A DNA stretch of 64,000 bases. It comes from Faecalibacterium prausnitzii (GTDB taxonomy: Bacteria; Bacillota; Clostridia; Oscillospirales; Ruminococcaceae). Location of the stretch: assembly GCF_003287405.1 (NCBI RefSeq), contig NZ_PRLD01000002.1, positions 62,001 through 126,000 on the forward strand. Reading direction: 5' to 3'. The position numbers were made by a program, and so were the translations under genes. Positions 1-64,000 of this stretch are shown here, one piece after another. The notes below the pieces were generated by a model. The model ran no database searches. It had not been told where the DNA came from and saw nothing but the letters and a program-made list of their open reading frames with translations. Positions within the stretch are counted from its first letter, which is position 1, and every line of letters begins with the position of its first letter.

Positions 1-393
1 AGCAACGGCATCAAGATGGTGGCTGTGCTGTCCGGCTCCATCATTCTGGCACAGTCCTTCGTGCCCGGTGCTGCCGCCGTTCTGCGCCAGCTGACCAAGC
101 TGAACTCTGTGTGTATGCCCATGCGCTACCTGTGGGTGTTTGCCGCCTACATTGCCCTGCGCAATGCCTACGATACCATCCCCGCCGAGTACCGCTTTGT
201 CAAAAATCAGGCCGTGGCCAAGTTCTTCGGCGGCTGGTGCTTTGCCGTTACCGCCGTGTGCTGCGTGCTGGGTATGTATGATAAGGACCCCTTCACCTTT
301 GCACTGAACGTCATCACCCCCGTGGTACTGACTGTGCTGGGATTCATTCTGCCCGCCCTTGCAAAGCGCGAACAGACCGCTGCCAAAAAGTAA
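1..393 (+). CDS. APC-family amino acid permease, C-terminal part
   Basis: The frame is open from base 1, so the gene starts before the window; 130 residues are visible. They form about three hydrophobic segments separated by short basic loops and end in a charged tail (AKREQTAAKK), as in the C-terminus of APC-superfamily amino acid permeases and antiporters. The family imports or exchanges amino acids across the cytoplasmic membrane; the substrate cannot be read from this fragment. An intrinsic terminator-like hairpin follows about 115 bases after the stop. Assignment to the superfamily is fairly safe, the subfamily is not. Confidence 0.65.
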   Translation, partial: SNGIKMVAVLSGSIILAQSFVPGAAAVLRQLTKLNSVCMPMRYLWVFAAYIALRNAYDTIPAEYRFVKNQAVAKFFGGWCFAVTAVCCVLGMYDKDPFTFALNVITPVVLTVLGFILPALAKREQTAAKK

Positions 394-409
394 CCTGAAT
401 ATGCTTATA

Positions 410-451
410 GCAATTCAACTTTTTAATGCAACGGCAACAGCGTTGAATTGC
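410..451. repeat. Inverted repeat after the permease
   Basis: GCAATTCAAC (410-419) is matched by GTTGAATTGC (442-451) with a 22-base loop. No T-run follows, so it is not a typical terminator. It may be an operator or an mRNA 3' stem; nothing in the sequence decides. Confidence 0.4.
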
Positions 452-504
452 ATATCGCAAATATGCTGTTTGAATGTTGCACTAATTTCTTGACTTGCGA
501 TAAA

Positions 505-535
505 AAGGGCCGGTCAGCACTGACCGGCTCTTTTC
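505..535 (+). terminator. Intrinsic terminator before the M18 aminopeptidase
   Basis: An 8-bp perfect stem (509-516 with 521-528, loop GCAC) is preceded by A-rich and followed by TCTTTT. It ends 27 bases before the aminopeptidase start, so it either terminates the permease transcript or acts as an attenuator for the next gene. Confidence 0.7.
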
Positions 536-561
536 AGATACACCTTAGGAGGTTTATTTTT

Positions 562-1878
562 ATGATCGCATCCGAAGTCCGTGAAATGCTGTCCTTCATC
601 GACGGCAACCCCACCGCATACCACACCACCGCCGCTGTGCGGGATATCCTGCTGAAGGCAGGCTTTGCAGAGCTGCTGGAAAGCCGCAAGTGGGCGCTGG
701 AACCCGGCAAGGACTACTTTGTCTGCCGCAACGGTTCCAGCATCATCGCCTTCCGCATGGGCGACCAGCTGGAGAATTACAGCTTCAACGTTGCCGCCGC
801 CCATACGGATTCTCCCTGCTTCCGCATCAAGGAGAACGCCGAGATCCACATGGGGCAGAACTACACCAAGCTGAACACCGAGGGCTACGGCGGCATGATC
901 TGCGCCACATGGATGGATCGTCCGCTGTCTGTGGCGGGCCGTGTGCTGGTGCAGGAGAACGGCGCTATCGTATCCCGTCTGGTGGCACTGGACCGCGACC
1001 TGCTGATGATCCCCAGCGTTGCCATCCACATGAACCGCGAGGTCAACGATAAGGCTTCCTTCAACAAGCAGGTGGATATGCTGCCCGTGCTGGGCGGTGC
1101 CTGCGAGGAGGGCGCGCTGAAAAAGCTGATCGCAGAGGAGCTGCAGGTGTCTGAGGAGCAGATCCTTGGCAGCGATCTGTTCCTCTATGTGCGGGAAAAA
1201 GCCACCGTCTGGGGCTGCAACGAGGAGTTCATCTCCTGCGGCCGTCTGGACGATCAGCAGTGCGTTTACGGCATCCTGAAAGGTCTGCTGACTGCCAAGA
1301 ACGCCCGCTCCATCGGTGTGGCAGCCTTCTTTGATAACGAGGAGGTCGGCTCCGGCACCAAGCAGGGCGCAGCCTCCACCTTCCTGTACGATGTGCTGCA
1401 CCGCATTGCCCAGAGCCTTGGCGGCAGCGACGAGGACTTCCACCGCGCGGTGGCTTCCAGCTTTATGGTCAGCGCCGACAACGCCCACGCCGTGCACCCC
1501 AACCACCCGGAGCACACCGATGTGAACAACTGCACCTACATGAACAAGGGTGTGGTCATCAAGACCCACGCCGGTCAGAAGTACACCAGCGACGGCATGA
1601 GCGTTGCAGCCGCCCGGGAGCTGGCTGCCCGCGCCGGTGTGCCGCTGCAATACTTTGCAAACCGTTCCGATAAGGTAGGCGGCAGCACGCTGGGCAATCT
1701 GGCGATGGCACAGGTGTCCATGAATTGTGTGGACATCGGCCTGCCCCAGCTGGCCATGCACTCCTGCTACGAGACCGCCGGTGCAGAGGATACCCTCTCG
1801 CTCATCAAGCTGATGCAGGAGCTGTACAGCAGCCACTTTGAAGAGACTGCTTTCGGCACGCTTTCTATCAGCAAGTAA
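562..1878 (+). CDS. M18 family aminopeptidase
   Basis: A 438-residue cytosolic dinuclear-zinc aminopeptidase that removes N-terminal (often acidic) residues from peptides. Recognisable M18 motifs are HTDSP near residue 80, the NEEVGS block with catalytic and metal-binding acidic residues near 257, HPNHPEH near 311 and the C-terminal metal His in QLAMHS near 398. Length matches the family (about 430-460). The frame is open further upstream to 448, but the ATG at 562 has a good AGGAGG site 12 bases ahead and the terminator hairpin lies inside the longer version, so 562 is preferred. It ends in front of a bidirectional terminator shared with the convergent decarboxylase genes. Confidence 0.93.
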   Translation: MIASEVREMLSFIDGNPTAYHTTAAVRDILLKAGFAELLESRKWALEPGKDYFVCRNGSSIIAFRMGDQLENYSFNVAAAHTDSPCFRIKENAEIHMGQNYTKLNTEGYGGMICATWMDRPLSVAGRVLVQENGAIVSRLVALDRDLLMIPSVAIHMNREVNDKASFNKQVDMLPVLGGACEEGALKKLIAEELQVSEEQILGSDLFLYVREKATVWGCNEEFISCGRLDDQQCVYGILKGLLTAKNARSIGVAAFFDNEEVGSGTKQGAASTFLYDVLHRIAQSLGGSDEDFHRAVASSFMVSADNAHAVHPNHPEHTDVNNCTYMNKGVVIKTHAGQKYTSDGMSVAAARELAARAGVPLQYFANRSDKVGGSTLGNLAMAQVSMNCVDIGLPQLAMHSCYETAGAEDTLSLIKLMQELYSSHFEETAFGTLSISK

Positions 1879-1886
1879 ATTGATAT

Positions 1887-1925
1887 AAAAAGGACTGCCG
1901 TGCGCTGCACGGCAGTCCTTTTTGC
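1887..1925. terminator. Bidirectional intrinsic terminator
   Basis: A perfect 14-bp stem (1890-1903 with 1907-1920) has A-rich sequence on the left and T5 on the right. It lies between the stops of the convergent M18 aminopeptidase and the small decarboxylase-associated gene and can serve both. Confidence 0.9.
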
Positions 1926-1937
1926 ATTTATGACTCT

Positions 1938-2066
1938 TTATTTGCGGCGGGTGAGACAGTTCAGCGCCATCACGACCAGCACAAGAAAACCGATGACCAG
2001 CAGGATACCGGTCATGCCGATGAGCATCATGGGCAGGGTGGTCATCCAGGAAGAAAGATGAAGCAT
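1938..2066 (-). CDS. OadG-like small membrane protein (42 aa)
   Basis: A 42-residue ORF with a clear GGAGGTG site 6 bases before its ATG and only 13 bases after the stop of the beta-subunit gene. It has one hydrophobic span (about residues 12-34) and a basic tail NCLTRRK. Size, position and topology resemble the small gamma or delta subunits of sodium-pumping decarboxylases, which anchor or stabilise the beta subunit; this is by context, since such subunits are poorly conserved. It shares the riboswitch-controlled transcript of the upstream beta subunit. Confidence 0.7.
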   Translation of the reverse strand: MLHLSSWMTTLPMMLIGMTGILLVIGFLVLVVMALNCLTRRK

Positions 2067-2079
2067 AAAGGCACCTCCG

Positions 2080-3210
2080 TTAAGCCATCAGGGAAAGGAT
2101 CAGTCCGCCGGCAAGGACGGATGCGATCTGTCCGGAAACGTTGACGCTGATGGAGTACATCAGCAGGAAATTCTGGCTGTCCTCGGCCAGACCCATCTTG
2201 TTGACCACGCGTCCGCTCATGGGGAAGGCCGAAATGCCTGCCGCGCCGATCATGGGGTTCAGCTTTTTGCCCTCGGGCAGGAACAGGTTCAGCAGCTTGG
2301 CGAACAGCACGCCGCCAGCGGTATCAAAGATAAAGGCTACAAGACCCAGCGCCATGATGAGCAAAGTGTCCGGCCGGACGAACTTGTCGGCGGTCATCTG
2401 CCCGGCAACGGTCAGACCCAGCAGCAGGGTGATGAGGTTTGCCAGTACGTTCTGGGCGGTCTCGCTCAGGGAGTTCAGCACGCCGCATTCCCGCAGCAGG
2501 TTGCCGAACATCAAAAAGCCTACCAGCGCCACGCTGGCCGGGGCTACCAGACCGGCGACCACCGTGACCACAACAGGGAACAGGATCTTGGTCAGCTGGG
2601 TGACATTGCCTTTTTCGTAGGGCATACGGATGCGGCGCTCCTTCTGGGTGGTCAGCAGACGGATGACCGGCGGCTGCACGATGGGCACCAGCGCCATGTA
2701 GCTGTAAGCTGCCACCATAATAGCGCCCAGATACTGGGATTTCAGGGTGTTTGCCACAAAAATGGCGGTGGGGCCATCCGCTGCGCCGATGACCGCAATG
2801 GATGCGGCATCCTTCATATCAAAGAAGAACCCGGCCAGAAACAGGGTGAAAAAGATGCCGAACTGTGCCGCTGCGCCAAACAGCATGAGCCACGGCTTTT
2901 CCAGCAGCGGGCCAAAATCGATCATGGCACCGATGCCGATGAACAGCAGCAGCGGGAACAGCTCGTTGGACATCCCTGCTTCAAACAGGGCAGAGATAGG
3001 GCCGACGGTGTCCCCCTGCGTGATGGCACCGGATGCGGGAAGATTGACCAGAATGGCACCGAACCCCATGGGCAGCAGCAGACTGGGCTCCATCTTTTTG
3101 ACGATGGCAAGGTAGATGAGCAGGGCACCGATGCCCCACATGACCACCATCTGCCATGTCAGCGCCCCGAAGTTTGAAAAGAGCGCGGCGAATGTGTTCC
3201 AGAAATTCAT
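2080..3210 (-). CDS. Sodium-translocating decarboxylase, beta subunit (OadB/GcdB/MmdB family)
   Basis: A 376-residue polytopic membrane protein with about ten hydrophobic spans. The family signature GAADGPTAIFVANT (residues 142-155), with the ion-path Asp145, and the C-terminal PMSGRVVNKMG block are both present. In known complexes this subunit couples decarboxylation of a biotinyl-carboxyl group to Na+ export. Here no alpha (carboxyltransferase) or biotin-carrier gene is nearby; only a 42-aa gamma-like gene follows. The frame stays open upstream, but the ATG at 3210 has an AAGGAGG site and the leader upstream is a riboswitch with terminator, so that start is chosen. Control by a Mn2+-type riboswitch suggests a role in cation homeostasis rather than in oxaloacetate breakdown; that is inference. 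Confidence 0.88.
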   Translation of the reverse strand: MNFWNTFAALFSNFGALTWQMVVMWGIGALLIYLAIVKKMEPSLLLPMGFGAILVNLPASGAITQGDTVGPISALFEAGMSNELFPLLLFIGIGAMIDFGPLLEKPWLMLFGAAAQFGIFFTLFLAGFFFDMKDAASIAVIGAADGPTAIFVANTLKSQYLGAIMVAAYSYMALVPIVQPPVIRLLTTQKERRIRMPYEKGNVTQLTKILFPVVVTVVAGLVAPASVALVGFLMFGNLLRECGVLNSLSETAQNVLANLITLLLGLTVAGQMTADKFVRPDTLLIMALGLVAFIFDTAGGVLFAKLLNLFLPEGKKLNPMIGAAGISAFPMSGRVVNKMGLAEDSQNFLLMYSISVNVSGQIASVLAGGLILSLMA

Positions 3211-3249
3211 ATTGTTTTTCTGCCTCCTTTTGTTCTGATGCTGCGGCAA

Positions 3250-3294
3250 GAAAAAAAGACCCTTGCCACAGCGTAAGATCTGTGACAAAAGTCT
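3250..3294 (-). terminator. Riboswitch expression platform of the decarboxylase leader
   Basis: On the minus strand a 15-bp stem (3294-3280 with 3271-3257, several G-U pairs) is followed by a run of T. Its 5' strand includes the 3' strand of riboswitch helix P1, so aptamer folding and termination are mutually exclusive: ligand should switch the gene on. Confidence 0.8.
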
Positions 3295-3400
3295 CAAGCG
3301 AACACATGACATCGGGCATTGCTGCCGTGATGACGCTGCCATGCAGCGGCCTGCCGGAAAAAAGCCTTGACCGGCAGGCTGCCCTTTACTCCCCTTTATC
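3284..3400 (-). promoter_or_regulatory. yybP-ykoY-type (Mn2+) riboswitch aptamer
   Basis: Helix P1 is formed by GATAAAGG (3400-3393) and CTTTTGTC (3291-3284). It is followed by the loop GGGGAGTAA and, on the 3' side, by GGCAGCAATGCCCGATG and CTTGAGAC. The same conserved blocks in the same order occur in the leader at 53098-53202. This pattern fits the yybP-ykoY class, which established work shows to sense Mn2+ and which usually controls cation exporters. The terminator that follows overlaps P1. Covariance-model scoring was not possible here. Confidence 0.78.
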
Positions 3401-3407
3401 ATTTTTA

Positions 3408-3436
3408 TTGATACCAGAAACTGCCGCTTCTGTCAA
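3408..3436 (-). promoter_or_regulatory. Sigma-A promoter of the riboswitch-oadB transcript
   Basis: On the minus strand TTGACA (3436-3431) and TATCAA (3413-3408) are separated by exactly 17 bases. The predicted start lies a few bases before the riboswitch P1 helix. Confidence 0.75.
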
Positions 3437-3478
3437 GAGGGGAATGCGGTTTTGCGCAAAAATTCAACCGTGAAAAGG

Positions 3479-3512
3479 CCAACCGGGAAAATCCGCAGAT
3501 TTTCCCGGTTGG
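3479..3512. repeat. Family A palindrome, single arm (terminator-like)
   Basis: A 15-bp perfect stem around the core ATCCGCAGAT. On the minus strand the loop is C(TGCG)G, a UNCG-type tetraloop, and the stem is followed by CCTTTTCAC. It lies downstream of the minus-strand PfkB kinase gene and probably ends its transcript. The flanks match the arms of the elements at 4733-5042 and 24171-24419. Confidence 0.7.
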
Positions 3513-3688
3513 CAAAATATAAATAATTTTTCCGCTGAAAATGGCCAAAGTGCAACGACGACGACCGCCGCCAGTGGCGGAAACAGGGAGGAGTTGTTGG
3601 GGCAGCGGCCAGCAAGACGCAAGCGCCGCCCAAGGCACGATGCGGATGCTGGGTGCCGCAACCCGATAGCGGAGACCATTCCAAACCG

Positions 3689-4621
3689 TTAATCCACCAC
3701 CGGTACATCCAGCCCGAACTCCTGCGGGCGGAAGCGGGGACAGACGTTCTCGGTGATGCAGATGACCGAGGCGGCCAGACGGCTGCCGATCTCGCAGGAC
3801 TCTGCCAGCGTTTTGCCGTAGGTCAGGCCGATGACCGTGCCTGCAAAGAAGGCGTCCCCTGCGCCGGTGGTGTCCATGACATCCACCTTTTTGGCGGGCA
3901 CGATGCCGCAGTTGCCGTCTGCACAGGCGTATACCGCGCCCTGTCCGCCCATGGTCACCACCATGCTGGGAATGTTGGCGCTGCGCACGTTGCCCGTGAG
4001 CACCCGGCACATCTCGTCCGGGGAGAGGTGGTCGTAGTCGTCCGAGAACAGCAGCCCGGCCTCCTGCTGGTTGCAGACGAAACAATCGATCTGCTGCAAA
4101 AAATCCCGCCGCTCCATGGCGATGCTCATGTTGGAGACCACGGCAAACACCTTTTTGCCGTACTTTTTGGCGTAGCGCAGGGTCTGCTTCACCGTTTCTT
4201 TTTCGAGGTCCAGCTCCAGTGCAATGGAATCGCAGTCTGCAAAAATGGCATCGCCCTGCTCCTGCAGCAGACCGGTCAGCGGGGTGGTGTCCGGCCGCTT
4301 GGAGATGGCGGCGTGCACATCGCCATCGTTGTCAAAAATGGCCAGCCATGTGCCCATGCCGTCCGGCACTTTCTGGATAAAGAGGGTGTTGACCTTGTGC
4401 CTTGCCAGCTTGTCGATGACGTCCTGTCCCATGCCGGTGTCGTCCACCAGACCCACAAAGGTGGGGCGCAGCTCCACGTTGGCAATATCCTCCACCACGT
4501 TGCGGCTCACGCCGCCGTGTACCTGCTCGATGCGTCCGGCGTTGCGCCCGCCCGGGATATAGGTGGAAAGGGGATAGCCCTTGATATCCACAAAAACAGC
4601 TCCGATGACTACGATACCCAT
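3689..4621 (-). CDS. PfkB-family carbohydrate kinase
   Basis: A 310-residue cytosolic sugar or nucleoside kinase of the ribokinase/PfkB superfamily, transferring phosphate from ATP to a sugar hydroxyl. The C-terminal signature DTTGAGDAFFAGT (catalytic Asp255 in GAGD) is intact and an N-terminal GG block (PGGRNAGR) replaces the usual di-glycine hinge. Length is typical. The substrate cannot be assigned. The gene is alone on its transcript, with a palindrome over its promoter -10 region and a terminator hairpin downstream, pointing to single-gene control. Confidence 0.88.
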   Translation of the reverse strand: MGIVVIGAVFVDIKGYPLSTYIPGGRNAGRIEQVHGGVSRNVVEDIANVELRPTFVGLVDDTGMGQDVIDKLARHKVNTLFIQKVPDGMGTWLAIFDNDGDVHAAISKRPDTTPLTGLLQEQGDAIFADCDSIALELDLEKETVKQTLRYAKKYGKKVFAVVSNMSIAMERRDFLQQIDCFVCNQQEAGLLFSDDYDHLSPDEMCRVLTGNVRSANIPSMVVTMGGQGAVYACADGNCGIVPAKKVDVMDTTGAGDAFFAGTVIGLTYGKTLAESCEIGSRLAASVICITENVCPRFRPQEFGLDVPVVD

Positions 4622-4655
4622 AAACGATAAACCTTTCTGACTTCAGTTGATTTTA

Positions 4656-4670
4656 CCTGTATTATACAGG
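4656..4670 (-). promoter_or_regulatory. Palindromic operator over the pfkB -10 box
   Basis: CCTGTATTATACAGG is a 15-base palindrome. On the minus strand it contains TATAAT (4666-4661), about 40 bases before the kinase start; no good -35 is visible. A repressor bound here would block the promoter. Confidence 0.5.
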
Positions 4671-4732
4671 AAGCAGAAAAAAGATGCTATCCCTTTGCCG
4701 TTTTTTGCGGAAAAATATCTTCCGGGTGGGAC

Positions 4733-5042
4733 GATTGGGAATGCCCGCCGCTTGCGCTTTGGGCATCGTCAGAGGAAAAATTATTTTTATTTTGGATTCC
4801 GAAAAGTCTGCGGACTTTTCGGAATCCCTTTTTCACGGAAAGGGGTCGTGACCGGAAGTGGCAGCTTCAAGATTTATTTTTGCATTTTGGAAAGTCTATA
4901 ATGATTGTTATAGATGCTTTTTCCCGCTACGACCCTCCCGTGAAAAGGCCAATCGGGAAAATCCGCAGATTTTCCCGATTGGCAAATATAAATAGTCTTT
5001 CCGCTAAAAATGCCCAGAGCGCAGCGGAGGGCATTCTGAATC
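4733..5042. mobile_element. MITE-like family A element, two-armed, no coding capacity
   Basis: Imperfect terminal inverted repeats of about 34 bases (4733-4766 and 5010-5042; inner part reads AATGCCC..CGC..GGGCAT) enclose two long palindromes, 4794-4827 and 4949-4982. Both have a TCTGCGGA core giving C(UGCG)G loops when read inward, each followed by a T-rich stretch. The element therefore looks like two intrinsic terminators facing inward. It fills the gap between the pyruvate kinase stop and the pfkB promoter. A closely related element is at 24171-24419. Confidence 0.7.
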
Positions 5043-5050
5043 AGCCCCTG

Positions 5051-6004
5051 TCACATCGCCGTGCGGGCGGTGCGCACCAGATACTCCATAGCCTGTACCG
5101 GGTACTGCCCGGCGGCGGTCTCGCCGGTGAGCATCAGGCTGGATGCGCCGTCCAGTACGGCGTTGTAGATGTCGTTCACCTCGGCGCGGGTGGGCACCGC
5201 CCGGGTGTGCATACTGTCCAGCATCTGGGTTACCACCATAAAGGGTACTCCGGCTGCCCGGCAGGCGGCAGAAAGCTGCTTCTGGCAGCGGGGCAGCTCC
5301 CACAGGGGCATCGCGTTGCCAAGGTCGCCCCGGGCAATGACTACCTCGTCCACCAGCGGCAAAAACTCCGGCAGCGCCTGCACGCCCGCAAGGCTTTCAA
5401 TTTTGGCAAGGATCTTCAGCTGCGGCGCACCGGCCTCTGCCAGCGCCTGCCGCAGGCTGCGGATATCTTCAGCGCCGCGCACAAAGGGCAGCATGACCCC
5501 GGTAACGCCGCAACCGGCGGCGATGGCAAGGTTCTCCTTGTCCTCGGTGGTCAGGGTGGGCATCTGGATGTCTGCCCCCGGTGCTGCCAGACTTTTGCGG
5601 CTTTGCAGCACGCCGCCCCGCACTACGGTGCACACGAGCGCTTCCGGCTCCACGGCGTCCACCCGCGCCAGCAGCTTGCCGTCATCCAGCAGCAGCTCCT
5701 GCCCGGGCTGCACGCTGTGCACCAGCGCGGCAGGGCAGGGGATGCCCTGCGCGCCCAAACGCACGGTCTGCCCGGCGGTCAGGGACAGCGGCTGCGGCAG
5801 ACGTCCAATGCGCAGTTCCGGCCCCTGCAGGTCGATGAGCAGCTTTTTGACCCCGGCCTTGCGCAGCAGCGCCAGCCAGTCCGCGTGCGCTGCCAGCGGC
5901 CCGTGAGAAAGATTCATGCGGATGCCGGTCATGCCGGCTTCCACCATCTGCTGCAAAAGCTTTACATCGGCACAGGCAGGGCCGATGGTTCCGTAAAAAT
6001 CCAT
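5051..6004 (-). CDS. Short pyruvate kinase-like protein (catalytic domain only)
   Basis: A 317-residue protein matching the TIM-barrel of pyruvate kinase (phosphoenolpyruvate + ADP to pyruvate + ATP). It has YGTIGPAC at the N-terminus, NLSHG, LQGPELRIG, KIESLAG with the catalytic Lys, ARGDLG, TQMLDSM and PTRAEVND..TGETAAGQYP. Usual enzymes are about 470-590 residues and carry a C-terminal regulatory domain; here the protein ends shortly after the barrel. ATG at 6004 has AGGAGG in front. It may be an active unregulated enzyme or a paralogue with another role. It stands alone, between a MITE-like element and a shared terminator. Confidence 0.85.
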   Translation of the reverse strand: MDFYGTIGPACADVKLLQQMVEAGMTGIRMNLSHGPLAAHADWLALLRKAGVKKLLIDLQGPELRIGRLPQPLSLTAGQTVRLGAQGIPCPAALVHSVQPGQELLLDDGKLLARVDAVEPEALVCTVVRGGVLQSRKSLAAPGADIQMPTLTTEDKENLAIAAGCGVTGVMLPFVRGAEDIRSLRQALAEAGAPQLKILAKIESLAGVQALPEFLPLVDEVVIARGDLGNAMPLWELPRCQKQLSAACRAAGVPFMVVTQMLDSMHTRAVPTRAEVNDIYNAVLDGASSLMLTGETAAGQYPVQAMEYLVRTARTAM

Positions 6005-6077
6005 AATTCCTCCTGCAATTCGCGTTTTCTTTCTATTGTAGCATGACCGCGCGGCAAAAGATAGCCCGGCGGCGCAT

Positions 6078-6120
6078 AAAAAAACACCGGAAGCCGATGC
6101 AAAGCCTCCGGTGTCTTTTT
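6078..6120. terminator. Hairpin with A/T tracts, bidirectional terminator
   Basis: An 8-bp stem (6084-6091 with 6107-6114) has A6 on the left and T5 on the right. On the minus strand it can terminate transcripts arriving from the phosphoesterase gene. Confidence 0.65.
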
Positions 6121-6287
6121 ATGATGCCTTATGGGGTTTACTGCGATACTTTGCACCGCCTGCGTTCAGTACAAAGCTTACAGCTCCCTCTATTTTTAAA
6201 GGTTGTACTTAGTTTACAGCATTTCGGGCAGTTCGTCAAGGGCTTTTTCCAGCTTTTGCCGGGAAAAACTGGAATATCACAACATTA

Positions 6288-6833
6288 TCACAACTGCAGC
6301 TGGTGGTAGCACGCGCCCTCCATGGTCTTCCAACAGGCGGTGCTTCCCTCCAAGGTCATGTAGCTGTGGGCGGTGTTTTCCTTGGGAATGCTCACGGAGC
6401 CGGGGTTTAAGTAAAGGTTCCCCTGCCCGAAGTTTGTCCATGCGGGCACATGGGTGTGACCGTGGAGCAAAATATCCCCCGGGGCAAGGGGCGGCAGATG
6501 GTTCAGGTTGAACACATGGCCGTGGGTGACGTAGACCAGCCGCTGCCCCACCGGCAGCACGGCGTAATCCGCCAGCACCGGGAAATTGAGCACCATCTGG
6601 TCTACATCGGCGTCGCAGTTGCCCCGCACGCACAGCAGCTTGGGCGCAAGGCTGTTCAGCAGCGGAATCACCTTTTTGGGGGCGTAATCCCGGGGCAGGT
6701 CGTTGCGGGGGCCGTGGTAGAGCAGGTCTCCCAAGAACAGCAGGCGGTCGGCCTGCTCCCGTTCAAAGGCCTGCTGCAGCTGCTGCGCATAATAATAGGA
6801 GCCGTGCAGGTCTGATGCGATCATCCATTTCAT
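6288..6833 (-). CDS. YfcE-like metallophosphoesterase
   Basis: A 181-residue phosphodiesterase of the calcineurin-like superfamily. All metal-binding blocks are present: ASDLHG (D8, H10), LFLGD, VRGNCD, VTHGH and LHGHTH. Related proteins (YfcE, MJ0936) hydrolyse phosphodiester model substrates with Mn2+; the natural substrate is unknown. The frame extends to a TTG at 6839, but the ATG at 6833 lies at the better distance from GAGGGAGGG and starts directly with MKWMIASDLHG. Single-gene transcript. Confidence 0.88.
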   Translation of the reverse strand: MKWMIASDLHGSYYYAQQLQQAFEREQADRLLFLGDLLYHGPRNDLPRDYAPKKVIPLLNSLAPKLLCVRGNCDADVDQMVLNFPVLADYAVLPVGQRLVYVTHGHVFNLNHLPPLAPGDILLHGHTHVPAWTNFGQGNLYLNPGSVSIPKENTAHSYMTLEGSTACWKTMEGACYHQLQL

Positions 6834-6931
6834 ATACAATGCCCTCCCTCAGAGCCGGTTTGCCTTATTGTAGCGCCTGCTGTAAAAATGGTCAAGTAAT
6901 TACAAAAGTCATACTTTTGCACCAAAACCCC

Positions 6932-6960
6932 TTGACACGCCGCTGAGGATGTGGTATTCT
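6932..6960 (+). promoter_or_regulatory. Sigma-A promoter of the MATE leader
   Basis: TTGACA (6932-6937), a 17-base spacer and TATTCT (6955-6960). Transcription would begin near 6967, giving a leader of about 210 bases before the MATE gene. Confidence 0.75.
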
Positions 6961-6965
6961 GCTAG

Positions 6966-7120
6966 GGTTGCAACCCGCAAATGCGCAGGCTGCATATCGC
7001 GGACAGCTGCCGCGATCATAAAAACCGTGTGGATTTTTACAGCAACATTGCTACTTTTCGCCACACAATGACCTTTAAAGGGTCATTGTGTGGCTTTTTT
7101 TGCGCCGGAAACCGGCTGCA
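6966..7120 (+). promoter_or_regulatory. Structured 5' leader with terminator in front of the MATE gene (riboswitch-like)
   Basis: The leader folds into several stems: ATCGCGG/CCGCGAT near 6996-7016, AAAAACC-GTGT-GGATTTTT near 7020-7037, and a possible closing helix GTTGC (about 6967) with GCAAC (about 7042). It ends in a perfect hairpin CCACACAATGACC / GGTCATTGTGTGG followed by T7. An upstream GTGTGG can pair with the CCACAC of the terminator, giving an antiterminator. This is the layout of a riboswitch or attenuator, but I do not recognise the aptamer class. Confidence 0.6.
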
Positions 7121-7177
7121 AGCCGATGCTGTGCCCGCCACATTTTTGCTTTTTACGGATAGCAGGTGAAATTTTTT

Positions 7178-8512
7178 ATGAACGAAACTTTTATGAAGGA
7201 GAAGCCGGTGCTGCCGCTGCTGCTCTCGATGGCGCTGCCCAACGTGCTCTCCATGCTGGTAAACAGCCTGTACAACATTGTGGACAGCCTGTTTGTGGCG
7301 CGCATCAGCGAGGACGCCATGACCGCGTTAAGTCTGGTGTTCCCCATCCAGAACTTTTCCAACGCCATTGCCATCGGCTTTGGCATCGGCATCAACGCCA
7401 TGATCGCGCTGTATCTGGGCGCGGGCGACCGCGAAAAGGCCGAGACGGCCGCCACCCACGGCTTTGTGCTCAGCCTTGTGCACGGCGTGGTGATGATGGT
7501 GGTCAGCATCGCCATCATGCCCGGCTTTCTGCGCCGCTTTACGCAGGACGAGGCGCTGATCGCCGCCGGCATCACCTACTCCACCATCGTGTTCCTGTTT
7601 TTGGTCGTGAACATGGTCTCGCTGGCCTTTGAAAAGATCTTTCAGGCAGTGGGCCGCATGAAGGTGTCCATGGTCGCCTTGATCACCGGCTGCGTGTGCA
7701 ATATTTTACTGGACCCTGTGCTCATTTTCGGCCTTGGGCCGGTGCCTGCCATGGGCATTGCGGGCGCGGCACTGGCCACCGGCATCGGTCAGGCGCTCAG
7801 CGTGGTAGTTTACCTTGTGGTCTATCTGCGCACCGAGCTGCCGGTGCGGCTGCGCCGCCGCTGCCTGCGCCCGGACGCAGCGCTGGACGGCAGACTGTAC
7901 GCCATCGGCATTCCGGCCATCCTCAATCTGGCGCTGCCCTCGCTGCTGGTCACCTTCCTCAACGGGCTGCTGGCAGCTTTCTCCCAGAGCTATGTGGTGG
8001 TGCTGGGCATCTACTATAAATTGCAGACCTTTTTGTACCTGCCCGCCAACGGCTTCGTGCAGGGAATGCGCCCCCTCATCGGCTACAATTACGGCGCGCG
8101 GGAGCACGCTCGGGTGAAAAAGCTGTTCCAGCTGACCCTGCTCATGAGCGCAGCCATCATGGCGGCGGGCACGGTGATCTGTCAGTTTGCCTCCGGGCAG
8201 CTGATGGGGCTGTTCACCCAGAACCCCGAAACCATCGCCGCCGGGCAGACTGCCTTGCGCATCATCAGCATCGGCTTTGTCATCTCGGCAGTCTCCACCA
8301 CCGCTTCCGGTGCACTGGAGGGACTGGGCAAGGGCGCAGAATCGCTGGTCATCGCGCTGTGCCGGTATGTTGTTTTCATCATGCCGCTGGCTGCACTGCT
8401 GTGTAACTGGCTGGGCGCAGACGGCGTATGGCACGCCTTCTGGCTTACCGAGGTGCTGGCAGCGGCGGTCTCCGGCATCGTCTACCGCCGGGCGGTCACA
8501 CATAAAAAATAA
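7178..8512 (+). CDS. MATE-family multidrug/cation antiporter
   Basis: A 444-residue membrane protein with about twelve hydrophobic segments in two similar halves, typical of the MATE family (Na+- or H+-driven export of organic cations, drugs or metabolites). The N-terminal half carries the usual NVLSMLVNSLYNIVDSLFV segment and the C-terminal half NGFVQGMRPLIGYNYGA. GTG at 7166 is in frame, but AGGTGA overlaps it and serves the ATG at 7178. The gene is expressed through an attenuator leader, so it probably responds to a small molecule that the pump removes. Confidence 0.93.
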   Translation: MNETFMKEKPVLPLLLSMALPNVLSMLVNSLYNIVDSLFVARISEDAMTALSLVFPIQNFSNAIAIGFGIGINAMIALYLGAGDREKAETAATHGFVLSLVHGVVMMVVSIAIMPGFLRRFTQDEALIAAGITYSTIVFLFLVVNMVSLAFEKIFQAVGRMKVSMVALITGCVCNILLDPVLIFGLGPVPAMGIAGAALATGIGQALSVVVYLVVYLRTELPVRLRRRCLRPDAALDGRLYAIGIPAILNLALPSLLVTFLNGLLAAFSQSYVVVLGIYYKLQTFLYLPANGFVQGMRPLIGYNYGAREHARVKKLFQLTLLMSAAIMAAGTVICQFASGQLMGLFTQNPETIAAGQTALRIISIGFVISAVSTTASGALEGLGKGAESLVIALCRYVVFIMPLAALLCNWLGADGVWHAFWLTEVLAAAVSGIVYRRAVTHKK

Positions 8513-8520
8513 GAATTTTT

Positions 8521-8552
8521 GATAGGGGCGTTTCATAACGTCCCTATTTTTC
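8521..8552 (+). terminator. Intrinsic terminator after the MATE gene
   Basis: Stem 8522-8531 with 8538-8547 (one G-U pair, loop TTCATA) followed by T5. Confidence 0.8.
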
Positions 8553-8553
8553 A

Positions 8554-8582
8554 TTGACACTACGGTAAAAGTACGGTAAAAT
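8554..8582 (+). promoter_or_regulatory. Sigma-A promoter of the alanine symporter gene
   Basis: TTGACA (8554-8559), 17 bases, TAAAAT (8577-8582). It starts just after the preceding terminator. The spacer and box contain the direct repeat TACGGTAAAA. Confidence 0.8.
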
Positions 8583-8643
8583 ATTCTTCGTGTTTTGACA
8601 AAAACTGTCAGTGCGCAAGATATTACAGAGGATGTGGAAGTAT

Positions 8644-10035
8644 ATGATCGAGACCATTGCCGCCGTCAATCAGGCGGTGAACAGCTTTATCTGGGGCATC
8701 CCCGCCATGGTGTGCATCATTGGCGTGGGGCTGCTGCTCAGTGTCCGCACGGGCTTTTTGCAGATCCGCAAATTCCCCTACGCCATCCGCACCACCGTGG
8801 GACGGATGTTCCGCAAGCGGGATGCTTCGGACGGTGCCATGACCCCTTTTCAGGCGGTGTGCACCGCGCTGGCGGGCACGGTGGGCACCGGCAACATTGC
8901 CGGTGTGGCGGGCGCTATCGCCATCGGCGGCCCGGGTGCCGTGTTCTGGATGTGGTGCTCTGCGCTGCTGGGGATGTGCACCAAGTTTGCCGAGGTGACG
9001 CTGGCTGTGCATTTCCGGGAGCGCAGCGATACCGGCGAGTGGGTGGGCGGCCCGATGTACTATATTAAAAACGGCCTTGGCCGCCGCTGGCAGTTTCTGG
9101 CCGTGCTGTACGCACTGTTCGGTGTGCTGACCGTGTTCGGCACCGGCAACGCAACGCAGGTGAACACCATCGTAGCGGCGGTGGATACCGCTCTGCTGGA
9201 ATACGGGCTGGTGGGCGGCAGCTTTCTGCCCACCCTCAACCTCATCGTGGGTATTCTTGTGGCGGTGCTGGTGGCGCTGGTGCTGCTGGGCGGCATCAAG
9301 CGTATTGGCAGCGTAAGCGAGAAGCTGGTGCCCTTTATGGCACTGTTCTACATTGTGCTGTCGGTGGGCGTGGTGGTGCTCAACTTTTCCCGTCTGCCCT
9401 ATGTGCTGGAATCCATCGTGGCGGGCGCGTTCAACCCCGCTGCCTTTACCGGCGGCACTATTGGCAGCCTGTTCGTCAGTATGCAAAAGGGCGTTTCCCG
9501 CGGCATCTTTTCCAACGAGGCCGGTCTTGGCACCGGCTCCATCGCCCATGCCTGCGCCGACACCAAAAAGCCGGTCAAGCAGGGTATGTTCGGCATTTTT
9601 GAGGTGTTTGCCGATACCATCGTCATCTGCACCCTGACCGCGCTGGTCATCCTGTGCAGCGGCACCTCGGTCAGCTACGGCGCAGCGGCCGGTGCAGAGC
9701 TGACCATCTCCGGCTTTACCACCACCTACGGCGGCTGGGCGTCTATCTTTACCGCTGTGGCGCTGTGCTGCTTTGCCTTTTCCACCATCATCGGCTGGGG
9801 TCTGTACGGCTCCCGTTTTCTGGTGTTCCTGTGCAAGAGCAACAAGGTGGCGCGCCCCTTCTTTGTGGTGTATGCTCTGGTAGCCATTCTGGGCGCTACC
9901 ATGGACCTTGGTCTGCTGTGGAGCATCGCCGACACCTTCAACGGCCTGATGAGCATCCCGAACCTCATTGCATTGCTGCTGCTTTCCGGCACGGTGGTAC
10001 AGATGACCCGCGCCTTTTTTGAATCGGAAGGGTGA
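8644..10035 (+). CDS. Sodium:alanine (AGCS family) symporter
   Basis: A 463-residue polytopic membrane protein of the alanine or glycine:cation symporter family, importing alanine or glycine with Na+. Family blocks are visible: TPFQAVCTALAGTVGTGNIAGVAGA near the N-terminus, GGPGAVFWMWCSALLGMCTKF, and SRGIFSNEAGLGTGSIAHA in the middle. Length is usual. In-frame starts also exist at 8611 (GTG) and 8632 (ATG); 8644 (MIETIAAVN) matches the usual N-terminus and is preferred, although its ribosome site is weak. Confidence 0.92.
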   Translation: MIETIAAVNQAVNSFIWGIPAMVCIIGVGLLLSVRTGFLQIRKFPYAIRTTVGRMFRKRDASDGAMTPFQAVCTALAGTVGTGNIAGVAGAIAIGGPGAVFWMWCSALLGMCTKFAEVTLAVHFRERSDTGEWVGGPMYYIKNGLGRRWQFLAVLYALFGVLTVFGTGNATQVNTIVAAVDTALLEYGLVGGSFLPTLNLIVGILVAVLVALVLLGGIKRIGSVSEKLVPFMALFYIVLSVGVVVLNFSRLPYVLESIVAGAFNPAAFTGGTIGSLFVSMQKGVSRGIFSNEAGLGTGSIAHACADTKKPVKQGMFGIFEVFADTIVICTLTALVILCSGTSVSYGAAAGAELTISGFTTTYGGWASIFTAVALCCFAFSTIIGWGLYGSRFLVFLCKSNKVARPFFVVYALVAILGATMDLGLLWSIADTFNGLMSIPNLIALLLLSGTVVQMTRAFFESEG

Positions 10036-10054
10036 GCGGTATTCCCGTCCATAG

Positions 10055-10083
10055 TGGACAGAAACGCCGGAACGTGGTATACT
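10055..10083 (+). promoter_or_regulatory. Sigma-A promoter of the M29 aminopeptidase
   Basis: TGGACA (10055-10060), 17-base spacer, TATACT (10078-10083); 43 bases before the GTG start. Confidence 0.7.
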
Positions 10084-10126
10084 GAGAGAAAAACAACGGT
10101 GGCTATACACCACAGGAGGTTCTGAC

Positions 10127-11368
10127 GTGGAAAACTTTAACGAATTGCTGCAAAAGTATGCAGATTTTATCGTCCGGGTGGGTGTGAACCCGCAGCCGGG
10201 ACAGACCCTTATCATCAACTGCCCGCTGGAGGGTGCCCCGCTGGCACGGCTGTGCGTGCGCAGCGCCTACGAAGCCGGTGCGCGGGACGTGCAGGTGAAC
10301 TGGCAGGATGACGCCGTTACCCGCATCCGCATGGAGCTGGGCAGCGAGGACGCACTGACCGACCACAAGGGCTGGCAGCTGCGCCGCTATCTGGACTACG
10401 CCGAGAGCGAGGGCGGCGTGTGCGTGCTGCATCTTATTGCGGACGACCCGGAACTGTTTGCCGGGCTGGACGGCGCTAAGATCAGCCGTGTGAACAGCGC
10501 GAACCGCAGCTTTATGCAGCCGTGGCGGGAGTACACCATGAACGACCGGGTGCAGTGGTCCATCGCTGCTCTGCCCGCAGAGCCGTGGGCAAAGAAGATG
10601 TTCCCGGAGCTGGACACTGCCGCCGCCATTGAAGCACAGTGGAAGCTCATTTTTGACACCTGCCGTGTGACCGGCGGCGACCCGGTAGGGGAGTGGCAGA
10701 AGCATCTGGACCGCCTGAACGAGCTGGGCGCAAAGATGAACGCCCTTGATCTGGAAAGCGTGCATTTTGAAAGCGCCAACGGCACCGACCTGACTGTGGG
10801 TCTGGCGGAACAGGCTGTGTGGGAGAGCGCCGGCAGCAAAAACGAGAAGGGCGTGCCCTTTCTGCCCAACATCCCCACCGAGGAGGTGTTCACCGCACCC
10901 CATAAGGATAAGGTGGACGGCATCGTTTACGGCACAAAGCCCTACGTCTTTAACGGACAGCTGATCAAAAACTTCCATGTCACCTTCAAGGACGGCAAGG
11001 TAGTGGAGCACGGCGCGGACGAGGGCGCAGATCTGCTGGGTCAGCTGCTGGACACCGACGAGGGCGCACGCCACATCGGCGAGGTGGCACTGGTGCCTGC
11101 CTCCAGCCCCATCAACCGCAGCGGCAAGCTGTTCTACAACACCCTGTTTGACGAGAACGCCGCCTGCCACATCGCCTTTGGCGACAGCTACCCCGGCACC
11201 ACCGTGGGCGGCACCGGCCTTTCCAAGGAAGAGCTGGCAGCCCGCGGCATGAACCACTCCTCCCTGCACGAGGATGTGATGGTGGGTGCAGAGGACAGCC
11301 GCATCACCGGCAAATGCCGCGATGGCCGCACTGTACAGCTGTTCGAGAACGGTGTCTGGGTGCTGTAA
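10127..11368 (+). CDS. M29 family aminopeptidase
   Basis: A 413-residue cytosolic metallo-aminopeptidase of family M29 (AmpS/PepS type), releasing N-terminal residues from peptides. C-terminal metal-binding blocks are clear: GEVALVPASSPI with a Glu ligand, AACHIAFGDSYP with a His, and LHEDVMVGAEDSRITG with His and Asp. The start is GTG at 10127, fixed by AGGAGGT eight bases upstream. Length matches the family (about 410). Single-gene transcript ahead of the rimP operon promoter. Confidence 0.93.
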   Translation: MENFNELLQKYADFIVRVGVNPQPGQTLIINCPLEGAPLARLCVRSAYEAGARDVQVNWQDDAVTRIRMELGSEDALTDHKGWQLRRYLDYAESEGGVCVLHLIADDPELFAGLDGAKISRVNSANRSFMQPWREYTMNDRVQWSIAALPAEPWAKKMFPELDTAAAIEAQWKLIFDTCRVTGGDPVGEWQKHLDRLNELGAKMNALDLESVHFESANGTDLTVGLAEQAVWESAGSKNEKGVPFLPNIPTEEVFTAPHKDKVDGIVYGTKPYVFNGQLIKNFHVTFKDGKVVEHGADEGADLLGQLLDTDEGARHIGEVALVPASSPINRSGKLFYNTLFDENAACHIAFGDSYPGTTVGGTGLSKEELAARGMNHSSLHEDVMVGAEDSRITGKCRDGRTVQLFENGVWVL

Positions 11369-11412
11369 AAAGCCCCAAAGGGCGCGCAACTGCAAAAAAA
11401 TTGCGAAAATGC

Positions 11413-11441
11413 TTGCATAAATCGCAAGAGTATGCTATATT
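11413..11441 (+). promoter_or_regulatory. Sigma-A promoter of the rimP-nusA-infB operon
   Basis: TTGCAT (11413-11418), 17-base spacer, TATATT (11436-11441), about 75 bases before rimP. Confidence 0.75.
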
Positions 11442-11467
11442 CTAGTAGTACGATATAGTTTAACCTG

Positions 11468-11500
11468 AAACGTGGGCCGCAAGGTCCGCGTTTCTTGTTT
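11468..11500 (+). terminator. Leader hairpin in front of rimP (possible attenuator)
   Basis: An 11-bp stem (11468-11478 with 11483-11493, two G-U pairs) capped by a GCAA tetraloop and followed by CTTGTTTGTTT. It lies in the untranslated leader, just before the rimP ribosome site. The position in front of rimP-nusA suggests autogenous control of the operon by NusA-dependent termination; that is inference. Confidence 0.55.
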
Positions 11501-11515
11501 GTTTGGAGGTTTTTT

Positions 11516-12001
11516 ATGGCGAAGCAGTCTGGCGGCAACACCGCGCAGAGAGTGGAAGCGCTTGTCCGTCCCACGGTGGAAGGCATGGGTCTGCGCCTGT
11601 GGGATGTGGTTTTTGAGAAGGAAGGGCCGGACTGGTATCTTCGCATCCTCATCGACCGGGACGGCACCATGGATACCGACACCTGTGCTGAGGTGTCCCA
11701 CGCACTGGACCCCATTCTGGACGAAGCGGACCCCATCGACCAGAGCTATTATCTGGAAGTGGGCAGCCCCGGCCTTGGCCGCAAGCTGACCCGCCCGGAG
11801 CACTACGAGGTGCTGAAGGGCCAGAAGGTGCGGGCAAAGCTCATCCGCCCCAACGCCGACGGCGTGCGGGAACTGTCCGGCATCCTGACCGGCCGCGAGG
11901 GCAGCACCGTGACGCTGGAGACCGAAAACGGCCCTGTGACCTTTGAGGTGAATGCAGTCTCCGGCGTGCAGCTGTGCGACGACGAGGATCTGTTCAACTG
12001 A
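11516..12001 (+). CDS. rimP: Ribosome maturation factor RimP
   Basis: A 161-residue cytosolic protein needed for maturation of the 30S subunit. It has the two-part RimP fold: an N-terminal domain (VRPTVEGMGLRLWDVVFEKEG, then LRILIDRDGTMDTDTC with SHALDPILDE) and a C-terminal SH3-like domain from about residue 88. The PGLGRKL junction is conserved. ATG at 11516 follows GGAGG; an earlier in-frame ATG at 11495 overlaps the leader hairpin region and is rejected. First gene of the transcription-translation operon. Confidence 0.95.
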   Translation: MAKQSGGNTAQRVEALVRPTVEGMGLRLWDVVFEKEGPDWYLRILIDRDGTMDTDTCAEVSHALDPILDEADPIDQSYYLEVGSPGLGRKLTRPEHYEVLKGQKVRAKLIRPNADGVRELSGILTGREGSTVTLETENGPVTFEVNAVSGVQLCDDEDLFN

Positions 12002-12057
12002 AAATAACCGTCTCTGAGAGAGAAAAGAGAACAAAATATATAGGAGGAACCCGAAAA

Positions 12058-13164
12058 ATGACAGCAGAGAATAAGGACTTTTTTGAAGCGCTCTCCATGC
12101 TGGAGCATGAGCGCGGCATCACCGCAGAGTACCTGATCGAAAAGATCAAGGCGGCTATCATCATTGCCGTCAAGAAGAACTATGAGGTCGAGGAGGATCA
12201 CATCCGGGTGGACATCGACCCCGACACCGGCCGCTTTGACGTGGCACTGATTCAGGACATCGTGGCAGACGAGGACTGGTACGACGAGCACGCCGAGATC
12301 GGTGTGACCGAAGCACGCAAGATCCGCAGCAGCTATGAGGTCGGCGACCGCATCATCACCCCGCTCAAGACCCGCGATTTTGGCCGCATTGCCGCCCAGA
12401 CCGCAAAGCACGTCATCCGTCAGGGCATCCGCGAAGCCGAGCGCAACCAGCAGCTCAGCGAGATCCAGTCCCGCGCACATGATATCGTGCAGGCTACCGT
12501 TACCCGCGTGGATACCGAGAAGGGCATCGTTGCGCTGGATCTGGGCAAGGGCGGCGAGGCTGTTCTGCCCCGCAACGAGCAGGTGCCCGGCGAGGTGTAC
12601 ACCGAGGGCGAGACCCTGCAGGTCTACATCGTGGATGTGGTCAGCACCGAGCGCGGCCCCCGCGTGATGATCAGCCGCACCCATCCCGGCCTTGTCAAGC
12701 GCCTGTTTGAGCTGGAAGTGCCCGAGATCTTTGACGGCACTGTGGAGGTAAAGGCCATCAGCCGCGAAGCCGGTGCCCGCACCAAGATGGCTGTCTGGTC
12801 CAAGGACCCCAACGTCAACCCTGTTTCTGCCTGCATCGGCGAGCACGGTGCCCGTGTGGCTGCTGTTGTGGAAAAGCTGGGCGGTGAGAAGATCGATATC
12901 GTCAAGTGGAGCGAGGATATCTCTGAGTTCATCTCCGCAGCCCTGAGCCCCGCCAAGGTGGTCAAGGTGGAGCTGCTGCCCGGCGAGACCCGCTCCTGCC
13001 GTGTCACCGTGCCCGACCAGCAGCTGAGTCTGGCCATCGGCAACAAGGGTCAGAACGCCCGCCTGTGCGCCCGCCTGACCGGCTACAACATTGATATCCG
13101 TCCCGAGAGCGGCTACTACGGCGAGGACGAAGAGCCCAAGAAGGACGCAGCAGACGCTGAATAA
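12058..13164 (+). CDS. nusA: Transcription termination/antitermination factor NusA
   Basis: A 368-residue RNA polymerase-binding factor that promotes pausing and modulates termination. It shows the N-terminal polymerase-binding domain (to about residue 125), the S1 domain (VQATVTRVDTEKGIVALDLG onward), and two KH domains with GARTKMAVWS and the second-KH block SLAIGNKGQNARLCARLTG. It ends in an acidic tail without the C-terminal repeats of proteobacterial NusA, as in Firmicutes. ATG at 12058 has AGGAGG nine bases upstream. Confidence 0.96.
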   Translation: MTAENKDFFEALSMLEHERGITAEYLIEKIKAAIIIAVKKNYEVEEDHIRVDIDPDTGRFDVALIQDIVADEDWYDEHAEIGVTEARKIRSSYEVGDRIITPLKTRDFGRIAAQTAKHVIRQGIREAERNQQLSEIQSRAHDIVQATVTRVDTEKGIVALDLGKGGEAVLPRNEQVPGEVYTEGETLQVYIVDVVSTERGPRVMISRTHPGLVKRLFELEVPEIFDGTVEVKAISREAGARTKMAVWSKDPNVNPVSACIGEHGARVAAVVEKLGGEKIDIVKWSEDISEFISAALSPAKVVKVELLPGETRSCRVTVPDQQLSLAIGNKGQNARLCARLTGYNIDIRPESGYYGEDEEPKKDAADAE

Positions 13165-13197
13165 GCCCGGCACCATCTGCCGAAGGAGGGAAACCGG

Positions 13198-13497
13198 ATG
13201 GCACAAAAAAAGATCCCTGCCCGCCAGTGCATCGGCTGCATGACCAGCCGCCCCAAAAAGGAGCTGGTGCGCGTGGTGCGCGCACCCAGCGGGGAGATCA
13301 GCATTGATCTGGTAGGCAAAAAGCCGGGGCGCGGCGCATATCTCTGCCCGGACCCGGACTGCCTGACCAAGGCAAAGAAGAAAAAGGCGCTGGAGCGCTG
13401 CTTTGAGCAGCCGGTCCCCGCCGAGGTATACGACGCGCTGGCTGTACAGCTGGCCGCAGCCGCAAAGGAGGCAGCAGCCGATGGCAAAAAAGAATAA
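13198..13497 (+). CDS. ylxR: YlxR (DUF448) RNA-binding protein
   Basis: A 99-residue basic protein of the YlxR/DUF448 family found between nusA and infB in Firmicutes. It has the RQCIGCMTSRPKKELVRVVR start and the GRGAYLC signature; a CxxC-type pair is seen at CIGC. It is thought to be a nucleoid- or RNA-associated regulator; the function is not settled. It overlaps the next gene by 17 bases. Confidence 0.92.
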   Translation: MAQKKIPARQCIGCMTSRPKKELVRVVRAPSGEISIDLVGKKPGRGAYLCPDPDCLTKAKKKKALERCFEQPVPAEVYDALAVQLAAAAKEAAADGKKE

Positions 13498-13858
13498 CGC
13501 TCCCGCAAAACCCAAGCTGCCCCCGGAGGAAGCACTGTATCAGGCCGTGAGCCTGTGCCGCAAGGCCGGTGCGCTGACCATGGGCTTTGACGCCGTGGAG
13601 GAGGCCTGCGTAAAAAGCAAGGCGTGGCTGGTGATGACCGCATCGGACATCAGCCCCAAGACCCTGCAGCGTTTGAACTACGCCGTGGGGGACTTAGTGG
13701 ACGTGTTCACCATGCCGCTGACGCAGGATAAGCTTGCCGATATCAGCCACAAGCCCGTGGCTGTTTACGCGGTGACCGACCGCAACCTCGCAAAGCTCTG
13801 CTTCGACCGCCTGTCGGACTGCGGAGCAATCAAAAATGAGGAGGATATGAGCGAATGA
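13481..13858 (+). CDS. ylxQ: L7Ae-family ribosomal-like protein YlxQ
   Basis: A 125-residue protein of the L7Ae/L30e/YlxQ family, binding kink-turn-like RNA. The core AVSLCRKAGALTMGFDAVEEA and AWLVMTASDISPKTLQRL match the fold. The ATG at 13481 is chosen because an AAAGGAGG site lies just ahead; the start is inside ylxR. It ends with an ATGA overlap on infB, indicating translational coupling. Confidence 0.88.
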   Translation: MAKKNNAPAKPKLPPEEALYQAVSLCRKAGALTMGFDAVEEACVKSKAWLVMTASDISPKTLQRLNYAVGDLVDVFTMPLTQDKLADISHKPVAVYAVTDRNLAKLCFDRLSDCGAIKNEEDMSE

Positions 13859-16335
13859 TCGTAAAATATAAAGTGAGTGACTTTGCAAAGGATCTGAACC
13901 TTTCTGCAAAGAAGGTGCTGGACGAGCTGGCTGCTATGGGCAGCACCGGTAAGAAGAACAGCTCCAATCTGGAGGAAAACGAGCTGAACTACCTGCTGGA
14001 GAAGTTCAGCAAGGACAACAGCGTGGCAAATCTGGACGAGTTCCTGAACAGCGCCAAGGCTCCCAAGGAGGAGCCCAAGGCTGAGAAGAAGGCTGAGCAG
14101 AAGGTCGAAAAGAAGGCTGAGAAGAAGCCCGAGACTCCCAAGGCCGATAAAAAGCCCCAGCAGCCCGCCGCAAAGGCCGAGCAGCCCAAGGCAAACAATA
14201 ATAACAATAACGGCAAGCACGGCGACAAGAAGCCCGAGCAGCACAAGAAGCGCGAGGAAAAGACCGTTTCCTTCAGCGAGCTGGCACGCGAGACCGGCGC
14301 AAAGGCCACCGCTGCCCCCGCACAGGCAGTCTCTGTCCGCCGCGAGGACAATCAGGTCACTGTGGATACCCGCACTGTGGATATGAACGTGGATCGCTTC
14401 GATGCCCGTTACGATGATCTGGCCTCTACCAAGAACACCGAGAACCGCCGCAAGCCCACCCCGCAGGGCAACAAGCAGAAGTTCACCCAGCGCGGTCAGC
14501 GCCAGCGCCAGCAGTTCCAGAAGGGCAAGCGCGAGACTGAGTTCGAGCGTCTGCAGCGCATCCAGCTGGAGAAGGCCCGCAACGCCCAGCTGAAGGTACT
14601 GATCCCCGATGAGATCACCGTGGGCGAGCTGGCTACCCGCCTGAAGCAGCAGGCCGGTAAGGTCATTGCCAAGTTCATGCAGATGGGCGAGATGCACGCC
14701 ATCAACGATGTGATCGATTTCGACACCGCAGCTCTGCTGGCAGAGGAGTTCCACGCAAAGGTCGAGCACGAGGTGCACGTCACTATCGAGGAGCGCCTGT
14801 TCACGCAGGAAGAGGATGCACAGGAGGATCTGGTGGAGCGTCCCCCGGTGGTCTGTGTCATGGGTCACGTTGACCATGGCAAGACCAGTATTCTGGATGC
14901 TATCCGCAAGACCAACGTCACCGCAGGCGAGGCCGGCGGCATTACACAGGCCATCGGTGCATATCAGGTCAAGGTCAACGATAGTCTCATTACCTTCCTG
15001 GATACCCCGGGCCACGAGGCATTCACCTCCATGCGTGCCCGCGGCGCCAACATGACCGATATCGCCGTTCTGGTGGTTGCTGCCGATGACGGCATCATGC
15101 CCCAGACCATCGAGTCCATCAACCACGCCAAGGCTGCAAATGTCAAGCTCATCGTGGCAATGAACAAGATGGATAAGCCCACCGCAAACCCCGAGCGCGT
15201 GATGGAAGGCCTGACCAAGTACGGCATCATCACCGAGGACTGGGGCGGCGATGTGGCCTGCATCCCGGTGTCTGCCCTGACCGGCATGGGCATCAACGAC
15301 CTGCTGGAGCGCATTGCTCTGGAAGCTGAGGTCATGGAGCTGAAGGCAAACCCCAATCGCCGCGCCAAGGGTGCGGTCGTCGAGGCCCGTCTGGACAAGG
15401 GCCAGGGCCCCATTGCCACCATTCTGGTGCAGAACGGCACCCTGCACTCCGGCGACGTCATCATTGCCGGTACCGCTGTGGGCCGCGTGCGCACCATGCG
15501 CAGCGACAAGGGCCAGCTGCTGACCGATGCCGGCCCCTCTACCCCTGTGGAGATCACCGGCCTGACCGCAGTGCCGGAAGCAGGCGACCTGTTCGAGGCT
15601 GTTGAGGACGAGCGTCTGGCCCGTGAGCTGGCCGAACAGCGCGTTGCTGCCGCCAAGGAGAAGCAGTTCTCCTCCTTCCAGAAGGTCACGCTGGATAACC
15701 TGTTCAGCCAGATGGCACAGAACGACATGAAGGAGCTGGCCATCGTGGTCAAGGCCGACGTGCAGGGCTCTGCCGAGGCTGTGAAGCAGAGTCTGGAGAA
15801 GATCTCCAACGACGAGGTGCGTGTGCGCGTCATCCACGCCGGTGTCGGCGCCATCAGCAAGTCTGACGTCGATCTGGCCGATGCCTCCAACGCCATCATC
15901 ATCGGCTTCAACGTCCGCCCGGACAATGTGGCCAAGGAAGAAGCCGCTGCCACCAAGGTGGAAATGCGTATGTACCGCGTTATTTACGACGCCATCAACG
16001 ATGTCACCGATGCTATGAAGGGTATGCTGGCACCCAAGTTCCGCGAGGTTGCTCTGGGCGAGCTGCAGGTGCGTCAGGTGTACAAGATCTCCAACGTGGG
16101 CACCGTTGCAGGCTGCCGCGTGACCAGCGGCAAAATCACCCGCGACAGCAAGGTGCGCGTGGTGCGTGACGGCATCGTCATTGCCGAGGACGAGATCGCA
16201 TCCCTGAAGCGCTTCAAGGATGACGCCAAGGAAGTGGCCGAGGGCTACGAGTGCGGCGTTACCCTGGAGAAGTTTGCGGACGTCAAGGAAGGCGACGTGT
16301 ACGAAGCCTTCAAGATGGAAGAGTACCGCGACTAA
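13855..16335 (+). CDS. infB: Translation initiation factor IF-2
   Basis: An 826-residue GTPase that brings fMet-tRNA to the 30S subunit. An N-terminal IF2-N-like domain (VSDFAKDLNLSAKKVLDEL) is followed by a long Lys/Glu/Pro/Ala-rich linker (about 60-125) with an Asn run, a second IF2-N block, and the G domain: GHVDHGKT near residue 338, DTPGHE near 383, NKMD near 437 and SAL near 473. Domains II-IV and the C-terminal initiator-tRNA domain follow. The start overlaps the ylxQ stop by four bases. Confidence 0.97.
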   Translation: MIVKYKVSDFAKDLNLSAKKVLDELAAMGSTGKKNSSNLEENELNYLLEKFSKDNSVANLDEFLNSAKAPKEEPKAEKKAEQKVEKKAEKKPETPKADKKPQQPAAKAEQPKANNNNNNGKHGDKKPEQHKKREEKTVSFSELARETGAKATAAPAQAVSVRREDNQVTVDTRTVDMNVDRFDARYDDLASTKNTENRRKPTPQGNKQKFTQRGQRQRQQFQKGKRETEFERLQRIQLEKARNAQLKVLIPDEITVGELATRLKQQAGKVIAKFMQMGEMHAINDVIDFDTAALLAEEFHAKVEHEVHVTIEERLFTQEEDAQEDLVERPPVVCVMGHVDHGKTSILDAIRKTNVTAGEAGGITQAIGAYQVKVNDSLITFLDTPGHEAFTSMRARGANMTDIAVLVVAADDGIMPQTIESINHAKAANVKLIVAMNKMDKPTANPERVMEGLTKYGIITEDWGGDVACIPVSALTGMGINDLLERIALEAEVMELKANPNRRAKGAVVEARLDKGQGPIATILVQNGTLHSGDVIIAGTAVGRVRTMRSDKGQLLTDAGPSTPVEITGLTAVPEAGDLFEAVEDERLARELAEQRVAAAKEKQFSSFQKVTLDNLFSQMAQNDMKELAIVVKADVQGSAEAVKQSLEKISNDEVRVRVIHAGVGAISKSDVDLADASNAIIIGFNVRPDNVAKEEAAATKVEMRMYRVIYDAINDVTDAMKGMLAPKFREVALGELQVRQVYKISNVGTVAGCRVTSGKITRDSKVRVVRDGIVIAEDEIASLKRFKDDAKEVAEGYECGVTLEKFADVKEGDVYEAFKMEEYRD

Positions 16336-16354
16336 GCAAAAACCGAATATATAA

Positions 16355-16522
16355 CAGCTTCCCGGCAGAAAAGGCTTCCCCCGTCCGGGGGAAGCTGTCG
16401 AACGAAGTGAGACTGATGAGGGCGTATCTTTCGCAGGTGTGGAGCGTGCGCCCTCATCCGTCGTTCTGGCAGACAGATGCCGCCTTTCCCCGGGCGGGGA
16501 AGGGCTTTGGGAAGCTGCCGAC
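16355..16522. repeat. Family B palindromic element in the infB-rbfA gap
   Basis: Ends CAGCTTCCC and GGGAAGCTG are inverted. Inside are a short stem of GGCTTCCCCC/GGGGGAAGC (16373-16394) and the pair GATGAGGGCG / CGCCCTCATC. It lies inside the operon between two co-transcribed genes and has no coding content. A half copy is near 39513-39570. Confidence 0.6.
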
Positions 16523-16539
16523 AGAATTTGGAGAAAACT

Positions 16540-16932
16540 ATGTCTCAGAAAAATATGGGCCGTCTTGCGCAGGATATGAAGCGCGAGGTCATTGCCATCA
16601 TCGGCCGGCTGAAGGACCCGCGGCTGGAGGGCGGTCTGCTGACCGTCACCCGTTTGGACGTGACGCCGGATCTGGATGTGGCAAAGGTGTATGTAAGCGT
16701 GATGGGCCGTGCGGACGGCCCCAAGCCCGCAATCGAAGCGCTGAACCGTGCCGCAGGCCATGTGCGCACCGAGGTCAGCAAAAAAATGCACATCCGCAAG
16801 GCACCCCGCTTCATCTTTGTGGAGGATGACGGTGCTGCCTACGCCGCCCACATCAACGAGCTGCTGCGCAGCCTGAACGTGAACGGCGAGGAGGAAGCAC
16901 AGCCTGCCGATACTGAACAGACCGAGGACTGA
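16540..16932 (+). CDS. rbfA: 30S ribosome-binding factor RbfA
   Basis: A 130-residue KH-like protein acting in late 30S maturation. The family pattern is clear: RLAQDMKREVIAIIGRLKDPR at the N-terminus, DLDVAKVYVSV in the middle and the RKAPRFIFVEDD block near the end. ATG at 16540 follows TTTGGAG; the longer frame from 16477 runs through the repeat element and is rejected. Confidence 0.94.
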   Translation: MSQKNMGRLAQDMKREVIAIIGRLKDPRLEGGLLTVTRLDVTPDLDVAKVYVSVMGRADGPKPAIEALNRAAGHVRTEVSKKMHIRKAPRFIFVEDDGAAYAAHINELLRSLNVNGEEEAQPADTEQTED

Positions 16933-16961
16933 CTGCCTTTGCGGAAAGGATGGATCATTGG

Positions 16962-17939
16962 ATGACAGAACAACTGAATGTGCAGCAGATGGCGCAGCGC
17001 CTGCTGGCTGCGGACAACATTTTGATTCTGTGCCACAAAAACCCGGACGGTGACACCATCGGCTGCGGCAGCGCCCTGTACTACGCGCTCAAAGCGTTGG
17101 AAAAAACAACGGCGGTGCTCTGCTCCGATACCGTGCCGTCCCGCTACGCCTTTACGAACCCACGGCTGTTCAAGGGTGAGTTCGAGCCCCGCACCGTGAT
17201 CGCGGTGGACGTGGCAGGCTTGCAGCTGTTTGGCGAAAATAACGGTGTTCCGCAGTTTGCACGCCATGTGGACCTGTGCATCGACCACCACGCTGGCAAC
17301 AACGGCTATGCCGATTTCACCCTTCTGGATGCCGGTGCCGCTGCGGCAGCAGAGCTGCTGTATCAGGTCATCGTGGAGATGGGCGTGCCCATCACCCCCC
17401 ACATTGCGGACTGTCTGTACACCGGCATTGCCACCGACACCGGTTGCTTCAAGTTCTCCTCCACCACAGCCAACACCCACACGGTGGCGGCAAAGCTTAT
17501 TGAAGCCGGCTGTCATGTGGAGGAACTGAACACCCTGCTCTTCGACACCAAGCCCCGTGCCCGCATGGAGGCCGAGCGCATCGCCCGCAACCATCTGGAG
17601 TACTATCTGGACGGCCGCTGCGCCCTGATCTACCTGACACGGGACGAGATCCGGCAGAGCGGGGTAGACCCCGCGGATCTGGAGGAGCTGACCAGCCTGC
17701 CCATCAGCATTGAGGGGGTCAAGGTGGGTCTGACCCTGCGCCAGCAGCCCGGCGGCAGCTACCGCATCAGCGTGCGCACCGCAAAGGGCGTGGATGCCTG
17801 TGCCATCGCACGGCGGCTGGGCGGCGGCGGCCACACCCGCGCAGCGGGCTGTGAGCTGCTGGGCGACCTTGAAAACGCCAAAAATGCGATCCTTGCAGAG
17901 GTGGAAGCCGAACTGGACGCACCACAGGAGGAAGCATGA
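16962..17939 (+). CDS. nrnA: DHH-family phosphoesterase (NrnA-type oligoribonuclease / pAp phosphatase)
   Basis: A 325-residue cytosolic phosphoesterase. DHH-domain motifs are present: CHKNPDGDTIGCGSAL (metal ligands), VDVAG, CIDHHAGN and TGIATDTGCF; the DHHA1 C-terminus has the GGGGHTRAAG substrate loop. NrnA-type enzymes degrade very short RNAs and 3'-phosphoadenosine 5'-phosphate. The ATG at 16950 abuts the ribosome site, so the ATG at 16962 is more likely. It overlaps truB by four bases. Confidence 0.92.
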   Translation: MTEQLNVQQMAQRLLAADNILILCHKNPDGDTIGCGSALYYALKALEKTTAVLCSDTVPSRYAFTNPRLFKGEFEPRTVIAVDVAGLQLFGENNGVPQFARHVDLCIDHHAGNNGYADFTLLDAGAAAAAELLYQVIVEMGVPITPHIADCLYTGIATDTGCFKFSSTTANTHTVAAKLIEAGCHVEELNTLLFDTKPRARMEAERIARNHLEYYLDGRCALIYLTRDEIRQSGVDPADLEELTSLPISIEGVKVGLTLRQQPGGSYRISVRTAKGVDACAIARRLGGGGHTRAAGCELLGDLENAKNAILAEVEAELDAPQEEA

Positions 17940-18823
17940 TGCAGGGCATCCTGAACGTAGACAAGCCCATGGACTGGACCAGCTTTGACGTGGTGGCAAA
18001 GCTGCGCGGCGTGCTGGGCACCCGCAAGCTGGGACACAGCGGTACACTGGACCCCATGGCCACCGGTGTGCTGCCGGTGTTCTGCGGCGGTGCCAGCAAG
18101 GCGGTGGACCTGCAGCTGAACCACGACAAGACTTACCGCGCCACCCTGCGCCTGGGTGCACGCACCGATACCGGCGACAGCACCGGCACGGTGCTGGAGA
18201 CTGCACCCGTCACCGCCGGAGAGAAGGAACTGCTGGCTGTGCTGCCGCAGTTTATCGGCCCGCAGATGCAGGTGCCGCCCATGTACTCGGCGGTCAAGAT
18301 CAACGGACAACCGCTGTATAAGCTGGCGCGCGAGGGCGTGACCGTGGAGCGCAAGGCGCGCCCTATTGAAATTTACGGCATCGAGTACGGCGGCAGTCCG
18401 GCAGAAAACGAGTATGTGCTGACGGTGCGCTGCTCCAAGGGCACCTACATCCGCACACTGCTGGAGGATATCGCCGCCGCCATGGGGCAGAAGGGCACCA
18501 TGAGCGCTCTGCGCCGCACCGCTGCCGGTCTGTACACCGAAGCAGATGCCCACACGCTGGAGGAAATCCTTGCCGCAAAGGAGCAGGGGAGCGCTGCGCT
18601 GGAAGCACTGATGCTGCCGGTGGAAAGCGTGTTCACCCCGTTGCCGCTGCTGGTGGTGGAGCCATGGGTGGAGCAGCATCTGTACAACGGCTGCCCCACC
18701 AGCCGCTACCCCGCAGCAGACGGACGCTACCGGGTGCGCAGCGCCGCCGGGCAGTTCCTTGGCCTTGCCAACATTACCGGCGGGGTGCTCCGGGTGGAAA
18801 AACTGTTCGTGGAACGTAATTGA
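17936..18823 (+). CDS. truB: tRNA pseudouridine-55 synthase TruB
   Basis: A 295-residue enzyme making pseudouridine 55 in the tRNA T-loop. The N-terminus GILNVDKPMDWTSFDVV, the catalytic GHSGTLDPMATGVL (Asp), and MYSAVKINGQPLYKLAREG are all diagnostic. A PUA-like C-terminal part follows. AGGAGG lies six bases before the ATG, which overlaps the previous stop (ATGA). Confidence 0.96.
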   Translation: MMQGILNVDKPMDWTSFDVVAKLRGVLGTRKLGHSGTLDPMATGVLPVFCGGASKAVDLQLNHDKTYRATLRLGARTDTGDSTGTVLETAPVTAGEKELLAVLPQFIGPQMQVPPMYSAVKINGQPLYKLAREGVTVERKARPIEIYGIEYGGSPAENEYVLTVRCSKGTYIRTLLEDIAAAMGQKGTMSALRRTAAGLYTEADAHTLEEILAAKEQGSAALEALMLPVESVFTPLPLLVVEPWVEQHLYNGCPTSRYPAADGRYRVRSAAGQFLGLANITGGVLRVEKLFVERN

Positions 18824-18844
18824 GCAATAAAGGAAACAAGACCC

Positions 18845-19762
18845 ATGCAGATCATTTCTCAGTTTGCCCCGCTGCCGCTGACGCAGCCCGAAAAAGGCAC
18901 CGCCGTGGCTATGGGCTACTTTGACGGCATCCATATCGGCCACCGGGCGGTGATCGAGGGGGCTGTGCAGTGGGCAAAGACCCATGACGCAGCCCCGGCG
19001 GTGTTCACCTTCCGCCTGCCGGTGGAAAATAAAATGAAGGGCAAGCGCCTGCTTTCTACCGAGGATAAGCACGCCTTGATCCACAGCCTTGGGGTGGAGT
19101 ATTACCTCACCCCGGACTTTGAAGCGATCAAAGCGCTGAGCCCGGAGGAGTTCGTGCGCGGCATTGTGGAAAACTGCCACGCCCGGGCGCTGTTCTGCGG
19201 CGAAAACTTCACCTTTGGTGCAAAGGCTGCCGGTACGCCGGAGCTGCTGCGCACCCTCTGTGCCCCCCTTGGGGTAGAGGTGGTGGTGGTGCCTATGGCA
19301 CAGTTTGAGGAAAAGCCGGTGTCCTCCACCCGCATCCGCACCGCGCTGGAGGGCGGGGATATCCCCGCCGCCAACGCCATGCTGGGGATGCCCTATGCCA
19401 TCCGCTTTGCGGTGCAGCACGGGGCAGGGCTGGGACACACCCTTGGGGTGCCCACCATCAACCAGCTGTACCCGCAGGGCTTCCAGATGCCCCGCAGCGG
19501 CATTTATATCACCCGCACCTGCATCAACGGGGTGTGGTATCCCTCGGCCACCGGTCTGGGCAGCCGCCCTACCGTGAACGATGACGCCACCAAGGTGACC
19601 TGCGAGACCTTTATCCCGGGCTTTTCCGGCGACTTGTACGGCACCGACCCGGTGGTGGAGTTCCACGCCTACCTGAGCCCCAGCAAAAAGTTTGATACGC
19701 TGGACCAGCTGCGGGACTGCATCAACAATGCCGCCCGCCGCGCACAGGAATATTTTGCATAA
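18845..19762 (+). CDS. ribF: Bifunctional riboflavin kinase / FAD synthetase
   Basis: A 305-residue enzyme converting riboflavin to FMN and FMN to FAD. The N-terminal nucleotidyltransferase domain shows MGYFDGIHIGHRAVI and SSTRIRTAL; the C-terminal flavokinase domain shows GHTLGVPTINQLYP and a shared FIPGFSGDLYG block. Position after truB at the end of the operon is the usual one. Confidence 0.95.
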   Translation: MQIISQFAPLPLTQPEKGTAVAMGYFDGIHIGHRAVIEGAVQWAKTHDAAPAVFTFRLPVENKMKGKRLLSTEDKHALIHSLGVEYYLTPDFEAIKALSPEEFVRGIVENCHARALFCGENFTFGAKAAGTPELLRTLCAPLGVEVVVVPMAQFEEKPVSSTRIRTALEGGDIPAANAMLGMPYAIRFAVQHGAGLGHTLGVPTINQLYPQGFQMPRSGIYITRTCINGVWYPSATGLGSRPTVNDDATKVTCETFIPGFSGDLYGTDPVVEFHAYLSPSKKFDTLDQLRDCINNAARRAQEYFA

Positions 19763-19795
19763 CGCATCAACAGCGGAAAAAAGTATTTTTATTTG

Positions 19796-19836
19796 GGCTT
19801 CCGAAAGGTCTGCGGACTTTTCGGAAGCCTTTTTTC
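19796..19836 (+). terminator. Intrinsic terminator of the rimP-ribF operon (family A arm)
   Basis: Stem GGCTTCCGAAAGGTC / GACTTTTCGGAAGCC around the UNCG-type loop TGCG, with one A-loop irregularity, followed by T6. Same core TCTGCGGA and same flanks as the elements at 4733 and 24171. Confidence 0.85.
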
Positions 19837-19873
19837 ATGAAAGAGGACGGAACGGAAAATATTTTTACTTTAA

Positions 19874-20022
19874 CGTCCTCGCCCTCTCCGTCGCGGCTTA
19901 CGCCGCGACACCTCTCCCAAAGGGAGAGGCCTTGGCAAAGAGATGAACTTTGCGTGGACTGCCAAGGGCTCCCACTTTGGGGGAGCTGGCATCGCGCAGC
20001 GATGACTGAGAGGGCGAGGACG
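19874..20022. repeat. Family B palindromic element upstream of pgk
   Basis: Perfect ends CGTCCTCGCCCTCTC and GAGAGGGCGAGGACG bound a 149-base imperfect palindrome with inner stems (CGCGGC/GCCGCG, CCTCTCCC/GGGAGAGG, TTGGCA/TGCCAA). The gene-free stretch 19763-20301 holds this element, the terminator before it and the pgk promoter after it, and nothing else that I can support. Confidence 0.65.
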
Positions 20023-20196
20023 CTACCCATGAGCAAGAATTTTTCGGGAGACAAACGCGTTTGTTTCGAAAGATTCTTCTTTGGACGGCGCAATTTCCGG
20101 CGTCTGCGGGCAGAAAAAACCACACTTCGGGCAAAATAGACACATTTCCGTGCAACAACGGTAAATGTTTGTTAAACAATTATCTATCTCTTATCC

Positions 20197-20225
20197 TTGC
20201 AATACACACAGTTTTTGTTTATAAT
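20197..20225 (+). promoter_or_regulatory. Sigma-A promoter of pgk
   Basis: TTGCAA (20197-20202), 17-base spacer, perfect TATAAT (20220-20225). This is one of the best promoters in the window, fitting a highly expressed glycolytic gene. Confidence 0.85.
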
Positions 20226-20301
20226 AGTAACTGTACGGGGCAACGCCCCGATTGTGAGCGAGACTCTGGTTCAGAATTATAACTTGAGAGGAGTTTTTAC
20301 C

Positions 20302-21510
<1,209 letters not shown>

Positions 21511-21529
21511 TTTTTCCGGCATCACAATG

Positions 21530-21567
21530 GGTGCGGCGGCATTTACGCCGCCGCATCTTTTCTTTTT
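21530..21567 (+). terminator. Hairpin between pgk and tpiA
   Basis: Nine-bp stem TGCGGCGGC (21532-21540) with GCCGCCGCA (21547-21555), loop ATTTAC, followed by TCTTTTCTTTTT. It looks like a weak terminator that would lower, not abolish, read-through into tpiA. A small palindrome GTAAATATTTAC follows near 21580. Confidence 0.6.
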
Positions 21568-21613
21568 GTGCAGGCAAATTGTAAATATTTACGAAGGTAA
21601 GGAGAAAATAACA

Positions 21614-22384
21614 ATGGATAAGGCAAAGCGCAAGGCTATTATCGCTGGCAACTGGAAGATGAACAAGACCGCCTCCGAGGCTGCTGTTCTGGTGGACGAG
21701 CTGATCCCCGCTGTGAAGGACGCCGCCTGCGAGGTGGTCATCTGCACCCCGTTTACCGATCTGGTCACCGCTGTGGCTAAGACCAAGGGCACCAACATCC
21801 ATGTGGGTGCCGAGAACGTCCACTTTGAGAAGTCCGGTGCTTTCACCGGCGAGATCAGCGCTGATATGCTGGTGGATCTGGGCGTGGAGTATGTCATCGT
21901 CGGCCACTCTGAGCGCCGTCAGTACTTTGCAGAGACCGACCAGACCGTCAACAAGCGCGCGCTGGCTGCTCTGAACGCCGGTCTGAAGGTCATTCTGTGC
22001 GTGGGCGAGAGCCTGCAGCAGCGCGAGGAGGGCGTTACCGAGGAGCTGGTCCGTATGCAGACCAAGATCGCCCTGCGTGACGTGACCGCCGAGCAGATGG
22101 CAAACGTTGTCATCGCCTACGAGCCTGTCTGGGCCATCGGCACCGGCAAGACCGCTACCGCTGATCAGGCAGAGGAAGTCTGCGCTCAGATCCGCAAGGT
22201 GGTGGGCGAGCTGTACGGCGAGGCTGTGGCCGAGGCTACCACCGTGCAGTACGGCGGCAGCATGAACGCCAAGAACTGCGAGGAGCTGCTGAGCAAGAAG
22301 GACGTGGACGGCGGCCTGATCGGCGGCGCATCCCTGAAGGCTCCCGACTTTGCAGTTATCGTCAACGCAGCCACCAAGGGCTGA
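21614..22384 (+). CDS. tpiA: Triosephosphate isomerase
   Basis: A 256-residue TIM barrel interconverting dihydroxyacetone phosphate and glyceraldehyde 3-phosphate. Catalytic residues are visible: Lys in AGNWKMNKT, His in [12 protein letters not shown] and Glu in [14 protein letters not shown]; the phosphate loop YGGSMNAKN is intact. ATG at 21614 lies after AAGGAG. Part of the pgk-tpiA-gpmI group. Confidence 0.97.
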
Positions 22385-22412
22385 GCAACTGCCTTTTCTT
22401 AATTAGCTGTTT

Positions 22413-22465
22413 CAGCGCCCGGCTGCGCCGTTTTTTCAGCGCTGAGCCGGGCGCTGATCTGTTTT
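22413..22465 (+). terminator. Hairpin terminator between tpiA and gpmI
   Basis: Perfect 12-bp stem CAGCGCCCGGCT (22413-22424) with AGCCGGGCGCTG (22445-22456), followed by ATCTGTTTTT. Two smaller stems, including CGGGTGC-TAT-GCACCCG, follow before the gpmI ribosome site. Confidence 0.65.
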
Positions 22466-22567
22466 TACAGCAGCCGCTCGGGTGCTATGCACCCGCAGGC
22501 TGTACCTGCAGGCAGGGCGCTTAGCCTTGCCCGCAACGCGTGATAAATTCAAAGGAGATTCAATTTT

Positions 22568-24094
22568 ATGGCAAAGAAACCTGTTCTTCTGTGCATCATG
22601 GATGGCTTCGGCTGGGTGCCGAACGAGACCTTCGGCAACGCCGTTGTGGCTGCCAAGACCCCCCATCTGGATGCTCTGATGGAAAAGTACCCCATGACCA
22701 CCATTGATGCTTCCGGCATGGCTGTCGGTCTGCCCGACGGCCAGATGGGCAACTCCGAGGTCGGCCACACCAACATGGGCGCAGGCCGCATCGTGTACCA
22801 GCAGCTGACCCTCATCACCAAGTCCATCCGCGACGGCGAGATGCTCAAGAACCCTGTGCTGGTCAAGAACATGAAGGCTGCCATCGAGGCCGGTAAAGCC
22901 ATCCACCTGATGGGTCTGGTGGGCACCGGCGGCGTGCACAGCCATGCCGACCACTGGTTCGGCGTGCTGGAAATGGCAAAGCATCTGGGTGCAAAGGAAA
23001 TTTACCTGCACTGCATCACCGACGGCCGCGACACCGACCCCCACTCCGGCAAGGGCTTCCTGGCTGACCTGCAGGCTAAGCTGGACGAGCTGGGCGTGGG
23101 CAAGATCGCCAGCGTTTCCGGCCGTTACTACGCCATGGACCGCGATAACAACTGGGACCGCGAGGAGAAGGCCTATGCTGCCTTCGTCTACGGCGAGGGT
23201 GAGCACGCTGCCAACGCTGCCGAGGCCATCGAGGCTTCCTATGCCGCAGACAAGACCGATGAGTTCGTGCTGCCCTGCGTCACCTGCGAGGGTGGCCGCG
23301 TGCAGGATGGCGACACCGTCATCTTCATGAACTTCCGCCCCGACCGTGCCCGCCAGATGACCCGCATCTTTTGTGACGATGCCTTTACCGGCTTCGAGCG
23401 CCGCGGCGGCCGCAAGCAGGTGAACTACGTCTGCATGGCCGAGTACGATGCCACCATGCCCAACTGCGAGGTTGCTTATCCCCCGGTGGAGCTGAAGAAC
23501 GTTCTGGGCGAGTATCTGTCTGCCCACGGCAAGACCCAGCTGCGCATTGCCGAGACCGAGAAGTACGCTCACGTTACCTTCTTCTTCAACGGCGGCGTGG
23601 AGGCTCCCTACGAGGGCGAGGATCGCTGCGTCATCCCCAGCCCCAAGGTTGCCACCTACGACCTGAAGCCCGAGATGAGCGCCCCCGAAGTTGCTGCCGA
23701 GTGCGTCAAGCGCATCGAGAGCGGCAAGTACGATGTGGTCATCCTGAACTTTGCAAACTGCGATATGGTCGGCCACACCGGCGTGTTCGATGCTGCTGTC
23801 AAGGCCGTTGAGGCTGTGGATACCTGCGTGGATCAGGTGGTCACCGCTGTGCTGAACGCCGGCGGCTGCGCCTTCATCACCGCCGACCACGGCAACGCCG
23901 AAAAGATGATGAACCCGGACGGCACCCCCTTCACCGCCCACACTACCAACGTTGTGCCCTTTGTGGCAGTTGGCTGCGGTGACGTGAAGCTGCGCGAGGG
24001 CGGTTGCCTTGCCGATATCGCACCCACCATGCTGCCCTATATCGGCCTGCCCGTTCCCGCCGAGATGACCGGCAAGAGCATCATCGTGGAGTGA
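22568..24094 (+). CDS. gpmI: 2,3-bisphosphoglycerate-independent phosphoglycerate mutase
   Basis: A 508-residue Mn2+-dependent enzyme interconverting 3- and 2-phosphoglycerate. It belongs to the alkaline phosphatase superfamily: LCIMDGFG metal site at the N-terminus, nucleophile Ser in GQMGNSEVGHTNMGAGR, ITDGRDTDP in the transferase insert, FRPDRARQM, and C-terminal CDMVGHTG and TADHGNAE metal ligands. A clear AAAGGAG site precedes the ATG. Mn2+ dependence is of interest next to two Mn2+-type riboswitches in the window. Confidence 0.97.
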   Translation: MAKKPVLLCIMDGFGWVPNETFGNAVVAAKTPHLDALMEKYPMTTIDASGMAVGLPDGQMGNSEVGHTNMGAGRIVYQQLTLITKSIRDGEMLKNPVLVKNMKAAIEAGKAIHLMGLVGTGGVHSHADHWFGVLEMAKHLGAKEIYLHCITDGRDTDPHSGKGFLADLQAKLDELGVGKIASVSGRYYAMDRDNNWDREEKAYAAFVYGEGEHAANAAEAIEASYAADKTDEFVLPCVTCEGGRVQDGDTVIFMNFRPDRARQMTRIFCDDAFTGFERRGGRKQVNYVCMAEYDATMPNCEVAYPPVELKNVLGEYLSAHGKTQLRIAETEKYAHVTFFFNGGVEAPYEGEDRCVIPSPKVATYDLKPEMSAPEVAAECVKRIESGKYDVVILNFANCDMVGHTGVFDAAVKAVEAVDTCVDQVVTAVLNAGGCAFITADHGNAEKMMNPDGTPFTAHTTNVVPFVAVGCGDVKLREGGCLADIAPTMLPYIGLPVPAEMTGKSIIVE

Positions 24095-24120
24095 TGCCAG
24101 ACGGGATAACCGGATAAACA

Positions 24121-24162
24121 AAGAAAAGGCTGCTGCACATTGCGTGCGGCAGCCTTTTTGCG
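24121..24162 (+). terminator. Intrinsic terminator after gpmI
   Basis: Thirteen-bp stem AAGGCTGCTGCAC (24126-24138) with GTGCGGCAGCCTT (24144-24156), one G-U pair, followed by TTTTG. Confidence 0.88.
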
Positions 24163-24170
24163 TAAAGAGA

Positions 24171-24419
24171 CGATTTTGAATGCCCTCCGCTTTGCTCTGG
24201 GCATAAATAGCGGAAAGAAAATTTTTTGTTTGTTTTTCCGAAAAGTCTGCGGACTTTTCGGAAAAACTTTTTCACGGGAGGGGGTGCAATGCCGTTGTCC
24301 TTTACGACCCCTTCTGTGAAAAGGGAATAGCGGAGCGTCCGCAGACGCTCCGCTATTCCGAAATAAAAAAATTTTTCCGCTGAAGATGGCCAGAGCGCAC
24401 GCGGAGGCAATTTTGATCG
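24171..24419. mobile_element. MITE-like family A element, second two-armed copy
   Basis: Ends CGAT..GAATGCCCTCCGC..GCTCTGGGCAT (24171-24204) and the matching inverted end (24386-24419) enclose two palindromes, 24232-24267 and 24324-24359, both with the TCTGCGGA/TCCGCAGA core and T-rich sequence inward of the stem. Same plan as 4733-5042 with different arm sequences. It fills the gap between the convergent gpmI and apbE genes. Confidence 0.7.
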
Positions 24420-24436
24420 TCCCACCTGCAAAAAAC

Positions 24437-25519
24437 TTACTTTTTCAGGTGGCTGTCCCAGCCGCTGGAGGTGGTGGCCTGCTTATCGGGCGTGCACCAC
24501 ATGGCTTCTACGCCGTCCAGCGACTCCACCAGCTTCTGCCCCTCTTCCAGCGGCATACAGAACAGGGCAGTGGTCAGGCAGTCTGCCATGCCGGAGTCCG
24601 GGCACAGCACAGTGACGCCGTTGTAGTAGGCAGCCGGCCACAGGGTGTCGGGGTCGATGATGTGGTGGTAGCGCTTGCCGTCCACCACAAAGTAGCGCTG
24701 ATAGTCGCCGCTGGTCACCAGTGCAAGGTCGCTCATGTTGATGGGCGAGCCGAAGATGGAGTTGGTGTTGGTGTACACCTCCGAGGCGTTCCACGGGTTC
24801 TCCACGCCGCCCGTCCACTGGCTACCGTCCGGCTTTGTGCCGATGGCACGCAGGTTGCCGCCTACGCTCACCAGTGCACTGGTCAGACCCCGGGCTTCGG
24901 CGGCACGGCAGACCATCTCCACTGCGTAGCCCTTGCCCACACTGCCCACGTCCAGAGACATCTCCGGGTCGGACAGATAGACCGTTTTGGCATCCTCGTC
25001 AATGACGAGGTCATTGATATCGCAGTGCCGGGCAGCGGCTTCCAGCTCCTCCTGTGTGGGCAGGGTGTTGTCGGCGTCAGAAGCGTCTTTTTCGGCGGCT
25101 TCGCGGTAGTCGTGCCAGATGCCCAGCACGCTGCCCATGGCAATGTTGATCTTGCCGCCGGTCAGGTCGTACATCTGCCGCGCCAGCTCCAGCATGGAGA
25201 GGATGCGGTCATCTACCTGTACCGGGGCTTTGCCGGCGTTTTCGTTGATGGTCTTAACGTTCACAACGCCGTTGTAGTCGTTGTAGATATCGTAGAGCTG
25301 ATTGTAGGCAATCAGATCCTGATGCAGCGCCTGCATCTGGGTGTTGAACTCTTCCTCGCTCTCGCAGTAGGCGATGACCTGCGTCACCGTGTCGAACACA
25401 TCATAGAAGATGGTGGTGTACCGGGTCAGCTCCTTTTTGGGCTTGCAGCCGACCAGCAGGCCAAGGCTCAGCACTGCCGCCAGCAGTGCAGCGGTTATGC
25501 GGGTGATGCGGCTCTTCAT
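24437..25519 (-). CDS. apbE: FAD:protein FMN transferase (ApbE family lipoprotein)
   Basis: A 360-residue exported lipoprotein. The N-terminus is a basic stretch, hydrophobic core and lipobox LLVGC (lipidated Cys25). The ApbE domain has FDVFDT-like YDVFDTVTQV, the GSVGKGYAVE motif and RYHHIIDPDT. The enzyme attaches FMN from FAD to Thr or Ser of partner proteins such as NqrB/NqrC, RnfD/RnfG or extracellular flavoproteins; no partner gene is nearby. It overlaps the upstream DUF3783-like gene by four bases. Confidence 0.93.
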   Translation of the reverse strand: MKSRITRITAALLAAVLSLGLLVGCKPKKELTRYTTIFYDVFDTVTQVIAYCESEEEFNTQMQALHQDLIAYNQLYDIYNDYNGVVNVKTINENAGKAPVQVDDRILSMLELARQMYDLTGGKINIAMGSVLGIWHDYREAAEKDASDADNTLPTQEELEAAARHCDINDLVIDEDAKTVYLSDPEMSLDVGSVGKGYAVEMVCRAAEARGLTSALVSVGGNLRAIGTKPDGSQWTGGVENPWNASEVYTNTNSIFGSPINMSDLALVTSGDYQRYFVVDGKRYHHIIDPDTLWPAAYYNGVTVLCPDSGMADCLTTALFCMPLEEGQKLVESLDGVEAMWCTPDKQATTSSGWDSHLKK

Positions 25520-25938
25520 ACGGTCTGGCTCTCCTTTGCAGCGCTAAAGGCGGTGTGCTCCTCCTGCAAATGTGCCAGCAGGTCTGCAAACATCCAGTTG
25601 CGGTTTGCGGGGGTGACCACCGCCTTGAGCGGGATGGTCACCTGTGCCTGCCGCATCAGATCCAGCAAGGTGTCCACGTCCTTATCACGGAAGTTTGCCA
25701 GCACCAGCGCCGGGGGATAGGCGCCCGGCTCCAGCACCAGCGTTCTGGGGGCTTTTACCTCCACCTCGCCCAGCAGCTGGGCAACGGTCTTACCGGCATC
25801 GGCGGGGGCAACGGGCAGCAGCTTCATGCCAAGGGCGGGTGCCATGCCCTCCAGCTTGCCCCGGTCGGCGGGGGAAAGGTTCCAGCCCAGCGCCAGCGGC
25901 ACCCCGGCGTTCTGGTTGCGTGCAATGTGTGCTTTCAT
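25516..25938 (-). CDS. DUF3783-like protein
   Basis: A 140-residue protein with no signal peptide. Its C-terminal half (LANFRDKDVDTLLDLMRQAQ, then IPLKAVVTPANRNWMFADLLAHL) resembles the small DUF3783 domain found in many gut Firmicutes; the assignment is from memory and moderate. No function is known. ATG at 25938 follows AGAGG; the longer upstream frame overlaps the aroF end and is rejected. Translationally coupled to apbE by an ATGA overlap. Confidence 0.7.
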   Translation of the reverse strand: MKAHIARNQNAGVPLALGWNLSPADRGKLEGMAPALGMKLLPVAPADAGKTVAQLLGEVEVKAPRTLVLEPGAYPPALVLANFRDKDVDTLLDLMRQAQVTIPLKAVVTPANRNWMFADLLAHLQEEHTAFSAAKESQTV

Positions 25939-26032
25939 CTTTAAAACCTCTTTCGGCAGTGTTTTTTCAAAATACGCTTTAGTATACCATAAAACCCGTG
26001 AAAAGAAAATGAAAACCCGCCGGTGCATACAA

Positions 26033-26055
26033 AAAAACTCCCCCTTGCGGGGGAG
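26033..26055 (-). terminator. Intrinsic terminator of aroF
   Basis: On the minus strand a stem of CTCCCCC and GGGGGAG with loop GCAA-type is followed by T7. It lies 15 bases past the aroF stop. Confidence 0.85.
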
Positions 26056-26069
26056 CGGACGGAGCGGGC

Positions 26070-27083
26070 TCAGTTCATTTTTTTGCCGAAGAACTCTACC
26101 TCTTTGCCGATGAACTGCATCAGCGCATCGAACTGATCCGGGGTCAGGCTCTGTGCGCCGTCGCACTTGGCCTTGGCGGGGTTGTTGTGCACCTCGATCA
26201 TCAGACCGTCTGCACCGGCGGCGACCGCAGCTTTCGCCAGCTCCGGCACCATCCATGCGTGGCCGCAGGCGTGGCTGGGGTCCACCACCACCGGCAGGTG
26301 GGTCATCTTGTGCAGCATGACCACACCGGCAAGGTCCAGCGTATTGCGCATACTGGTTTCAAAGGTGCGGATGCCGCGCTCGCACAGGATGACGTTCTCG
26401 TTGCCCTCTGCCATGATGTACTCGGCGCTCATCACGAACTCTTCCAGCGTGTTGGCAAGGCCGCGCTTGAGCAACACAGGCTTTTTCTGGCGGCCAACGG
26501 CCTTGAGCAGCTCAAAGTTCTGCATATTGCGGGCACCCACCTGGATCAGGTCCACGTTTTCAAACAGGGGCAGGTGCTCGGTGTTCATAATCTCGGTCAC
26601 GATGGGCGAACCGGTGGCGCGGCGCGCCAGCTTGAGCAGATCCAGACCCTCACTGCGCATACCCTGAAAAGAGTAGGGGGAGGTGCGGGGCTTGAACGCA
26701 CCGCCACGCAGCAGGGAAGCGCCTGCCGCCTTTACCCGCTGGGCGCAGTAGGTGATCTGCTCCTCGCTCTCAATGCTGCACGGCCCGGCGATGACTGCAA
26801 AGTTGCCGCCGCCGATTTTGACGCCTTCTACGTCGATAACGCTGTCGTCCGGGTGGAACTTGCGGTTGGCCTTTTTGTAGGGCTCGGACACGCGGCGGCA
26901 GGTCTCCACCACCGGGTTCGCCAGCACCCAGCTCTCCGCAATGGCCTTGGTGTCGCCGATCAGACCCAGAATATGGGTATCGCTGCCCTTGGAATCGTTG
27001 ATCTGCAGCCCCATATCTTCCAGCTCGTGGCAGAATTCGCGTACCTGTACGTCGGGTGCATCCTGTTTGAGTACGATGATCAT
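26070..27083 (-). CDS. aroF: 3-deoxy-7-phosphoheptulonate (DAHP) synthase
   Basis: A 337-residue first enzyme of the shikimate pathway, joining phosphoenolpyruvate and erythrose 4-phosphate. It is of the short type Ibeta class with an N-terminal ferredoxin-like/ACT-like domain (about 1-70) and the barrel: VIAGPCSIES, LRGGAFKPRTSPYSFQG, VLLKRG, VVDPSHACG (metal His) and the C-terminal LMIEVHNNP. ATG at 27083 follows AAGGAGAC. The promoter region carries two related palindromes, so it is probably repressed by an aromatic-amino-acid-sensing regulator. Confidence 0.95.
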   Translation of the reverse strand: MIIVLKQDAPDVQVREFCHELEDMGLQINDSKGSDTHILGLIGDTKAIAESWVLANPVVETCRRVSEPYKKANRKFHPDDSVIDVEGVKIGGGNFAVIAGPCSIESEEQITYCAQRVKAAGASLLRGGAFKPRTSPYSFQGMRSEGLDLLKLARRATGSPIVTEIMNTEHLPLFENVDLIQVGARNMQNFELLKAVGRQKKPVLLKRGLANTLEEFVMSAEYIMAEGNENVILCERGIRTFETSMRNTLDLAGVVMLHKMTHLPVVVDPSHACGHAWMVPELAKAAVAAGADGLMIEVHNNPAKAKCDGAQSLTPDQFDALMQFIGKEVEFFGKKMN

Positions 27084-27164
27084 AGTGTTTTGTCTCCTTT
27101 GCCTTTTCCTATCGTGTAAAACGGCGAGGGAGACCGGCTCCTTTGCCGCAGCTTGCAGTGTCAA

Positions 27165-27218
27165 ACTTCAGTGCTCTGAAGTGCGTGACGCTATGATATC
27201 ACTTCATGAAACTGAAGT
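27165..27218 (-). promoter_or_regulatory. Tandem palindromic operators at the aroF promoter
   Basis: ACTTCAGTGCTCTGAAGT (27165-27182) and ACTTCATGAAACTGAAGT (27201-27218) are related inverted repeats with centres 36 bases apart. The second lies in the spacer of the minus-strand promoter, the first just downstream of its start. This spacing (between three and four helical turns) suits cooperative repressor binding. Confidence 0.65.
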
Positions 27219-27221
27219 CAA
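27193..27221 (-). promoter_or_regulatory. Sigma-A promoter of aroF
   Basis: Minus strand TTGACT (27221-27216), 17-base spacer, TATCAT (27198-27193). The spacer is largely operator sequence. Confidence 0.75.
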
Positions 27222-27229
27222 GAGAAATT

Positions 27230-27258
27230 TTGAATTTTTTTAGAAAAAGTGGTAGAAT
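27230..27258 (+). promoter_or_regulatory. Sigma-A promoter of ybaK
   Basis: TTGAAT (27230-27235), 17-base spacer, TAGAAT (27253-27258), divergent from the aroF promoter and outside the palindromes. Confidence 0.7.
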
Positions 27259-27291
27259 AGAAACAGAGCAAATGTAAAAGAGGGAATAACA

Positions 27292-27774
27292 ATGGGAAAA
27301 GAAGCTAAAACCAACGCAATGCGCATTCTGGAACGGGAAAAGGTGGCCTATACCGCCCACGAGTACCCCCACGAGGAGGGGGTGGCGGTGGACGGCGTGA
27401 CCGTAGCCGCCAGCATGGGCGAGGACCCCGCCTGCGTTTACAAGACGCTGGTAACGCAGGGCAGCAGCAAAAACTATTTTGTGTTCGTCATTCCGGTGGC
27501 GGCAGAGCTGGATTTAAAGGCCGCCGCCCGCAGCGTGGGCGAAAAGAGCGTGGCGATGATCCATGTGGCGGATATCAACAAGGTCACCGGCTATGTGCGG
27601 GGCGGCTGCAGCCCGGTGGGCATGAAAAAGCAGTACCGCACCGTCTTTGACGAAAGCGTGCTGACCCAGCAGAAGGTCTATGTTTCCGGCGGGCGCATCG
27701 GTACGCAGGTGTGCTGTGCCCCGGCAGATCTGATCCGCGCTGCACGCGCCGACACCGCAAAGATCATTTTTTAA
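27292..27774 (+). CDS. ybaK: Cys-tRNA(Pro)/Cys-tRNA deacylase YbaK
   Basis: A 160-residue trans-editing protein hydrolysing mischarged Cys-tRNA(Pro). Family pattern: TNAMRILEREKVAYTAHEYPH start, VYKTLVTQG with the key Lys, GEKSVAMIHVADINKVTGYVRGGCSPVGMKKQYRT core split over residues 83-117, and the VSGGRIGTQVC end. Length is typical. Transcribed away from aroF. Confidence 0.92.
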   Translation: MGKEAKTNAMRILEREKVAYTAHEYPHEEGVAVDGVTVAASMGEDPACVYKTLVTQGSSKNYFVFVIPVAAELDLKAAARSVGEKSVAMIHVADINKVTGYVRGGCSPVGMKKQYRTVFDESVLTQQKVYVSGGRIGTQVCCAPADLIRAARADTAKIIF

Positions 27775-27875
27775 AAATCCGGCTTTCTATCTGGGATACA
27801 TCAACACAGCCTTTACATAAAATATACCCGCTGCATAAGTCATACTTAAAAAGAAAAAGGATGGCGAAACTGCAC

Positions 27876-27893
27876 AAAACTTTCGAAAGTTTT
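27876..27893. promoter_or_regulatory. Perfect palindrome upstream of the purine operon
   Basis: AAAACTTTCGAAAGTTTT is an 18-base perfect palindrome, followed at once by TTGACG. It may be an operator; no good -10 is found downstream, so the link to a promoter is open. Confidence 0.35.
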
Positions 27894-27929
27894 TTGACGG
27901 CATGGGAACACAAGGGAGAATTTGCCCAA

Positions 27930-27958
27930 ACGCTCTTTGCAAAGCGTTTTTTTTGCCG
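27930..27958 (+). terminator. Hairpin terminator before the purE leader
   Basis: Stem AAACGCT / AGCGTTT with a short loop, followed by T-run (TTTTTTT). It would end transcription arriving from ybaK. Confidence 0.6.
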
Positions 27959-27974
27959 TAAACTGTATCTAGTA

Positions 27975-28192
27975 CAGGGACGATGCCCCAAAAAACGGGC
28001 TTGCATCGCCGCCTGAAAAAACGCTTGCACAGGAAACTGCGGAGGGAAACTTCAATGATGCTGCTGGTGCCGGGTCGCATGGAATGGGGTCACATTCACT
28101 GCAATCAGGGGCATGGTGCAGCCTTGTGCAAAATGCGCGGACAGAAAAACTGGAAATAAAGGCCGTGGTACAGGTGTACCGCAGCCTTTTTT
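27975..28192 (+). ncRNA. Structured RNA with terminator in front of purE (possible 6S-like RNA or attenuator)
   Basis: A hairpin CGATGCCCC / GGGCTTGCATCG is followed by a long irregular helix: TTGCACAGG (about 28025-28033) pairs with CCTTGTGCAA (about 28120-28129), CTGC with GCAG, and GGAATG with CATTC near the tip, leaving a large central bubble. A strong terminator ends it (28159-28188, 12 of 13 pairs, then T6). This shape and the place before purE recall 6S RNA, but I cannot score it. A 34-codon ORF with a GGAGGG site (28055-28159) runs through it and could instead be a leader peptide. The stretch 27775-28235 holds nothing else supportable. Confidence 0.4.
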
Positions 28193-28235
28193 GTTTGTCG
28201 GTCTTGTTGGACATGAGAAAGAGAGGCTTTGGAAA

Positions 28236-28736
28236 ATGGTTCGTAAAGTGGCAGTGATCATGGGTTCGGACAGCGATTGGCCGGTGGTCAAGGGTGCCTG
28301 CGCCCAGCTGAAGGCACTGGACATCCCCTTTGAGGCACACATCCTTTCGGCACACCGCACCCCCGCCGAGGCAGCAGCCTTTGCAAAAAGCGCAAAGGCC
28401 AACGGCTTTGGAGTCATCCTGTGCGCGGCAGGCATGGCAGCACATCTAGCAGGTGCTTTTGCCGCCAACACCACCCTGCCGGTCATCGGCATCCCCATGA
28501 AGGGCGGCGCGATGGATGGCTTGGACGCTCTGCTGGCTACCGTGCAGATGCCCAGCGGCATCCCGGTGGCAACGGTGGCACTGAACGGTGCCAAGAACGC
28601 CGCATGGCTGGCTGCTGAAATTCTGGCGCTGAGCGATGATGCACTGGCTGAAAAGCTGGAAGCCGAGCGCGTAGCCATGGCACAGCAGATCGCAGCCAAG
28701 GAAGAGAAGCTGCAGAACGAACTGAACGAGCTGTAA
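28236..28736 (+). CDS. purE: N5-carboxyaminoimidazole ribonucleotide mutase
   Basis: A 166-residue purine enzyme moving the carboxyl of N5-CAIR to give CAIR. The active-site blocks VIMGSDSDWPV, ILSAHRTPAE and AAGMAAHLAG are intact; the last with the family His. No purK gene lies in the operon, so N5-CAIR would have to be made by a gene elsewhere, or the enzyme works as a class II carboxylase. ATG at 28236 fits the family start MVRKVAVIMGSDSDW. First gene of the purine operon. Confidence 0.94.
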   Translation: MVRKVAVIMGSDSDWPVVKGACAQLKALDIPFEAHILSAHRTPAEAAAFAKSAKANGFGVILCAAGMAAHLAGAFAANTTLPVIGIPMKGGAMDGLDALLATVQMPSGIPVATVALNGAKNAAWLAAEILALSDDALAEKLEAERVAMAQQIAAKEEKLQNELNEL

Positions 28737-28746
28737 AGGAGAACCA

Positions 28747-30225
28747 ATGTCTGATTTTGCATATCCGCTGCATGAGGAGTGCGGCGTTTTCGGCATCTAC
28801 GACCGTGCCGGTACCGAGGATGTGGCTGCAGCGGCTTATTCGGCGCTGTATGCGCTGCAGCACCGCGGGCAGGAGAGCTGCGGTATTGCCGTCAACGATG
28901 ACGGCGTGATCACCGGCCACCGGGATCTGGGCCTTGTGAACGAGGTGTTCACCCCGGAGGTGCTGGCAAGTCTGTCCACTACCACGGCACACATGGCCAC
29001 CGGTCATGTGCGCTACGCCACTGCGGGCACCCGCGTCCGCGCCAACGCCCAGCCCATGATCGTCCGTCATGGCCGCGGCACCATGGCGCTGTGCCACAAC
29101 GGCAACCTGACCAATGCCGTGGAGCTGCGCCGCCAGCTGGAAAACGAGGGCGCGATCTTCCACGGCTCCTCGGACACTGAGGTCATCTGCTACCTCATCA
29201 CCCGCAACCGTCTGCGCATGGGCAGCATCGAGACTGCCATCAGCAAGACCATGGACGTGCTGGAAGGCGCATACAGCCTTGTGATCATGTCTGCCACCAA
29301 GCTCATCGCGGTGCGCGACCCCCGGGGCTACCGTCCCCTGTGCATCGGCACCCTGCCCGGCGGCGGCTACGTCTTTGCCAGCGAGAGCTGCGCACTGGAT
29401 GCCACCGGTGCCGCCCTGTTGCGGGATGTGGAGCCCGGCGAGATCGTGGTGGTGGACACCAAGACCGGCGAGCTGCGCAGCATCAAGGATCACTGCGGCC
29501 GCCCGGACACCCAGATGTGCGTGTTCGAGTTCATCTACTTCGCCCGCCCGGACAGCGTCATCGAGGGCAGCTCGGTGCACGAAGCCCGCAAGCAGGCAGG
29601 CCGCTTCCTTGCACAGGAGCACCCTGTGGAGGCCGATGTGGTCATCGGCGTGCCGGATTCCGGTCTGGATGCAGCCTTGGGCTACTCGCAGGAGAGCGGC
29701 ATCCCCTACGGCATCGGCTTCATCAAGAACAAATACATCGGCCGCACCTTCATTCAGGGCAGCCAGAAGCAGCGCGAGAACAGCGTGCGCATCAAGCTGA
29801 ACGTGGTGTCCAGCACCGTCAAGGGCAAGCGCGTGGTGCTGGTGGATGACTCCATCGTGCGCGGCACCACATCTGCCCGCATCATCAAGCTGCTGCGGGA
29901 TGCCGGTGCTGCCGAGGTGCACTTTATGGTCTCTGCACCTCCCTTCAAGTATCCGTGCTACTTCGGCACCGATATCCCGGACCAGAAGCTGCTGGTGGCC
30001 ACCGGCCGCACGCTGGAGCAGATCAACGAGGTCATCGGCGCCGATACGCTGGGCTACCTTTCCAACGAACACGTTGTCCAGCTTGCCAAAAACGCAAAAT
30101 GCGGGTTCTGCACCGCCTGCTTTACCGGCGAGTATGCCGTAGAGCCGGAAAGTGTGCTTTCTACCGATATTCACGACCGTCACCTGAACGACCGTCCCAA
30201 GGACGCCAAAAAGTTAGGAGAGTAA
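28747..30225 (+). CDS. purF: Amidophosphoribosyltransferase
   Basis: A 492-residue enzyme for the first committed step of purine synthesis (PRPP + glutamine to phosphoribosylamine). The N-terminal 11 residues precede EECGVFG, so the catalytic Cys12 is probably exposed by propeptide cleavage. The PRTase motif VVLVDDSIVRGTTSARI is present, and CGFCTACFTG plus an upstream Cys suggest the [4Fe-4S] type like Bacillus PurF. Good AAAGGAG site, ten bases after purE. Confidence 0.96.
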   Translation: MSDFAYPLHEECGVFGIYDRAGTEDVAAAAYSALYALQHRGQESCGIAVNDDGVITGHRDLGLVNEVFTPEVLASLSTTTAHMATGHVRYATAGTRVRANAQPMIVRHGRGTMALCHNGNLTNAVELRRQLENEGAIFHGSSDTEVICYLITRNRLRMGSIETAISKTMDVLEGAYSLVIMSATKLIAVRDPRGYRPLCIGTLPGGGYVFASESCALDATGAALLRDVEPGEIVVVDTKTGELRSIKDHCGRPDTQMCVFEFIYFARPDSVIEGSSVHEARKQAGRFLAQEHPVEADVVIGVPDSGLDAALGYSQESGIPYGIGFIKNKYIGRTFIQGSQKQRENSVRIKLNVVSSTVKGKRVVLVDDSIVRGTTSARIIKLLRDAGAAEVHFMVSAPPFKYPCYFGTDIPDQKLLVATGRTLEQINEVIGADTLGYLSNEHVVQLAKNAKCGFCTACFTGEYAVEPESVLSTDIHDRHLNDRPKDAKKLGE

Positions 30226-30229
30226 GAAC

Positions 30230-31276
30230 ATGGAAAAGAGCTATTCTGAAAGCTACGCCGCAGCAGGCGTGGACATTACCGCCGGTTACCGCTCTGTGGA
30301 GCTGATGAAGCAGTATGTCGCCCGTACCATGAACGAGCACTGCATCGGCGGCTTGGGCGGCTTTGGCGGCCTGTTTGAGCTGGACTGCACCGGTTACAAG
30401 CACCCGGTGCTGATCTCCGGCACCGACGGTGTGGGCACCAAGCTGAAGGTTGCCATGATCATGGATAAGCACGATACCATTGGTATTGACTGCGTGGCCA
30501 TGTGCGTCAACGATGTCATCTGCGCCGGTGCAAAGCCGCTGGTGTTCCTGGATTACATCGCCTGCGGCCGCAACGTGCCGGAAAAGATCGCCAACATCGT
30601 CAAGGGCGTGGCCGAGGGCTGCGTGCAGGCCGATTGTGCACTGGTGGGCGGCGAAACTGCCGAGCACCCGGGCATGATGCCAGAGGACGAGTACGATCTG
30701 GCCGGCTTCACCGTAGGCGTTGTGGACAAGGAGAAGATCCTGAATAACGAGACCATGGCAGCCGGTGACGTGATCCTCGCCCTGCCCTCCACCGGTGTGC
30801 ACTCCAACGGCTTCTCGCTGGTGCGCAAGGTGTTCAACATCGACGCCGACCCCGATGTGCTGTTCTCCACCCCCGCAGAACTGGGCGGCAAGACCCTTGG
30901 CGAGGCGCTGCTGGCTCCCACCAAGATCTACGTCAAGCCCGTGCTGAAGGTGCTGGAAGAGGTGCAGGTCAAGGGCATCTCCCACATCACCGGCGGCGGC
31001 TTCTACGAGAATATCCCCCGCAGCCTGAAGAAGGGCTGCTGCGCCCGCATCAACAAGGCAGATGTGCGCACCCCGGCGCTGTTCCACCTGATGCAGAAGG
31101 TGGGCGGCATCTCCGAGCACGATATGTTCAACACCTTCAACATGGGCGTGGGTATGGTGCTCACTGTGCCCGCCGAGCAGGCCGATAAGGCACTGGAGAT
31201 CCTGCACGCCAACGGCGAGCCGGAAGCCTACCGTCTGGGCGTCATCGCAGAAGGTGAGGGCGTGGAACTGTGCTGA
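30230..31276 (+). CDS. purM: Phosphoribosylformylglycinamidine cyclo-ligase (AIR synthetase)
   Basis: A 348-residue ATP-dependent enzyme closing the imidazole ring. It shows SGTDGVGTKLKVA, CVNDVICAGAKPLVFLDY, GGETAEHPGMM and HITGGGFYENIPR, all signatures of the PurM family. Four bases separate its start from the purF stop, and it overlaps purN. Confidence 0.96.
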   Translation: MEKSYSESYAAAGVDITAGYRSVELMKQYVARTMNEHCIGGLGGFGGLFELDCTGYKHPVLISGTDGVGTKLKVAMIMDKHDTIGIDCVAMCVNDVICAGAKPLVFLDYIACGRNVPEKIANIVKGVAEGCVQADCALVGGETAEHPGMMPEDEYDLAGFTVGVVDKEKILNNETMAAGDVILALPSTGVHSNGFSLVRKVFNIDADPDVLFSTPAELGGKTLGEALLAPTKIYVKPVLKVLEEVQVKGISHITGGGFYENIPRSLKKGCCARINKADVRTPALFHLMQKVGGISEHDMFNTFNMGVGMVLTVPAEQADKALEILHANGEPEAYRLGVIAEGEGVELC

Positions 31277-31866
31277 ACATTGCCGTGTTAGTGTCCGGCG
31301 GCGGCACCAATCTGCAGGCGCTGCTGGACAGCGAGGCCCGGGGCGAGAACCCCAATGGTAAAATTACGCTGGTAGTGGCTTCCAAGCCCGGTGTCTTTGC
31401 GCTGGAACGCGCCGCCAAGGCCGGTGTAGAGGGCTGCGTGGTGCGCCGCAAGGACTACGCCGCCAGCGAGGAATTTGACGCTGCGCTGCTGGAAACGCTG
31501 CGGGCGCACAACATTGATCTGGTGGTGCTGGCGGGCTTTCTGTCCGTGCTGGGCCCCAGCGTCATTGCGGCCTATCCGCGCCGCATCCTGAACGTGCACC
31601 CTGCGCTGATCCCTTCCTTCTGCGGGCCGGGAATGTACGGTCTGCGCCCCCACGAAGCCGCACTGGCTCGTGGCTGCAAGGTGACCGGCGCTACCGTCCA
31701 CTTTGTCAACGAGGAGTGCGACGGCGGACCTATCCTGCTGCAGAAGGCCGTGGATATCCTGCCCGGCGACACCCCCGAGGTGCTGCAGAAGCGGGTGATG
31801 GAACAGGCAGAGTGGAAGCTGCTGCCCAAGGCGGTGGCTATGGTGTGCAGCGGAGAGATCGAGTGA
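31270..31866 (+). CDS. purN: Phosphoribosylglycinamide formyltransferase
   Basis: A 198-residue enzyme formylating GAR with 10-formyl-tetrahydrofolate. Motifs: VLVSGGGTNLQALLD, the catalytic NVHPALIPSFCGPGMYG (Asn and His), and ATVHFVNEECDGGPIL (Asp). The start is GTG at 31270, overlapping the purM stop by seven bases, which implies translational coupling. Confidence 0.94.
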   Translation: MLNIAVLVSGGGTNLQALLDSEARGENPNGKITLVVASKPGVFALERAAKAGVEGCVVRRKDYAASEEFDAALLETLRAHNIDLVVLAGFLSVLGPSVIAAYPRRILNVHPALIPSFCGPGMYGLRPHEAALARGCKVTGATVHFVNEECDGGPILLQKAVDILPGDTPEVLQKRVMEQAEWKLLPKAVAMVCSGEIE

Positions 31867-31879
31867 AAAAATAAACTGG

Positions 31880-32016
31880 CTCGCCCTCTCAGGCCGCTTC
31901 GCGTCCAGCTCTCCCAAAGGGAGAGCCCTTGGCAAAACCATGAACTTTGTGTGGACTGCCAAAGCCTCCCACTTTGGGGGAGGTGGCAGCGCGTCAGCGC
32001 TGACGGAGAGGGCGAG
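31880..32016. repeat. Family B palindromic element between purN and purO
   Basis: Ends CTCGCCCTCTC and GAGAGGGCGAG. Inside are CTCTCCCAAAGGGAGAG and ACTGCCAAAGCC..TTTGGGGGAGG sections shared with the copies at 19874 and 34069. It lies inside the purine operon. Confidence 0.65.
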
Positions 32017-32042
32017 GTCGTTATCCGTAAAGGAGAACAACA

Positions 32043-32843
32043 ATGGAAAAGATCAACCTGAACGAGTATCTGGCCGCCAACGAGTACCCTGGCCGCGGCA
32101 TTGCGGTGGCAATGGCACCGGACGGACGGCAGATGTTTATCGGCTACTTTATCATGGGACGCAGCGAGAATAGCCGCAACCGCGTGTTTGACCCCGTGCC
32201 CGAGCGCGGCGGTATCTGCACCATGGCAGCCGACCCCGCAAAGCTGGAAGATCCCAGCCTGATCATTTATAACCCGGTGCTGACCCTTGGCAAGACCCAT
32301 ATCGTGACCAACGGTGACCAGACCGATACCATCTACGACCTGATGAGCCAGGGCAAGAGCTTTGCCGATGCCCTGCGCACCCGCACCTTTGAGCCGGACT
32401 GCCCCAACTACACCCCCCGCATCTCCGCTGTGGTGTACGCTGACGGCAGCTACCAGATGAGCATCCTCAAGTCTGCCGACGGCAACGGCGACAGCGTGCA
32501 GCGCTATTTCTTTGATTACCCCCAGCCCGTTGCAGGCGAGGGTCACTTCATCAGCACCTACAAGCACAACGGCAACCCCATCCCCAGCTTTGAGGGCGAG
32601 CCCCTGCGCTTTGCCTGCCCCCGCACCATCGGTGATTTTGCCGCCGGTCTGTGGAGCAGCCTGAACATGGACAACAAGGTGAGCCTGTTTGCCCGGGTCA
32701 TCGATCTGGACACCAGCGAGAGCGGCGATATGATCTACAACAAGTACGACTCCGTTTGCAGCGATCTTGACGACCCTGAGGAGCCGGAGCTGCTGCCCGA
32801 GGAGCTGGAACTGCTCAAAAAGCTTGACGCCGAGGAAAAATAA
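32043..32843 (+). CDS. purO: IMP cyclohydrolase, PurO type
   Basis: A 266-residue protein resembling the archaeal-type IMP cyclohydrolase PurO (COG3363), which closes FAICAR to IMP. It has the NEYPGRGIAVAMAPDG start, GYFIMGRSENSRNRVF and TNGDQTDTIYD. The usual bacterial activity sits in the N-terminal half of PurH; here that half is absent from the next gene, so PurO supplies the step. The C-terminal 20 residues are acidic (DDPEEPELLPEELE). AAGGAG lies before the ATG. Confidence 0.88.
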   Translation: MEKINLNEYLAANEYPGRGIAVAMAPDGRQMFIGYFIMGRSENSRNRVFDPVPERGGICTMAADPAKLEDPSLIIYNPVLTLGKTHIVTNGDQTDTIYDLMSQGKSFADALRTRTFEPDCPNYTPRISAVVYADGSYQMSILKSADGNGDSVQRYFFDYPQPVAGEGHFISTYKHNGNPIPSFEGEPLRFACPRTIGDFAAGLWSSLNMDNKVSLFARVIDLDTSESGDMIYNKYDSVCSDLDDPEEPELLPEELELLKKLDAEEK

Positions 32844-32876
32844 GAGTAAACCTTAGGATATAAGGAGGATGCACCA

Positions 32877-34058
32877 ATGAATGAACTCGCACTGAAGTAC
32901 GGCTGCAACCCCAACCAGAAGCCCAGCCGCATTTATATGGAAGATGGCTCCGACCTGCCCGTTACCGTGCTGAACGGCAAGCCCGGCTACATCAACTTTC
33001 TGGATGCCCTCAACTCCATCCAGCTGGTCAAGGAGTTAAAGACTGCCTGCGGTCTGCCCGCAGCGGCTTCCTTCAAGCACGTTTCCCCGGCGGGCGCAGC
33101 ACTGGGTCTGCCCCTGACCGAGGTGGAGCGCCGGATGTACCACATTGCCCCGGAGACAGAGCTTTCTCCGCTGGCCTGTGCCTACGCCCGCGCCCGCGGC
33201 GCAGACCGGATGTCCTCCTTCGGCGACTGGATCGCCCTGTCTGACATCTGCGATGTGCCCACCGCAAAGCTGATCCAGCACGAGGTCTCTGACGGCATCA
33301 TCGCTCCGGGCTACGAGCCGGAGGCACTGGCCATCCTGTCCGGCAAAAAGAAGGGCAACTACAACGTGGTCGCCATCGACCCCGCCTATAAGCCCACGCC
33401 CATCGAGCATAAGCAGGTGTACGGCATCACCTTCGAGCAGGGCCGCAACGAGCTGGTCATCAACGCAGACACCATGCTGAACAACTGGGTCACCGAGAAC
33501 AAGGATGTGACCGAGGAGCAGAAGCGCGACCTCATTATTGCCCTCATCACCCTGAAGTACACCCAGTCCAACAGCGTGTGCTACACCTATAATGGTCAGA
33601 CCATCGGTGTGGGTGCCGGCCAGCAGAGCCGCATCCACTGCACCCGTCTGGCCGGTCAGAAGGCCGACAACTGGCAGCTGCGCCACATGGACAAGGTGCT
33701 GGACCTGCCCTTCCGTGACGATGTGGCAAAGCCCAACCGCGACAACGCCATTGATGTTTACATCGGCGATACCCCGGAGGACGTCATCGGTGATGACGTC
33801 TGGGCCGAGACCTTCACCCGCCAGCCCGAGCCGCTGACCGCCGAGGAAAAGAAGGCTTACCTCAGCAAGGTGACCGGTGTGTGCCTTGGCTCGGATGCTT
33901 TCTTCCCCTTCGGCGACAACATCGAGCGTGCCCGCCGCTCCGGCGTGACCGCTATCGTGCAGCCCGGCGGCTCCATCCGCGACCAGCAGGTCATCGACAC
34001 CTGCAACAAGTACGGCATCGCCATGGCCTTCTGCGGCCTGCGGCTGTTCCATCACTAA
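32877..34058 (+). CDS. AICAR transformylase (stand-alone PurH C-terminal domain)
   Basis: A 393-residue protein equal to the formyltransferase half of PurH, converting AICAR to FAICAR with 10-formyl-tetrahydrofolate. The catalytic KHVSPAGAA block (Lys-His) is near residue 66. GQQSRIHCTRLAG and the C-terminal SDAFFPFGDNIERA and IVQPGGSIRDQ are family motifs. There is no MGS-like cyclohydrolase domain. Together with the PurO gene just upstream it replaces the bifunctional PurH. AAGGAGG precedes the ATG. Confidence 0.93.
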   Translation: MNELALKYGCNPNQKPSRIYMEDGSDLPVTVLNGKPGYINFLDALNSIQLVKELKTACGLPAAASFKHVSPAGAALGLPLTEVERRMYHIAPETELSPLACAYARARGADRMSSFGDWIALSDICDVPTAKLIQHEVSDGIIAPGYEPEALAILSGKKKGNYNVVAIDPAYKPTPIEHKQVYGITFEQGRNELVINADTMLNNWVTENKDVTEEQKRDLIIALITLKYTQSNSVCYTYNGQTIGVGAGQQSRIHCTRLAGQKADNWQLRHMDKVLDLPFRDDVAKPNRDNAIDVYIGDTPEDVIGDDVWAETFTRQPEPLTAEEKKAYLSKVTGVCLGSDAFFPFGDNIERARRSGVTAIVQPGGSIRDQQVIDTCNKYGIAMAFCGLRLFHH

Positions 34059-34068
34059 GGGGAACGGG

Positions 34069-34204
34069 CTCGCCCTCTCCGTCATTGCTTGCGCAATGCC
34101 ACCTCTCCCAAGGGGAGAGGCTTTGGCAGTACGGCAAAGTTTCCGGTTTTGCCAAGGGCTCTCCCCTTGGGAGAGCTGGACGCGAAGCGGACTGAGAGGG
34201 CGAG
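34069..34204. repeat. Family B palindromic element between the transformylase gene and purD
   Basis: Ends CTCGCCCTCTC and GAGAGGGCGAG; inside CCTCTCCCAAGGGGAGAGG and TTTGCCAAGGGCTCTCCCC. It starts 11 bases after the stop codon and ends 40 before purD. Confidence 0.65.
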
Positions 34205-34243
34205 GCAGCTGACGGAAAGAACGAAAGTTTAGGAGAAAATGAT

Positions 34244-35548
34244 ATGGCTAAGAAAATCTTAGTAGTGGGCGGCGGTGGCCGCGAGCACGCCATCATCAAG
34301 GCACTGAAAAAGAGCCCCGACTGCGGCGAGATCTGGTGCGCACCGGGCAACGGCGGCATCAGCTATGACGCCAAGTGCAAAAACATCAAGGCCACCGATG
34401 TGGATACCATGGTAGGCTTTGCAGTGGAAGAAAAGTTCGATTACGTTGTAGTGGCGCAGGACGATCCCCTTGCACTGGGCATGGTGGATGCGCTGGCAAA
34501 GGCAGGCATCCCCGCCTTTGGCCCGGACAAGGCCGCTGCCCGCATCGAGGCTTCCAAGGTGTTCTCCAAGGACCTGATGAAGAAATACGGCATCCCCACC
34601 GCAAAGTACGAGACCTTCGATGACCCCGCAAAGGTTATGGATTACATCCGCGCCGAGGGCAAGTACCCGGTGGTCATCAAGGCAGACGGCCTTGCACTGG
34701 GCAAGGGCGTGCTGATCTGTGAGAACGAGCAGCAGGCCGCCGACGGCGTCAAGGAGATCATGCTGGACAAAAAGTTCGGCGCATCCGGCAACCATGTGGT
34801 GGTGGAAGAGTTCCTCACCGGGCCGGAGGTCAGCGTGCTGAGCTTTACGGACGGCAAGGTGGTCAAGCCCATGGTCTCCAGCATGGACCATAAGCGCGCC
34901 AACGACCACGACACCGGCCTGAACACCGGCGGCATGGGCACCATTGCCCCCAACCCCTACTACACCCCGGAAGTGGCTGCGGAGTGCATGGAAAAGATCT
35001 TCCTGCCCACCATCCACGCCATGAACGCCGAGGGCTGCCCCTTCAAGGGCTGCCTGTACTTCGGTCTTATGCTCACCCCGGACGGCCCCAAGGTCATCGA
35101 GTATAACTGCCGCTTCGGCGACCCCGAAACGCAGGTGGTGCTGCCGCTGCTGGAAAGCGACCTGCTGCACATCATGCAGGCCTGCACCGACGGCACGCTG
35201 GCAGAGCAGGAGGTCAAATTCTCCGATGGTGCTGCGGCCTGTGTCATTCTGGCTTCCGGCGGCTACCCTGTGGCCTACGAGAAGGGCAAGCCCATCTCCG
35301 GCCTTGTGGACGGTCAGCTGCCCGGCGAGGAGAACGTGACGGTGTACCATTCCGGCACTGCCATTACCCAGGACGGCCAGCTGGTGACCAACGGCGGCCG
35401 CGTGCTGGGCGTTACCGCCACCGGCCCGCGCCTGACCAACGCCTTGAGCCACGCCTACGAAGCAGCCGAGAAGATCAGCTTTGAAAAGCTGCATAAGCGC
35501 AGCGATATCGGCCTGCGTGCCCTGAAAGCGCTGGCAGAAAAGCAGTAA
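34244..35548 (+). CDS. purD: Phosphoribosylamine-glycine ligase (GAR synthetase)
   Basis: A 434-residue ATP-grasp enzyme joining phosphoribosylamine and glycine. Motifs: VVGGGGREHAI at the N-terminus, VIKADGLALGKGV in the ATP-grasp fold, NTGGMGTIAPNPYY and the metal/ATP FGDPETQVVLPLL. AGGAGAAAATGAT precedes the ATG. Sixth biosynthetic activity of the operon. Confidence 0.96.
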   Translation: MAKKILVVGGGGREHAIIKALKKSPDCGEIWCAPGNGGISYDAKCKNIKATDVDTMVGFAVEEKFDYVVVAQDDPLALGMVDALAKAGIPAFGPDKAAARIEASKVFSKDLMKKYGIPTAKYETFDDPAKVMDYIRAEGKYPVVIKADGLALGKGVLICENEQQAADGVKEIMLDKKFGASGNHVVVEEFLTGPEVSVLSFTDGKVVKPMVSSMDHKRANDHDTGLNTGGMGTIAPNPYYTPEVAAECMEKIFLPTIHAMNAEGCPFKGCLYFGLMLTPDGPKVIEYNCRFGDPETQVVLPLLESDLLHIMQACTDGTLAEQEVKFSDGAAACVILASGGYPVAYEKGKPISGLVDGQLPGEENVTVYHSGTAITQDGQLVTNGGRVLGVTATGPRLTNALSHAYEAAEKISFEKLHKRSDIGLRALKALAEKQ

Positions 35549-35551
35549 GAA

Positions 35552-35683
35552 AACTCCCTCAGTCACGCCTTACGGCGTGCCAGCTCCCTCTGGGAGGGAG
35601 CCTCTGGCGAGAAGGGGAACTTTCCGGTTTTGCCAAAGGCCCCATCTCAGAGGGGGCTGTCGCCGAAGGCGACTGGGGGAGTT
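35552..35683. repeat. Family B palindromic element between purD and purL
   Basis: Ends AACTCCC and GGGGGAGTT; inner stems CACGCC-TTAC-GGCGTG and GTCGCC-GAA-GGCGAC. The middle (ACTTTCCGGTTTTGCCAA) is shared with the copy at 34069, so this is a diverged subtype. Confidence 0.6.
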
Positions 35684-35748
35684 GACTGCCGGATGATAAA
35701 ACCTACACAAAAGTCCATTCGATAAAATACAAAGGGGGAACCTACCCA

Positions 35749-38700
35749 ATGGTCTATCGTATTTATGTGGAAAAAAAGCCCGGCTTTGATGTCGAGGCCA
35801 ACGGTCTGAAAAACGAACTCATCAGCCTGCTGGGCATCAAGGACCTGACCGGTCTGCGCCTGCTGAACCGCTACGATGTGGAAGGCATCGACGAAGCACT
35901 GTTCAACCAGTGCGTCAGCACCGTGTTCAGCGAGCCGCCGGTGGATAACACCTACGCCGAGCTGCCCGCTGCCGAGGGCGTGTCCTTCGCCGTGGAGTAC
36001 CTGCCCGGTCAGTTCGACCAGCGCGCAGCTTCTGCCGCCGAGTGCATCCAGCTCATCAGTCAAGGCGAGCGCCCGCTGGTGCGCTCTGCCCGCGTCTACC
36101 TGCTGGAGGGTGCTCTGACCCCCGAGCAGGTGGCCGAGATCAAGAAGTATGTCATCAACCCCGTGGAAGCCCGCGAAGCTTCTCTGGAGCCCAAAGAGAC
36201 CCTGAAGATGGAGTACCCCGTGCCCGCTGCCGTGGCAGTGCTGGAGGGCTTTAACCAGCTGGATGAGGCTGGCCTTGCCAAGTTCATCGAGGAAAAGGGT
36301 CTGGCAATGGATCTGGGGGACATCAAGTTCTGTCAGGAGTATTTCCGCTCCGAGCAGCGCGACCCCACCATCACCGAGATCAAGATGATCGACACCTACT
36401 GGTCCGATCACTGCCGCCACACCACCTTCGGCACCATTCTGGACGATGTGCAGATCGACGACGCCGTGGTGCAGGAAGCCTTTGACCGCTACATGGCTAT
36501 GCGCACCGAGCTGGGCCGTGAGAACAAGCCCCGCTGCATGATGGACCTTGCCACCATTGGTGCCAAGGAGCTGAAGAAGCAGGGTATCCTGAAGAATCTG
36601 GACGAGTCCGAGGAGATCAACGCCTGCACCGTCAAGATCAAGTGCGATGTCAACGGCAAGGACGAGGACTGGCTGTTCCTGTTCAAGAACGAGACCCACA
36701 ACCACCCCACCGAGATCGAGCCCTTCGGCGGCGCTGCTACCTGCATCGGCGGTGCCATCCGTGACCCGCTGTCCGGCCGCAGCTACGTCTATCAGGCCAT
36801 GCGCGTCACCGGCGCAGGCGACCCGCTCAAGCCGGTCAGCGAGACCATGCCCGGCAAGCTGCCCCAGCGCAAGCTGGTCACCACCGCAGCCGCCGGTTAC
36901 TCCTCCTACGGCAACCAGATCGGTCTGGCTACCGGTCAGGTGGACGAGATCTACCACCCCGGCTACGTGGCAAAGCGCATGGAGATCGGCGCTGTTGTGG
37001 GCGCTACCCCTGCTTCCCACGTCCGCCGCGAGTGCCCCGCTCCCGGCGATGTGATCGTGCTGCTGGGCGGCCGCACCGGCCGTGACGGCATCGGCGGCGC
37101 TACCGGCTCCTCCAAGGCTCACAAGCTGGACAGCCTTGAGCACTGCGGTGCCGAGGTGCAGAAGGGCAATGCGCCCATCGAGCGCAAGCTGCAGCGCCTG
37201 TTCCGCCGTGAGGACGCCTGCAAGATGATCAAGCGCTGCAACGACTTTGGTGCCGGCGGCGTTTCCGTTGCCATCGGCGAGCTGGCCGACGGTCTATACA
37301 TCGACCTGAACAAGGTCACCAAGAAGTACGAGGGTCTGGACGGCACCGAGCTGGCCATCAGCGAGAGTCAGGAGCGTATGGCTGTTGCCCTTGCCCCGGA
37401 GGATGTGGACAAGTTCATCGCCATTGCCACCGAGGAGAACCTCGAGGCTACCCCTGTGGCCAAGGTCACTGAGGAAAAGCGCCTGAACATGGTGTGGAAC
37501 GGCGTTTCCATCGTGAACATCAGCCGCGAGTTTTTGAACTCCAACGGTGCAGAGAAGCACCAGAACGTCCATGTGGAAAAGGGCAGCGTCTGGCAGCCCC
37601 AGTGGTCCGGCCTGACCTTCAGCCAGAAGATGAAGTCCATGGTGGGCGATCTGAACGTCTGCAGCAAGAAGGGCCTTTCCGAGCGGTTCGACTCCACCAT
37701 CGGTGCTGCTACCGTGCTCATGCCCTTTGGCGGTGCATACCAGCTGACCCCCCAGAACGCCATGGTAGCCAAGCTGCCGGTGGACGGCGAGACCAGCACC
37801 TGCTCCGGCATGGCATGGGGCTATAACCCCTACCTGATGAGCGCCAACCAGTATGTGGGCGCACGGCTGGCTGTTATTGAGAGCGTGACCAAGCTGGTTG
37901 CCACCGGCTTCCGCTACGAGGACGCCTACCTGACTTTCCAGGAGTACTTCGAGCGTCTGGGCAACAAGCCCGAGCGCTGGGGCAAGCCGCTGGCTGCCCT
38001 GCTGGGCGCACTGGATGCACAGATCGGTCTGGGCATTGCTTCCATCGGCGGCAAGGACAGTATGTCCGGCTCCTTCGAGCAGCTGGATGTGCCCCCCACG
38101 CTGGTGTCCTTTGCCACCGCCATCGGCAAGGCAAGCCGCGTAGTCTCCACCGAGTTCAAGAAGCCCGAGAGCACTGTGGTGCTCATCCGTCCCATCATCG
38201 ACCCGGAGACCGGCTGCCCCAACTTCTTCTCCCTGAAGGCCAACTATAGAATCGTAGAGAACATGATCGAAGAGGGCATGGTCGCTGCTGCCTGCTCCGT
38301 GGGCTACGGCGGCATTGCCGAGGCACTGTTCAAGATGGGTCTGGGCAACCGCATCGGCTTCAAGATGCGTGCAGATATGACCACCCACCAGATGTTCGAG
38401 CCCATGTACGGCTCCATCATTCTGGAAATGGTGTCTGATTCTCCCGCCGGTATGCTGCTGGGCGAGACCACCAAGGAGTACACCTTTGAATCCTGCGGCG
38501 AAAAGCTGGATATGGCCGAGCTGCAGGAGATCTGGGAGAGCAAGCTGGAGCCCGTGTATCCCTACCGCAAGGCCGGCCCCGCCGTGGAGAAGATCAACGG
38601 CAGCCTGACCGCCCCCGCCGCACCCAAGATCGGTGTGGCAAAGCCCAAGGTCATCATCCCGGTGTTCCCCGGCACTAACTGTGAGTACGACACCGCCAAG

Positions 38701-39441
38701 GCCTTTGCCCGCGCCGGTGCCGACCCCGAAATTCTGGTGGTGCGCAACCTGACCCCCGCCGACGTTGCCGAGAGCTGCGAGGCACTGGTCAAGGCCATTG
38801 ACGCAAGCCAGATCGTCATGCTGCCCGGCGGCTTCTCCGGCGGCGACGAGCCGGACGGCAGCGCCAAGTTCATCGCTTCCTTCTTCCGCAACCCTGCGGT
38901 CACCGAGGCTGTACGCCGTCTGCTGCAGCAGCGCGACGGCCTGATGCTGGGCATCTGCAACGGCTTCCAGGCTCTGATCAAGCTGGGTCTGGTGCCCTAC
39001 GGCGATATCCGCCCCATCACCGCCTGCGACCCCACCCTGACCTTCAACACCATCGGCCGTCACCAGAGTATGCTGGTGCACACCCGTGTGGCTTCCACCG
39101 GCAGTCCGTGGCTCAGCAAGTGTGAGGTGGGCGAGATGCACACCGTTGCCATCAGCCACGGCGAGGGCCGCTTTGTAGCGCCGCAGGAGGTGCTGGACAC
39201 CATGCTGCGCAACGGTCAGGTGGCCACCCAGTATGTGGATCTGACCGGCGTGCCCACCATGGATCAGCGCTTCAACCCCAACGGCTCTGTGCTGGCTATC
39301 GAGGGCATCACCAGCCCGGACGGCCGCGTGTTCGGCAAGATGGGTCACTCGGAGCGCAGCGGCGAGTATCTGTACAAGAATGTCACCGGCGATAAATACC
39401 AGCCGATCTTTGAGGGCGGCGTGGACTATTTCAAGGTTTGA
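35749..39441 (+). CDS. purL: Phosphoribosylformylglycinamidine synthase, fused large PurL
   Basis: A 1230-residue ATP- and glutamine-dependent enzyme converting FGAR to FGAM. It combines the PurS-like N-terminus, two synthetase halves (DTYWSDHCRHTTFG near residue 210; ETHNHPTEIEPFGGAATCIGG near 320) and a C-terminal glutaminase with PGTNCEYDTAKAF, catalytic Cys in MLGICNGFQAL and SHGEGRF. This is the large single-chain form, unlike the separate PurL/PurQ/PurS of Bacillus. AAAGGGGG lies before the ATG at 35749. Confidence 0.96.
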   Translation: MVYRIYVEKKPGFDVEANGLKNELISLLGIKDLTGLRLLNRYDVEGIDEALFNQCVSTVFSEPPVDNTYAELPAAEGVSFAVEYLPGQFDQRAASAAECIQLISQGERPLVRSARVYLLEGALTPEQVAEIKKYVINPVEAREASLEPKETLKMEYPVPAAVAVLEGFNQLDEAGLAKFIEEKGLAMDLGDIKFCQEYFRSEQRDPTITEIKMIDTYWSDHCRHTTFGTILDDVQIDDAVVQEAFDRYMAMRTELGRENKPRCMMDLATIGAKELKKQGILKNLDESEEINACTVKIKCDVNGKDEDWLFLFKNETHNHPTEIEPFGGAATCIGGAIRDPLSGRSYVYQAMRVTGAGDPLKPVSETMPGKLPQRKLVTTAAAGYSSYGNQIGLATGQVDEIYHPGYVAKRMEIGAVVGATPASHVRRECPAPGDVIVLLGGRTGRDGIGGATGSSKAHKLDSLEHCGAEVQKGNAPIERKLQRLFRREDACKMIKRCNDFGAGGVSVAIGELADGLYIDLNKVTKKYEGLDGTELAISESQERMAVALAPEDVDKFIAIATEENLEATPVAKVTEEKRLNMVWNGVSIVNISREFLNSNGAEKHQNVHVEKGSVWQPQWSGLTFSQKMKSMVGDLNVCSKKGLSERFDSTIGAATVLMPFGGAYQLTPQNAMVAKLPVDGETSTCSGMAWGYNPYLMSANQYVGARLAVIESVTKLVATGFRYEDAYLTFQEYFERLGNKPERWGKPLAALLGALDAQIGLGIASIGGKDSMSGSFEQLDVPPTLVSFATAIGKASRVVSTEFKKPESTVVLIRPIIDPETGCPNFFSLKANYRIVENMIEEGMVAAACSVGYGGIAEALFKMGLGNRIGFKMRADMTTHQMFEPMYGSIILEMVSDSPAGMLLGETTKEYTFESCGEKLDMAELQEIWESKLEPVYPYRKAGPAVEKINGSLTAPAAPKIGVAKPKVIIPVFPGTNCEYDTAKAFARAGADPEILVVRNLTPADVAESCEALVKAIDASQIVMLPGGFSGGDEPDGSAKFIASFFRNPAVTEAVRRLLQQRDGLMLGICNGFQALIKLGLVPYGDIRPITACDPTLTFNTIGRHQSMLVHTRVASTGSPWLSKCEVGEMHTVAISHGEGRFVAPQEVLDTMLRNGQVATQYVDLTGVPTMDQRFNPNGSVLAIEGITSPDGRVFGKMGHSERSGEYLYKNVTGDKYQPIFEGGVDYFKV

Positions 39442-39512
39442 TGGTAGAATAAATAAGCAAAAGGGTGTCTGCCTATATAGGCAGCGCCTTCAACCGCCAA
39501 TGCAGCGCTGGT

Positions 39513-39570
39513 AAAGCCTTCCCCCGGACGGGGGAAGGTGGCGCGCAAGCGCCGGATGAGGGCGCACCGC
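39513..39570. repeat. Family B half element between purL and purB
   Basis: CCTTCCCCCGGACGGGGGAAGG palindrome plus GATGAGGGCGC, matching the left part of the copy at 16355. It is a solo arm; the rest of the gap carries no feature I can support. Confidence 0.5.
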
Positions 39571-39620
39571 AGGCAGCTGTTGCCCTTGAGTTCCGTCAGA
39601 TCATAGGAGGAAAACAACCA

Positions 39621-41066
39621 ATGTCACAGCATGATCGCTATATCAGCCCTTTTTCCACCCGCTACGCTTCCGATGAAATGCAGTACATCTTCTCGGACGA
39701 CAACAAGTTCCGCACTTGGCGGCGGCTGTGGGTGGCGCTGGCTCGTGCCGAAATGAATCAGGGGCTGACCAACATCACCCCGGACATGGTAGCCGAGCTG
39801 GAAGCTCATGTGGACGATATCAACTACGAAGTGGCTATCGAGCGGGAAAAGCTGGTGCGCCACGACGTCATGAGCCACGTCTACGCTTACGGCCAGCAGT
39901 GCCCCAAGGCAGCAGGCATCATCCATCTGGGTGCCACCAGCTGCTATGTGGGCGATAACACCGATATCATCGTGATGCGGCAGGGTCTTGAGCTGGTGCG
40001 CAAAAAGCTGGTGGGTGTGCTGGCAAAGCTGGCGCACTTTGCCAAGGAGTACAAGGATATGCCCTGCATGGCCTACACCCACTGCCAGCCCGCACAGCCC
40101 ACCACCGTGGGCAAGCGCGCTACCCTGTGGGCCAACGAGCTGGTGATGGATCTGGCTGAGATCGACCATCGTCTGGCTACCCTGCAGCTGCGCGGTGTCA
40201 AGGGCACCACCGGTACGCAGGCTTCCTTTATGGAACTGTTCAAGGGCGATGCCGACAAGATCCGTGCCGTGGATGCTTCCATTGCAAAGGAGATGGGCTT
40301 TGACCCCAAGGCCGTTGTGCCGGTGTCCGGCCAGACCTACAGCCGCAAGGTGGATGCTTTTATCCTGAACGCACTGGCAGGTATTGGACAGAGCTGCATG
40401 AAGTTTGCCACCGACCTGCGCCTGCTGGCAAACTTCAAGGAGATGGAGGAGCCCTTTGAGAAGAACCAGATCGGTTCCTCCGCTATGCCCTATAAGCGCA
40501 ATCCCATGCGCTGCGAGCGCATCTGCGCCCTTGCCCGCTACCTGATGGTGGACGTGCTGAACCCCAGCTTTACCACCGGCACCCAGTGGTTTGAGCGCAC
40601 GCTGGACGACAGCGCCAACAAGCGCGTGGCTATGGCTGAGGGCTTCCTTGCCACCGATGCCATCCTGAACATCATGCTCAACGTCACCGATGGTCTGGTG
40701 GTGTACCCCAAGGTGGTGCGCAGCCGCCTGATGGCCGAGCTGCCCTTCATGGCCAGCGAGAACATCATGATGCAGGCTGTGGAAAAGGGCGGCAACCGTC
40801 AGGAGCTGCACGAGCGCCTGCGCCAGCACGCCATCGCCGCCGGCAAGCAGGTCAAGGAAGAGGGTCTGCCCAACGATATGGTGGACCGCATTGCCGCAGA
40901 CCCGGCCTTTGGCCTGACCCGCGAGGAGATCGTGGCGGGGCTTGTGCCGGAGAACTTTGTGGGCCGTGCACCCCAGCAGGTGGAGGAGTTCATCGCCAAC
41001 GTCCTGCAGCCCATCTTCGATGCTGACCCCGAGGATGTGGAACAGCACGCTTCCCTGAGCGTCTGA
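39621..41066 (+). CDS. purB: Adenylosuccinate lyase
   Basis: A 481-residue fumarase-superfamily enzyme cleaving SAICAR to AICAR and adenylosuccinate to AMP, releasing fumarate. Motifs: HLGATSCYVGDNTD near residue 110, CQPAQPTTVGKR (catalytic His region) and the lyase signature SSAMPYKRNPMRCE near residue 290. The frame is open to 39465, but AGGAGG stands before the ATG at 39621. Last gene of the purine operon; a strong terminator follows. Confidence 0.95.
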   Translation: MSQHDRYISPFSTRYASDEMQYIFSDDNKFRTWRRLWVALARAEMNQGLTNITPDMVAELEAHVDDINYEVAIEREKLVRHDVMSHVYAYGQQCPKAAGIIHLGATSCYVGDNTDIIVMRQGLELVRKKLVGVLAKLAHFAKEYKDMPCMAYTHCQPAQPTTVGKRATLWANELVMDLAEIDHRLATLQLRGVKGTTGTQASFMELFKGDADKIRAVDASIAKEMGFDPKAVVPVSGQTYSRKVDAFILNALAGIGQSCMKFATDLRLLANFKEMEEPFEKNQIGSSAMPYKRNPMRCERICALARYLMVDVLNPSFTTGTQWFERTLDDSANKRVAMAEGFLATDAILNIMLNVTDGLVVYPKVVRSRLMAELPFMASENIMMQAVEKGGNRQELHERLRQHAIAAGKQVKEEGLPNDMVDRIAADPAFGLTREEIVAGLVPENFVGRAPQQVEEFIANVLQPIFDADPEDVEQHASLSV

Positions 41067-41084
41067 TAACAAGATCAATTGCAA

Positions 41085-41118
41085 AAAAGGAGAAGCCCAT
41101 GGGCTTCTCCTTTTTTGC
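41085..41118 (+). terminator. Terminator of the purine operon
   Basis: A near-perfect palindrome of 16 bp per arm (AAAAAAGGAGAAGCCC / GGGCTTCTCCTTTTTT, loop AT), ending in T6. Works in both directions by symmetry. Confidence 0.9.
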
Positions 41119-41127
41119 GTTTGTGCC

Positions 41128-41156
41128 TTGCACGATTTTGTCTGTCATGTTACACT
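41128..41156 (+). promoter_or_regulatory. Sigma-A promoter of rsuA
   Basis: TTGCAC (41128-41133), 17 bases, TACACT (41151-41156), 30 bases before the rsuA start. Confidence 0.7.
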
Positions 41157-41186
41157 GAGGGCATCATCAACAAAGGAGAACCGCTT

Positions 41187-41888
41187 ATGCGTTTGGATAA
41201 ATATCTGGCCGAGACTGCCCAGTGCACCCGCAGCGAGGCCAAAACCATGCTGGCAAAGGGGCGCGTGCAGGTAAATGGTGCGGTGTGCAAAAAAGGGGAC
41301 ACCCAGCTGAAGGATACCGACACCGTGGCGGTGGATGGCGCGCTGCTGACCTATCAGAAATTCGTCTACCTCATGCTCAATAAACCCGAAGGGGTGGTGA
41401 GCGCTTCTACCGATAAGCGGGACACCACTGTGGTGGATCTGGTAGGGGACGCCTACCCCCGGCGGGAGCTGTTCCCGGCAGGGCGGCTGGATAAGACCAG
41501 TACCGGTTTTGTGCTGCTGACCGATGATGGCGGCTTTGCCCACGATATCCTGTCCCCACGGCACCATGTTTCCAAGACCTATACCGTGACGATCGACACC
41601 CCGCTCACGCAGGAAATGTGCACCGGTTTTGCGGCGGGGGTCACACTGGCGGACGGCACCGCCCTTTCGCCCGCCGAAGTGACCGCCCTTTCTCCCGATG
41701 GGCTTACCGTGCGGGTGGTGCTGCGGCAGGGGGTGTACCACCAGATCAAACGGATGTTCGGTGTGTACGGTGCCGGGGTGAATGCCCTGCACCGGGAGGC
41801 CATTGGCGGCCTTGCACTGGATGCGCAGCTTGCGCCGGGGCAGTGGCGGGAGCTTTCTGACGAAGAAGTGGGAAAAATTACCAGATAA
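41187..41888 (+). CDS. rsuA: 16S rRNA pseudouridine synthase (RsuA family)
   Basis: A 233-residue pseudouridine synthase. N-terminal S4 RNA-binding domain (MRLDKYLAETAQCTRSEAKTM, residues 1-60), then the catalytic domain with LNKPEGVVSAS, the Asp-containing GRLDKTSTGFVLLT and the C-terminal YHQIKRMFG. RsuA makes pseudouridine 516 in 16S rRNA; a related 23S enzyme cannot be fully excluded. AAAGGAG is nine bases upstream of the ATG. Confidence 0.9.
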   Translation: MRLDKYLAETAQCTRSEAKTMLAKGRVQVNGAVCKKGDTQLKDTDTVAVDGALLTYQKFVYLMLNKPEGVVSASTDKRDTTVVDLVGDAYPRRELFPAGRLDKTSTGFVLLTDDGGFAHDILSPRHHVSKTYTVTIDTPLTQEMCTGFAAGVTLADGTALSPAEVTALSPDGLTVRVVLRQGVYHQIKRMFGVYGAGVNALHREAIGGLALDAQLAPGQWRELSDEEVGKITR

Positions 41889-42000
41889 AACGCTGCGCTT
41901 TTCACGCGGTTTTCAAAAATGTATCACAATTTACCGGTAAAATAACGGTAAGAACCACGCAAAAAGGCACTTTTTTGGCAAAAAATGGTCCCGAAAGATA

Positions 42001-42036
42001 ATTTCAACAAGAAAGAATTATTTTTTTTGTTGAAAT
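42001..42036. promoter_or_regulatory. Inverted repeat upstream of the PucR/CdaR-type gene
   Basis: ATTTCAACAA (42001-42010) and TTGTTGAAAT (42027-42036) form perfect 10-base arms around an A/T-rich centre, directly upstream of the -35 box. Either an operator for the downstream regulator or a hairpin. Confidence 0.45.
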
Positions 42037-42039
42037 CTG

Positions 42040-42068
42040 TTGCAAAAGTAAATTCTTTTGTGTAAAAT
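42040..42068 (+). promoter_or_regulatory. Sigma-A promoter of the PucR/CdaR-type regulator
   Basis: TTGCAA (42040-42045), 17 bases, TAAAAT (42063-42068). Confidence 0.8.
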
Positions 42069-42152
42069 ATAGATTGTAATGCGGCTAAATTGTTTAAAAT
42101 CACAACCCATGCCGCCGCGGCTTGCACAAACGAGGAAAAGGGGTATCCATTT

Positions 42153-43238
42153 ATGGCCAATAGAGTATTTCAAAGCGTGATCTACCAGATGAAGGACGCG
42201 ATCAATCGGGTGGTCGGCGTTGTGGATGAGACCGGCGCTGTCATTTCCTGCTCGGAGCTGAACCTGATCGGCGAGGTGCGCGAGGGCTATATGGCCGAGC
42301 GACTGACCGCAGGCGACCGCTTTGTGCGCGACGGCTATACTTACCAGCAGTTCTCCAACGCCAAGCATAACGATTATGCCGTGTTCGTGGAGGGCGTCGA
42401 TGAGACTGCAGGGCAGTTTGCCGGTGTGCTGGCCATCAGCCTGCAGAGCATCAAGCAGTACCACGACGAAAAATTCGATAAGTCCAACTTTATCAAGAAC
42501 GTAGTGCTGGACAACATCCTGCCCGGCGATATCTACGCCAAGGCACGGGAGCTGCATTTTGCTACCGATGTCTCCCGCGTGGTGTTCATCGTGCGGGTGA
42601 TCAGCGGCGGCGATATCTCTGCCTACGATGTGGTCAGCAGCCTGTTCCCCGATAAGCAGAAGGACTTTGTGTTCAATATCAGCGAGACCGATACTGTGCT
42701 GGTCAAGGAGATCCGCAAGGGCATCGACCGCACTGATATGGAAAAGCTGGCTGCCAGCATTGTGGATACCCTCTCCGGCGAGCACTACATCAAGGCCGTG
42801 GTCGGCATTGGCACCCCCATTGCCAACGTGAAGGATCTGGCTACCTCCTTTAAGGAAGCTCAGATCGCCATGGAAGTGAGCAAGGTGTTCGATACCGAAA
42901 AGCAGATCATCCGCTACGATAACCTGGGCATTGCTCGTCTGATCTACCAGCTGCCCACCACCGTTTGCGAGATGTTCCTGCGCGAGGTGTTCAAGCAGGG
43001 CAGCATCGAAAGCTTGGATCAGGAGACTTTGTTCACCATCCAGCGCTTCTTCGAGAACAACCTGAATGTGTCCGAGACCAGCCGCGGCCTGTTTGTGCAC
43101 CGCAACACGCTGGTGTATCGTCTGGAAAAGATCAAAAAGCTGACCGGTCTGGATCTGCGTGAGTTCGACGACGCTATCGTCTTTAAGGTAGCGCTGATGG
43201 TAAAGAAGTACCTGTCCAACAACCCGGCCAAATACTGA
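42153..43238 (+). CDS. PucR/CdaR-type transcriptional regulator
   Basis: A 361-residue protein. The C-terminus (QRFFENNLNVSETSRGLFVHRNTLVYRLEKIKKLTGLDL) is the PucR/CdaR helix-turn-helix with the hallmark HRNTLVYRL; the middle resembles the GGDEF-like ligand module of that family; the N-terminus (about 1-120) may be a PAS/GAF-like sensor. Family members control sugar diacid, purine or amino acid use; the effector here is unknown. ATG at 42153 comes after GAGGAAAAGG. Single-gene transcript with its own promoter and terminator; it may act on itself. Confidence 0.83.
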   Translation: MANRVFQSVIYQMKDAINRVVGVVDETGAVISCSELNLIGEVREGYMAERLTAGDRFVRDGYTYQQFSNAKHNDYAVFVEGVDETAGQFAGVLAISLQSIKQYHDEKFDKSNFIKNVVLDNILPGDIYAKARELHFATDVSRVVFIVRVISGGDISAYDVVSSLFPDKQKDFVFNISETDTVLVKEIRKGIDRTDMEKLAASIVDTLSGEHYIKAVVGIGTPIANVKDLATSFKEAQIAMEVSKVFDTEKQIIRYDNLGIARLIYQLPTTVCEMFLREVFKQGSIESLDQETLFTIQRFFENNLNVSETSRGLFVHRNTLVYRLEKIKKLTGLDLREFDDAIVFKVALMVKKYLSNNPAKY

Positions 43239-43272
43239 TATTTCGCTGTGCGGGCCTTGCCCCGCCGGCGCC

Positions 43273-43312
43273 GAACCGGCCGCTCGAAACCGATGCTGGC
43301 CGGTTCTTTTTG
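43273..43312 (+). terminator. Intrinsic terminator before ftsE
   Basis: Nine-bp stem GAACCGGCC (43273-43281) with GGCCGGTTC (43298-43306), followed by T5. Confidence 0.85.
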
Positions 43313-43379
43313 CAGCATGGGCTGCGGACGGGCTGTCTTGACCGTCAAAAATCTTGATGTCAGGAGCTAATACGATTCC

Positions 43380-44144
43380 ATGATCGATTTTGAACACGTT
43401 TCCAAAGAATATAAAAAGGGCGGACGCCTTGCGCTGGAGGATATAAACTTCCATGTGGATGAAGGCGAGTTCGTCTTTCTGCTGGGTCACTCCGGCGCGG
43501 GCAAATCTACCCTGCTCAAGCTGATCCTGCGGGAGGCACTGCCTACCTCCGGCAAGGTGACCGTGCTGGGCAAGGACGTTGCCAAGCTGCGCCGCCGCAA
43601 GATCCCTTACCTGCGCCGCCAGATGGGCATCATCTTTCAGGACTTCCGGCTGATCCCCAGTATGACCGTGTACGAGAACGTGGCTTTTGCCATGCACGTC
43701 CTCAACGTGCCCCGCAAGGAGATCCGTCCCCGCGTGGAATACATTCTGGAGCTGGTGCATCTGGAGGATAAGGCCAAGTGCTACCCGGATACCCTTTCCG
43801 GCGGCGAGCAGCAGCGTGTGGCTGTGGCGCGTGCGCTGGTGCATAACCCCAAGCTGGTCATCGCGGACGAGCCCACCGGCAACATTGACCCGGAGCTGAG
43901 TCTGGAAATGATGCAGCTGCTGGAGCGGGTGAGCAAGATGGGCATCACGGTGCTGGTGGTCACCCACGAGCACGAGCTGGTGCACCGCTTCCATCAGCGT
44001 GTGGTCACCCTGAGCCATGGCCGCATCATCTCGGACGTGCCCGCAGACCCTGTGGCTGCCGCCGAGGACGATCTTTCGCTGGATGTTGCCGCCTTTGATG
44101 CGGACGATGCGTCCGCTGCCAAAAAGGAGGTGGCTGCCGTATGA
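43380..44144 (+). CDS. ftsE: Cell division ATP-binding protein FtsE
   Basis: A 254-residue ABC ATPase that works with FtsX to control peptidoglycan hydrolases at the septum. Walker [10 protein letters not shown] (36-44), Q-loop IIFQDFRLI, signature LSGGEQQR, Walker [10 protein letters not shown] and the His switch VVTHEH are intact. The last 30 residues are an acidic/Ala-rich extension not found in typical 220-230 aa FtsE. It overlaps ftsX by four bases. Confidence 0.95.
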
Positions 44145-45049
44145 TGCGACCCTCTACCTTCTTCTTCCTTACCCGGCGCGGTGTGCGCAATCTGGGCAAG
44201 CACTGGGCTATGACCATTGCCTGCATCGCTTCTTTGAGCGTTTGCATGACCCTGAACATCTTTGCCAGCTTGGCCGAAGTGAACGTGGGCAACATGGTGG
44301 CCTATCTGGGCAGCCAGAACGAGACGGTGGTCTATCTGGATCCCGCGTGCGATGATGCCACCGCCGCGCAGGTAGGCGCGACCCTTTCGGCCATGCCGGG
44401 GGTCAGCGGGGTGCAGTACGTTTCCAAGCAGGATGTGCTCAACACCTACCGCGGCTATATGCAGGATTATTCCTCCCTGTGGGATGAATTTGAGACCGAT
44501 AATCCCTTTAAGGCCAACTACCGGGTCACCCTGAGCGACCTGACCCAGATGGAGAGCATGAGCGTGAAGATGCAGGCCATCCCGGGCGTTGTCAGCGTTA
44601 CCGCCCCGGTGGAGATGACCAATATCTTTGTGGAGATCCAGAAAGCCGTCACCAAGGGCGGCCGCATGATCGTGCTGGTGCTGATGGTGGTCAGCATCAT
44701 CACGGTGGGCAGCACCATCCGTCTGAGCGTTTTTGCCCGCCGCCGCGAGATCGAGATCATGAAGTATGTGGGTGCCACCAACCGCATGGTCACCCTGCCT
44801 TTCTTTGTGGAGGGCTTGACCATGGGACTGATCTCCGGTATCTTGACCGCAGCGGTCAGCCTTGGCTGTTACACCTATGTGGTCAACGCCGCCGGTGGTC
44901 TGGGCGGCATCTGGCAGATGCTCATGGGCCGCGCACTGGTGCCGGTGGCCAATGTGCTGCCGACCATCGTGGTAACAAGCCTGCTCAGCGGCGCCATCGT
45001 AGGCGGCGTGGGCAGTACGTTCTCTATCCGCAAACATCTGAATGTGTGA
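44141..45049 (+). CDS. ftsX: Cell division protein FtsX
   Basis: A 302-residue membrane protein with the FtsX plan: one N-terminal span (residues about 22-44), an extracellular domain (about 45-170) and three C-terminal spans. RRREIEIMKYVGATN is the conserved cytoplasmic loop contacting FtsE. FtsEX transmits ATP hydrolysis to an extracellular amidase activator; the M23 protein encoded next is the obvious partner. Confidence 0.94.
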   Translation: MMRPSTFFFLTRRGVRNLGKHWAMTIACIASLSVCMTLNIFASLAEVNVGNMVAYLGSQNETVVYLDPACDDATAAQVGATLSAMPGVSGVQYVSKQDVLNTYRGYMQDYSSLWDEFETDNPFKANYRVTLSDLTQMESMSVKMQAIPGVVSVTAPVEMTNIFVEIQKAVTKGGRMIVLVLMVVSIITVGSTIRLSVFARRREIEIMKYVGATNRMVTLPFFVEGLTMGLISGILTAAVSLGCYTYVVNAAGGLGGIWQMLMGRALVPVANVLPTIVVTSLLSGAIVGGVGSTFSIRKHLNV

Positions 45050-45068
45050 CCGAAAGGAGCCGCGTTTT

Positions 45069-46433
45069 ATGAGTAAAGCAATGCACGCAAAGCCCTTCCG
45101 GCTCACAGGCCCTTATACCGCCCGGCACGCCCGGCCGGAAAACCCCCGCAGCAGGCTGATCCGTGCGGTCAGCCTTGGGCTGGCCTGTGTCTGCCTGCTG
45201 CTGACAGCCACGGTGTACCCGGCCTCGGCAGCTACCAATAGCACCAGCATGGCCAGCTTGCAGACCAAGCTGGACAAGCTTTCCCAGTCCATCAATCAGC
45301 ACAAAAAGGAGCTTTCGGATGCCAAAAAGAAGGAATCTGCCGCAAAGGCGCTGGAAAGCGAACTGAAGGAGCGGGTCACCGTTCTGCAGGATCAGATCAG
45401 TGTGCTGGGCGGTCAGATCGCCGCAGTGCAGAACAGCATCGGCGAGAAGGAACAGCAGATCGGTGTGATGCAGACCCAGATCACGGACAAGCAGACCCAG
45501 ATCGAGCAAAAGCAGAACGAGATAGATGCTCAGTGGGATGATTTCAAAAAGCACATGGCTGCCATGCAGGAGCTGCGGGACGGCGGCAGTGTGGCCATGC
45601 TCAGTGCAGTGAACGACCTGTACGAGCTGCTTACCTTCAACGAGGTGATGCAGGATATCTCCATCAAGGACACCGAGATCATGAACAACATGAAGTCTGC
45701 CAAGCAGGGGCTGGAGGACGATAAGGCCGCGCTGGAAGAGCAGAAGGCCGGTCTGGAAGCCGAAAAGGCAGAGCTGCAAAGCCAGAAGAGCGAGCTGGAC
45801 AGCCAGAACGCCCAGATGAAGGGCAAGCAGAGCGAGCTGAACAACAGCATCTCTGCGGCAAAGCTTTCCGCTGCCGAGGCACAGGCGGCGCAGCAGAAGG
45901 CACAGGCAGCCATTGAATCCGACGAGTTGAACTACGAGGCCGTGAAAAAGGAGATCCAGAAGCTGATTGCAGCGGCCTCTGCCAGCAAGCCGCAGCTGAG
46001 CTTTAACGGCTTTGCCTGCCCGCTGAAGAGTTACAGCCGCATCTCCAGCGAGTACGGCTGGCGCAAGAACCCTGTCTCCGGCGTGAACAAGCTCCATGCC
46101 GGTATCGACTTTGCGGCAGCCGGCGGCACGCCTATCTACGCAGCCGCCAGCGGCTATGTGCAGGTGGCAGGCTGGTCTACCGGCGGCTATGGCAACTACG
46201 TTATCATCTACCACGGCAAAATGTCCGATGGCAATACCTATTCCACCCTGTACGCGCATATGCGCTCGGTGGCTACCAGTGCAGGCAAGTATGTGAAGCA
46301 GGGTGAACTGATCGGTTATGTGGGCACCACCGGCAATTCCACCGGCAACCACCTACATCTGGAGGTGTGGAAGGGCGGCTCCAAGGCCAACGCCGTGAAC
46401 CCCCGCAGCTGCATCCCCATCCCGCACAACTAA
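45069..46433 (+). CDS. Secreted coiled-coil M23 (LytM) peptidase, EnvC/CwlO-like partner of FtsEX
   Basis: A 454-residue exported protein. A long N-terminal basic region and hydrophobic segment (about 35-57, ending TVYPASAA) form the signal; residues about 60-310 are coiled coil rich in Lys, Glu, Gln and Ala; the C-terminal M23 domain has intact zinc ligands: HAGIDF, YAHM and HLHLEV. Because the ligands are complete it should cleave peptidoglycan itself, unlike E. coli EnvC. Gene order ftsE-ftsX-this gene supports activation by FtsEX. ATG at 45069 follows AAAGGAG. Confidence 0.88.
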   Translation: MSKAMHAKPFRLTGPYTARHARPENPRSRLIRAVSLGLACVCLLLTATVYPASAATNSTSMASLQTKLDKLSQSINQHKKELSDAKKKESAAKALESELKERVTVLQDQISVLGGQIAAVQNSIGEKEQQIGVMQTQITDKQTQIEQKQNEIDAQWDDFKKHMAAMQELRDGGSVAMLSAVNDLYELLTFNEVMQDISIKDTEIMNNMKSAKQGLEDDKAALEEQKAGLEAEKAELQSQKSELDSQNAQMKGKQSELNNSISAAKLSAAEAQAAQQKAQAAIESDELNYEAVKKEIQKLIAAASASKPQLSFNGFACPLKSYSRISSEYGWRKNPVSGVNKLHAGIDFAAAGGTPIYAAASGYVQVAGWSTGGYGNYVIIYHGKMSDGNTYSTLYAHMRSVATSAGKYVKQGELIGYVGTTGNSTGNHLHLEVWKGGSKANAVNPRSCIPIPHN

Positions 46434-46461
46434 CAAGCAACGCAAGGAGTCTGGTTGATCT

Positions 46462-46569
46462 ATGAACGAACAAAAACGCAAGCGCGTGCTGCGCATCGGC
46501 TGTCTGGTTCTGGCAGGGGTGTTTGTACTCTCGCTGCTGGGCAGCATCCTTATGATGCTGCTGCTCTGA
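46462..46569 (+). CDS. Small single-span membrane protein (35 aa) in the ftsEX operon
   Basis: A 35-codon ORF with AAGGAG upstream, 28 bases after the peptidase stop and 16 before the S41 protease start. It encodes MNEQKRKRVLR, a basic cytoplasmic end, then one hydrophobic span with GCLVLAGVFVLSLLGSILMM. I do not recognise it; its placement inside a division-related operon suggests a small accessory subunit. Confidence 0.65.
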   Translation: MNEQKRKRVLRIGCLVLAGVFVLSLLGSILMMLLL

Positions 46570-46585
46570 CCGGGAGGAACGAACC

Positions 46586-47935
46586 ATGAACCGTAAAATT
46601 TCTTTGGGTATGGCAGTCACCATCGTGATCCTTGCCATGACCGTGACCTTTTCCATCACGATGCTCATCGCCATGCGTCTGTTCGACAGCACGGTCAACA
46701 GCGTAAAAGAAAAGGAAAGTATGTACAACAAGATCGCTGAGGTGGACCGCTATGTCCGCAGCAACGATTACTACACCATCGACGAGACGATGCTGTACGA
46801 CCGTCTGACCGCCGGTTATCTGCTGGGCACGGGCGACAAGTACGCCCGCTACTACACCGCCAACGCCTACACCGAGCTGATGAACATCCAGAGCGGCAAA
46901 ATCCTGGGCATTGGCGTGGAGCTTGGCATCGACCAGACCGGCTACGCCAAGGTGACCCGCGTCTACGACGGCTCTCCCGCGCAGGAAGCAGGCATCGCCG
47001 TGGGTGACTACATCACCACCGTAGGCGATACCGATGTCAAGAGCCTGTCCAGTGCAGATGCCGTGTACAAAGCCCTGCAGGGCGAGGCCGGTACGACCGT
47101 TACTGTGACATGGCTGAACAGTGCTGCCGCCAGCAAAACGGCTGAGCTGACCCATTCCGGCTACACCAGCACCACCGTGGACTACCAGCTGCTGGACAAT
47201 GTGGGCTACATCCGCATCCGTCAGTTTGATGGCACTACGCCCAGCGAGCTGGACTACGCCCTGCGCACCCTGACCGCAAACGGCGCAGCCAGTCTGGTAT
47301 TCGACCTGCGGGATAACGGCGGCGGCATTCTGGAAGATGCAGTCAGCTGCATCGACCTGATCGCCCCGGAGGGCACCGTGGCCTACGCCGAGGATAAAAA
47401 CGGCAACCGCACCGTCATCGGCAGCAGCGATGCCGAAAGCTCCGTCAGCCTGCCCATGGTCTGCCTTGTAAACGGCAACACTGCCAGCGCAGCCGAGTTG
47501 TTCGCAGCCACCCTGCGCACCATGAACGGTGCCCGTCTGGTGGGCACCACCACCATGGGCAAGGGCACCATCCAGAGCAGCCCGCAGCGCCTGTCGGACG
47601 GCAGTGCCGTGGTCATCACGGTGGCAAAGCTGGTCTGCGGCGATGGCAGCTGCTTTGACGGCACCGGCCTGACCGTGGACGTAGAGCGCGCTTTGAGCAC
47701 AGAGGAAGCGACGAACTTCTACGACTACACGCCCCAGACCGACCCGCAGGTGCAGCGCGCTGTCAGCGCTGCCCAGCAGCTGAGCGGCACTACCACGCTG
47801 GCAGGCGCAAGCTCTGCCGCCGCAGCGGACAGTGCCGCAGCTTCTGCCGCAGCAGAGGATACCGCCCCTGCAGAGACTGCGGAAGGCGAGACTGCTGCGT
47901 CTGAGCCGGAAACGGCTGCAAGCGCAGCGGAGTGA
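46586..47935 (+). CDS. S41 family carboxyl-terminal processing protease (CtpA-like)
   Basis: A 449-residue membrane-anchored serine protease. An N-terminal span (about 9-30), a PDZ domain (GVELGIDQTGYAKVTRVYDGSPAQEAGI, about 110-190) and the S41 core follow, with catalytic Ser in NGNTASAAELFA and Lys in GTTTMGKGTIQ. The last 55 residues are Ala/Ser/Glu/Thr-rich and low complexity. Such proteases process extracytoplasmic proteins, often hydrolase regulators. Last gene before a terminator. Confidence 0.92.
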   Translation: MNRKISLGMAVTIVILAMTVTFSITMLIAMRLFDSTVNSVKEKESMYNKIAEVDRYVRSNDYYTIDETMLYDRLTAGYLLGTGDKYARYYTANAYTELMNIQSGKILGIGVELGIDQTGYAKVTRVYDGSPAQEAGIAVGDYITTVGDTDVKSLSSADAVYKALQGEAGTTVTVTWLNSAAASKTAELTHSGYTSTTVDYQLLDNVGYIRIRQFDGTTPSELDYALRTLTANGAASLVFDLRDNGGGILEDAVSCIDLIAPEGTVAYAEDKNGNRTVIGSSDAESSVSLPMVCLVNGNTASAAELFAATLRTMNGARLVGTTTMGKGTIQSSPQRLSDGSAVVITVAKLVCGDGSCFDGTGLTVDVERALSTEEATNFYDYTPQTDPQVQRAVSAAQQLSGTTTLAGASSAAAADSAAASAAAEDTAPAETAEGETAASEPETAASAAE

Positions 47936-47960
47936 GCCCGCAGATCTGAACCATAACACC

Positions 47961-47995
47961 AAAAAGGCTGCTGCGTTCTGCAACAGCCTTTTTCT
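47961..47995 (+). terminator. Intrinsic terminator between ctpA-like gene and ksgA
   Basis: Stem AAAAAGGCTGCTGC (47961-47974) with GCAACAGCCTTTTT (47980-47993), one mismatch, ending in T5. ksgA starts 20 bases later, so some read-through is likely. Confidence 0.8.
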
Positions 47996-48013
47996 GAGAA
48001 AGGAATTGACCCT

Positions 48014-48865
48014 ATGCCGGAACTGACCGACCTTTCTGTGATCCGTGCCCTGTGCGAAAAATACGATTTTGCACTTTCCAAGGGCTTTGGGCAGAACTTT
48101 ATCATCAACCCGGGCATCCCCACCAAGATCGTGGATGCCAGCGGGGTAGACAAGCGCTACGGTGTCATTGAGATCGGCCCCGGCATCGGTGTGCTGACCA
48201 AGGAGCTGGCTAAGCGTGCCGCCAAGGTAGTGTCCATCGAGGTGGACGAGCGTCTGCCGCCCCTGCTGGCCGAGACCATGGCCGGGGTGGACAATTTCAA
48301 ACTGGTGCTGCAGGACGTGTTGAAGGTGGACCTGAAAGCCCTTATCGCCGAGGAGTTCCCGGGGATGCCGGTGGCGGTGTGCGCAAACCTGCCCTACTAC
48401 ATCACCAGCCCCATCGTGATGAAGCTGCTGGGCAACCGTCTGCCTATCGAGAGTCTGACCGTCATGGTGCAGAAGGAGGCCGCCGACCGTCTGGCCGCCG
48501 TGCCCGGCACCCGCGCTTCCAGCGCCATCAGCTGCGCAGTGAACTACTACGCCACCTCCAAGCTGATGTTCACCGCCGCACCGGGCAGCTTTTACCCCGC
48601 CCCCAAGGTGACCAGCGCTGTGGTGCGCATGGACATCCGTCCCACCCCCGCCGTGCAGGTGGAGGACGAGGTGGGCTACTTTGCGCTGGTGCGCGCCGCC
48701 TTTGGGCAGCGCCGCAAGACCGCTGCCAACGCCATTGCAGGCGGGCTGAACCTGCCCAAGGAGAAGGTCATTGCCGCCATCGAATCCGCAGGCTTTGATG
48801 CCCGCATCCGCCCGGAAGCCCTGACGCTGGAGGACTTTGCCAAGATCCAGCAGGCGCTGGGCTGA
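48014..48865 (+). CDS. ksgA: 16S rRNA (adenine1518/1519-N6) dimethyltransferase
   Basis: A 283-residue Rossmann methyltransferase dimethylating the two adenines of the 3' terminal helix of 16S rRNA. Motifs: KGFGQNFIIN, EIGPGIGVLT (SAM-binding), VDERL, and NLPYYITSPI (NLPY catalytic block). The C-terminal helical part has GQRRKT. AAAGGAA precedes the ATG. Confidence 0.95.
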   Translation: MPELTDLSVIRALCEKYDFALSKGFGQNFIINPGIPTKIVDASGVDKRYGVIEIGPGIGVLTKELAKRAAKVVSIEVDERLPPLLAETMAGVDNFKLVLQDVLKVDLKALIAEEFPGMPVAVCANLPYYITSPIVMKLLGNRLPIESLTVMVQKEAADRLAAVPGTRASSAISCAVNYYATSKLMFTAAPGSFYPAPKVTSAVVRMDIRPTPAVQVEDEVGYFALVRAAFGQRRKTAANAIAGGLNLPKEKVIAAIESAGFDARIRPEALTLEDFAKIQQALG

Positions 48866-48881
48866 GCACTATATTATAGCG

Positions 48882-48921
48882 ATAAGTCGGGAAAATCTAC
48901 GATTTTCCCGACTTATTTTTT
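48882..48921 (+). terminator. Terminator of ksgA
   Basis: A perfect 16-bp palindrome, ATAAGTCGGGAAAATC / GATTTTCCCGACTTAT, loop TAC, followed by T6. It resembles family A arms but with a different loop. Confidence 0.88.
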
Positions 48922-48929
48922 TAGACAGC

Positions 48930-48972
48930 AAAAAGGGTCGGAGGAACGCTTGCAAGCGGTCTTCCGACCCGA
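48930..48972 (-). terminator. Terminator of the minus-strand isomerase gene
   Basis: GGGTCGGA / TCCGACCC arms around a second stem, then CTTTTTG on the minus strand. Confidence 0.7.
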
Positions 48973-48979
48973 AATAAAT

Positions 48980-49828
48980 TTAGCACTCGTCGTACTGCTT
49001 TTGCAGATACTGCAGGCACTGAACGGCGTTTTCCGGGGTGGTGTTCTCCAAGGTGGCGAACACATAGGGCTTTTGCTCCTTGGCGAACCGCAGAATGGTG
49101 CGGTAGTCGCCCATGCCGCCCTGTCCGGCACCGGTGGCAGCCAGCTGCCCGCCGGCATCCTGCCGCAAGAAGTCCTTGAAGTGGATCATGGCCACGTCCT
49201 TGCCCAGCAGCTCGATGGCTTCGGCAAACACTTCCTCTCGTTGGTCCACGTTTTCCATGTTCAAAAGATTCACCGGGTCGAGCAGGATCTGCAGATTGGG
49301 GCTGCCGATCTCGTCCAGCACGGTGCGGGCGCGGCGGGCGTCATACACGATGTGCTTGACCACCGGCTCAATGGCAATGGTCACGCCGTACTGCTCGGCG
49401 CAGCGCACCACCGGCTTGAAGTTCTTGATAAAAGCGGCAAGGGCGGCATCGCTGCGGCACTCCGGGCAGAACTTGTACTCCGCGTTGGGTGCGCCGGTCT
49501 CGGTGCCCACCATGCCGCAGCCCAGCAGGCTGGCAAAGCGGATGTGGGCGTAGTACTTTTCCTGAATGGCGTGCAGAGCATCCGCATCCGGATGCGCCAG
49601 ATTCAGGTAGTTGCCCAGCACCGCAATGTCCAGCTCGTTTTTGGCAAACAGGCGGCGCAGATAGGCCGCGTAGCCGGGGGTGAGGGCAGAGGGGGTGTTG
49701 GGCACCTCCTTCAGGGACTTGCTCAGCGCCAGATGCACGCAAGAAAAGCCCTTCTGGTGCACCAGCGGCAGCACCTGCTCAATGGGCAGCTTTTCCGCGT
49801 CGTGCAGACGCAGACCGAATTGGATCAT
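48980..49828 (-). CDS. TIM-barrel sugar phosphate isomerase/epimerase (xylose isomerase-like)
   Basis: A 282-residue protein of the AP endonuclease 2 / xylose isomerase-like superfamily. It has GLRLHDAEKLPIEQVLPLVHQKGFSCVHLAL at the start, TETGAPN, IAIEPVVKH (metal Glu), LLDPVNLLN (Asp) and MIHFKDFL (His), consistent with a metal-dependent isomerase or epimerase. The substrate is unknown. ATG at 49828 follows AAAGGAGG. The start of transcription probably uses TATAAT at 49869-49864 (minus strand), with no recognisable -35 box. Confidence 0.8.
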   Translation of the reverse strand: MIQFGLRLHDAEKLPIEQVLPLVHQKGFSCVHLALSKSLKEVPNTPSALTPGYAAYLRRLFAKNELDIAVLGNYLNLAHPDADALHAIQEKYYAHIRFASLLGCGMVGTETGAPNAEYKFCPECRSDAALAAFIKNFKPVVRCAEQYGVTIAIEPVVKHIVYDARRARTVLDEIGSPNLQILLDPVNLLNMENVDQREEVFAEAIELLGKDVAMIHFKDFLRQDAGGQLAATGAGQGGMGDYRTILRFAKEQKPYVFATLENTTPENAVQCLQYLQKQYDEC

Positions 49829-50052
49829 GCTTGGTTCCTCCTTTGGTATGGGGTTGTTTTTACCATTATACACCAAAAATGTCCGCGGGGGAACACCTTA
49901 AACCTCTTTTAGCGCTGCCGTTCGCCGCCCCGGGCGAATGCAAGGAACACAGAAGTGTGTTGTGCAGAGGGTAAAGTGCTGATTTGTTAGCTTGTTTGTT
50001 AGATTATGGTGAGATTTTGGATATTTTTAGATATTTTAAGATGTGCCATAGC

Positions 50053-50096
50053 AAAAAGAAAACCGCCCGGAACTCTAAGGATCCAAGCGGTTTTCT
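50053..50096 (-). terminator. Terminator of tRNA-Thr
   Basis: On the minus strand GAAAACCGC pairs with GCGGTTTTC around an inner region, followed by T5. The stretch 49870-50052 otherwise holds only A/T-rich sequence and small stems. Confidence 0.65.
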
Positions 50097-50097
50097 T

Positions 50098-50172
50098 TGG
50101 AGCTGGTGACAGGAGTTGAACCTGCAACCCACTGATTACAAATCAGTTGCGCTGCCATTGCGCCACACCAGC
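50098..50172 (-). tRNA. tRNA-Thr (anticodon TGT)
   Basis: A 75-base cloverleaf on the minus strand: acceptor GCTGGTG/CACCAGC, D-loop with GGCGCAATGGCAGCGC, anticodon stem CTGAT/ATCAG with loop TTTGTAA (anticodon TGT), T-loop TTCAACT and an encoded CCA end. Promoter boxes TTGCCA and TATACT lie upstream at 50216-50188. Confidence 0.95.
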
Positions 50173-50187
50173 AAAGGTTACCTAAAT

Positions 50188-50216
50188 AGTATAACACAGG
50201 CACGGCCATTTGGCAA
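50188..50216 (-). promoter_or_regulatory. Promoter of tRNA-Thr
   Basis: Minus strand TTGCCA (50216-50211), 17-base spacer, TATACT (50193-50188), 16 bases before the tRNA 5' end. Confidence 0.8.
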
Positions 50217-50319
50217 GGATTGTTTTTTGGCATGGGATAATAATGCTGGAAAACAGACAAAAATAATAGAAAACAGTGCACAAGTATAAAAATATACTAC
50301 AATTTTAAACAATTTTACA

Positions 50320-50348
50320 TTGCAAATTTTTTGACGATGTGCTATGCT
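50320..50348 (+). promoter_or_regulatory. Sigma-A promoter of fucO
   Basis: TTGCAA (50320-50325), 17 bases, TATGCT (50343-50348), about 60 bases before fucO. Confidence 0.7.
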
Positions 50349-50407
50349 GAAACGTAGAGAAACGCCGCCGGAAAGGCGGCTGCAAACAGATTTGGAGGAT
50401 TTGTATT

Positions 50408-51556
50408 ATGGCTGACCGCATTGTTCTGAATACCATCTCCTACCACGGCCACGGTGCCATCGAGAACATCGTTCCCGAGCTGACCGCCCGCGGCTACAAG
50501 AAGGCTTTCGTCTGCTCCGACCCCGACCTGATCAAGTTTGGCGTTACCAAAAAGGTCACCGACCTGCTGGATGCTGCAAACTTTGCCTACGCTGTTTACA
50601 GCGAGATCAAGCCTAACCCCACCATCGCTAACGTGCAGGACGGTGTGGCTGCCTTCAAGGCTGCCGAGGCTGACTGCATCGTGACCATCGGCGGCGGCTC
50701 CTCCATGGATACCGCAAAGGCCATCGGCATCATCATCAATAACCCCGAGTTTGCGGACGTCCGCTCTTTGGAAGGTGTTGCTCCCACCAAGAAGCACGCA
50801 GTGTTCACCATTGCAGTGCCCACCACCGCCGGTACTGCTGCCGAGGTCACCATCAACTACGTCATCACCGACGTGGAGAAGAAGCGCAAGTTCGTCTGCG
50901 TGGACACCAACGATATCCCCGAGATCGCTGTGGTCGACCCCGACATGATGTCCTCCATGCCCAAGGGTCTGACTGCCGCCACCGGTATGGACGCGCTGAC
51001 CCATGCCATTGAGGGCTACATCACCAAGGGTCACTGCGTCATCTCTGATATGTTCCATCTGGAAGCCATCAAGCTGATCAGCCAGAGCCTGCGCGGCGCT
51101 GTGCAGAACACCCCGGAGGGCCGCGAGGGCATGGCTCTGGGCCAGTACATTGCCGGTATGGGCTTCTCCAACGTGGGTCTGGGCATTGTGCACTCCATGG
51201 CACACGGCCTGTCCGCTCTGTATGACACTCCCCATGGCGTGGCCTGCGCTATCCTGCTGCCGGTGGGTCTGGAGTACAACAAGAGCGTTGCCGGCGAGCG
51301 TTACCGCGCTGTGGGCAAGGCTATGGGCGTTATGGGCATCGACGAGATGAACGATGTGGAGGCCGCTGATGCTACCATCGCCGCCGTCAAGCAGCTGAGC
51401 GCAGACGTGGGCATCCCCACAAATCTGCACGGCATCCTGAAGGAAGAGGATATCCAGTTCCTCGCCGAGTCCGCTTTTGCAGACGCCTGCCGTCCCGGCA
51501 ACCCCCGCGACACCAGCGTGGAGGAGATCGTGGAACTGTATAAGAGCCAGCTGTAA
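50408..51556 (+). CDS. fucO: Lactaldehyde reductase / iron-containing alcohol dehydrogenase
   Basis: A 382-residue group III metal-dependent dehydrogenase, the same length as E. coli FucO and very similar in memory of its sequence (IGGGSSMDTAKAIGII, NNPEFADVRSLEGV, PTTAGTAAEVTINYVI, AATGMDALTHAIEGYI). Iron ligands Asp and His are present in MDALTH, IVHSMAHGL and DTPHGVA. FucO reduces L-lactaldehyde to 1,2-propanediol with NADH at the end of fucose or rhamnose breakdown. It is a single-gene transcript here without other fucose genes. A 'GGAGG' site precedes the ATG. Confidence 0.88.
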   Translation: MADRIVLNTISYHGHGAIENIVPELTARGYKKAFVCSDPDLIKFGVTKKVTDLLDAANFAYAVYSEIKPNPTIANVQDGVAAFKAAEADCIVTIGGGSSMDTAKAIGIIINNPEFADVRSLEGVAPTKKHAVFTIAVPTTAGTAAEVTINYVITDVEKKRKFVCVDTNDIPEIAVVDPDMMSSMPKGLTAATGMDALTHAIEGYITKGHCVISDMFHLEAIKLISQSLRGAVQNTPEGREGMALGQYIAGMGFSNVGLGIVHSMAHGLSALYDTPHGVACAILLPVGLEYNKSVAGERYRAVGKAMGVMGIDEMNDVEAADATIAAVKQLSADVGIPTNLHGILKEEDIQFLAESAFADACRPGNPRDTSVEEIVELYKSQL

Positions 51557-51576
51557 GCTGTAAAATAAGAACTCCG

Positions 51577-51613
51577 AGAGCCGCTGCACCGTGCTTGTGC
51601 AGCGGCTCTTTTT
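51577..51613 (+). terminator. Intrinsic terminator of fucO
   Basis: Stem AGAGCCGCTGCAC (51577-51589) with GTGCAGCGGCTCT (51597-51609), loop of 7, followed by T4. Confidence 0.88.
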
Positions 51614-51738
51614 GCTGGGAAGGATGCGTTTGTAAAAGGAAATCCCACGCCAATTGTAACATTTTCCACCACCCCCTTGTATAAACCGGCGCAAGCGAGT
51701 ACAATCAAAACATAAAACTTGAAGGCGAGGAAAGCGCG

Positions 51739-53046
51739 ATGACACTGAACTTCTACACGCTGGGTGTGCTGTATCTGGTCTATTCCTTCCTTGGGTGGGT
51801 AGGGGAGACCGTGGTGGCCACCTTCCGGGGCAAGCGGTTTGCAAACCGCGGTATGGCGGCGGGGCCGTTCTGCTTTGTCTACGGCACCACGGCCATCCTG
51901 ATGGCAGTAGGCTTTGCAGATATGCGTACAAAGCCGGTGGCGCTGTTTGTGGCCTGTATGCTCACGGCTACCGTGGTGGAGTGGCTCACGGCAAAACTGC
52001 TGGAGCGGCTGCACAACCGCAAATGGTGGGACTACTCGGATAAAAAATTCAACCTGAACGGCTACGTCTGCCTGCAGTATTCGGTACTGTGGGGTGCGCT
52101 GGGCATGGTGACTGTGCTGTGGGGCAACGGGCTGCTGCTGCGGCTGTGTGCTCTTGTGCCGGACTGGCTGCTGCATCCGCTGGTATGGGTCGCGCTTGGC
52201 ATTGCGGCGCTGGATCAGCTGGGCTCGGCGGTGCTGGTGGGGCGGTACGCGGCGCAGCACCCGGTGCTGGAACAGCTGAACCAGAAACTGGAAGCGCGCT
52301 CCGATACCTTGCGCCGCCGCATTGCCGTGTATGTGGAAAAGCGCATCCAGCGCGCCTACCCGGAAGCCGCCCGGCAGCAGCCCACGGCAGTGCAGAAGGG
52401 GAAAGCCGACTTCCTCAGCGCGGCAGACCTGCTGTGGCTGTTCGTCATCGGGGCGTTTCTGGGCGATCTGGTGGAGACGGTGTTCTGCCGCCTGACCGCC
52501 GGGGTGTGGATGAGCCGTTCCAGTCTGGTATGGGGGCCCTTCAGCGTGGTGTGGGGTCTGGCGCTGGCCATGGCTACCGTGCTGCTGCGGCAGAATCAGG
52601 AAAAAAGCGACCGCTATCTCTTCGCCTTCGGCACGGTGCTGGGCGGCGTGTACGAGTATGTGTGCAGCGCTGTCACCGAGCTGCTGTTCGGCACGGTGTT
52701 CTGGGATTACAGCAAGTTCAAGTTCAATCTGGGCGGGCGCATCAACCTGCTGTACTGCTTTTTCTGGGGCATTGCGGCGGTGCTGTGGATGCGCTACGGC
52801 TACCCACTGGTGCTCAGGCTGATGAAAAAGGTGCGCAGCCATATCCGCCCGTGGATGACGGCGGTGCTGGCGGTGTTTATGGCGGTGAATATGCTCACCA
52901 GTGCGCTGGCACTGGCGCGGTACGATGCCCGCACCAGCGGCGAAGCGCCCAACGGGCAGCTGGAGGTATTTTTGGACGAGCATTTCGACAATGCCCGCAT
53001 GGAGCGCATTTATCCCAACGCCAAAAAAGTGACCAAGGCAGAATAA
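51739..53046 (+). CDS. Duplicated CmpB-like (PF06541-type) membrane protein
   Basis: A 435-residue polytopic membrane protein of the putative ABC-transporter type IV (CmpB/COG4905) family. Two similar halves are visible: residues about 5-165 (YSFLGWVGETV, RGMAAGPFCFVYG, WDYSDKKFNLNG, LQYSVLWG) and about 240-395 (IGAFLGDLVETV, SLVWGPFSVVWG, WDYSKFKFNLGGRINLLYCFFWG). The halves are joined by a charged linker. Function is unknown; no ATPase gene is next to it. Likely start ATG at 51739 after GAAGGCGAGG. Confidence 0.8.
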   Translation: MTLNFYTLGVLYLVYSFLGWVGETVVATFRGKRFANRGMAAGPFCFVYGTTAILMAVGFADMRTKPVALFVACMLTATVVEWLTAKLLERLHNRKWWDYSDKKFNLNGYVCLQYSVLWGALGMVTVLWGNGLLLRLCALVPDWLLHPLVWVALGIAALDQLGSAVLVGRYAAQHPVLEQLNQKLEARSDTLRRRIAVYVEKRIQRAYPEAARQQPTAVQKGKADFLSAADLLWLFVIGAFLGDLVETVFCRLTAGVWMSRSSLVWGPFSVVWGLALAMATVLLRQNQEKSDRYLFAFGTVLGGVYEYVCSAVTELLFGTVFWDYSKFKFNLGGRINLLYCFFWGIAAVLWMRYGYPLVLRLMKKVRSHIRPWMTAVLAVFMAVNMLTSALALARYDARTSGEAPNGQLEVFLDEHFDNARMERIYPNAKKVTKAE

Positions 53047-53060
53047 ATTCCATTTTCCCC

Positions 53061-53089
53061 TTGCGTTTTTGTCCCAAAGCAGGTATAAT
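53061..53089 (+). promoter_or_regulatory. Sigma-A promoter of the exchanger leader
   Basis: TTGCGT (53061-53066), 17 bases, perfect TATAAT (53084-53089); transcription would start just before riboswitch helix P1. Confidence 0.8.
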
Positions 53090-53097
53090 ACCCTCTG

Positions 53098-53202
53098 GAT
53101 AAAAGGGAGTAAGGGGCGTACCTTTGTAAAAAAGTGCGCTGTGCTGCAGCGACAGACCCGGCAGAGATGCCCGATGCAGTACCGATGCTTGAGACTTTTA
53201 TC
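53098..53202 (+). promoter_or_regulatory. yybP-ykoY-type (Mn2+) riboswitch aptamer, second copy
   Basis: GATAAAAG (53098-53105) pairs perfectly with CTTTTATC (53195-53202) as P1. It contains the conserved GGGAGTAA loop, CAGCGACAGACCCGGCAG, ATGCCCGATG and GCTTGAGAC, the same set as in the 3284-3400 leader. This class senses Mn2+ and normally controls Mn2+ or other cation exporters. Identification is by motif order and P1 complementarity. Confidence 0.82.
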
Positions 53203-53245
53203 ACATTTCCCCGTTCCGGGCAGGATGTGATAAAGGTCTTTTTTA
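53192..53245 (+). terminator. Riboswitch expression platform of the exchanger leader
   Basis: Stem AGACTTTTATCACAT (53192-53206) with ATGTGATAAAGGTCT (53225-53239), one wobble pair, ending in T6. The 5' arm overlaps P1, so ligand binding should prevent termination. Confidence 0.88.
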
Positions 53246-53285
53246 TTGCGCTTCTGCCGACACCATTCGAAAAAGGAGAGATTTT

Positions 53286-54245
53286 ATGCTGATCCCTGTT
53301 CTGTTGTTTATCGTGGGTCTGCTGTGCCTGATCAAGGGCGGCGACTGGTTTGTGGACGGTGCCACCGGCATCGCCCGCCGCTTCCATGTGCCGGAGCTGC
53401 TCATCGGTGCTACGGTGGTGTCCATTGGTACCACCCTGCCGGAGGTCATGGTGTCCACCACCTCTGCACTCACCGGTCACGGCGAGATCGCCTACGGCAA
53501 CGCCATCGGCTCGGTCATCTGCAACTCTGCACTGATCGCCGCCATTACCATTGCGGTGCGCCCGGGCAAGGTTGACCCCAAAAGCCTGCGCACCCCGGTA
53601 GCCTTCTTCTTTGTGGCTGCCGCTTTCTATGCCGGTGTGGCTTACACCACCGGCTCCTTCACCCGCCCGGTGGGCCTGATCCTGCTGGCGATGTTCGTGG
53701 CTTACATCGTGTGCAACGTGCTGGCCATGAAAAACGCCCCCGCCCCGGAAGAGGAGGAGCAGGCAGAGGAAGGGTCTTTTGCCAAGGAGCTGGGGCTGCT
53801 GGCCATCGGCGCAGTGCTCATTGCTGTGGGCGCTGACCTGTTGGTGGACAACGGCACCCTCATCGCACAGGCACTGGGCGTGCCGGAGTCGGTCATTGCG
53901 CTGACCTTTGTGGCACTGGGCACCTCGCTGCCGGAGCTGGTCACCGCCATCACCTCGCTGGCTAAGGGCCACGGTGCGCTGTCGCTGGGCAACGTCATCG
54001 GTGCAAACGTGTTCAATCTGGTGCTGGTCAGCGGCGTGTCTGTCACGCTGGCACCCTTCAGCATTCCGCAGAACTCCACCATCGCAGGCATGAACGCCTC
54101 TCTGGTGATGGATATCCCGGTGATGTTTGCCGTGATGCTGCTGCTCACCCTGCCCGCGCTGATCAAGGGCAAGCTGAGCCGCCCGCAGGGCATTGCACTG
54201 CTGTGCATCTATGCTGCTTTCTGCGCCGTGCAGTTCAGCATCTGA
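53286..54245 (+). CDS. CaCA-family Na+/Ca2+ (cation) exchanger
   Basis: A 319-residue membrane protein with about ten spans and two inverted alpha repeats: IGTTLPEVMVSTTSAL..GNAIGSVICN (about 56-80) and LGTSLPELVTAITSL..GNVIGANVFN (about 212-240). An acidic cytoplasmic loop (PAPEEEEQAEEGS) splits the halves. The YrbG/CaCA family moves Ca2+ outward in exchange for Na+ or H+; control by a Mn2+-type riboswitch suggests it may export Mn2+ or a mixed set of cations here. AAAGGAG precedes the ATG. Confidence 0.92.
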   Translation: MLIPVLLFIVGLLCLIKGGDWFVDGATGIARRFHVPELLIGATVVSIGTTLPEVMVSTTSALTGHGEIAYGNAIGSVICNSALIAAITIAVRPGKVDPKSLRTPVAFFFVAAAFYAGVAYTTGSFTRPVGLILLAMFVAYIVCNVLAMKNAPAPEEEEQAEEGSFAKELGLLAIGAVLIAVGADLLVDNGTLIAQALGVPESVIALTFVALGTSLPELVTAITSLAKGHGALSLGNVIGANVFNLVLVSGVSVTLAPFSIPQNSTIAGMNASLVMDIPVMFAVMLLLTLPALIKGKLSRPQGIALLCIYAAFCAVQFSI

Positions 54246-54261
54246 TCCAAAGTTTTTATGA

Positions 54262-54306
54262 TCAAAGAACCCCGGAGCGTCTGCGGATGCTCCGGGGTTC
54301 TTTTTT
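54262..54306. terminator. Terminator shared by the exchanger and the convergent AraC gene
   Basis: Long stem GAACCCCGGAGCGTC / GATGCTCCGGGGTTC around TGCG, with T6 on the right and A-rich on the left. It has the family A core TCTGCGGA. Confidence 0.85.
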
Positions 54307-54313
54307 ACAATAA

Positions 54314-55144
54314 TCATCCCCGGGCGTCCTGCCGGGTGGTGCTGAAATATTCCTTGGGGGTCATGCCGTACTCTTTTTTAAAGGCACGGAAAAAGTGGTT
54401 GTAGCCGCCAAAGCCGCTGGTCTTGTACACCTCGGTGATGGGCAGCCCCTGCTCAATGAGGGTGCAGCAGCGGTCCAACCGCGCCTTTACGATGTAGCGG
54501 TGCACCGTCTGCCCAGTCTGGCGCTTGAATTCCCGGGCAATATGCTCCCGGGAGACGAAGAACTCCTTCTCCAACCGTTCCAGCGTCAGCTCCTCGGTAA
54601 GATGCGCCTGAATAAACAGGAACACCTCGTCCAGCATCAGGTGGTGGCGGCTGACCGATGCGGTGTGGAACTCCGCATGGATGCAGGCACGCAGCGCCAG
54701 CACCACGAACATCTGCAGAATACCGTGCTCGAACACCGCTGCGCCGAACTGGGTGCGCTCCTGCGGGAGCATCAGCAGCTTCCGGGCAAGGTTTTTCAGC
54801 AGCATATAGATCTGGCTGTCCGGGCGGACAGCCACCTGCCGGAAGGGGACGACGTTGAAGCTTTTTTCAAGGTCGGTGTCTGCATCCGAAAGCTGCGCCA
54901 GCGTCTGGGGGGACAGCTGTACCCGGATAAGCTCCAGCGGGCCGTAGGCACCGGCATATTCCAGCCTGCCGCCCTGACCGGGCTTGAAGATGATGAGGTT
55001 CTGCTGTTGGGCGGGCAGCACCACCTCACTGCACCGGAACACACCGCTGCCCCGCATGACCAGAAACAAATCATAATACGCGCCGGAATAAAACTCCCGG
55101 ACGGCGCTCTGCTCAAAAAAATAACGCTTGACTGTATAGTTCAC
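54314..55144 (-). CDS. AraC-family transcriptional regulator
   Basis: A 276-residue regulator: an N-terminal cupin-like arm (about 1-150), then a C-terminal AraC DNA-binding region with two helix-turn-helix units (LTLERLEKEFFVSREHIAREFK and ITEVYKTSGFGGYNHFFRAFKKEYGMTPKEYF). The GTG at 55144 is chosen because CGGAGG lies eight bases upstream; longer frames exist but lack a ribosome site. It is divergent from the GPH-transporter operon, which it probably activates; the effector is unknown. Confidence 0.88.
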   Translation of the reverse strand: MNYTVKRYFFEQSAVREFYSGAYYDLFLVMRGSGVFRCSEVVLPAQQQNLIIFKPGQGGRLEYAGAYGPLELIRVQLSPQTLAQLSDADTDLEKSFNVVPFRQVAVRPDSQIYMLLKNLARKLLMLPQERTQFGAAVFEHGILQMFVVLALRACIHAEFHTASVSRHHLMLDEVFLFIQAHLTEELTLERLEKEFFVSREHIAREFKRQTGQTVHRYIVKARLDRCCTLIEQGLPITEVYKTSGFGGYNHFFRAFKKEYGMTPKEYFSTTRQDARG

Positions 55145-55181
55145 CAAAAAAACCTCCGTGAAACTGTCATGTGCAACAATT

Positions 55182-55195
55182 TGTTGTACACAACA
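55182..55195. promoter_or_regulatory. Palindrome in the AraC/transporter intergenic region
   Basis: TGTTGTACACAACA, with the related half GTACAACTGTTATAATTG just after it (from 55201). A plausible AraC-family binding region between the divergent genes. Confidence 0.45.
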
Positions 55196-55283
55196 GAAAA
55201 GTACAACTGTTATAATTGCATAATACATCAATTCGTGATAGTTTTCAATCATTTTTTGGATATGTATTGATGGAAATTTAACG

Positions 55284-55289
55284 TATAAT
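55284..55289 (+). promoter_or_regulatory. -10 box of the transporter operon promoter
   Basis: Perfect TATAAT, but the region 17-18 bases upstream reads TATGTA-like and is far from TTGACA. A weak -35 fits a promoter that needs an activator, such as the divergent AraC protein. Confidence 0.55.
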
Positions 55290-55359
55290 GCAAAGTGTAG
55301 AAAAGAGACTTGTGCGAAAAGTCTCGTGGTTTCACTGTTTTTAAGGAGGATAAAACACA

Positions 55360-56748
55360 ATGGACCAGAAAAAGACCGTCCGACCCTTCTCCATGAAGGA
55401 CAAGATCGGCTATACACTGGGCGATCTGGGCTGCTGCTTTACTGAGCAGTACCGTGCCATGTATCTGTCGATCTTCTACACCCTGATCCTGCAGGTCAAC
55501 CCCTTCCATGTGGGTATCCTGCTGCTGGTCACCAAGATCTGGGACGCCGTGAACGACCCCATCATCGGCGCGATCGTGGACTCCCGCAAGGCCACCAAGG
55601 GCGGCAAGTTCATCCCTTGGATCCGCGCCTTCTCCTTCCCCATGGCAGTGCTGTGCATACTGGGCTTTGTCAATGTGGGCAATATCAACTACGGCCTGCG
55701 TCTGGCCTATATGTTCGTCACCTACGTTCTGTACGAGGCACTGTACACCTGCGTCAACGTGCCCTTCGGTACCCTGTCCAGCGTGATGACCGATGATGTC
55801 AGCCAGCGCACCGCACTGTCCCGCTACCGCAGCCTTGGCGGCACCATCTTCATGACCGTCATGGTCATGATCGGCCCCCTGTTCCTGTATGTAGACAACA
55901 AGCCCGTGGCTGGCCGCTTCCTGATGCTGGCCTGCATCTGCGCTATGCTGGGTCTGCTGTGCCTGCAGATCACCTGCGTGTGGTGCAAGGAGCGCGTGGA
56001 AGTGCCCGAGCGTCCGCAGGGCGAAAAGCTGAACTACCTGCACGTGCTCAAGGAGATCTCTCACAACAAGGCTCTGCTGGGCGTTATGTTCTTCAGCCTG
56101 ACCGGCATGATCGGTGCTTCCGTGGTCAACGGTCTGAACACCTATCTGTACAAGGACTTCTTCGGCAACGTTAAAATTCAGGCTGTCTCCGGTATGCTGA
56201 GCGTGCTGTACGCTGTGCTGTCCTTTGCCATCACCCAGCCTCTTGCCAACAAGTTCGGCAAGAAGGAGTGGTGCTGCATGGGCGCAGGCTTTGCCGCCAT
56301 CGTGTTCGGCATCCTGTTCTTCTTCCCCGTCCATAACCCTGTGGCCTTCATCGTCATCAACGGTATCTGCTATCTGGGCGCTTCCGGTATGCAGGTGCTG
56401 ATCTGGGCCATGGTCAACGACGCCATCGACTACCACGAGCTGCAGACCGGCGAGCGTAACGAGGGCATCGTCTACTCCACCTACTCCTTCTTCCGCAAGC
56501 TTGCAAGCGCCATTTCCGGCAGCCTGTCTAGCTTTGTGCTGGGTGCCATCGGCTACAACGTGACCGCAGGCGCTGTGCAGACCGCAGGCGTTGTAAACGC
56601 TATCTGGAAGAGCTACACCGGCGTCTACTTCCTGGGCTACGGCATTGCAGTTGCCATCCTGTTCTTCGTCTACCCCCTGACCAAGCAGAAGACTGCTGAG
56701 ATGCTGACCGAGCTGAAGGCTCGCCGCGCCGCAAAGGAGAGCAAGTAA
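55360..56748 (+). CDS. GPH-family (MFS) cation symporter
   Basis: A 462-residue transporter with about twelve spans. It resembles the glycoside-pentoside-hexuronide:cation symporter family: DKIGYTLGDLGCCF start, ILLLVTKIWDAVNDPIIGAIVD with the conserved Asp cluster, RTALSRYRSLGG, and YHELQTGERNEGIVYSTYSFFRKLA near the end. Typical substrates are glycosides, hexuronides and related conjugates. AAGGAGG precedes the ATG. First gene of an operon with a hydrolase and an enoate reductase. Confidence 0.92.
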   Translation: MDQKKTVRPFSMKDKIGYTLGDLGCCFTEQYRAMYLSIFYTLILQVNPFHVGILLLVTKIWDAVNDPIIGAIVDSRKATKGGKFIPWIRAFSFPMAVLCILGFVNVGNINYGLRLAYMFVTYVLYEALYTCVNVPFGTLSSVMTDDVSQRTALSRYRSLGGTIFMTVMVMIGPLFLYVDNKPVAGRFLMLACICAMLGLLCLQITCVWCKERVEVPERPQGEKLNYLHVLKEISHNKALLGVMFFSLTGMIGASVVNGLNTYLYKDFFGNVKIQAVSGMLSVLYAVLSFAITQPLANKFGKKEWCCMGAGFAAIVFGILFFFPVHNPVAFIVINGICYLGASGMQVLIWAMVNDAIDYHELQTGERNEGIVYSTYSFFRKLASAISGSLSSFVLGAIGYNVTAGAVQTAGVVNAIWKSYTGVYFLGYGIAVAILFFVYPLTKQKTAEMLTELKARRAAKESK

Positions 56749-56751
56749 ACC

Positions 56752-57507
56752 ATGAAAATCTTACAGGTTCAGTTTAAAAACCGCAATGGTCACACCCTGC
56801 GCGGCATCGTGACCCTGCCCGACACCGAGGGCAAGGTACCCTTTGTGGTGCACCTGCACGGCTTTGCCGGCAGCTGCAGCGGCTATAAGTCCATGTACAC
56901 CCACCTGTCCCGCGCTCTGGCAGCGCAGGGCATCGGCAGCGCCCGGTTCGATTTCTACGGCAACGGCGAGAGCGACGGCGAGTTCGAGGATATGAGCTTC
57001 GACGGCCTGCACACCGATGCACAGGATATCTTTGCATGGGCCGCTGAGCAGCCCTATGTGGACAGCGAAAAGCTGTTCCTCTCCGGCCAGAGCATGGGCG
57101 GCTACATTGCCGCTTCCTGCGCACCGGTCATCCAGCCCCACGGCCTGATCCTGCTGTGCCCGGGCGCCGGGATGTGGTTCGGCTGCGCACAGCGTGCCGA
57201 CGGTGTTGTGCAGACCGGCAGGGACTACACCGACATGGAGGGTCTGTGCTACAAGATGGCCTTTAACTACGAGATGGCAAAGCACCCCGATCCCTTTACC
57301 GAGGCCAAGGGCTACAACGGCCCGGTGCTGCTGCTGCGCGCCGACGATGACCGTCTGGTGGACGAGGGCACCTGCAGCCGTTACGCACAGGTGTACACCG
57401 CACCCGAGGTGGACACCATTGCAGGCGGCGGCCACAACTTTGCCACGCTGGCAGCCCGTGCCGCCGTGGAGGAAAAGACCGCAGCATTCATCAAAGCAAA
57501 TCTGTAA
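56752..57507 (+). CDS. Alpha/beta hydrolase, cinnamoyl-esterase-like
   Basis: A 251-residue serine hydrolase with VVHLHGFAGS oxyanion region (about 28-37), nucleophile elbow GQSMGGYIAAS (Ser near 120), acid in RADDDRLVDE and catalytic His in AGGGHNFAT. The start MKILQVQFKNRNGHTLRGIV and DFYGNGESDGEFEDMSF recall the feruloyl/cinnamoyl esterase group (LJ0536-like), but activity could be on other esters. The gene begins three bases after the transporter stop. No signal peptide, so it works on imported substrate. Confidence 0.85.
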   Translation: MKILQVQFKNRNGHTLRGIVTLPDTEGKVPFVVHLHGFAGSCSGYKSMYTHLSRALAAQGIGSARFDFYGNGESDGEFEDMSFDGLHTDAQDIFAWAAEQPYVDSEKLFLSGQSMGGYIAASCAPVIQPHGLILLCPGAGMWFGCAQRADGVVQTGRDYTDMEGLCYKMAFNYEMAKHPDPFTEAKGYNGPVLLLRADDDRLVDEGTCSRYAQVYTAPEVDTIAGGGHNFATLAARAAVEEKTAAFIKANL

Positions 57508-57537
57508 AGCAAAGCGTATCTGCAAGGAGGCTTTTGT

Positions 57538-59463
57538 ATGGAAAACGTAATTCTGCAGCCCATCGAGGTGGGCGGACAGACCTTTAAAAACCGCATCATG
57601 TTCCCCCCGCTGACCACCGGCTACGAGAAAAACGGCATGATCAGCGAGCAGGACATGGGCTTCTACACCCGTCTGGCAAAGGGCGGCGTGGGCTACATCG
57701 TTATGGGCGATGTGGCACCCATCAACAGCTTTTCTCCCACCCCCAAGCTGTTTGATGACAGCCAGATCCCTGCCTTCAAGGCACTGGCCGACAGCGTACA
57801 CGCCTACGGCACCAAGCTGGGCGTCCAGCTCTTCCACCCGGAGTACGATGTGGACGCCATCAACAGCCTGTTTATGCAGAAGAAGTTTGACGAGATGCGT
57901 CAGCGCCTGCACCACGACATGATGTTCTTTACCGATGAGGCCAGCGAGGAGATGCTGATGTCCATCATCGATAAGATGTGCGCCTGCGCAGTGCGTGCCC
58001 AGAAGGCCGGTGTGGACGTCATTCAGATCCACGGCGACCGCCTGAACGGCTGCCTGTGCTCCACCCGCATGAACCACCGCACCGATAAGTTCGGCGGCAG
58101 TCTGGAGAACCGCGTTCGCTTTGCCCGGATGCTGACCCGCGCCATCCGCAAGGCTGTGCCGGGTATGGTCATCGACTATAAGCTGTCCATCGTCACCCCG
58201 CAGCGCGGCAAGGGCGGCATTGACGAAGCCGACGCCGTGCAGTTTGCCCAGTGGCTGGTGGAGGACGGCGTGGATATGTTCCACGTTGCACAGGCCAACC
58301 ACACCGGCAACATGGCCGACACCATTCCTCCCATGGGCGTGCAGCCCTACGGCTTCTTCGTCAAGATCGCCGGGGACATCAAAAAGGCCGTCAATGTGCC
58401 GGTCAGCGCCGTGGGTCGTATCGTGGATGCCGACATGGCTGCGCGTGTCATCGAGAGCGGTATGGCTGACATGGTTGCCATGGGTCGTCCGCTGCTGGCA
58501 GACCCCGACTGGGGCACCAAGATCGCTGCCGGGAAGGCCTGCGATATCCGCCGCTGCATCAGCTGCAACAAGGGCTGCACCGATGCCATCCAGAACCGTC
58601 AGTTCCTCTCCTGCGTGCTGAACGCGGAGAACGGCTACGAGAACACCCGCAGCATCCAGCCCGCAGCGCAGAAAAAGAAGATTGCCGTCCTTGGCGGCGG
58701 CCCTGCCGGTCTGGAAGCCGCCCGTGTGGCAGCGCTGCGCGGCCACGACGTGACCCTGTTTGAAAAGACCACCTCTCTGGGCGGTCAGCTGAACATTGCC
58801 TGCGTGCCTCCCCGCAAGGAGGAGATGCGCCGCGCCGCACAGGATCTGATCCACGCGGTCTGCAACGCCGGTGTGCACCTGTGCATGGGTCAGACCCGCA
58901 CCGCCGAGCAGCTGAAGGACGCCGGTTTCGAGGCTGTCATCAACGCTGTGGGCGCACACAGCGCCGCACCCCGCATCCCCGGCATTGACAGCGTGAACGT
59001 GGCCGACGCCTGGAAGGTGCTGGCGGGTGAGCAGCAGGTGTACGGCACGGTTGCTGTCATCGGCGGCGGCATGGTAGGCTGCGAGACCGCAGAGTATCTG
59101 GCTGCCCGCGGCTGCAAGGTGTCCGTTATCGAGATGATGGACAAGATCGCCGCAGGCGAGAGCGTCACCATTCTGCCCACCCTGCTGGAAAACTACAAGA
59201 CCTACGGCGTGGAGCAGTACCCCAGCCACAAGGTCAAGGAGTTCCGCATGGACGCCGTTGTCTGCGAGAACAAGGACGGCGCAGAGGTGACCATCCCCTG
59301 CGATTACATCGTGCTGGCCATGGGCGCACGCTCCAACGAATTTGACGCTGCTGCGCTGGAAGCTGCCGGTATCCCGGTGTATTCCATCGGCGATGCCGCC
59401 GGCAAGGCTGCGGATATCTCCAACGCCATCCGCACCGGTTACGATACCGCTTGCCAGCTGTAA
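57538..59463 (+). CDS. NADH:flavin oxidoreductase / 2,4-dienoyl-CoA reductase-type enoate reductase
   Basis: A 641-residue multidomain flavoenzyme. Residues 1-330 form an old-yellow-enzyme TIM barrel (FKNRIMFPPLTT, HGDRLNGCLCSTRMNHRTDKFGG, MGRPLLADPDWG); a [4Fe-4S] motif CISCNKGC lies near 340; residues about 380-640 are FAD/NAD domains with GGGPAGLEAARVA and GGGMVGCETAEYLA. The architecture matches 2,4-dienoyl-CoA reductase, enoate reductase and BaiCD/BaiH, which reduce activated C=C bonds. The LNGCLCS segment differs from the GAHGYLL of typical members, so the substrate is probably unusual. Confidence 0.9.
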   Translation: MENVILQPIEVGGQTFKNRIMFPPLTTGYEKNGMISEQDMGFYTRLAKGGVGYIVMGDVAPINSFSPTPKLFDDSQIPAFKALADSVHAYGTKLGVQLFHPEYDVDAINSLFMQKKFDEMRQRLHHDMMFFTDEASEEMLMSIIDKMCACAVRAQKAGVDVIQIHGDRLNGCLCSTRMNHRTDKFGGSLENRVRFARMLTRAIRKAVPGMVIDYKLSIVTPQRGKGGIDEADAVQFAQWLVEDGVDMFHVAQANHTGNMADTIPPMGVQPYGFFVKIAGDIKKAVNVPVSAVGRIVDADMAARVIESGMADMVAMGRPLLADPDWGTKIAAGKACDIRRCISCNKGCTDAIQNRQFLSCVLNAENGYENTRSIQPAAQKKKIAVLGGGPAGLEAARVAALRGHDVTLFEKTTSLGGQLNIACVPPRKEEMRRAAQDLIHAVCNAGVHLCMGQTRTAEQLKDAGFEAVINAVGAHSAAPRIPGIDSVNVADAWKVLAGEQQVYGTVAVIGGGMVGCETAEYLAARGCKVSVIEMMDKIAAGESVTILPTLLENYKTYGVEQYPSHKVKEFRMDAVVCENKDGAEVTIPCDYIVLAMGARSNEFDAAALEAAGIPVYSIGDAAGKAADISNAIRTGYDTACQL

Positions 59464-59483
59464 AACAAAAAATCGTTCTATTT

Positions 59484-59526
59484 GTGGGTCAGAAACATCT
59501 GTGGGTGTTTCTGACCCACTTTTTTC
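59484..59526 (+). terminator. Terminator of the transporter operon
   Basis: Perfect 14-bp stem GTGGGTCAGAAACA (59484-59497) with TGTTTCTGACCCAC (59506-59519), followed by T6. A half copy of family B (CCCTCTCAGGC..GACTGAAAGGG) follows at about 59527-59570. Confidence 0.9.
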
Positions 59527-59698
59527 ACCCTCTCAGGCAAAGCCTTGACGGCGATGACTGAAAGGGTCATGACGCAATGCCTTTTGCAATATTTCCCCCG
59601 GTTAAGCCCGGATATAGAAATCCAACGGTAGTTGTGGTAAAATAAGGCATCCGGGAGCGCCGGGCGCTCCGCTGCAACATGAAAAATGGAGGTTTTCT

Positions 59699-60169
59699 AT
59701 GAAAAAGACCTATCGCTCGCTCTTTTGCCTGCTTGCAGTGCTGCTGCTCAGCGTCAGCGTGCTGCCCTCTGCTTCGGCGCTGTTTTCCAAAAAGCTTTAC
59801 TATTATGGCACGGTAGAGGGCGTCAGCCGCACCGTGGAGGGCAAGGTGGAGTCCATTCTGGTTTCTGCGGAAGAGCAGGAAACCTACCAGATGATCGTCA
59901 CCGACAGCACCGTTTGGCAGGATCATGACGAAAAGACCACCTCTGACCCCGCCACCCTTGCGGTAGGCGAGCAGATCTGCGTGGTGCACGACCCGGCTGT
60001 GATGATGTCGCTGCCGCCGCAGTCGGTGGCGTATACCGTCATCCGCAACTTCCCCGCAGGCACGGATCTGGAACAGGAAGCCCGCGATGCCGCCTGCCCG
60101 GTGAAGAAGTTCTTTGCCGACACCCGCAAGGCCATTTCGGACTGGTTCTACCAGACCATGCCCATCTGA
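59699..60169 (+). CDS. Secreted small protein of unknown function
   Basis: A 156-residue protein with a signal peptide (MKKTYRSLFCLLAVLLLSVSVLPSASA, cleavage probably after ASA). The mature part reads as beta-rich (YYYGTVEGVSRTVEGKVESILVS, then YQMIVTDSTVW) with an OB-like pattern, and ends in a Lys/Phe-rich helix. I do not recognise the family. GGAGG precedes the ATG. Single gene, terminated by the hairpin at 60195. Confidence 0.75.
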   Translation: MKKTYRSLFCLLAVLLLSVSVLPSASALFSKKLYYYGTVEGVSRTVEGKVESILVSAEEQETYQMIVTDSTVWQDHDEKTTSDPATLAVGEQICVVHDPAVMMSLPPQSVAYTVIRNFPAGTDLEQEARDAACPVKKFFADTRKAISDWFYQTMPI

Positions 60170-60194
60170 GCGTAACATTCCCTCTATAACGCAA

Positions 60195-60252
60195 AAAACT
60201 GCTGCCCCGCACCGGATGCCAGAGCGTCCGGGCAAAGGGGCAGCAGATTTTT
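60195..60252. terminator. Bidirectional terminator between secreted protein and kinase genes
   Basis: Outer stem CTGCTGCCCC / GGGGCAGCAG with inner stems, flanked by A6 and ATTTTTAT. Confidence 0.75.
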
Positions 60253-60300
60253 ATGCAAGGTTATGCGGCGTTTTGCGGCAAAAACGCTGTATACCGCTAT

Positions 60301-62562
60301 TTATTTTCGGGGGGGGGTAACGCGGAAGCGCTTCACCACCTGTTCCAGTGCGCTGATATCCACAGGCTTGGACAGATGCTCGTCCATGCCGGCTTCCTTG
60401 CTCTTTTGCATATCCTCAAGGAAGGCGTTTGCCGTCATGGCAAGGATGGGAATGGTTCTGCCCAGCGGGTTTTCACCGCTGCGGATGCGGCGGGTGGCTT
60501 CCAGACCATCCATCACCGGCATCTGGATATCCATCAGGATCATGTCATAATCGCCGGGCTTGACGCTGGCAAAGGCATCCACGATCTCCTGACCGTTGGG
60601 GCAGATGGTGCAGCCTGCGCCTTTTGTTTCCAGCAGCATCTGCAAGATCTCGGCGTTGATGGCGTTATCCTCGGCGCAGAGGAACTTCATGCCGGACAGG
60701 GGAGAGGTGGTCTCTTCTTCCTCCGGGAGCGTCTGCGCCTTTTGCACCGTGTCCGCTTCGGTATCAATGGGAAATTCCAGCACTACCTCAAAGCGGGTGC
60801 CCTTGCCGGTGGCACTCTCCACGCTGATGGAGCCGCCCATCAGGTCTATGACGCTTTTGGTAATAGCCATACCCAGACCCGTGCCCTGCACCTTGTTGAT
60901 GCCGGAGCGCTCCTCCCGGGTAAAGGGGTCGAAAAGGGTCTTTTGGTAGTCCGCGCTCATGCCGATGCCGTCATCCTGCACCACAAAGCGGTACCGGGCG
61001 TAGTGCTCGTTCCGGGGCAGCTCTTCCACCTCGAACCGGATATGCCCGCCGGTGGGCGTATACTTGACTGCGTTGGAGAGGATGTTCATCAGTACCTGAT
61101 TCAGACGGTTGGGGTCGGCCAGCACGTTTTCGTGCTGCAGATTGGTGCTTACCGTAAAGGTCTGACTGCGCTGACCTGCCTGCTGGCGGATGATGCTGTC
61201 CAGCTGACTGATCTGCTGGGGCAGGTTCATCTTTTCCACATTCAGGGTGGTCTTGCCGCTCTCGATGCGGCTCATATCCAGAATATTGTTGATGATGCCC
61301 AGCAGCAGTTGACCGGAAGTTTCCAGCTTGCCCAGATGCTCGGCAAGTTTTTCCGGCTCGTGCAGCTCGTTTTTCATCAGGGTGGTAATGCCGATGATGG
61401 CGTTCATGGGGGTGCGGATATCGTGGCTCATGTTGGAAAGAAAGTCCGTCTTGGCCTTGCTGGCACGCTCGGCGGACTGTAACGCCTCGGCGGCAGCATC
61501 CTGCGCCCGCCGCATCTCGTCGTTAGCCTGCGTCAGCTGGATGTTATACTGCTCCAGACGGAGGTTCGTCTTTTTTTCAGCCTGCAGCTCCCGCTGCTGC
61601 TTTTCCCGCAAAAGGAACCAGCCAGCAATGACTGCCATGATCGAAAACACCGTTGCAAAGCCTACAATAACGACCATGACGATATTGACCAGCTTCTGCG
61701 TGTTCACGGCCACATATTCTGCCGGAACAAGGAACGCCAGCGTCCACTGGGCGTTTTCCATCTGCTTCAGGGCGTAGTAATACTCAGTCCCGTCCAGCAC
61801 GGCGTTGGAATAACAGGAGCCTGTGCGGGCAAGCCGCTCCTTTGCTGCTGCAAAGGAAGAACCGTGCAGATAGGACATCTGGGAGAGCACGGTGTATACG
61901 TTATGCCCCTTCAGCAGCTCAGTGTCATTGGCGTTGAACAGCTTGAAGCCGTTGTTGTCCAGCACATAGACGCTGTTGTTATTTTCGTAGGCGTCGCAGC
62001 GGAAATTATCGTTCAGCTGGGTCATACTCTGGGCGATGCCAAAGTAGCGCAGGGTGATCTCTTTCTCTCCGCTTTGCAGTGTGATGGGGGTGGGGAGCTG
62101 TTTCAGGAACACCATCCGGGAGTCGTCCACGGTCAACGAATTGGAAACATAGCTGACCCGCTGCGGCGCGTTTTCCAGATAGTTCATTTCCCGCAGTAGA
62201 CCCGTGTGGCCATACTCGGTATAATAACGCCCGGCAGCATCCACGGCGATCAGTTCAATCTGTTTTTCATGGTAATTGGAAAGCTCCGACAGCTTTTTCA
62301 GATAGCGGTAGAGATCGGTATCAGTCTCCAGCGGAGTATAGTACAAATAATTGCATTGTACATTCACCTCGTCCCAGTGGTTGTCGATCACATCCTCCAG
62401 ACTGTGGAACATCTGGTGGGTGACCTCTTCCATCTGGCTCAGCCGCTCATGGTAGACAAGGTTTTGGATGTAGGTCTGGCTCATGACAAAAAGGGTCAGA
62501 ATCAACACGATGATGACAAAGCCGGTGCCCCAAAGCAGCTTTTGGTATTTTTTCTTGTTCAC
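60301..62562 (-). CDS. Hybrid sensor histidine kinase with receiver domain
   Basis: A 753-residue membrane kinase. Two spans (about 9-30 and 290-318) bound a large extracellular sensor; a coiled coil (about 320-375) leads to the HisKA domain with MSHDIRTPMNA, the HATPase with NILSNAVKYTPTGG (N), DDGIGM (G1) and GTGLGMAI (G2), and a C-terminal receiver (LCAEDNAINAEIL, MILMDIQMPVMDG with phospho-Asp). No output domain follows, so a separate response regulator is needed. GTG at 62562 is chosen for its CAGGAGAT site, 25 bases after the solute-binding gene; a longer frame from 62652 would overlap it. The 3' end carries a run of nine C. Confidence 0.93.
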   Translation of the reverse strand: MNKKKYQKLLWGTGFVIIVLILTLFVMSQTYIQNLVYHERLSQMEEVTHQMFHSLEDVIDNHWDEVNVQCNYLYYTPLETDTDLYRYLKKLSELSNYHEKQIELIAVDAAGRYYTEYGHTGLLREMNYLENAPQRVSYVSNSLTVDDSRMVFLKQLPTPITLQSGEKEITLRYFGIAQSMTQLNDNFRCDAYENNNSVYVLDNNGFKLFNANDTELLKGHNVYTVLSQMSYLHGSSFAAAKERLARTGSCYSNAVLDGTEYYYALKQMENAQWTLAFLVPAEYVAVNTQKLVNIVMVVIVGFATVFSIMAVIAGWFLLREKQQRELQAEKKTNLRLEQYNIQLTQANDEMRRAQDAAAEALQSAERASKAKTDFLSNMSHDIRTPMNAIIGITTLMKNELHEPEKLAEHLGKLETSGQLLLGIINNILDMSRIESGKTTLNVEKMNLPQQISQLDSIIRQQAGQRSQTFTVSTNLQHENVLADPNRLNQVLMNILSNAVKYTPTGGHIRFEVEELPRNEHYARYRFVVQDDGIGMSADYQKTLFDPFTREERSGINKVQGTGLGMAITKSVIDLMGGSISVESATGKGTRFEVVLEFPIDTEADTVQKAQTLPEEEETTSPLSGMKFLCAEDNAINAEILQMLLETKGAGCTICPNGQEIVDAFASVKPGDYDMILMDIQMPVMDGLEATRRIRSGENPLGRTIPILAMTANAFLEDMQKSKEAGMDEHLSKPVDISALEQVVKRFRVTPPRK

Positions 62563-62587
62563 ATCCAGTATCTCCTGTCTGTTCTGT

Positions 62588-64000
62588 TTAATTCCATGCG
62601 GTGTCTGCCCGGCTGATAGTGGTGTAAGCACCAAAGAAGGCTTTTGCGGCATCCATGCCCACCACGCCGCTGTCTGTCACCGTTGCTTCAGCAGCCAGCT
62701 GGTCGCTCACACCGCAGATAGCAACCTGATAGGTCTTGCCCGCCTCCGGCTGCACCGGGCTTACCAGCACATAGGGGTAGCCCTTGCCGTTGCCGTAGGC
62801 ATCGTAACCAGAAGCCAGCAGGTCGCTGATCTGCTGCCCGGTCAGGGTGACGGTCTGGATGGTGCGGTTCCAGCCGGTGGGCAGGATGGCCGAAAGGTCG
62901 TAATCCGTAATGCCCTTGGCGTACAGCTTGGCGGCTACGCCGTGGTGGTTCTGCTCGGTGGGGTTGCCGGGGATCCATGTGCTCAGCGAGACCAGCGCAA
63001 GGTCGCTGCCGGTGGCCTGTGCAAAGCAGCGGCCTACCAGCATGGCGCAGTCCTGCTGCGAAAGCTCCTCCGTAACGGTAGTGATGACATCCGGGGTGTT
63101 GTTCACCACACTGTCCTGATCCTCGTCCAGCTGACGGATGACATCCTCCATAGTAGCATTGCCCTTGATGAAGTCCAGCATTTTAAGGCCGGTGGTCACG
63201 ATGGTGTTTTCCCAGCCGGAATAGATAAAGGGCGCGGTGTTGCCTGCATTCAGGGCATCGGCAACATCGGCGTAATAGGTGCCGTCTGCCTTTGCACCCT
63301 TGAAGGGCAACAGGCTGCTTTTCAGCGCCGTTGCGGGCTGCAGAGCGCTGGTGCCTGCAACGGTGGAAAGCACACGCATCACCTTGAGCGCATCTTCCAG
63401 CTTCTGGGGGTTCTGTTTCAGCTTTTTATTCAGACCGTAGAAACGGTTCACATTCAGCACAAAAACGTTCTGGGTGCCGTCCTCCGAGAGAAACGGCATC
63501 AGCCCAAATTTATCGGCGTTGCCGTCTGCCTCCACAATGCCGTTGGTGTTTCCGATCAAAAACAGGGTGTTCCCCTCGGCCATCCTCTGCCGGGTCACGT
63601 TGTCGTCAAGAGCATCACCGGAGCCGTTCAGCATCCCGATGTCCTTCCACTTTTTGACATACGCCATTGCCTGCATCATGCCGGGGGTGTTGCTGACGTT
63701 TGCCTTGCCGGAAAGATAATCCTTCTGCCACAGTCTGCCATCCAGCGTGCCGAGGAAATCGGCATCTGCAATGTTGCACAGATACTGGAAACCGTAGCCC
63801 GGATACTGGATCTGTGACAGGCAGAGATCGACCCCGGCTTCCTTGGCCTTTGCAGCCAGCACTTCCAGTTCAGCAAAAGAATTGGGCAGTTCCCAGCCGT
63901 GTGCCCGCAGCAAGGTCTTGTTGTAGGTGATGCCGTAGCAGTTGTAGGTCGAGGGCAGCAGGTAGATGGCACCATTGTCGAACACGTCCTGCAGACGGGA
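62588..64000 (-). CDS. Extracellular solute-binding protein with 5'-nucleotidase C-terminal-like tail, 5' end outside window
   Basis: The frame is open to the window edge, 470 residues visible, so the N-terminus and any signal peptide are missing. Residues about 1-300 follow the ABC sugar-binding protein (family 1) pattern: GAIYLLPSTYNCYGITYNKTLLRAHGW, NTLFLIGNTNG and the YSGWEN end. Residues from about 320 (GRCFAQATGSDLALVSLSTW..LYAKGITDYDLSAILPTGWNRTIQTVTLTGQQISDLLASG..) look like the C-terminal domain of 5'-nucleotidases (5_nucleotid_C). The gene sits directly upstream of the hybrid kinase, so it may be its ligand-binding partner. Fusion call is moderate. Confidence 0.72.
   Translation of the reverse strand, partial: SRLQDVFDNGAIYLLPSTYNCYGITYNKTLLRAHGWELPNSFAELEVLAAKAKEAGVDLCLSQIQYPGYGFQYLCNIADADFLGTLDGRLWQKDYLSGKANVSNTPGMMQAMAYVKKWKDIGMLNGSGDALDDNVTRQRMAEGNTLFLIGNTNGIVEADGNADKFGLMPFLSEDGTQNVFVLNVNRFYGLNKKLKQNPQKLEDALKVMRVLSTVAGTSALQPATALKSSLLPFKGAKADGTYYADVADALNAGNTAPFIYSGWENTIVTTGLKMLDFIKGNATMEDVIRQLDEDQDSVVNNTPDVITTVTEELSQQDCAMLVGRCFAQATGSDLALVSLSTWIPGNPTEQNHHGVAAKLYAKGITDYDLSAILPTGWNRTIQTVTLTGQQISDLLASGYDAYGNGKGYPYVLVSPVQPEAGKTYQVAICGVSDQLAAEATVTDSGVVGMDAAKAFFGAYTTISRADTAWN

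Follow-up and report, generated by a model that had tools for sequence, protein, structure and literature searches.

A leader assigned to the Mn2+ (yybP-ykoY) riboswitch class precedes a decarboxylase beta-subunit gene (oadB) and a small gamma-like gene in Faecalibacterium prausnitzii, and the encoded pair is interpreted here, with a probability of about 0.55, as a cation exporter that is induced by Mn2+, works on its own and probably carries Mn2+. The stretch that was analyzed, hereafter the window, comprises 64,000 nucleotides (assembly GCF_003287405.1, contig NZ_PRLD01000002.1, positions 62,001–126,000). That the switch is genuine and Mn2+-responsive is very probable, the response being judged from its architecture, and the pair most probably acts independently of the decarboxylase. 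A broader proposal is made more tentatively, at slightly less than even odds: a clade of oxaloacetate decarboxylase (OAD) beta subunits may have left the decarboxylase and, together with a 'mini-gamma' protein, become a stand-alone Mn2+ exporter with a CPA/AT (CitS/NhaA-like elevator) fold under the control of a Mn2+ riboswitch.

If this clade is a Mn2+ exporter, both the cargo and the energy source would be new for the protein family, and a new transporter family would enter the manganese homeostasis of abundant gut bacteria. Such a function would also explain the persistence of orphan beta/gamma genes apart from the decarboxylase, and the system would make it possible to test directly if a divalent ion can be moved by an OAD beta subunit in the absence of carboxybiotin. 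A literature search returned no paper tying the OadB clade to manganese, and an earlier mention in two ligand-identification papers from 2015 is possible.

Detection and class of the aptamer

At the Rfam gathering thresholds a tRNA was the sole match in the window, and the aptamer was not reported. The sequence-only reading had placed the leader in the yybP-ykoY class and had proposed scoring it with the Rfam model, a low score counting against the class. The score is indeed low: a relaxed search of positions 3150–3500 with RF00080 gave no match at E ≤ 10. However, RF00080 is a poor judge here, because the mntP leader of the same genome, its single sub-threshold match, located just 5' of mntP, also remains below the cut-off (26.6 bits versus 45), and because, under stricter filters, RF00080 found matches, all sub-threshold, in seven of the order's 147 genomes, versus 82 of 147 for a retrained model (R2, built from 51 sequences including the oadB leaders). 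RF00080 thus misses most of the aptamers in the order that the retrained model reports.

A further covariance model, R1, was derived from RF00080 loci of other genomes. An RF00080 survey of the phylum gave matches in 55 of 299 genomes, from which 30 loci were taken (seven listed over the cut-off and the others below), and R1 was built from 28 of these, L043 and L059 being omitted for their closeness to L051 and L060. The window leader matches this RF00080-derived model in sequence and structure together (Table 1); the third-ranked match in the window, after the two aptamers listed there, scored 12.5 bits (E 0.38). In loci L002–L031, R1 matched all 17 oadB leaders that were positive for a regular expression and none of the remaining 13. 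Two-sided changes were observed in 28 of 29 pairs in 51 sequences whose alignment was fitted to the structure, and in the same fitted alignment the covariation score was 0.736, compared with 0.239 after shuffling and at most 0.164 after sliding.

Table 1. Positions of the leader, the gene pair and the second aptamer in the window.
Feature	Positions	Strand	Basis or details
Promoter	3408..3436	-	-35 TTGACA 3436-3431, 17-nt spacer, -10 TATCAA 3413-3408; read by eye
Mn2+ (yybP-ykoY) type aptamer	3284..3401	-	Model R1 37.4 bits, E 7.1e-8; covariation
Intrinsic terminator hairpin	3256..3295	-	16-pair stem; seven-U run at 3257-3251
Ribosome-binding site AAAGGAGGCA	3221..3230	-	Read by eye
oadB-type gene, 376 aa	2080..3210	-	Matches to PF03977, TIGR01109 and 6iva_A
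Single-helix gamma-like gene, 42 aa	1938..2066	-	Position and recurrence after oadB
Second aptamer of the same kind	53097..53202	+	R1 32.2 bits, E 1.7e-6
Na+/Ca2+ exchanger family gene, 319 aa	53286..54245	+	PF01699 E 1.8e-61; behind the second aptamer

In the aptamer, the switch helix pairs 3400–3393 with 3291–3284, L1 consists of GGAGUA (3392–3387) opposite GAGA (3295–3292) and L3 is GCGUCAUCAC (3336–3327), in which the A at 3331 is invariant across the alignments. The features of the class, namely the GGGGAGUA/GAGAC L1 and an L3 with the invariant A, are present in the window aptamer, as is a docking arm with this L3, in the manner of the L. lactis-type members of RF00080 (excerpts of PMC11087558 and PMC6754395). 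A metal-contacting role has been described for the invariant A (PMC6754395, in part), and the window form of L3, UCAUCAC, is close to the L. lactis form UCA(41)AU(43)UC given in the same extract; other members have the form ACAUACU. The ends of the window loop are G and A, versus U and G in the 28 aligned RF00080 sequences, and the canonical end letters are found upstream of the same gene in L022 and L026. On architecture and homology the leader is assigned to the yybP-ykoY class, as originally read, with support from both the features above and R1. Unlike the L. lactis-type members, the window aptamer is unreported by the Rfam model and precedes a decarboxylase beta subunit.

Arrangement of the locus

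The promoter was read by eye, and the position of its TTGACA upstream of the aptamer is kept in loci L002–L009; it is absent from the listing of a consensus scan because the scan rule requires T as the final base of the -10 element. A transcript initiated near 3401 would have the aptamer at its very beginning. The terminator has a folding energy of -22.5 kcal/mol (z -5.0), which none of 200 shuffles equalled. Nucleotides 3291–3284, which close the switch helix on its 3' side, lie within the 5' arm of the terminator, and the two folds are mutually exclusive. The start of oadB is placed at 3210, not at the longer-ORF start 3402, because a ribosome-binding site precedes 3210. The order of promoter, aptamer and overlapping terminator ahead of oadB and the 42-amino-acid gene was thereby confirmed from the sequence, the covariance model and the hairpin statistics, and the sharing of a strand between the 16-pair stem and the switch helix likewise held.

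The upstream neighbour of the locus is a PfkB kinase gene, and an M18 peptidase gene adjoins it on the opposite strand. Faecalibacterium sp. I4-1-79 encodes an OadB with 100% identity to the window protein, and the F. prausnitzii ATCC 27768 protein shares 99% identity with it.

Recurrence of the aptamer–OadB pairing

A scan of other genomes showed that the pairing recurs. Among the matches listed for the 147 genomes of the order, 62 OadBs were assigned to the clade by identity (58–100%) and 88 were not (45–54%). The aptamer accompanies 25 of the 62 and none of the 88 (Fisher p 7.5e-12 among the matches listed, a value that ignores shared ancestry). R2 sites lie within 500 nt upstream of 24 of the 62 clade OadBs listed, and these are 24 of the at least 114 R2 sites that were found, under the stricter filters, in at least 82 of the 147 genomes; no R2 site was found within 3 kb of the 88 non-clade OadBs listed. 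The 25th aptamer-bearing gene, that of genome G069, was detected only on its contig. The order counts are lower bounds, the stricter filters having missed at least one aptamer, and a repeat search of 49 of the 62 clade loci gave the same 19 sites and no additional ones.

A named set of 75 loci, 67 of which belong to the clade (62–100% identity), gave a similar picture. R2 matched 38 of the 67 at E ≤ 1 and 36 at E ≤ 0.001; each of these loci gave a single match, immediately 5' of oadB, and the rest of the 723 kb gave none. The aptamer was not found for 37 of the 62 clade OadBs listed in the order or for 29 of the 67 named loci, and the 28 aptamer-less loci that were examined have a different upstream sequence; many members of the clade thus have the switch, though not all of them. 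None of the 30 RF00080 loci of the phylum, covered to about 1.5 kb on each side, encodes OadB, and the pairing is therefore known mainly from this order so far. One link is independent of R1 and R2, because RF00080 itself finds it: a sub-threshold aptamer ahead of OadB in L036, from a genome of another family (G106). The other six RF00080 matches in the order, read by eye, comprise five before MntP and one before a P-type ATPase.

Genes accompanying the aptamers

The second aptamer of the window has a terminator-like stem, read by eye, that overlaps its end. Within the family, 48 R2 sites occur in 27 of 41 genomes, three of them in the window genome. When the longest downstream ORF was assigned by BLAST against a small reference set, these sites preceded MntP (12), P-type ATPase (11), OadB (10), Na+/Ca2+ exchanger (seven) and GDT1 (one) genes, with seven unassigned, so that MntP, P-type ATPase or exchanger genes stand behind 30 of the 48. 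The products of the assigned genes other than oadB resemble divalent-metal exporters. The expectation that this aptamer class keeps company with cation-exporter genes is thus borne out across the family and the order by R2 and BLAST.

The OadB clade and its partner protein

The OadB of the window matches PF03977 with 483.7 bits (cut-off 31.6; E 3.8e-145) as well as TIGR01109, and it resembles Salmonella OadBG (6iva/6iww) in its beta-subunit sequence (E 5.5e-95 versus 6iva_A), in its Na+-site residues and in having a gene for a one-helix partner downstream. Residues D203, S382 and N412 of Salmonella OadB, which bind Na+ (PMC7274780, in part), are kept as D145, S327 and N357. Unlike Salmonella OadBG, the window pair has no alpha subunit or biotin carrier nearby, its 42-amino-acid partner has no alpha-binding tail, and R304, P411 and V416 are changed, to S, to V and to Q361, respectively.

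These features extend to the clade. Residue counts were made on 42 of 47 proteins, leaving aside one copy of the window gene, two truncated proteins and two duplicates. D203, S382, N412 and E40 are conserved in 42/42, and R304 is retained in three and P411 in none. In the alignment behind the tree described below, Q stands at position 416 in the clade rows extending that far, and the 14 other rows, the second gene of L191 and the Salmonella protein carry R, P and V at positions 304, 411 and 416. In the Salmonella enzyme R304A caused moderate and E40A severe inhibition of decarboxylation, according to an extract of PMC7274780. A FastTree phylogeny built from 94 sequences and the Salmonella protein sets the clade apart, as judged by eye; the L191 row of this tree is the second, canonical OadB of that locus, the clade gene of which was read separately. 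E134 was considered as a marker of the clade and rejected, since the OadBs of L208, L209 and L211–L216 carry it too.

A readable OadB was obtained from 59 of 61 loci (L300 and L303 yielded no protein), and a small ORF follows 54 of these 59 genes; three lack it and two are truncated. The partner is a one-helix protein of 38–86 amino acids across the clade loci. With the NF040909 profile ('OadG-related small transporter subunit') the window copy reaches 11.9 bits, below the cut-off of 25, and the name of that family comes without a tested function. NF040909 is nevertheless the best NCBIfam match for nine of ten small proteins scanned, two of which exceed the cut-off. Residues 61–84 of the Salmonella gamma subunit are required to hold the alpha subunit (PMC7274780, in part), and the window mini-gamma cannot carry this alpha-binding tail because the protein ends at residue 42.

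Relation to OadA and the decarboxylase

The absence of an alpha subunit and a biotin carrier near the pair was upheld, no OadA or biotin-carrier match being present in positions 1–14000 of the window. The window genome has one PYC_OADA and one PF00364 match, both on contig C18, and a canonical OadB with OadG on contig C14; no R2 aptamer was found at either region. In the five genomes examined at L127–L131 the canonical OadB lies beside OadA and a biotin carrier. Two genomes combine the aptamer and a clade OadB with no PYC_OADA: G076 (99% complete), with no other OadB match, and G017 (89% complete), in which neither another OadB nor a biotin carrier was found.

OadA adjoins or approaches a clade gene in four genomes. 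In G069 (76% complete) the aptamer, clade OadB, mini-gamma, OadA and biotin carrier follow one another on one strand, with a weak terminator-like stem between the mini-gamma and OadA. In L191 the clade OadB lies within an OAD operon, in G063 OadA divergently adjoins it, and in G136 the two genes are roughly 4 kb apart. These cases, one of them behind an aptamer, count against a strict stand-alone reading. In addition, OadA is present in G003, G007, G016 and G021 (83–99% complete), the sole OadB match of which is a clade member without the aptamer. An OadA or biotin-carrier match was found near one of the 25 aptamer-bearing clade OadBs of the order set, in which neighbourhoods extended up to about 6 kb on each side and both flanks reached 3 kb or more in 17 of the 24 non-window loci, and near none of the 38 in the named set. 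The clade is therefore not strictly apart from OadA, and its aptamer-bearing members are nearly always apart. As a whole, the interpretation offered from sequence alone, that of a cation transporter acting on its own, gains from the aptamer class, the terminator, the missing alpha subunit and the exporter company, and it loses from the OadA genes beside the clade gene in four genomes.

Proposed mechanism and alternatives

As a member of the yybP-ykoY class, the leader would act as an ON switch at the level of transcription. This direction is taken from the layout shared with the L. lactis member, in which Mn2+ stabilizes the closing helix and blocks termination, the switch helix competing with the terminator as in the window (PMC11087558, in part). 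Bound Mn2+ would dock L1 with L3 and stabilize the switch helix, which would sequester the strand needed by the terminator, allowing the polymerase to continue through oadB and its small neighbour gene. The two products would then form a beta/mini-gamma complex in which the residues of the OAD pump's Na+ site are retained and the one-helix mini-gamma is without the alpha-recruiting tail. Such a complex could operate as a stand-alone elevator-type secondary transporter by which a cation is expelled at high Mn2+. The cargo would most likely be Mn2+, exchanged for Na+ or H+; the other genes under the same control make Mn2+ the best guess, with Na+ as the alternative.

In that alternative, Mn2+ would induce the pair as a Na+ (or Na+/H+) transporter, which would maintain the sodium gradient required by Na+-coupled Mn2+ or Ca2+ exporters, among them the exchanger of the window, and would not itself move Mn2+. 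The Na+-binding residues of the Salmonella protein, kept throughout the clade proteins counted, and the Na+/Ca2+ exchanger gene behind the sister aptamer in the same window are consistent with such a role. We nevertheless regard it as unlikely, since the other assigned genes behind aptamers resemble those of divalent-metal exporters (31 of the 48 sites) and since no Na+ riboswitch match at the gathering score was found in 30 loci scanned, mostly OadB loci. The latter result also led to the rejection of Na+ riboswitch control of oadB. The Na+-I (DUF1646) riboswitch offers a partial parallel as a cation riboswitch ahead of an oxaloacetate decarboxylase gene; in the window both the RNA class and the ligand differ, and in the portion of PMC9337991 consulted Na+-I is described for a decarboxylase gene and not for an orphan pair. 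A further possibility is that the product is an alternative beta subunit on which OadA and a biotin carrier dock in trans, oxaloacetate decarboxylation driving the export of Na+ or even Mn2+. The OadA and biotin carrier behind the aptamer in G069, the arrangements in L191, G063 and G136, and the four genomes with OadA and no other OadB match would suit this explanation, as would the retention of E40, a change of which severely inhibits decarboxylation (PMC7274780, in part), in every protein counted. It is made quite improbable by the missing alpha-binding tail of the mini-gamma, by the absence of R304 from 39/42 and of P411 from 42/42 clade proteins, by the lack of a PYC_OADA match in G076 and G017, and by the window genome, which has its OadA and canonical OadB on other contigs with no R2 aptamer there.

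The ion itself may also be questioned, in that the aptamer of this lineage could sense, or the pair could move, a different ion, for example Ca2+ or protons. The deviating ends of L3 point in this direction, as do the Na+/Ca2+ exchanger genes among the regulated genes and a Ca2+ response claimed for a Streptococcus member (PMC9495176, in part). However, canonical L3 ends occur before the same gene in L022 and L026, the metal-contacting A is invariant and mntP belongs to the same regulated set, so that this explanation is very improbable. That the link between aptamer and oadB is due to chance or to an annotation artefact, as the silence of RF00080 at E ≤ 10 might suggest, has a practically negligible probability given the R1 E value of 7.1e-8, the named loci, in whose 723 kb every one of the 38 matches is immediately 5' of oadB, and the lack of R2 sites near the 88 non-clade OadBs listed.

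For the preferred reading of a stand-alone Mn2+-induced exporter, it was also considered whether OadB replaces MntP where the aptamer is present. This was rejected: all 32 genomes tested have an MntP match above the cut-off, a weak one in the case of G505, and OadB would therefore supplement MntP.

Detection of the aptamer family

The Rfam yybP-ykoY model, RF00080, gave matches in only seven of the 147 genomes of the order, none of them above the cut-off, whereas the retrained covariance model R2 (51 sequences, including oadB leaders) matched in 82 genomes of the same set. The addition of members from the order of the window genome to RF00080 appears to be needed.

Related aptamers and their surroundings

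The second aptamer in the window is overlapped by a terminator-like stem. Two aptamers of the same class also occur at close spacing within single genomes: at 12928-13026 and 13652-13754 in genome G496 (contig C48; 724 bases from start to start) and at 23193-23334 and 24269-24378 in G056 (C21; 1076 bases). At loci L098 and L113, the longest ORFs downstream of two aptamers from genomes of the bacterial family are hydrophobic and transporter-like in appearance, and neither matched any member of the reference exporter set.

Features in the window
Feature	Position	Strand	Context
Second Mn2+ type aptamer	53097-53202	+	Upstream of exchanger gene
Na+/Ca2+ exchanger family gene	53286-54245	+	Downstream of second aptamer
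Interspersed intergenic repeat	3444-3557, 4753-4843, 4914-5026		Direct pair plus inverted relative

The two direct copies of the intergenic repeat, the core of which is inverted (GCCAACCGGGAAAATCCGCAGATTTTCCCGGTTGGC), show 82% likeness; an inverted relative is also present.

Among other clade oadB genes, that at locus L132 is followed at a short distance by a fluoride riboswitch at gathering score (8069-8158, +). The oxaloacetate decarboxylase operon at L191 (2386-6065) contains OadB of both the clade and canonical kinds. Two biotin carriers are also encoded there, as are a full OadG and a mini-gamma protein.
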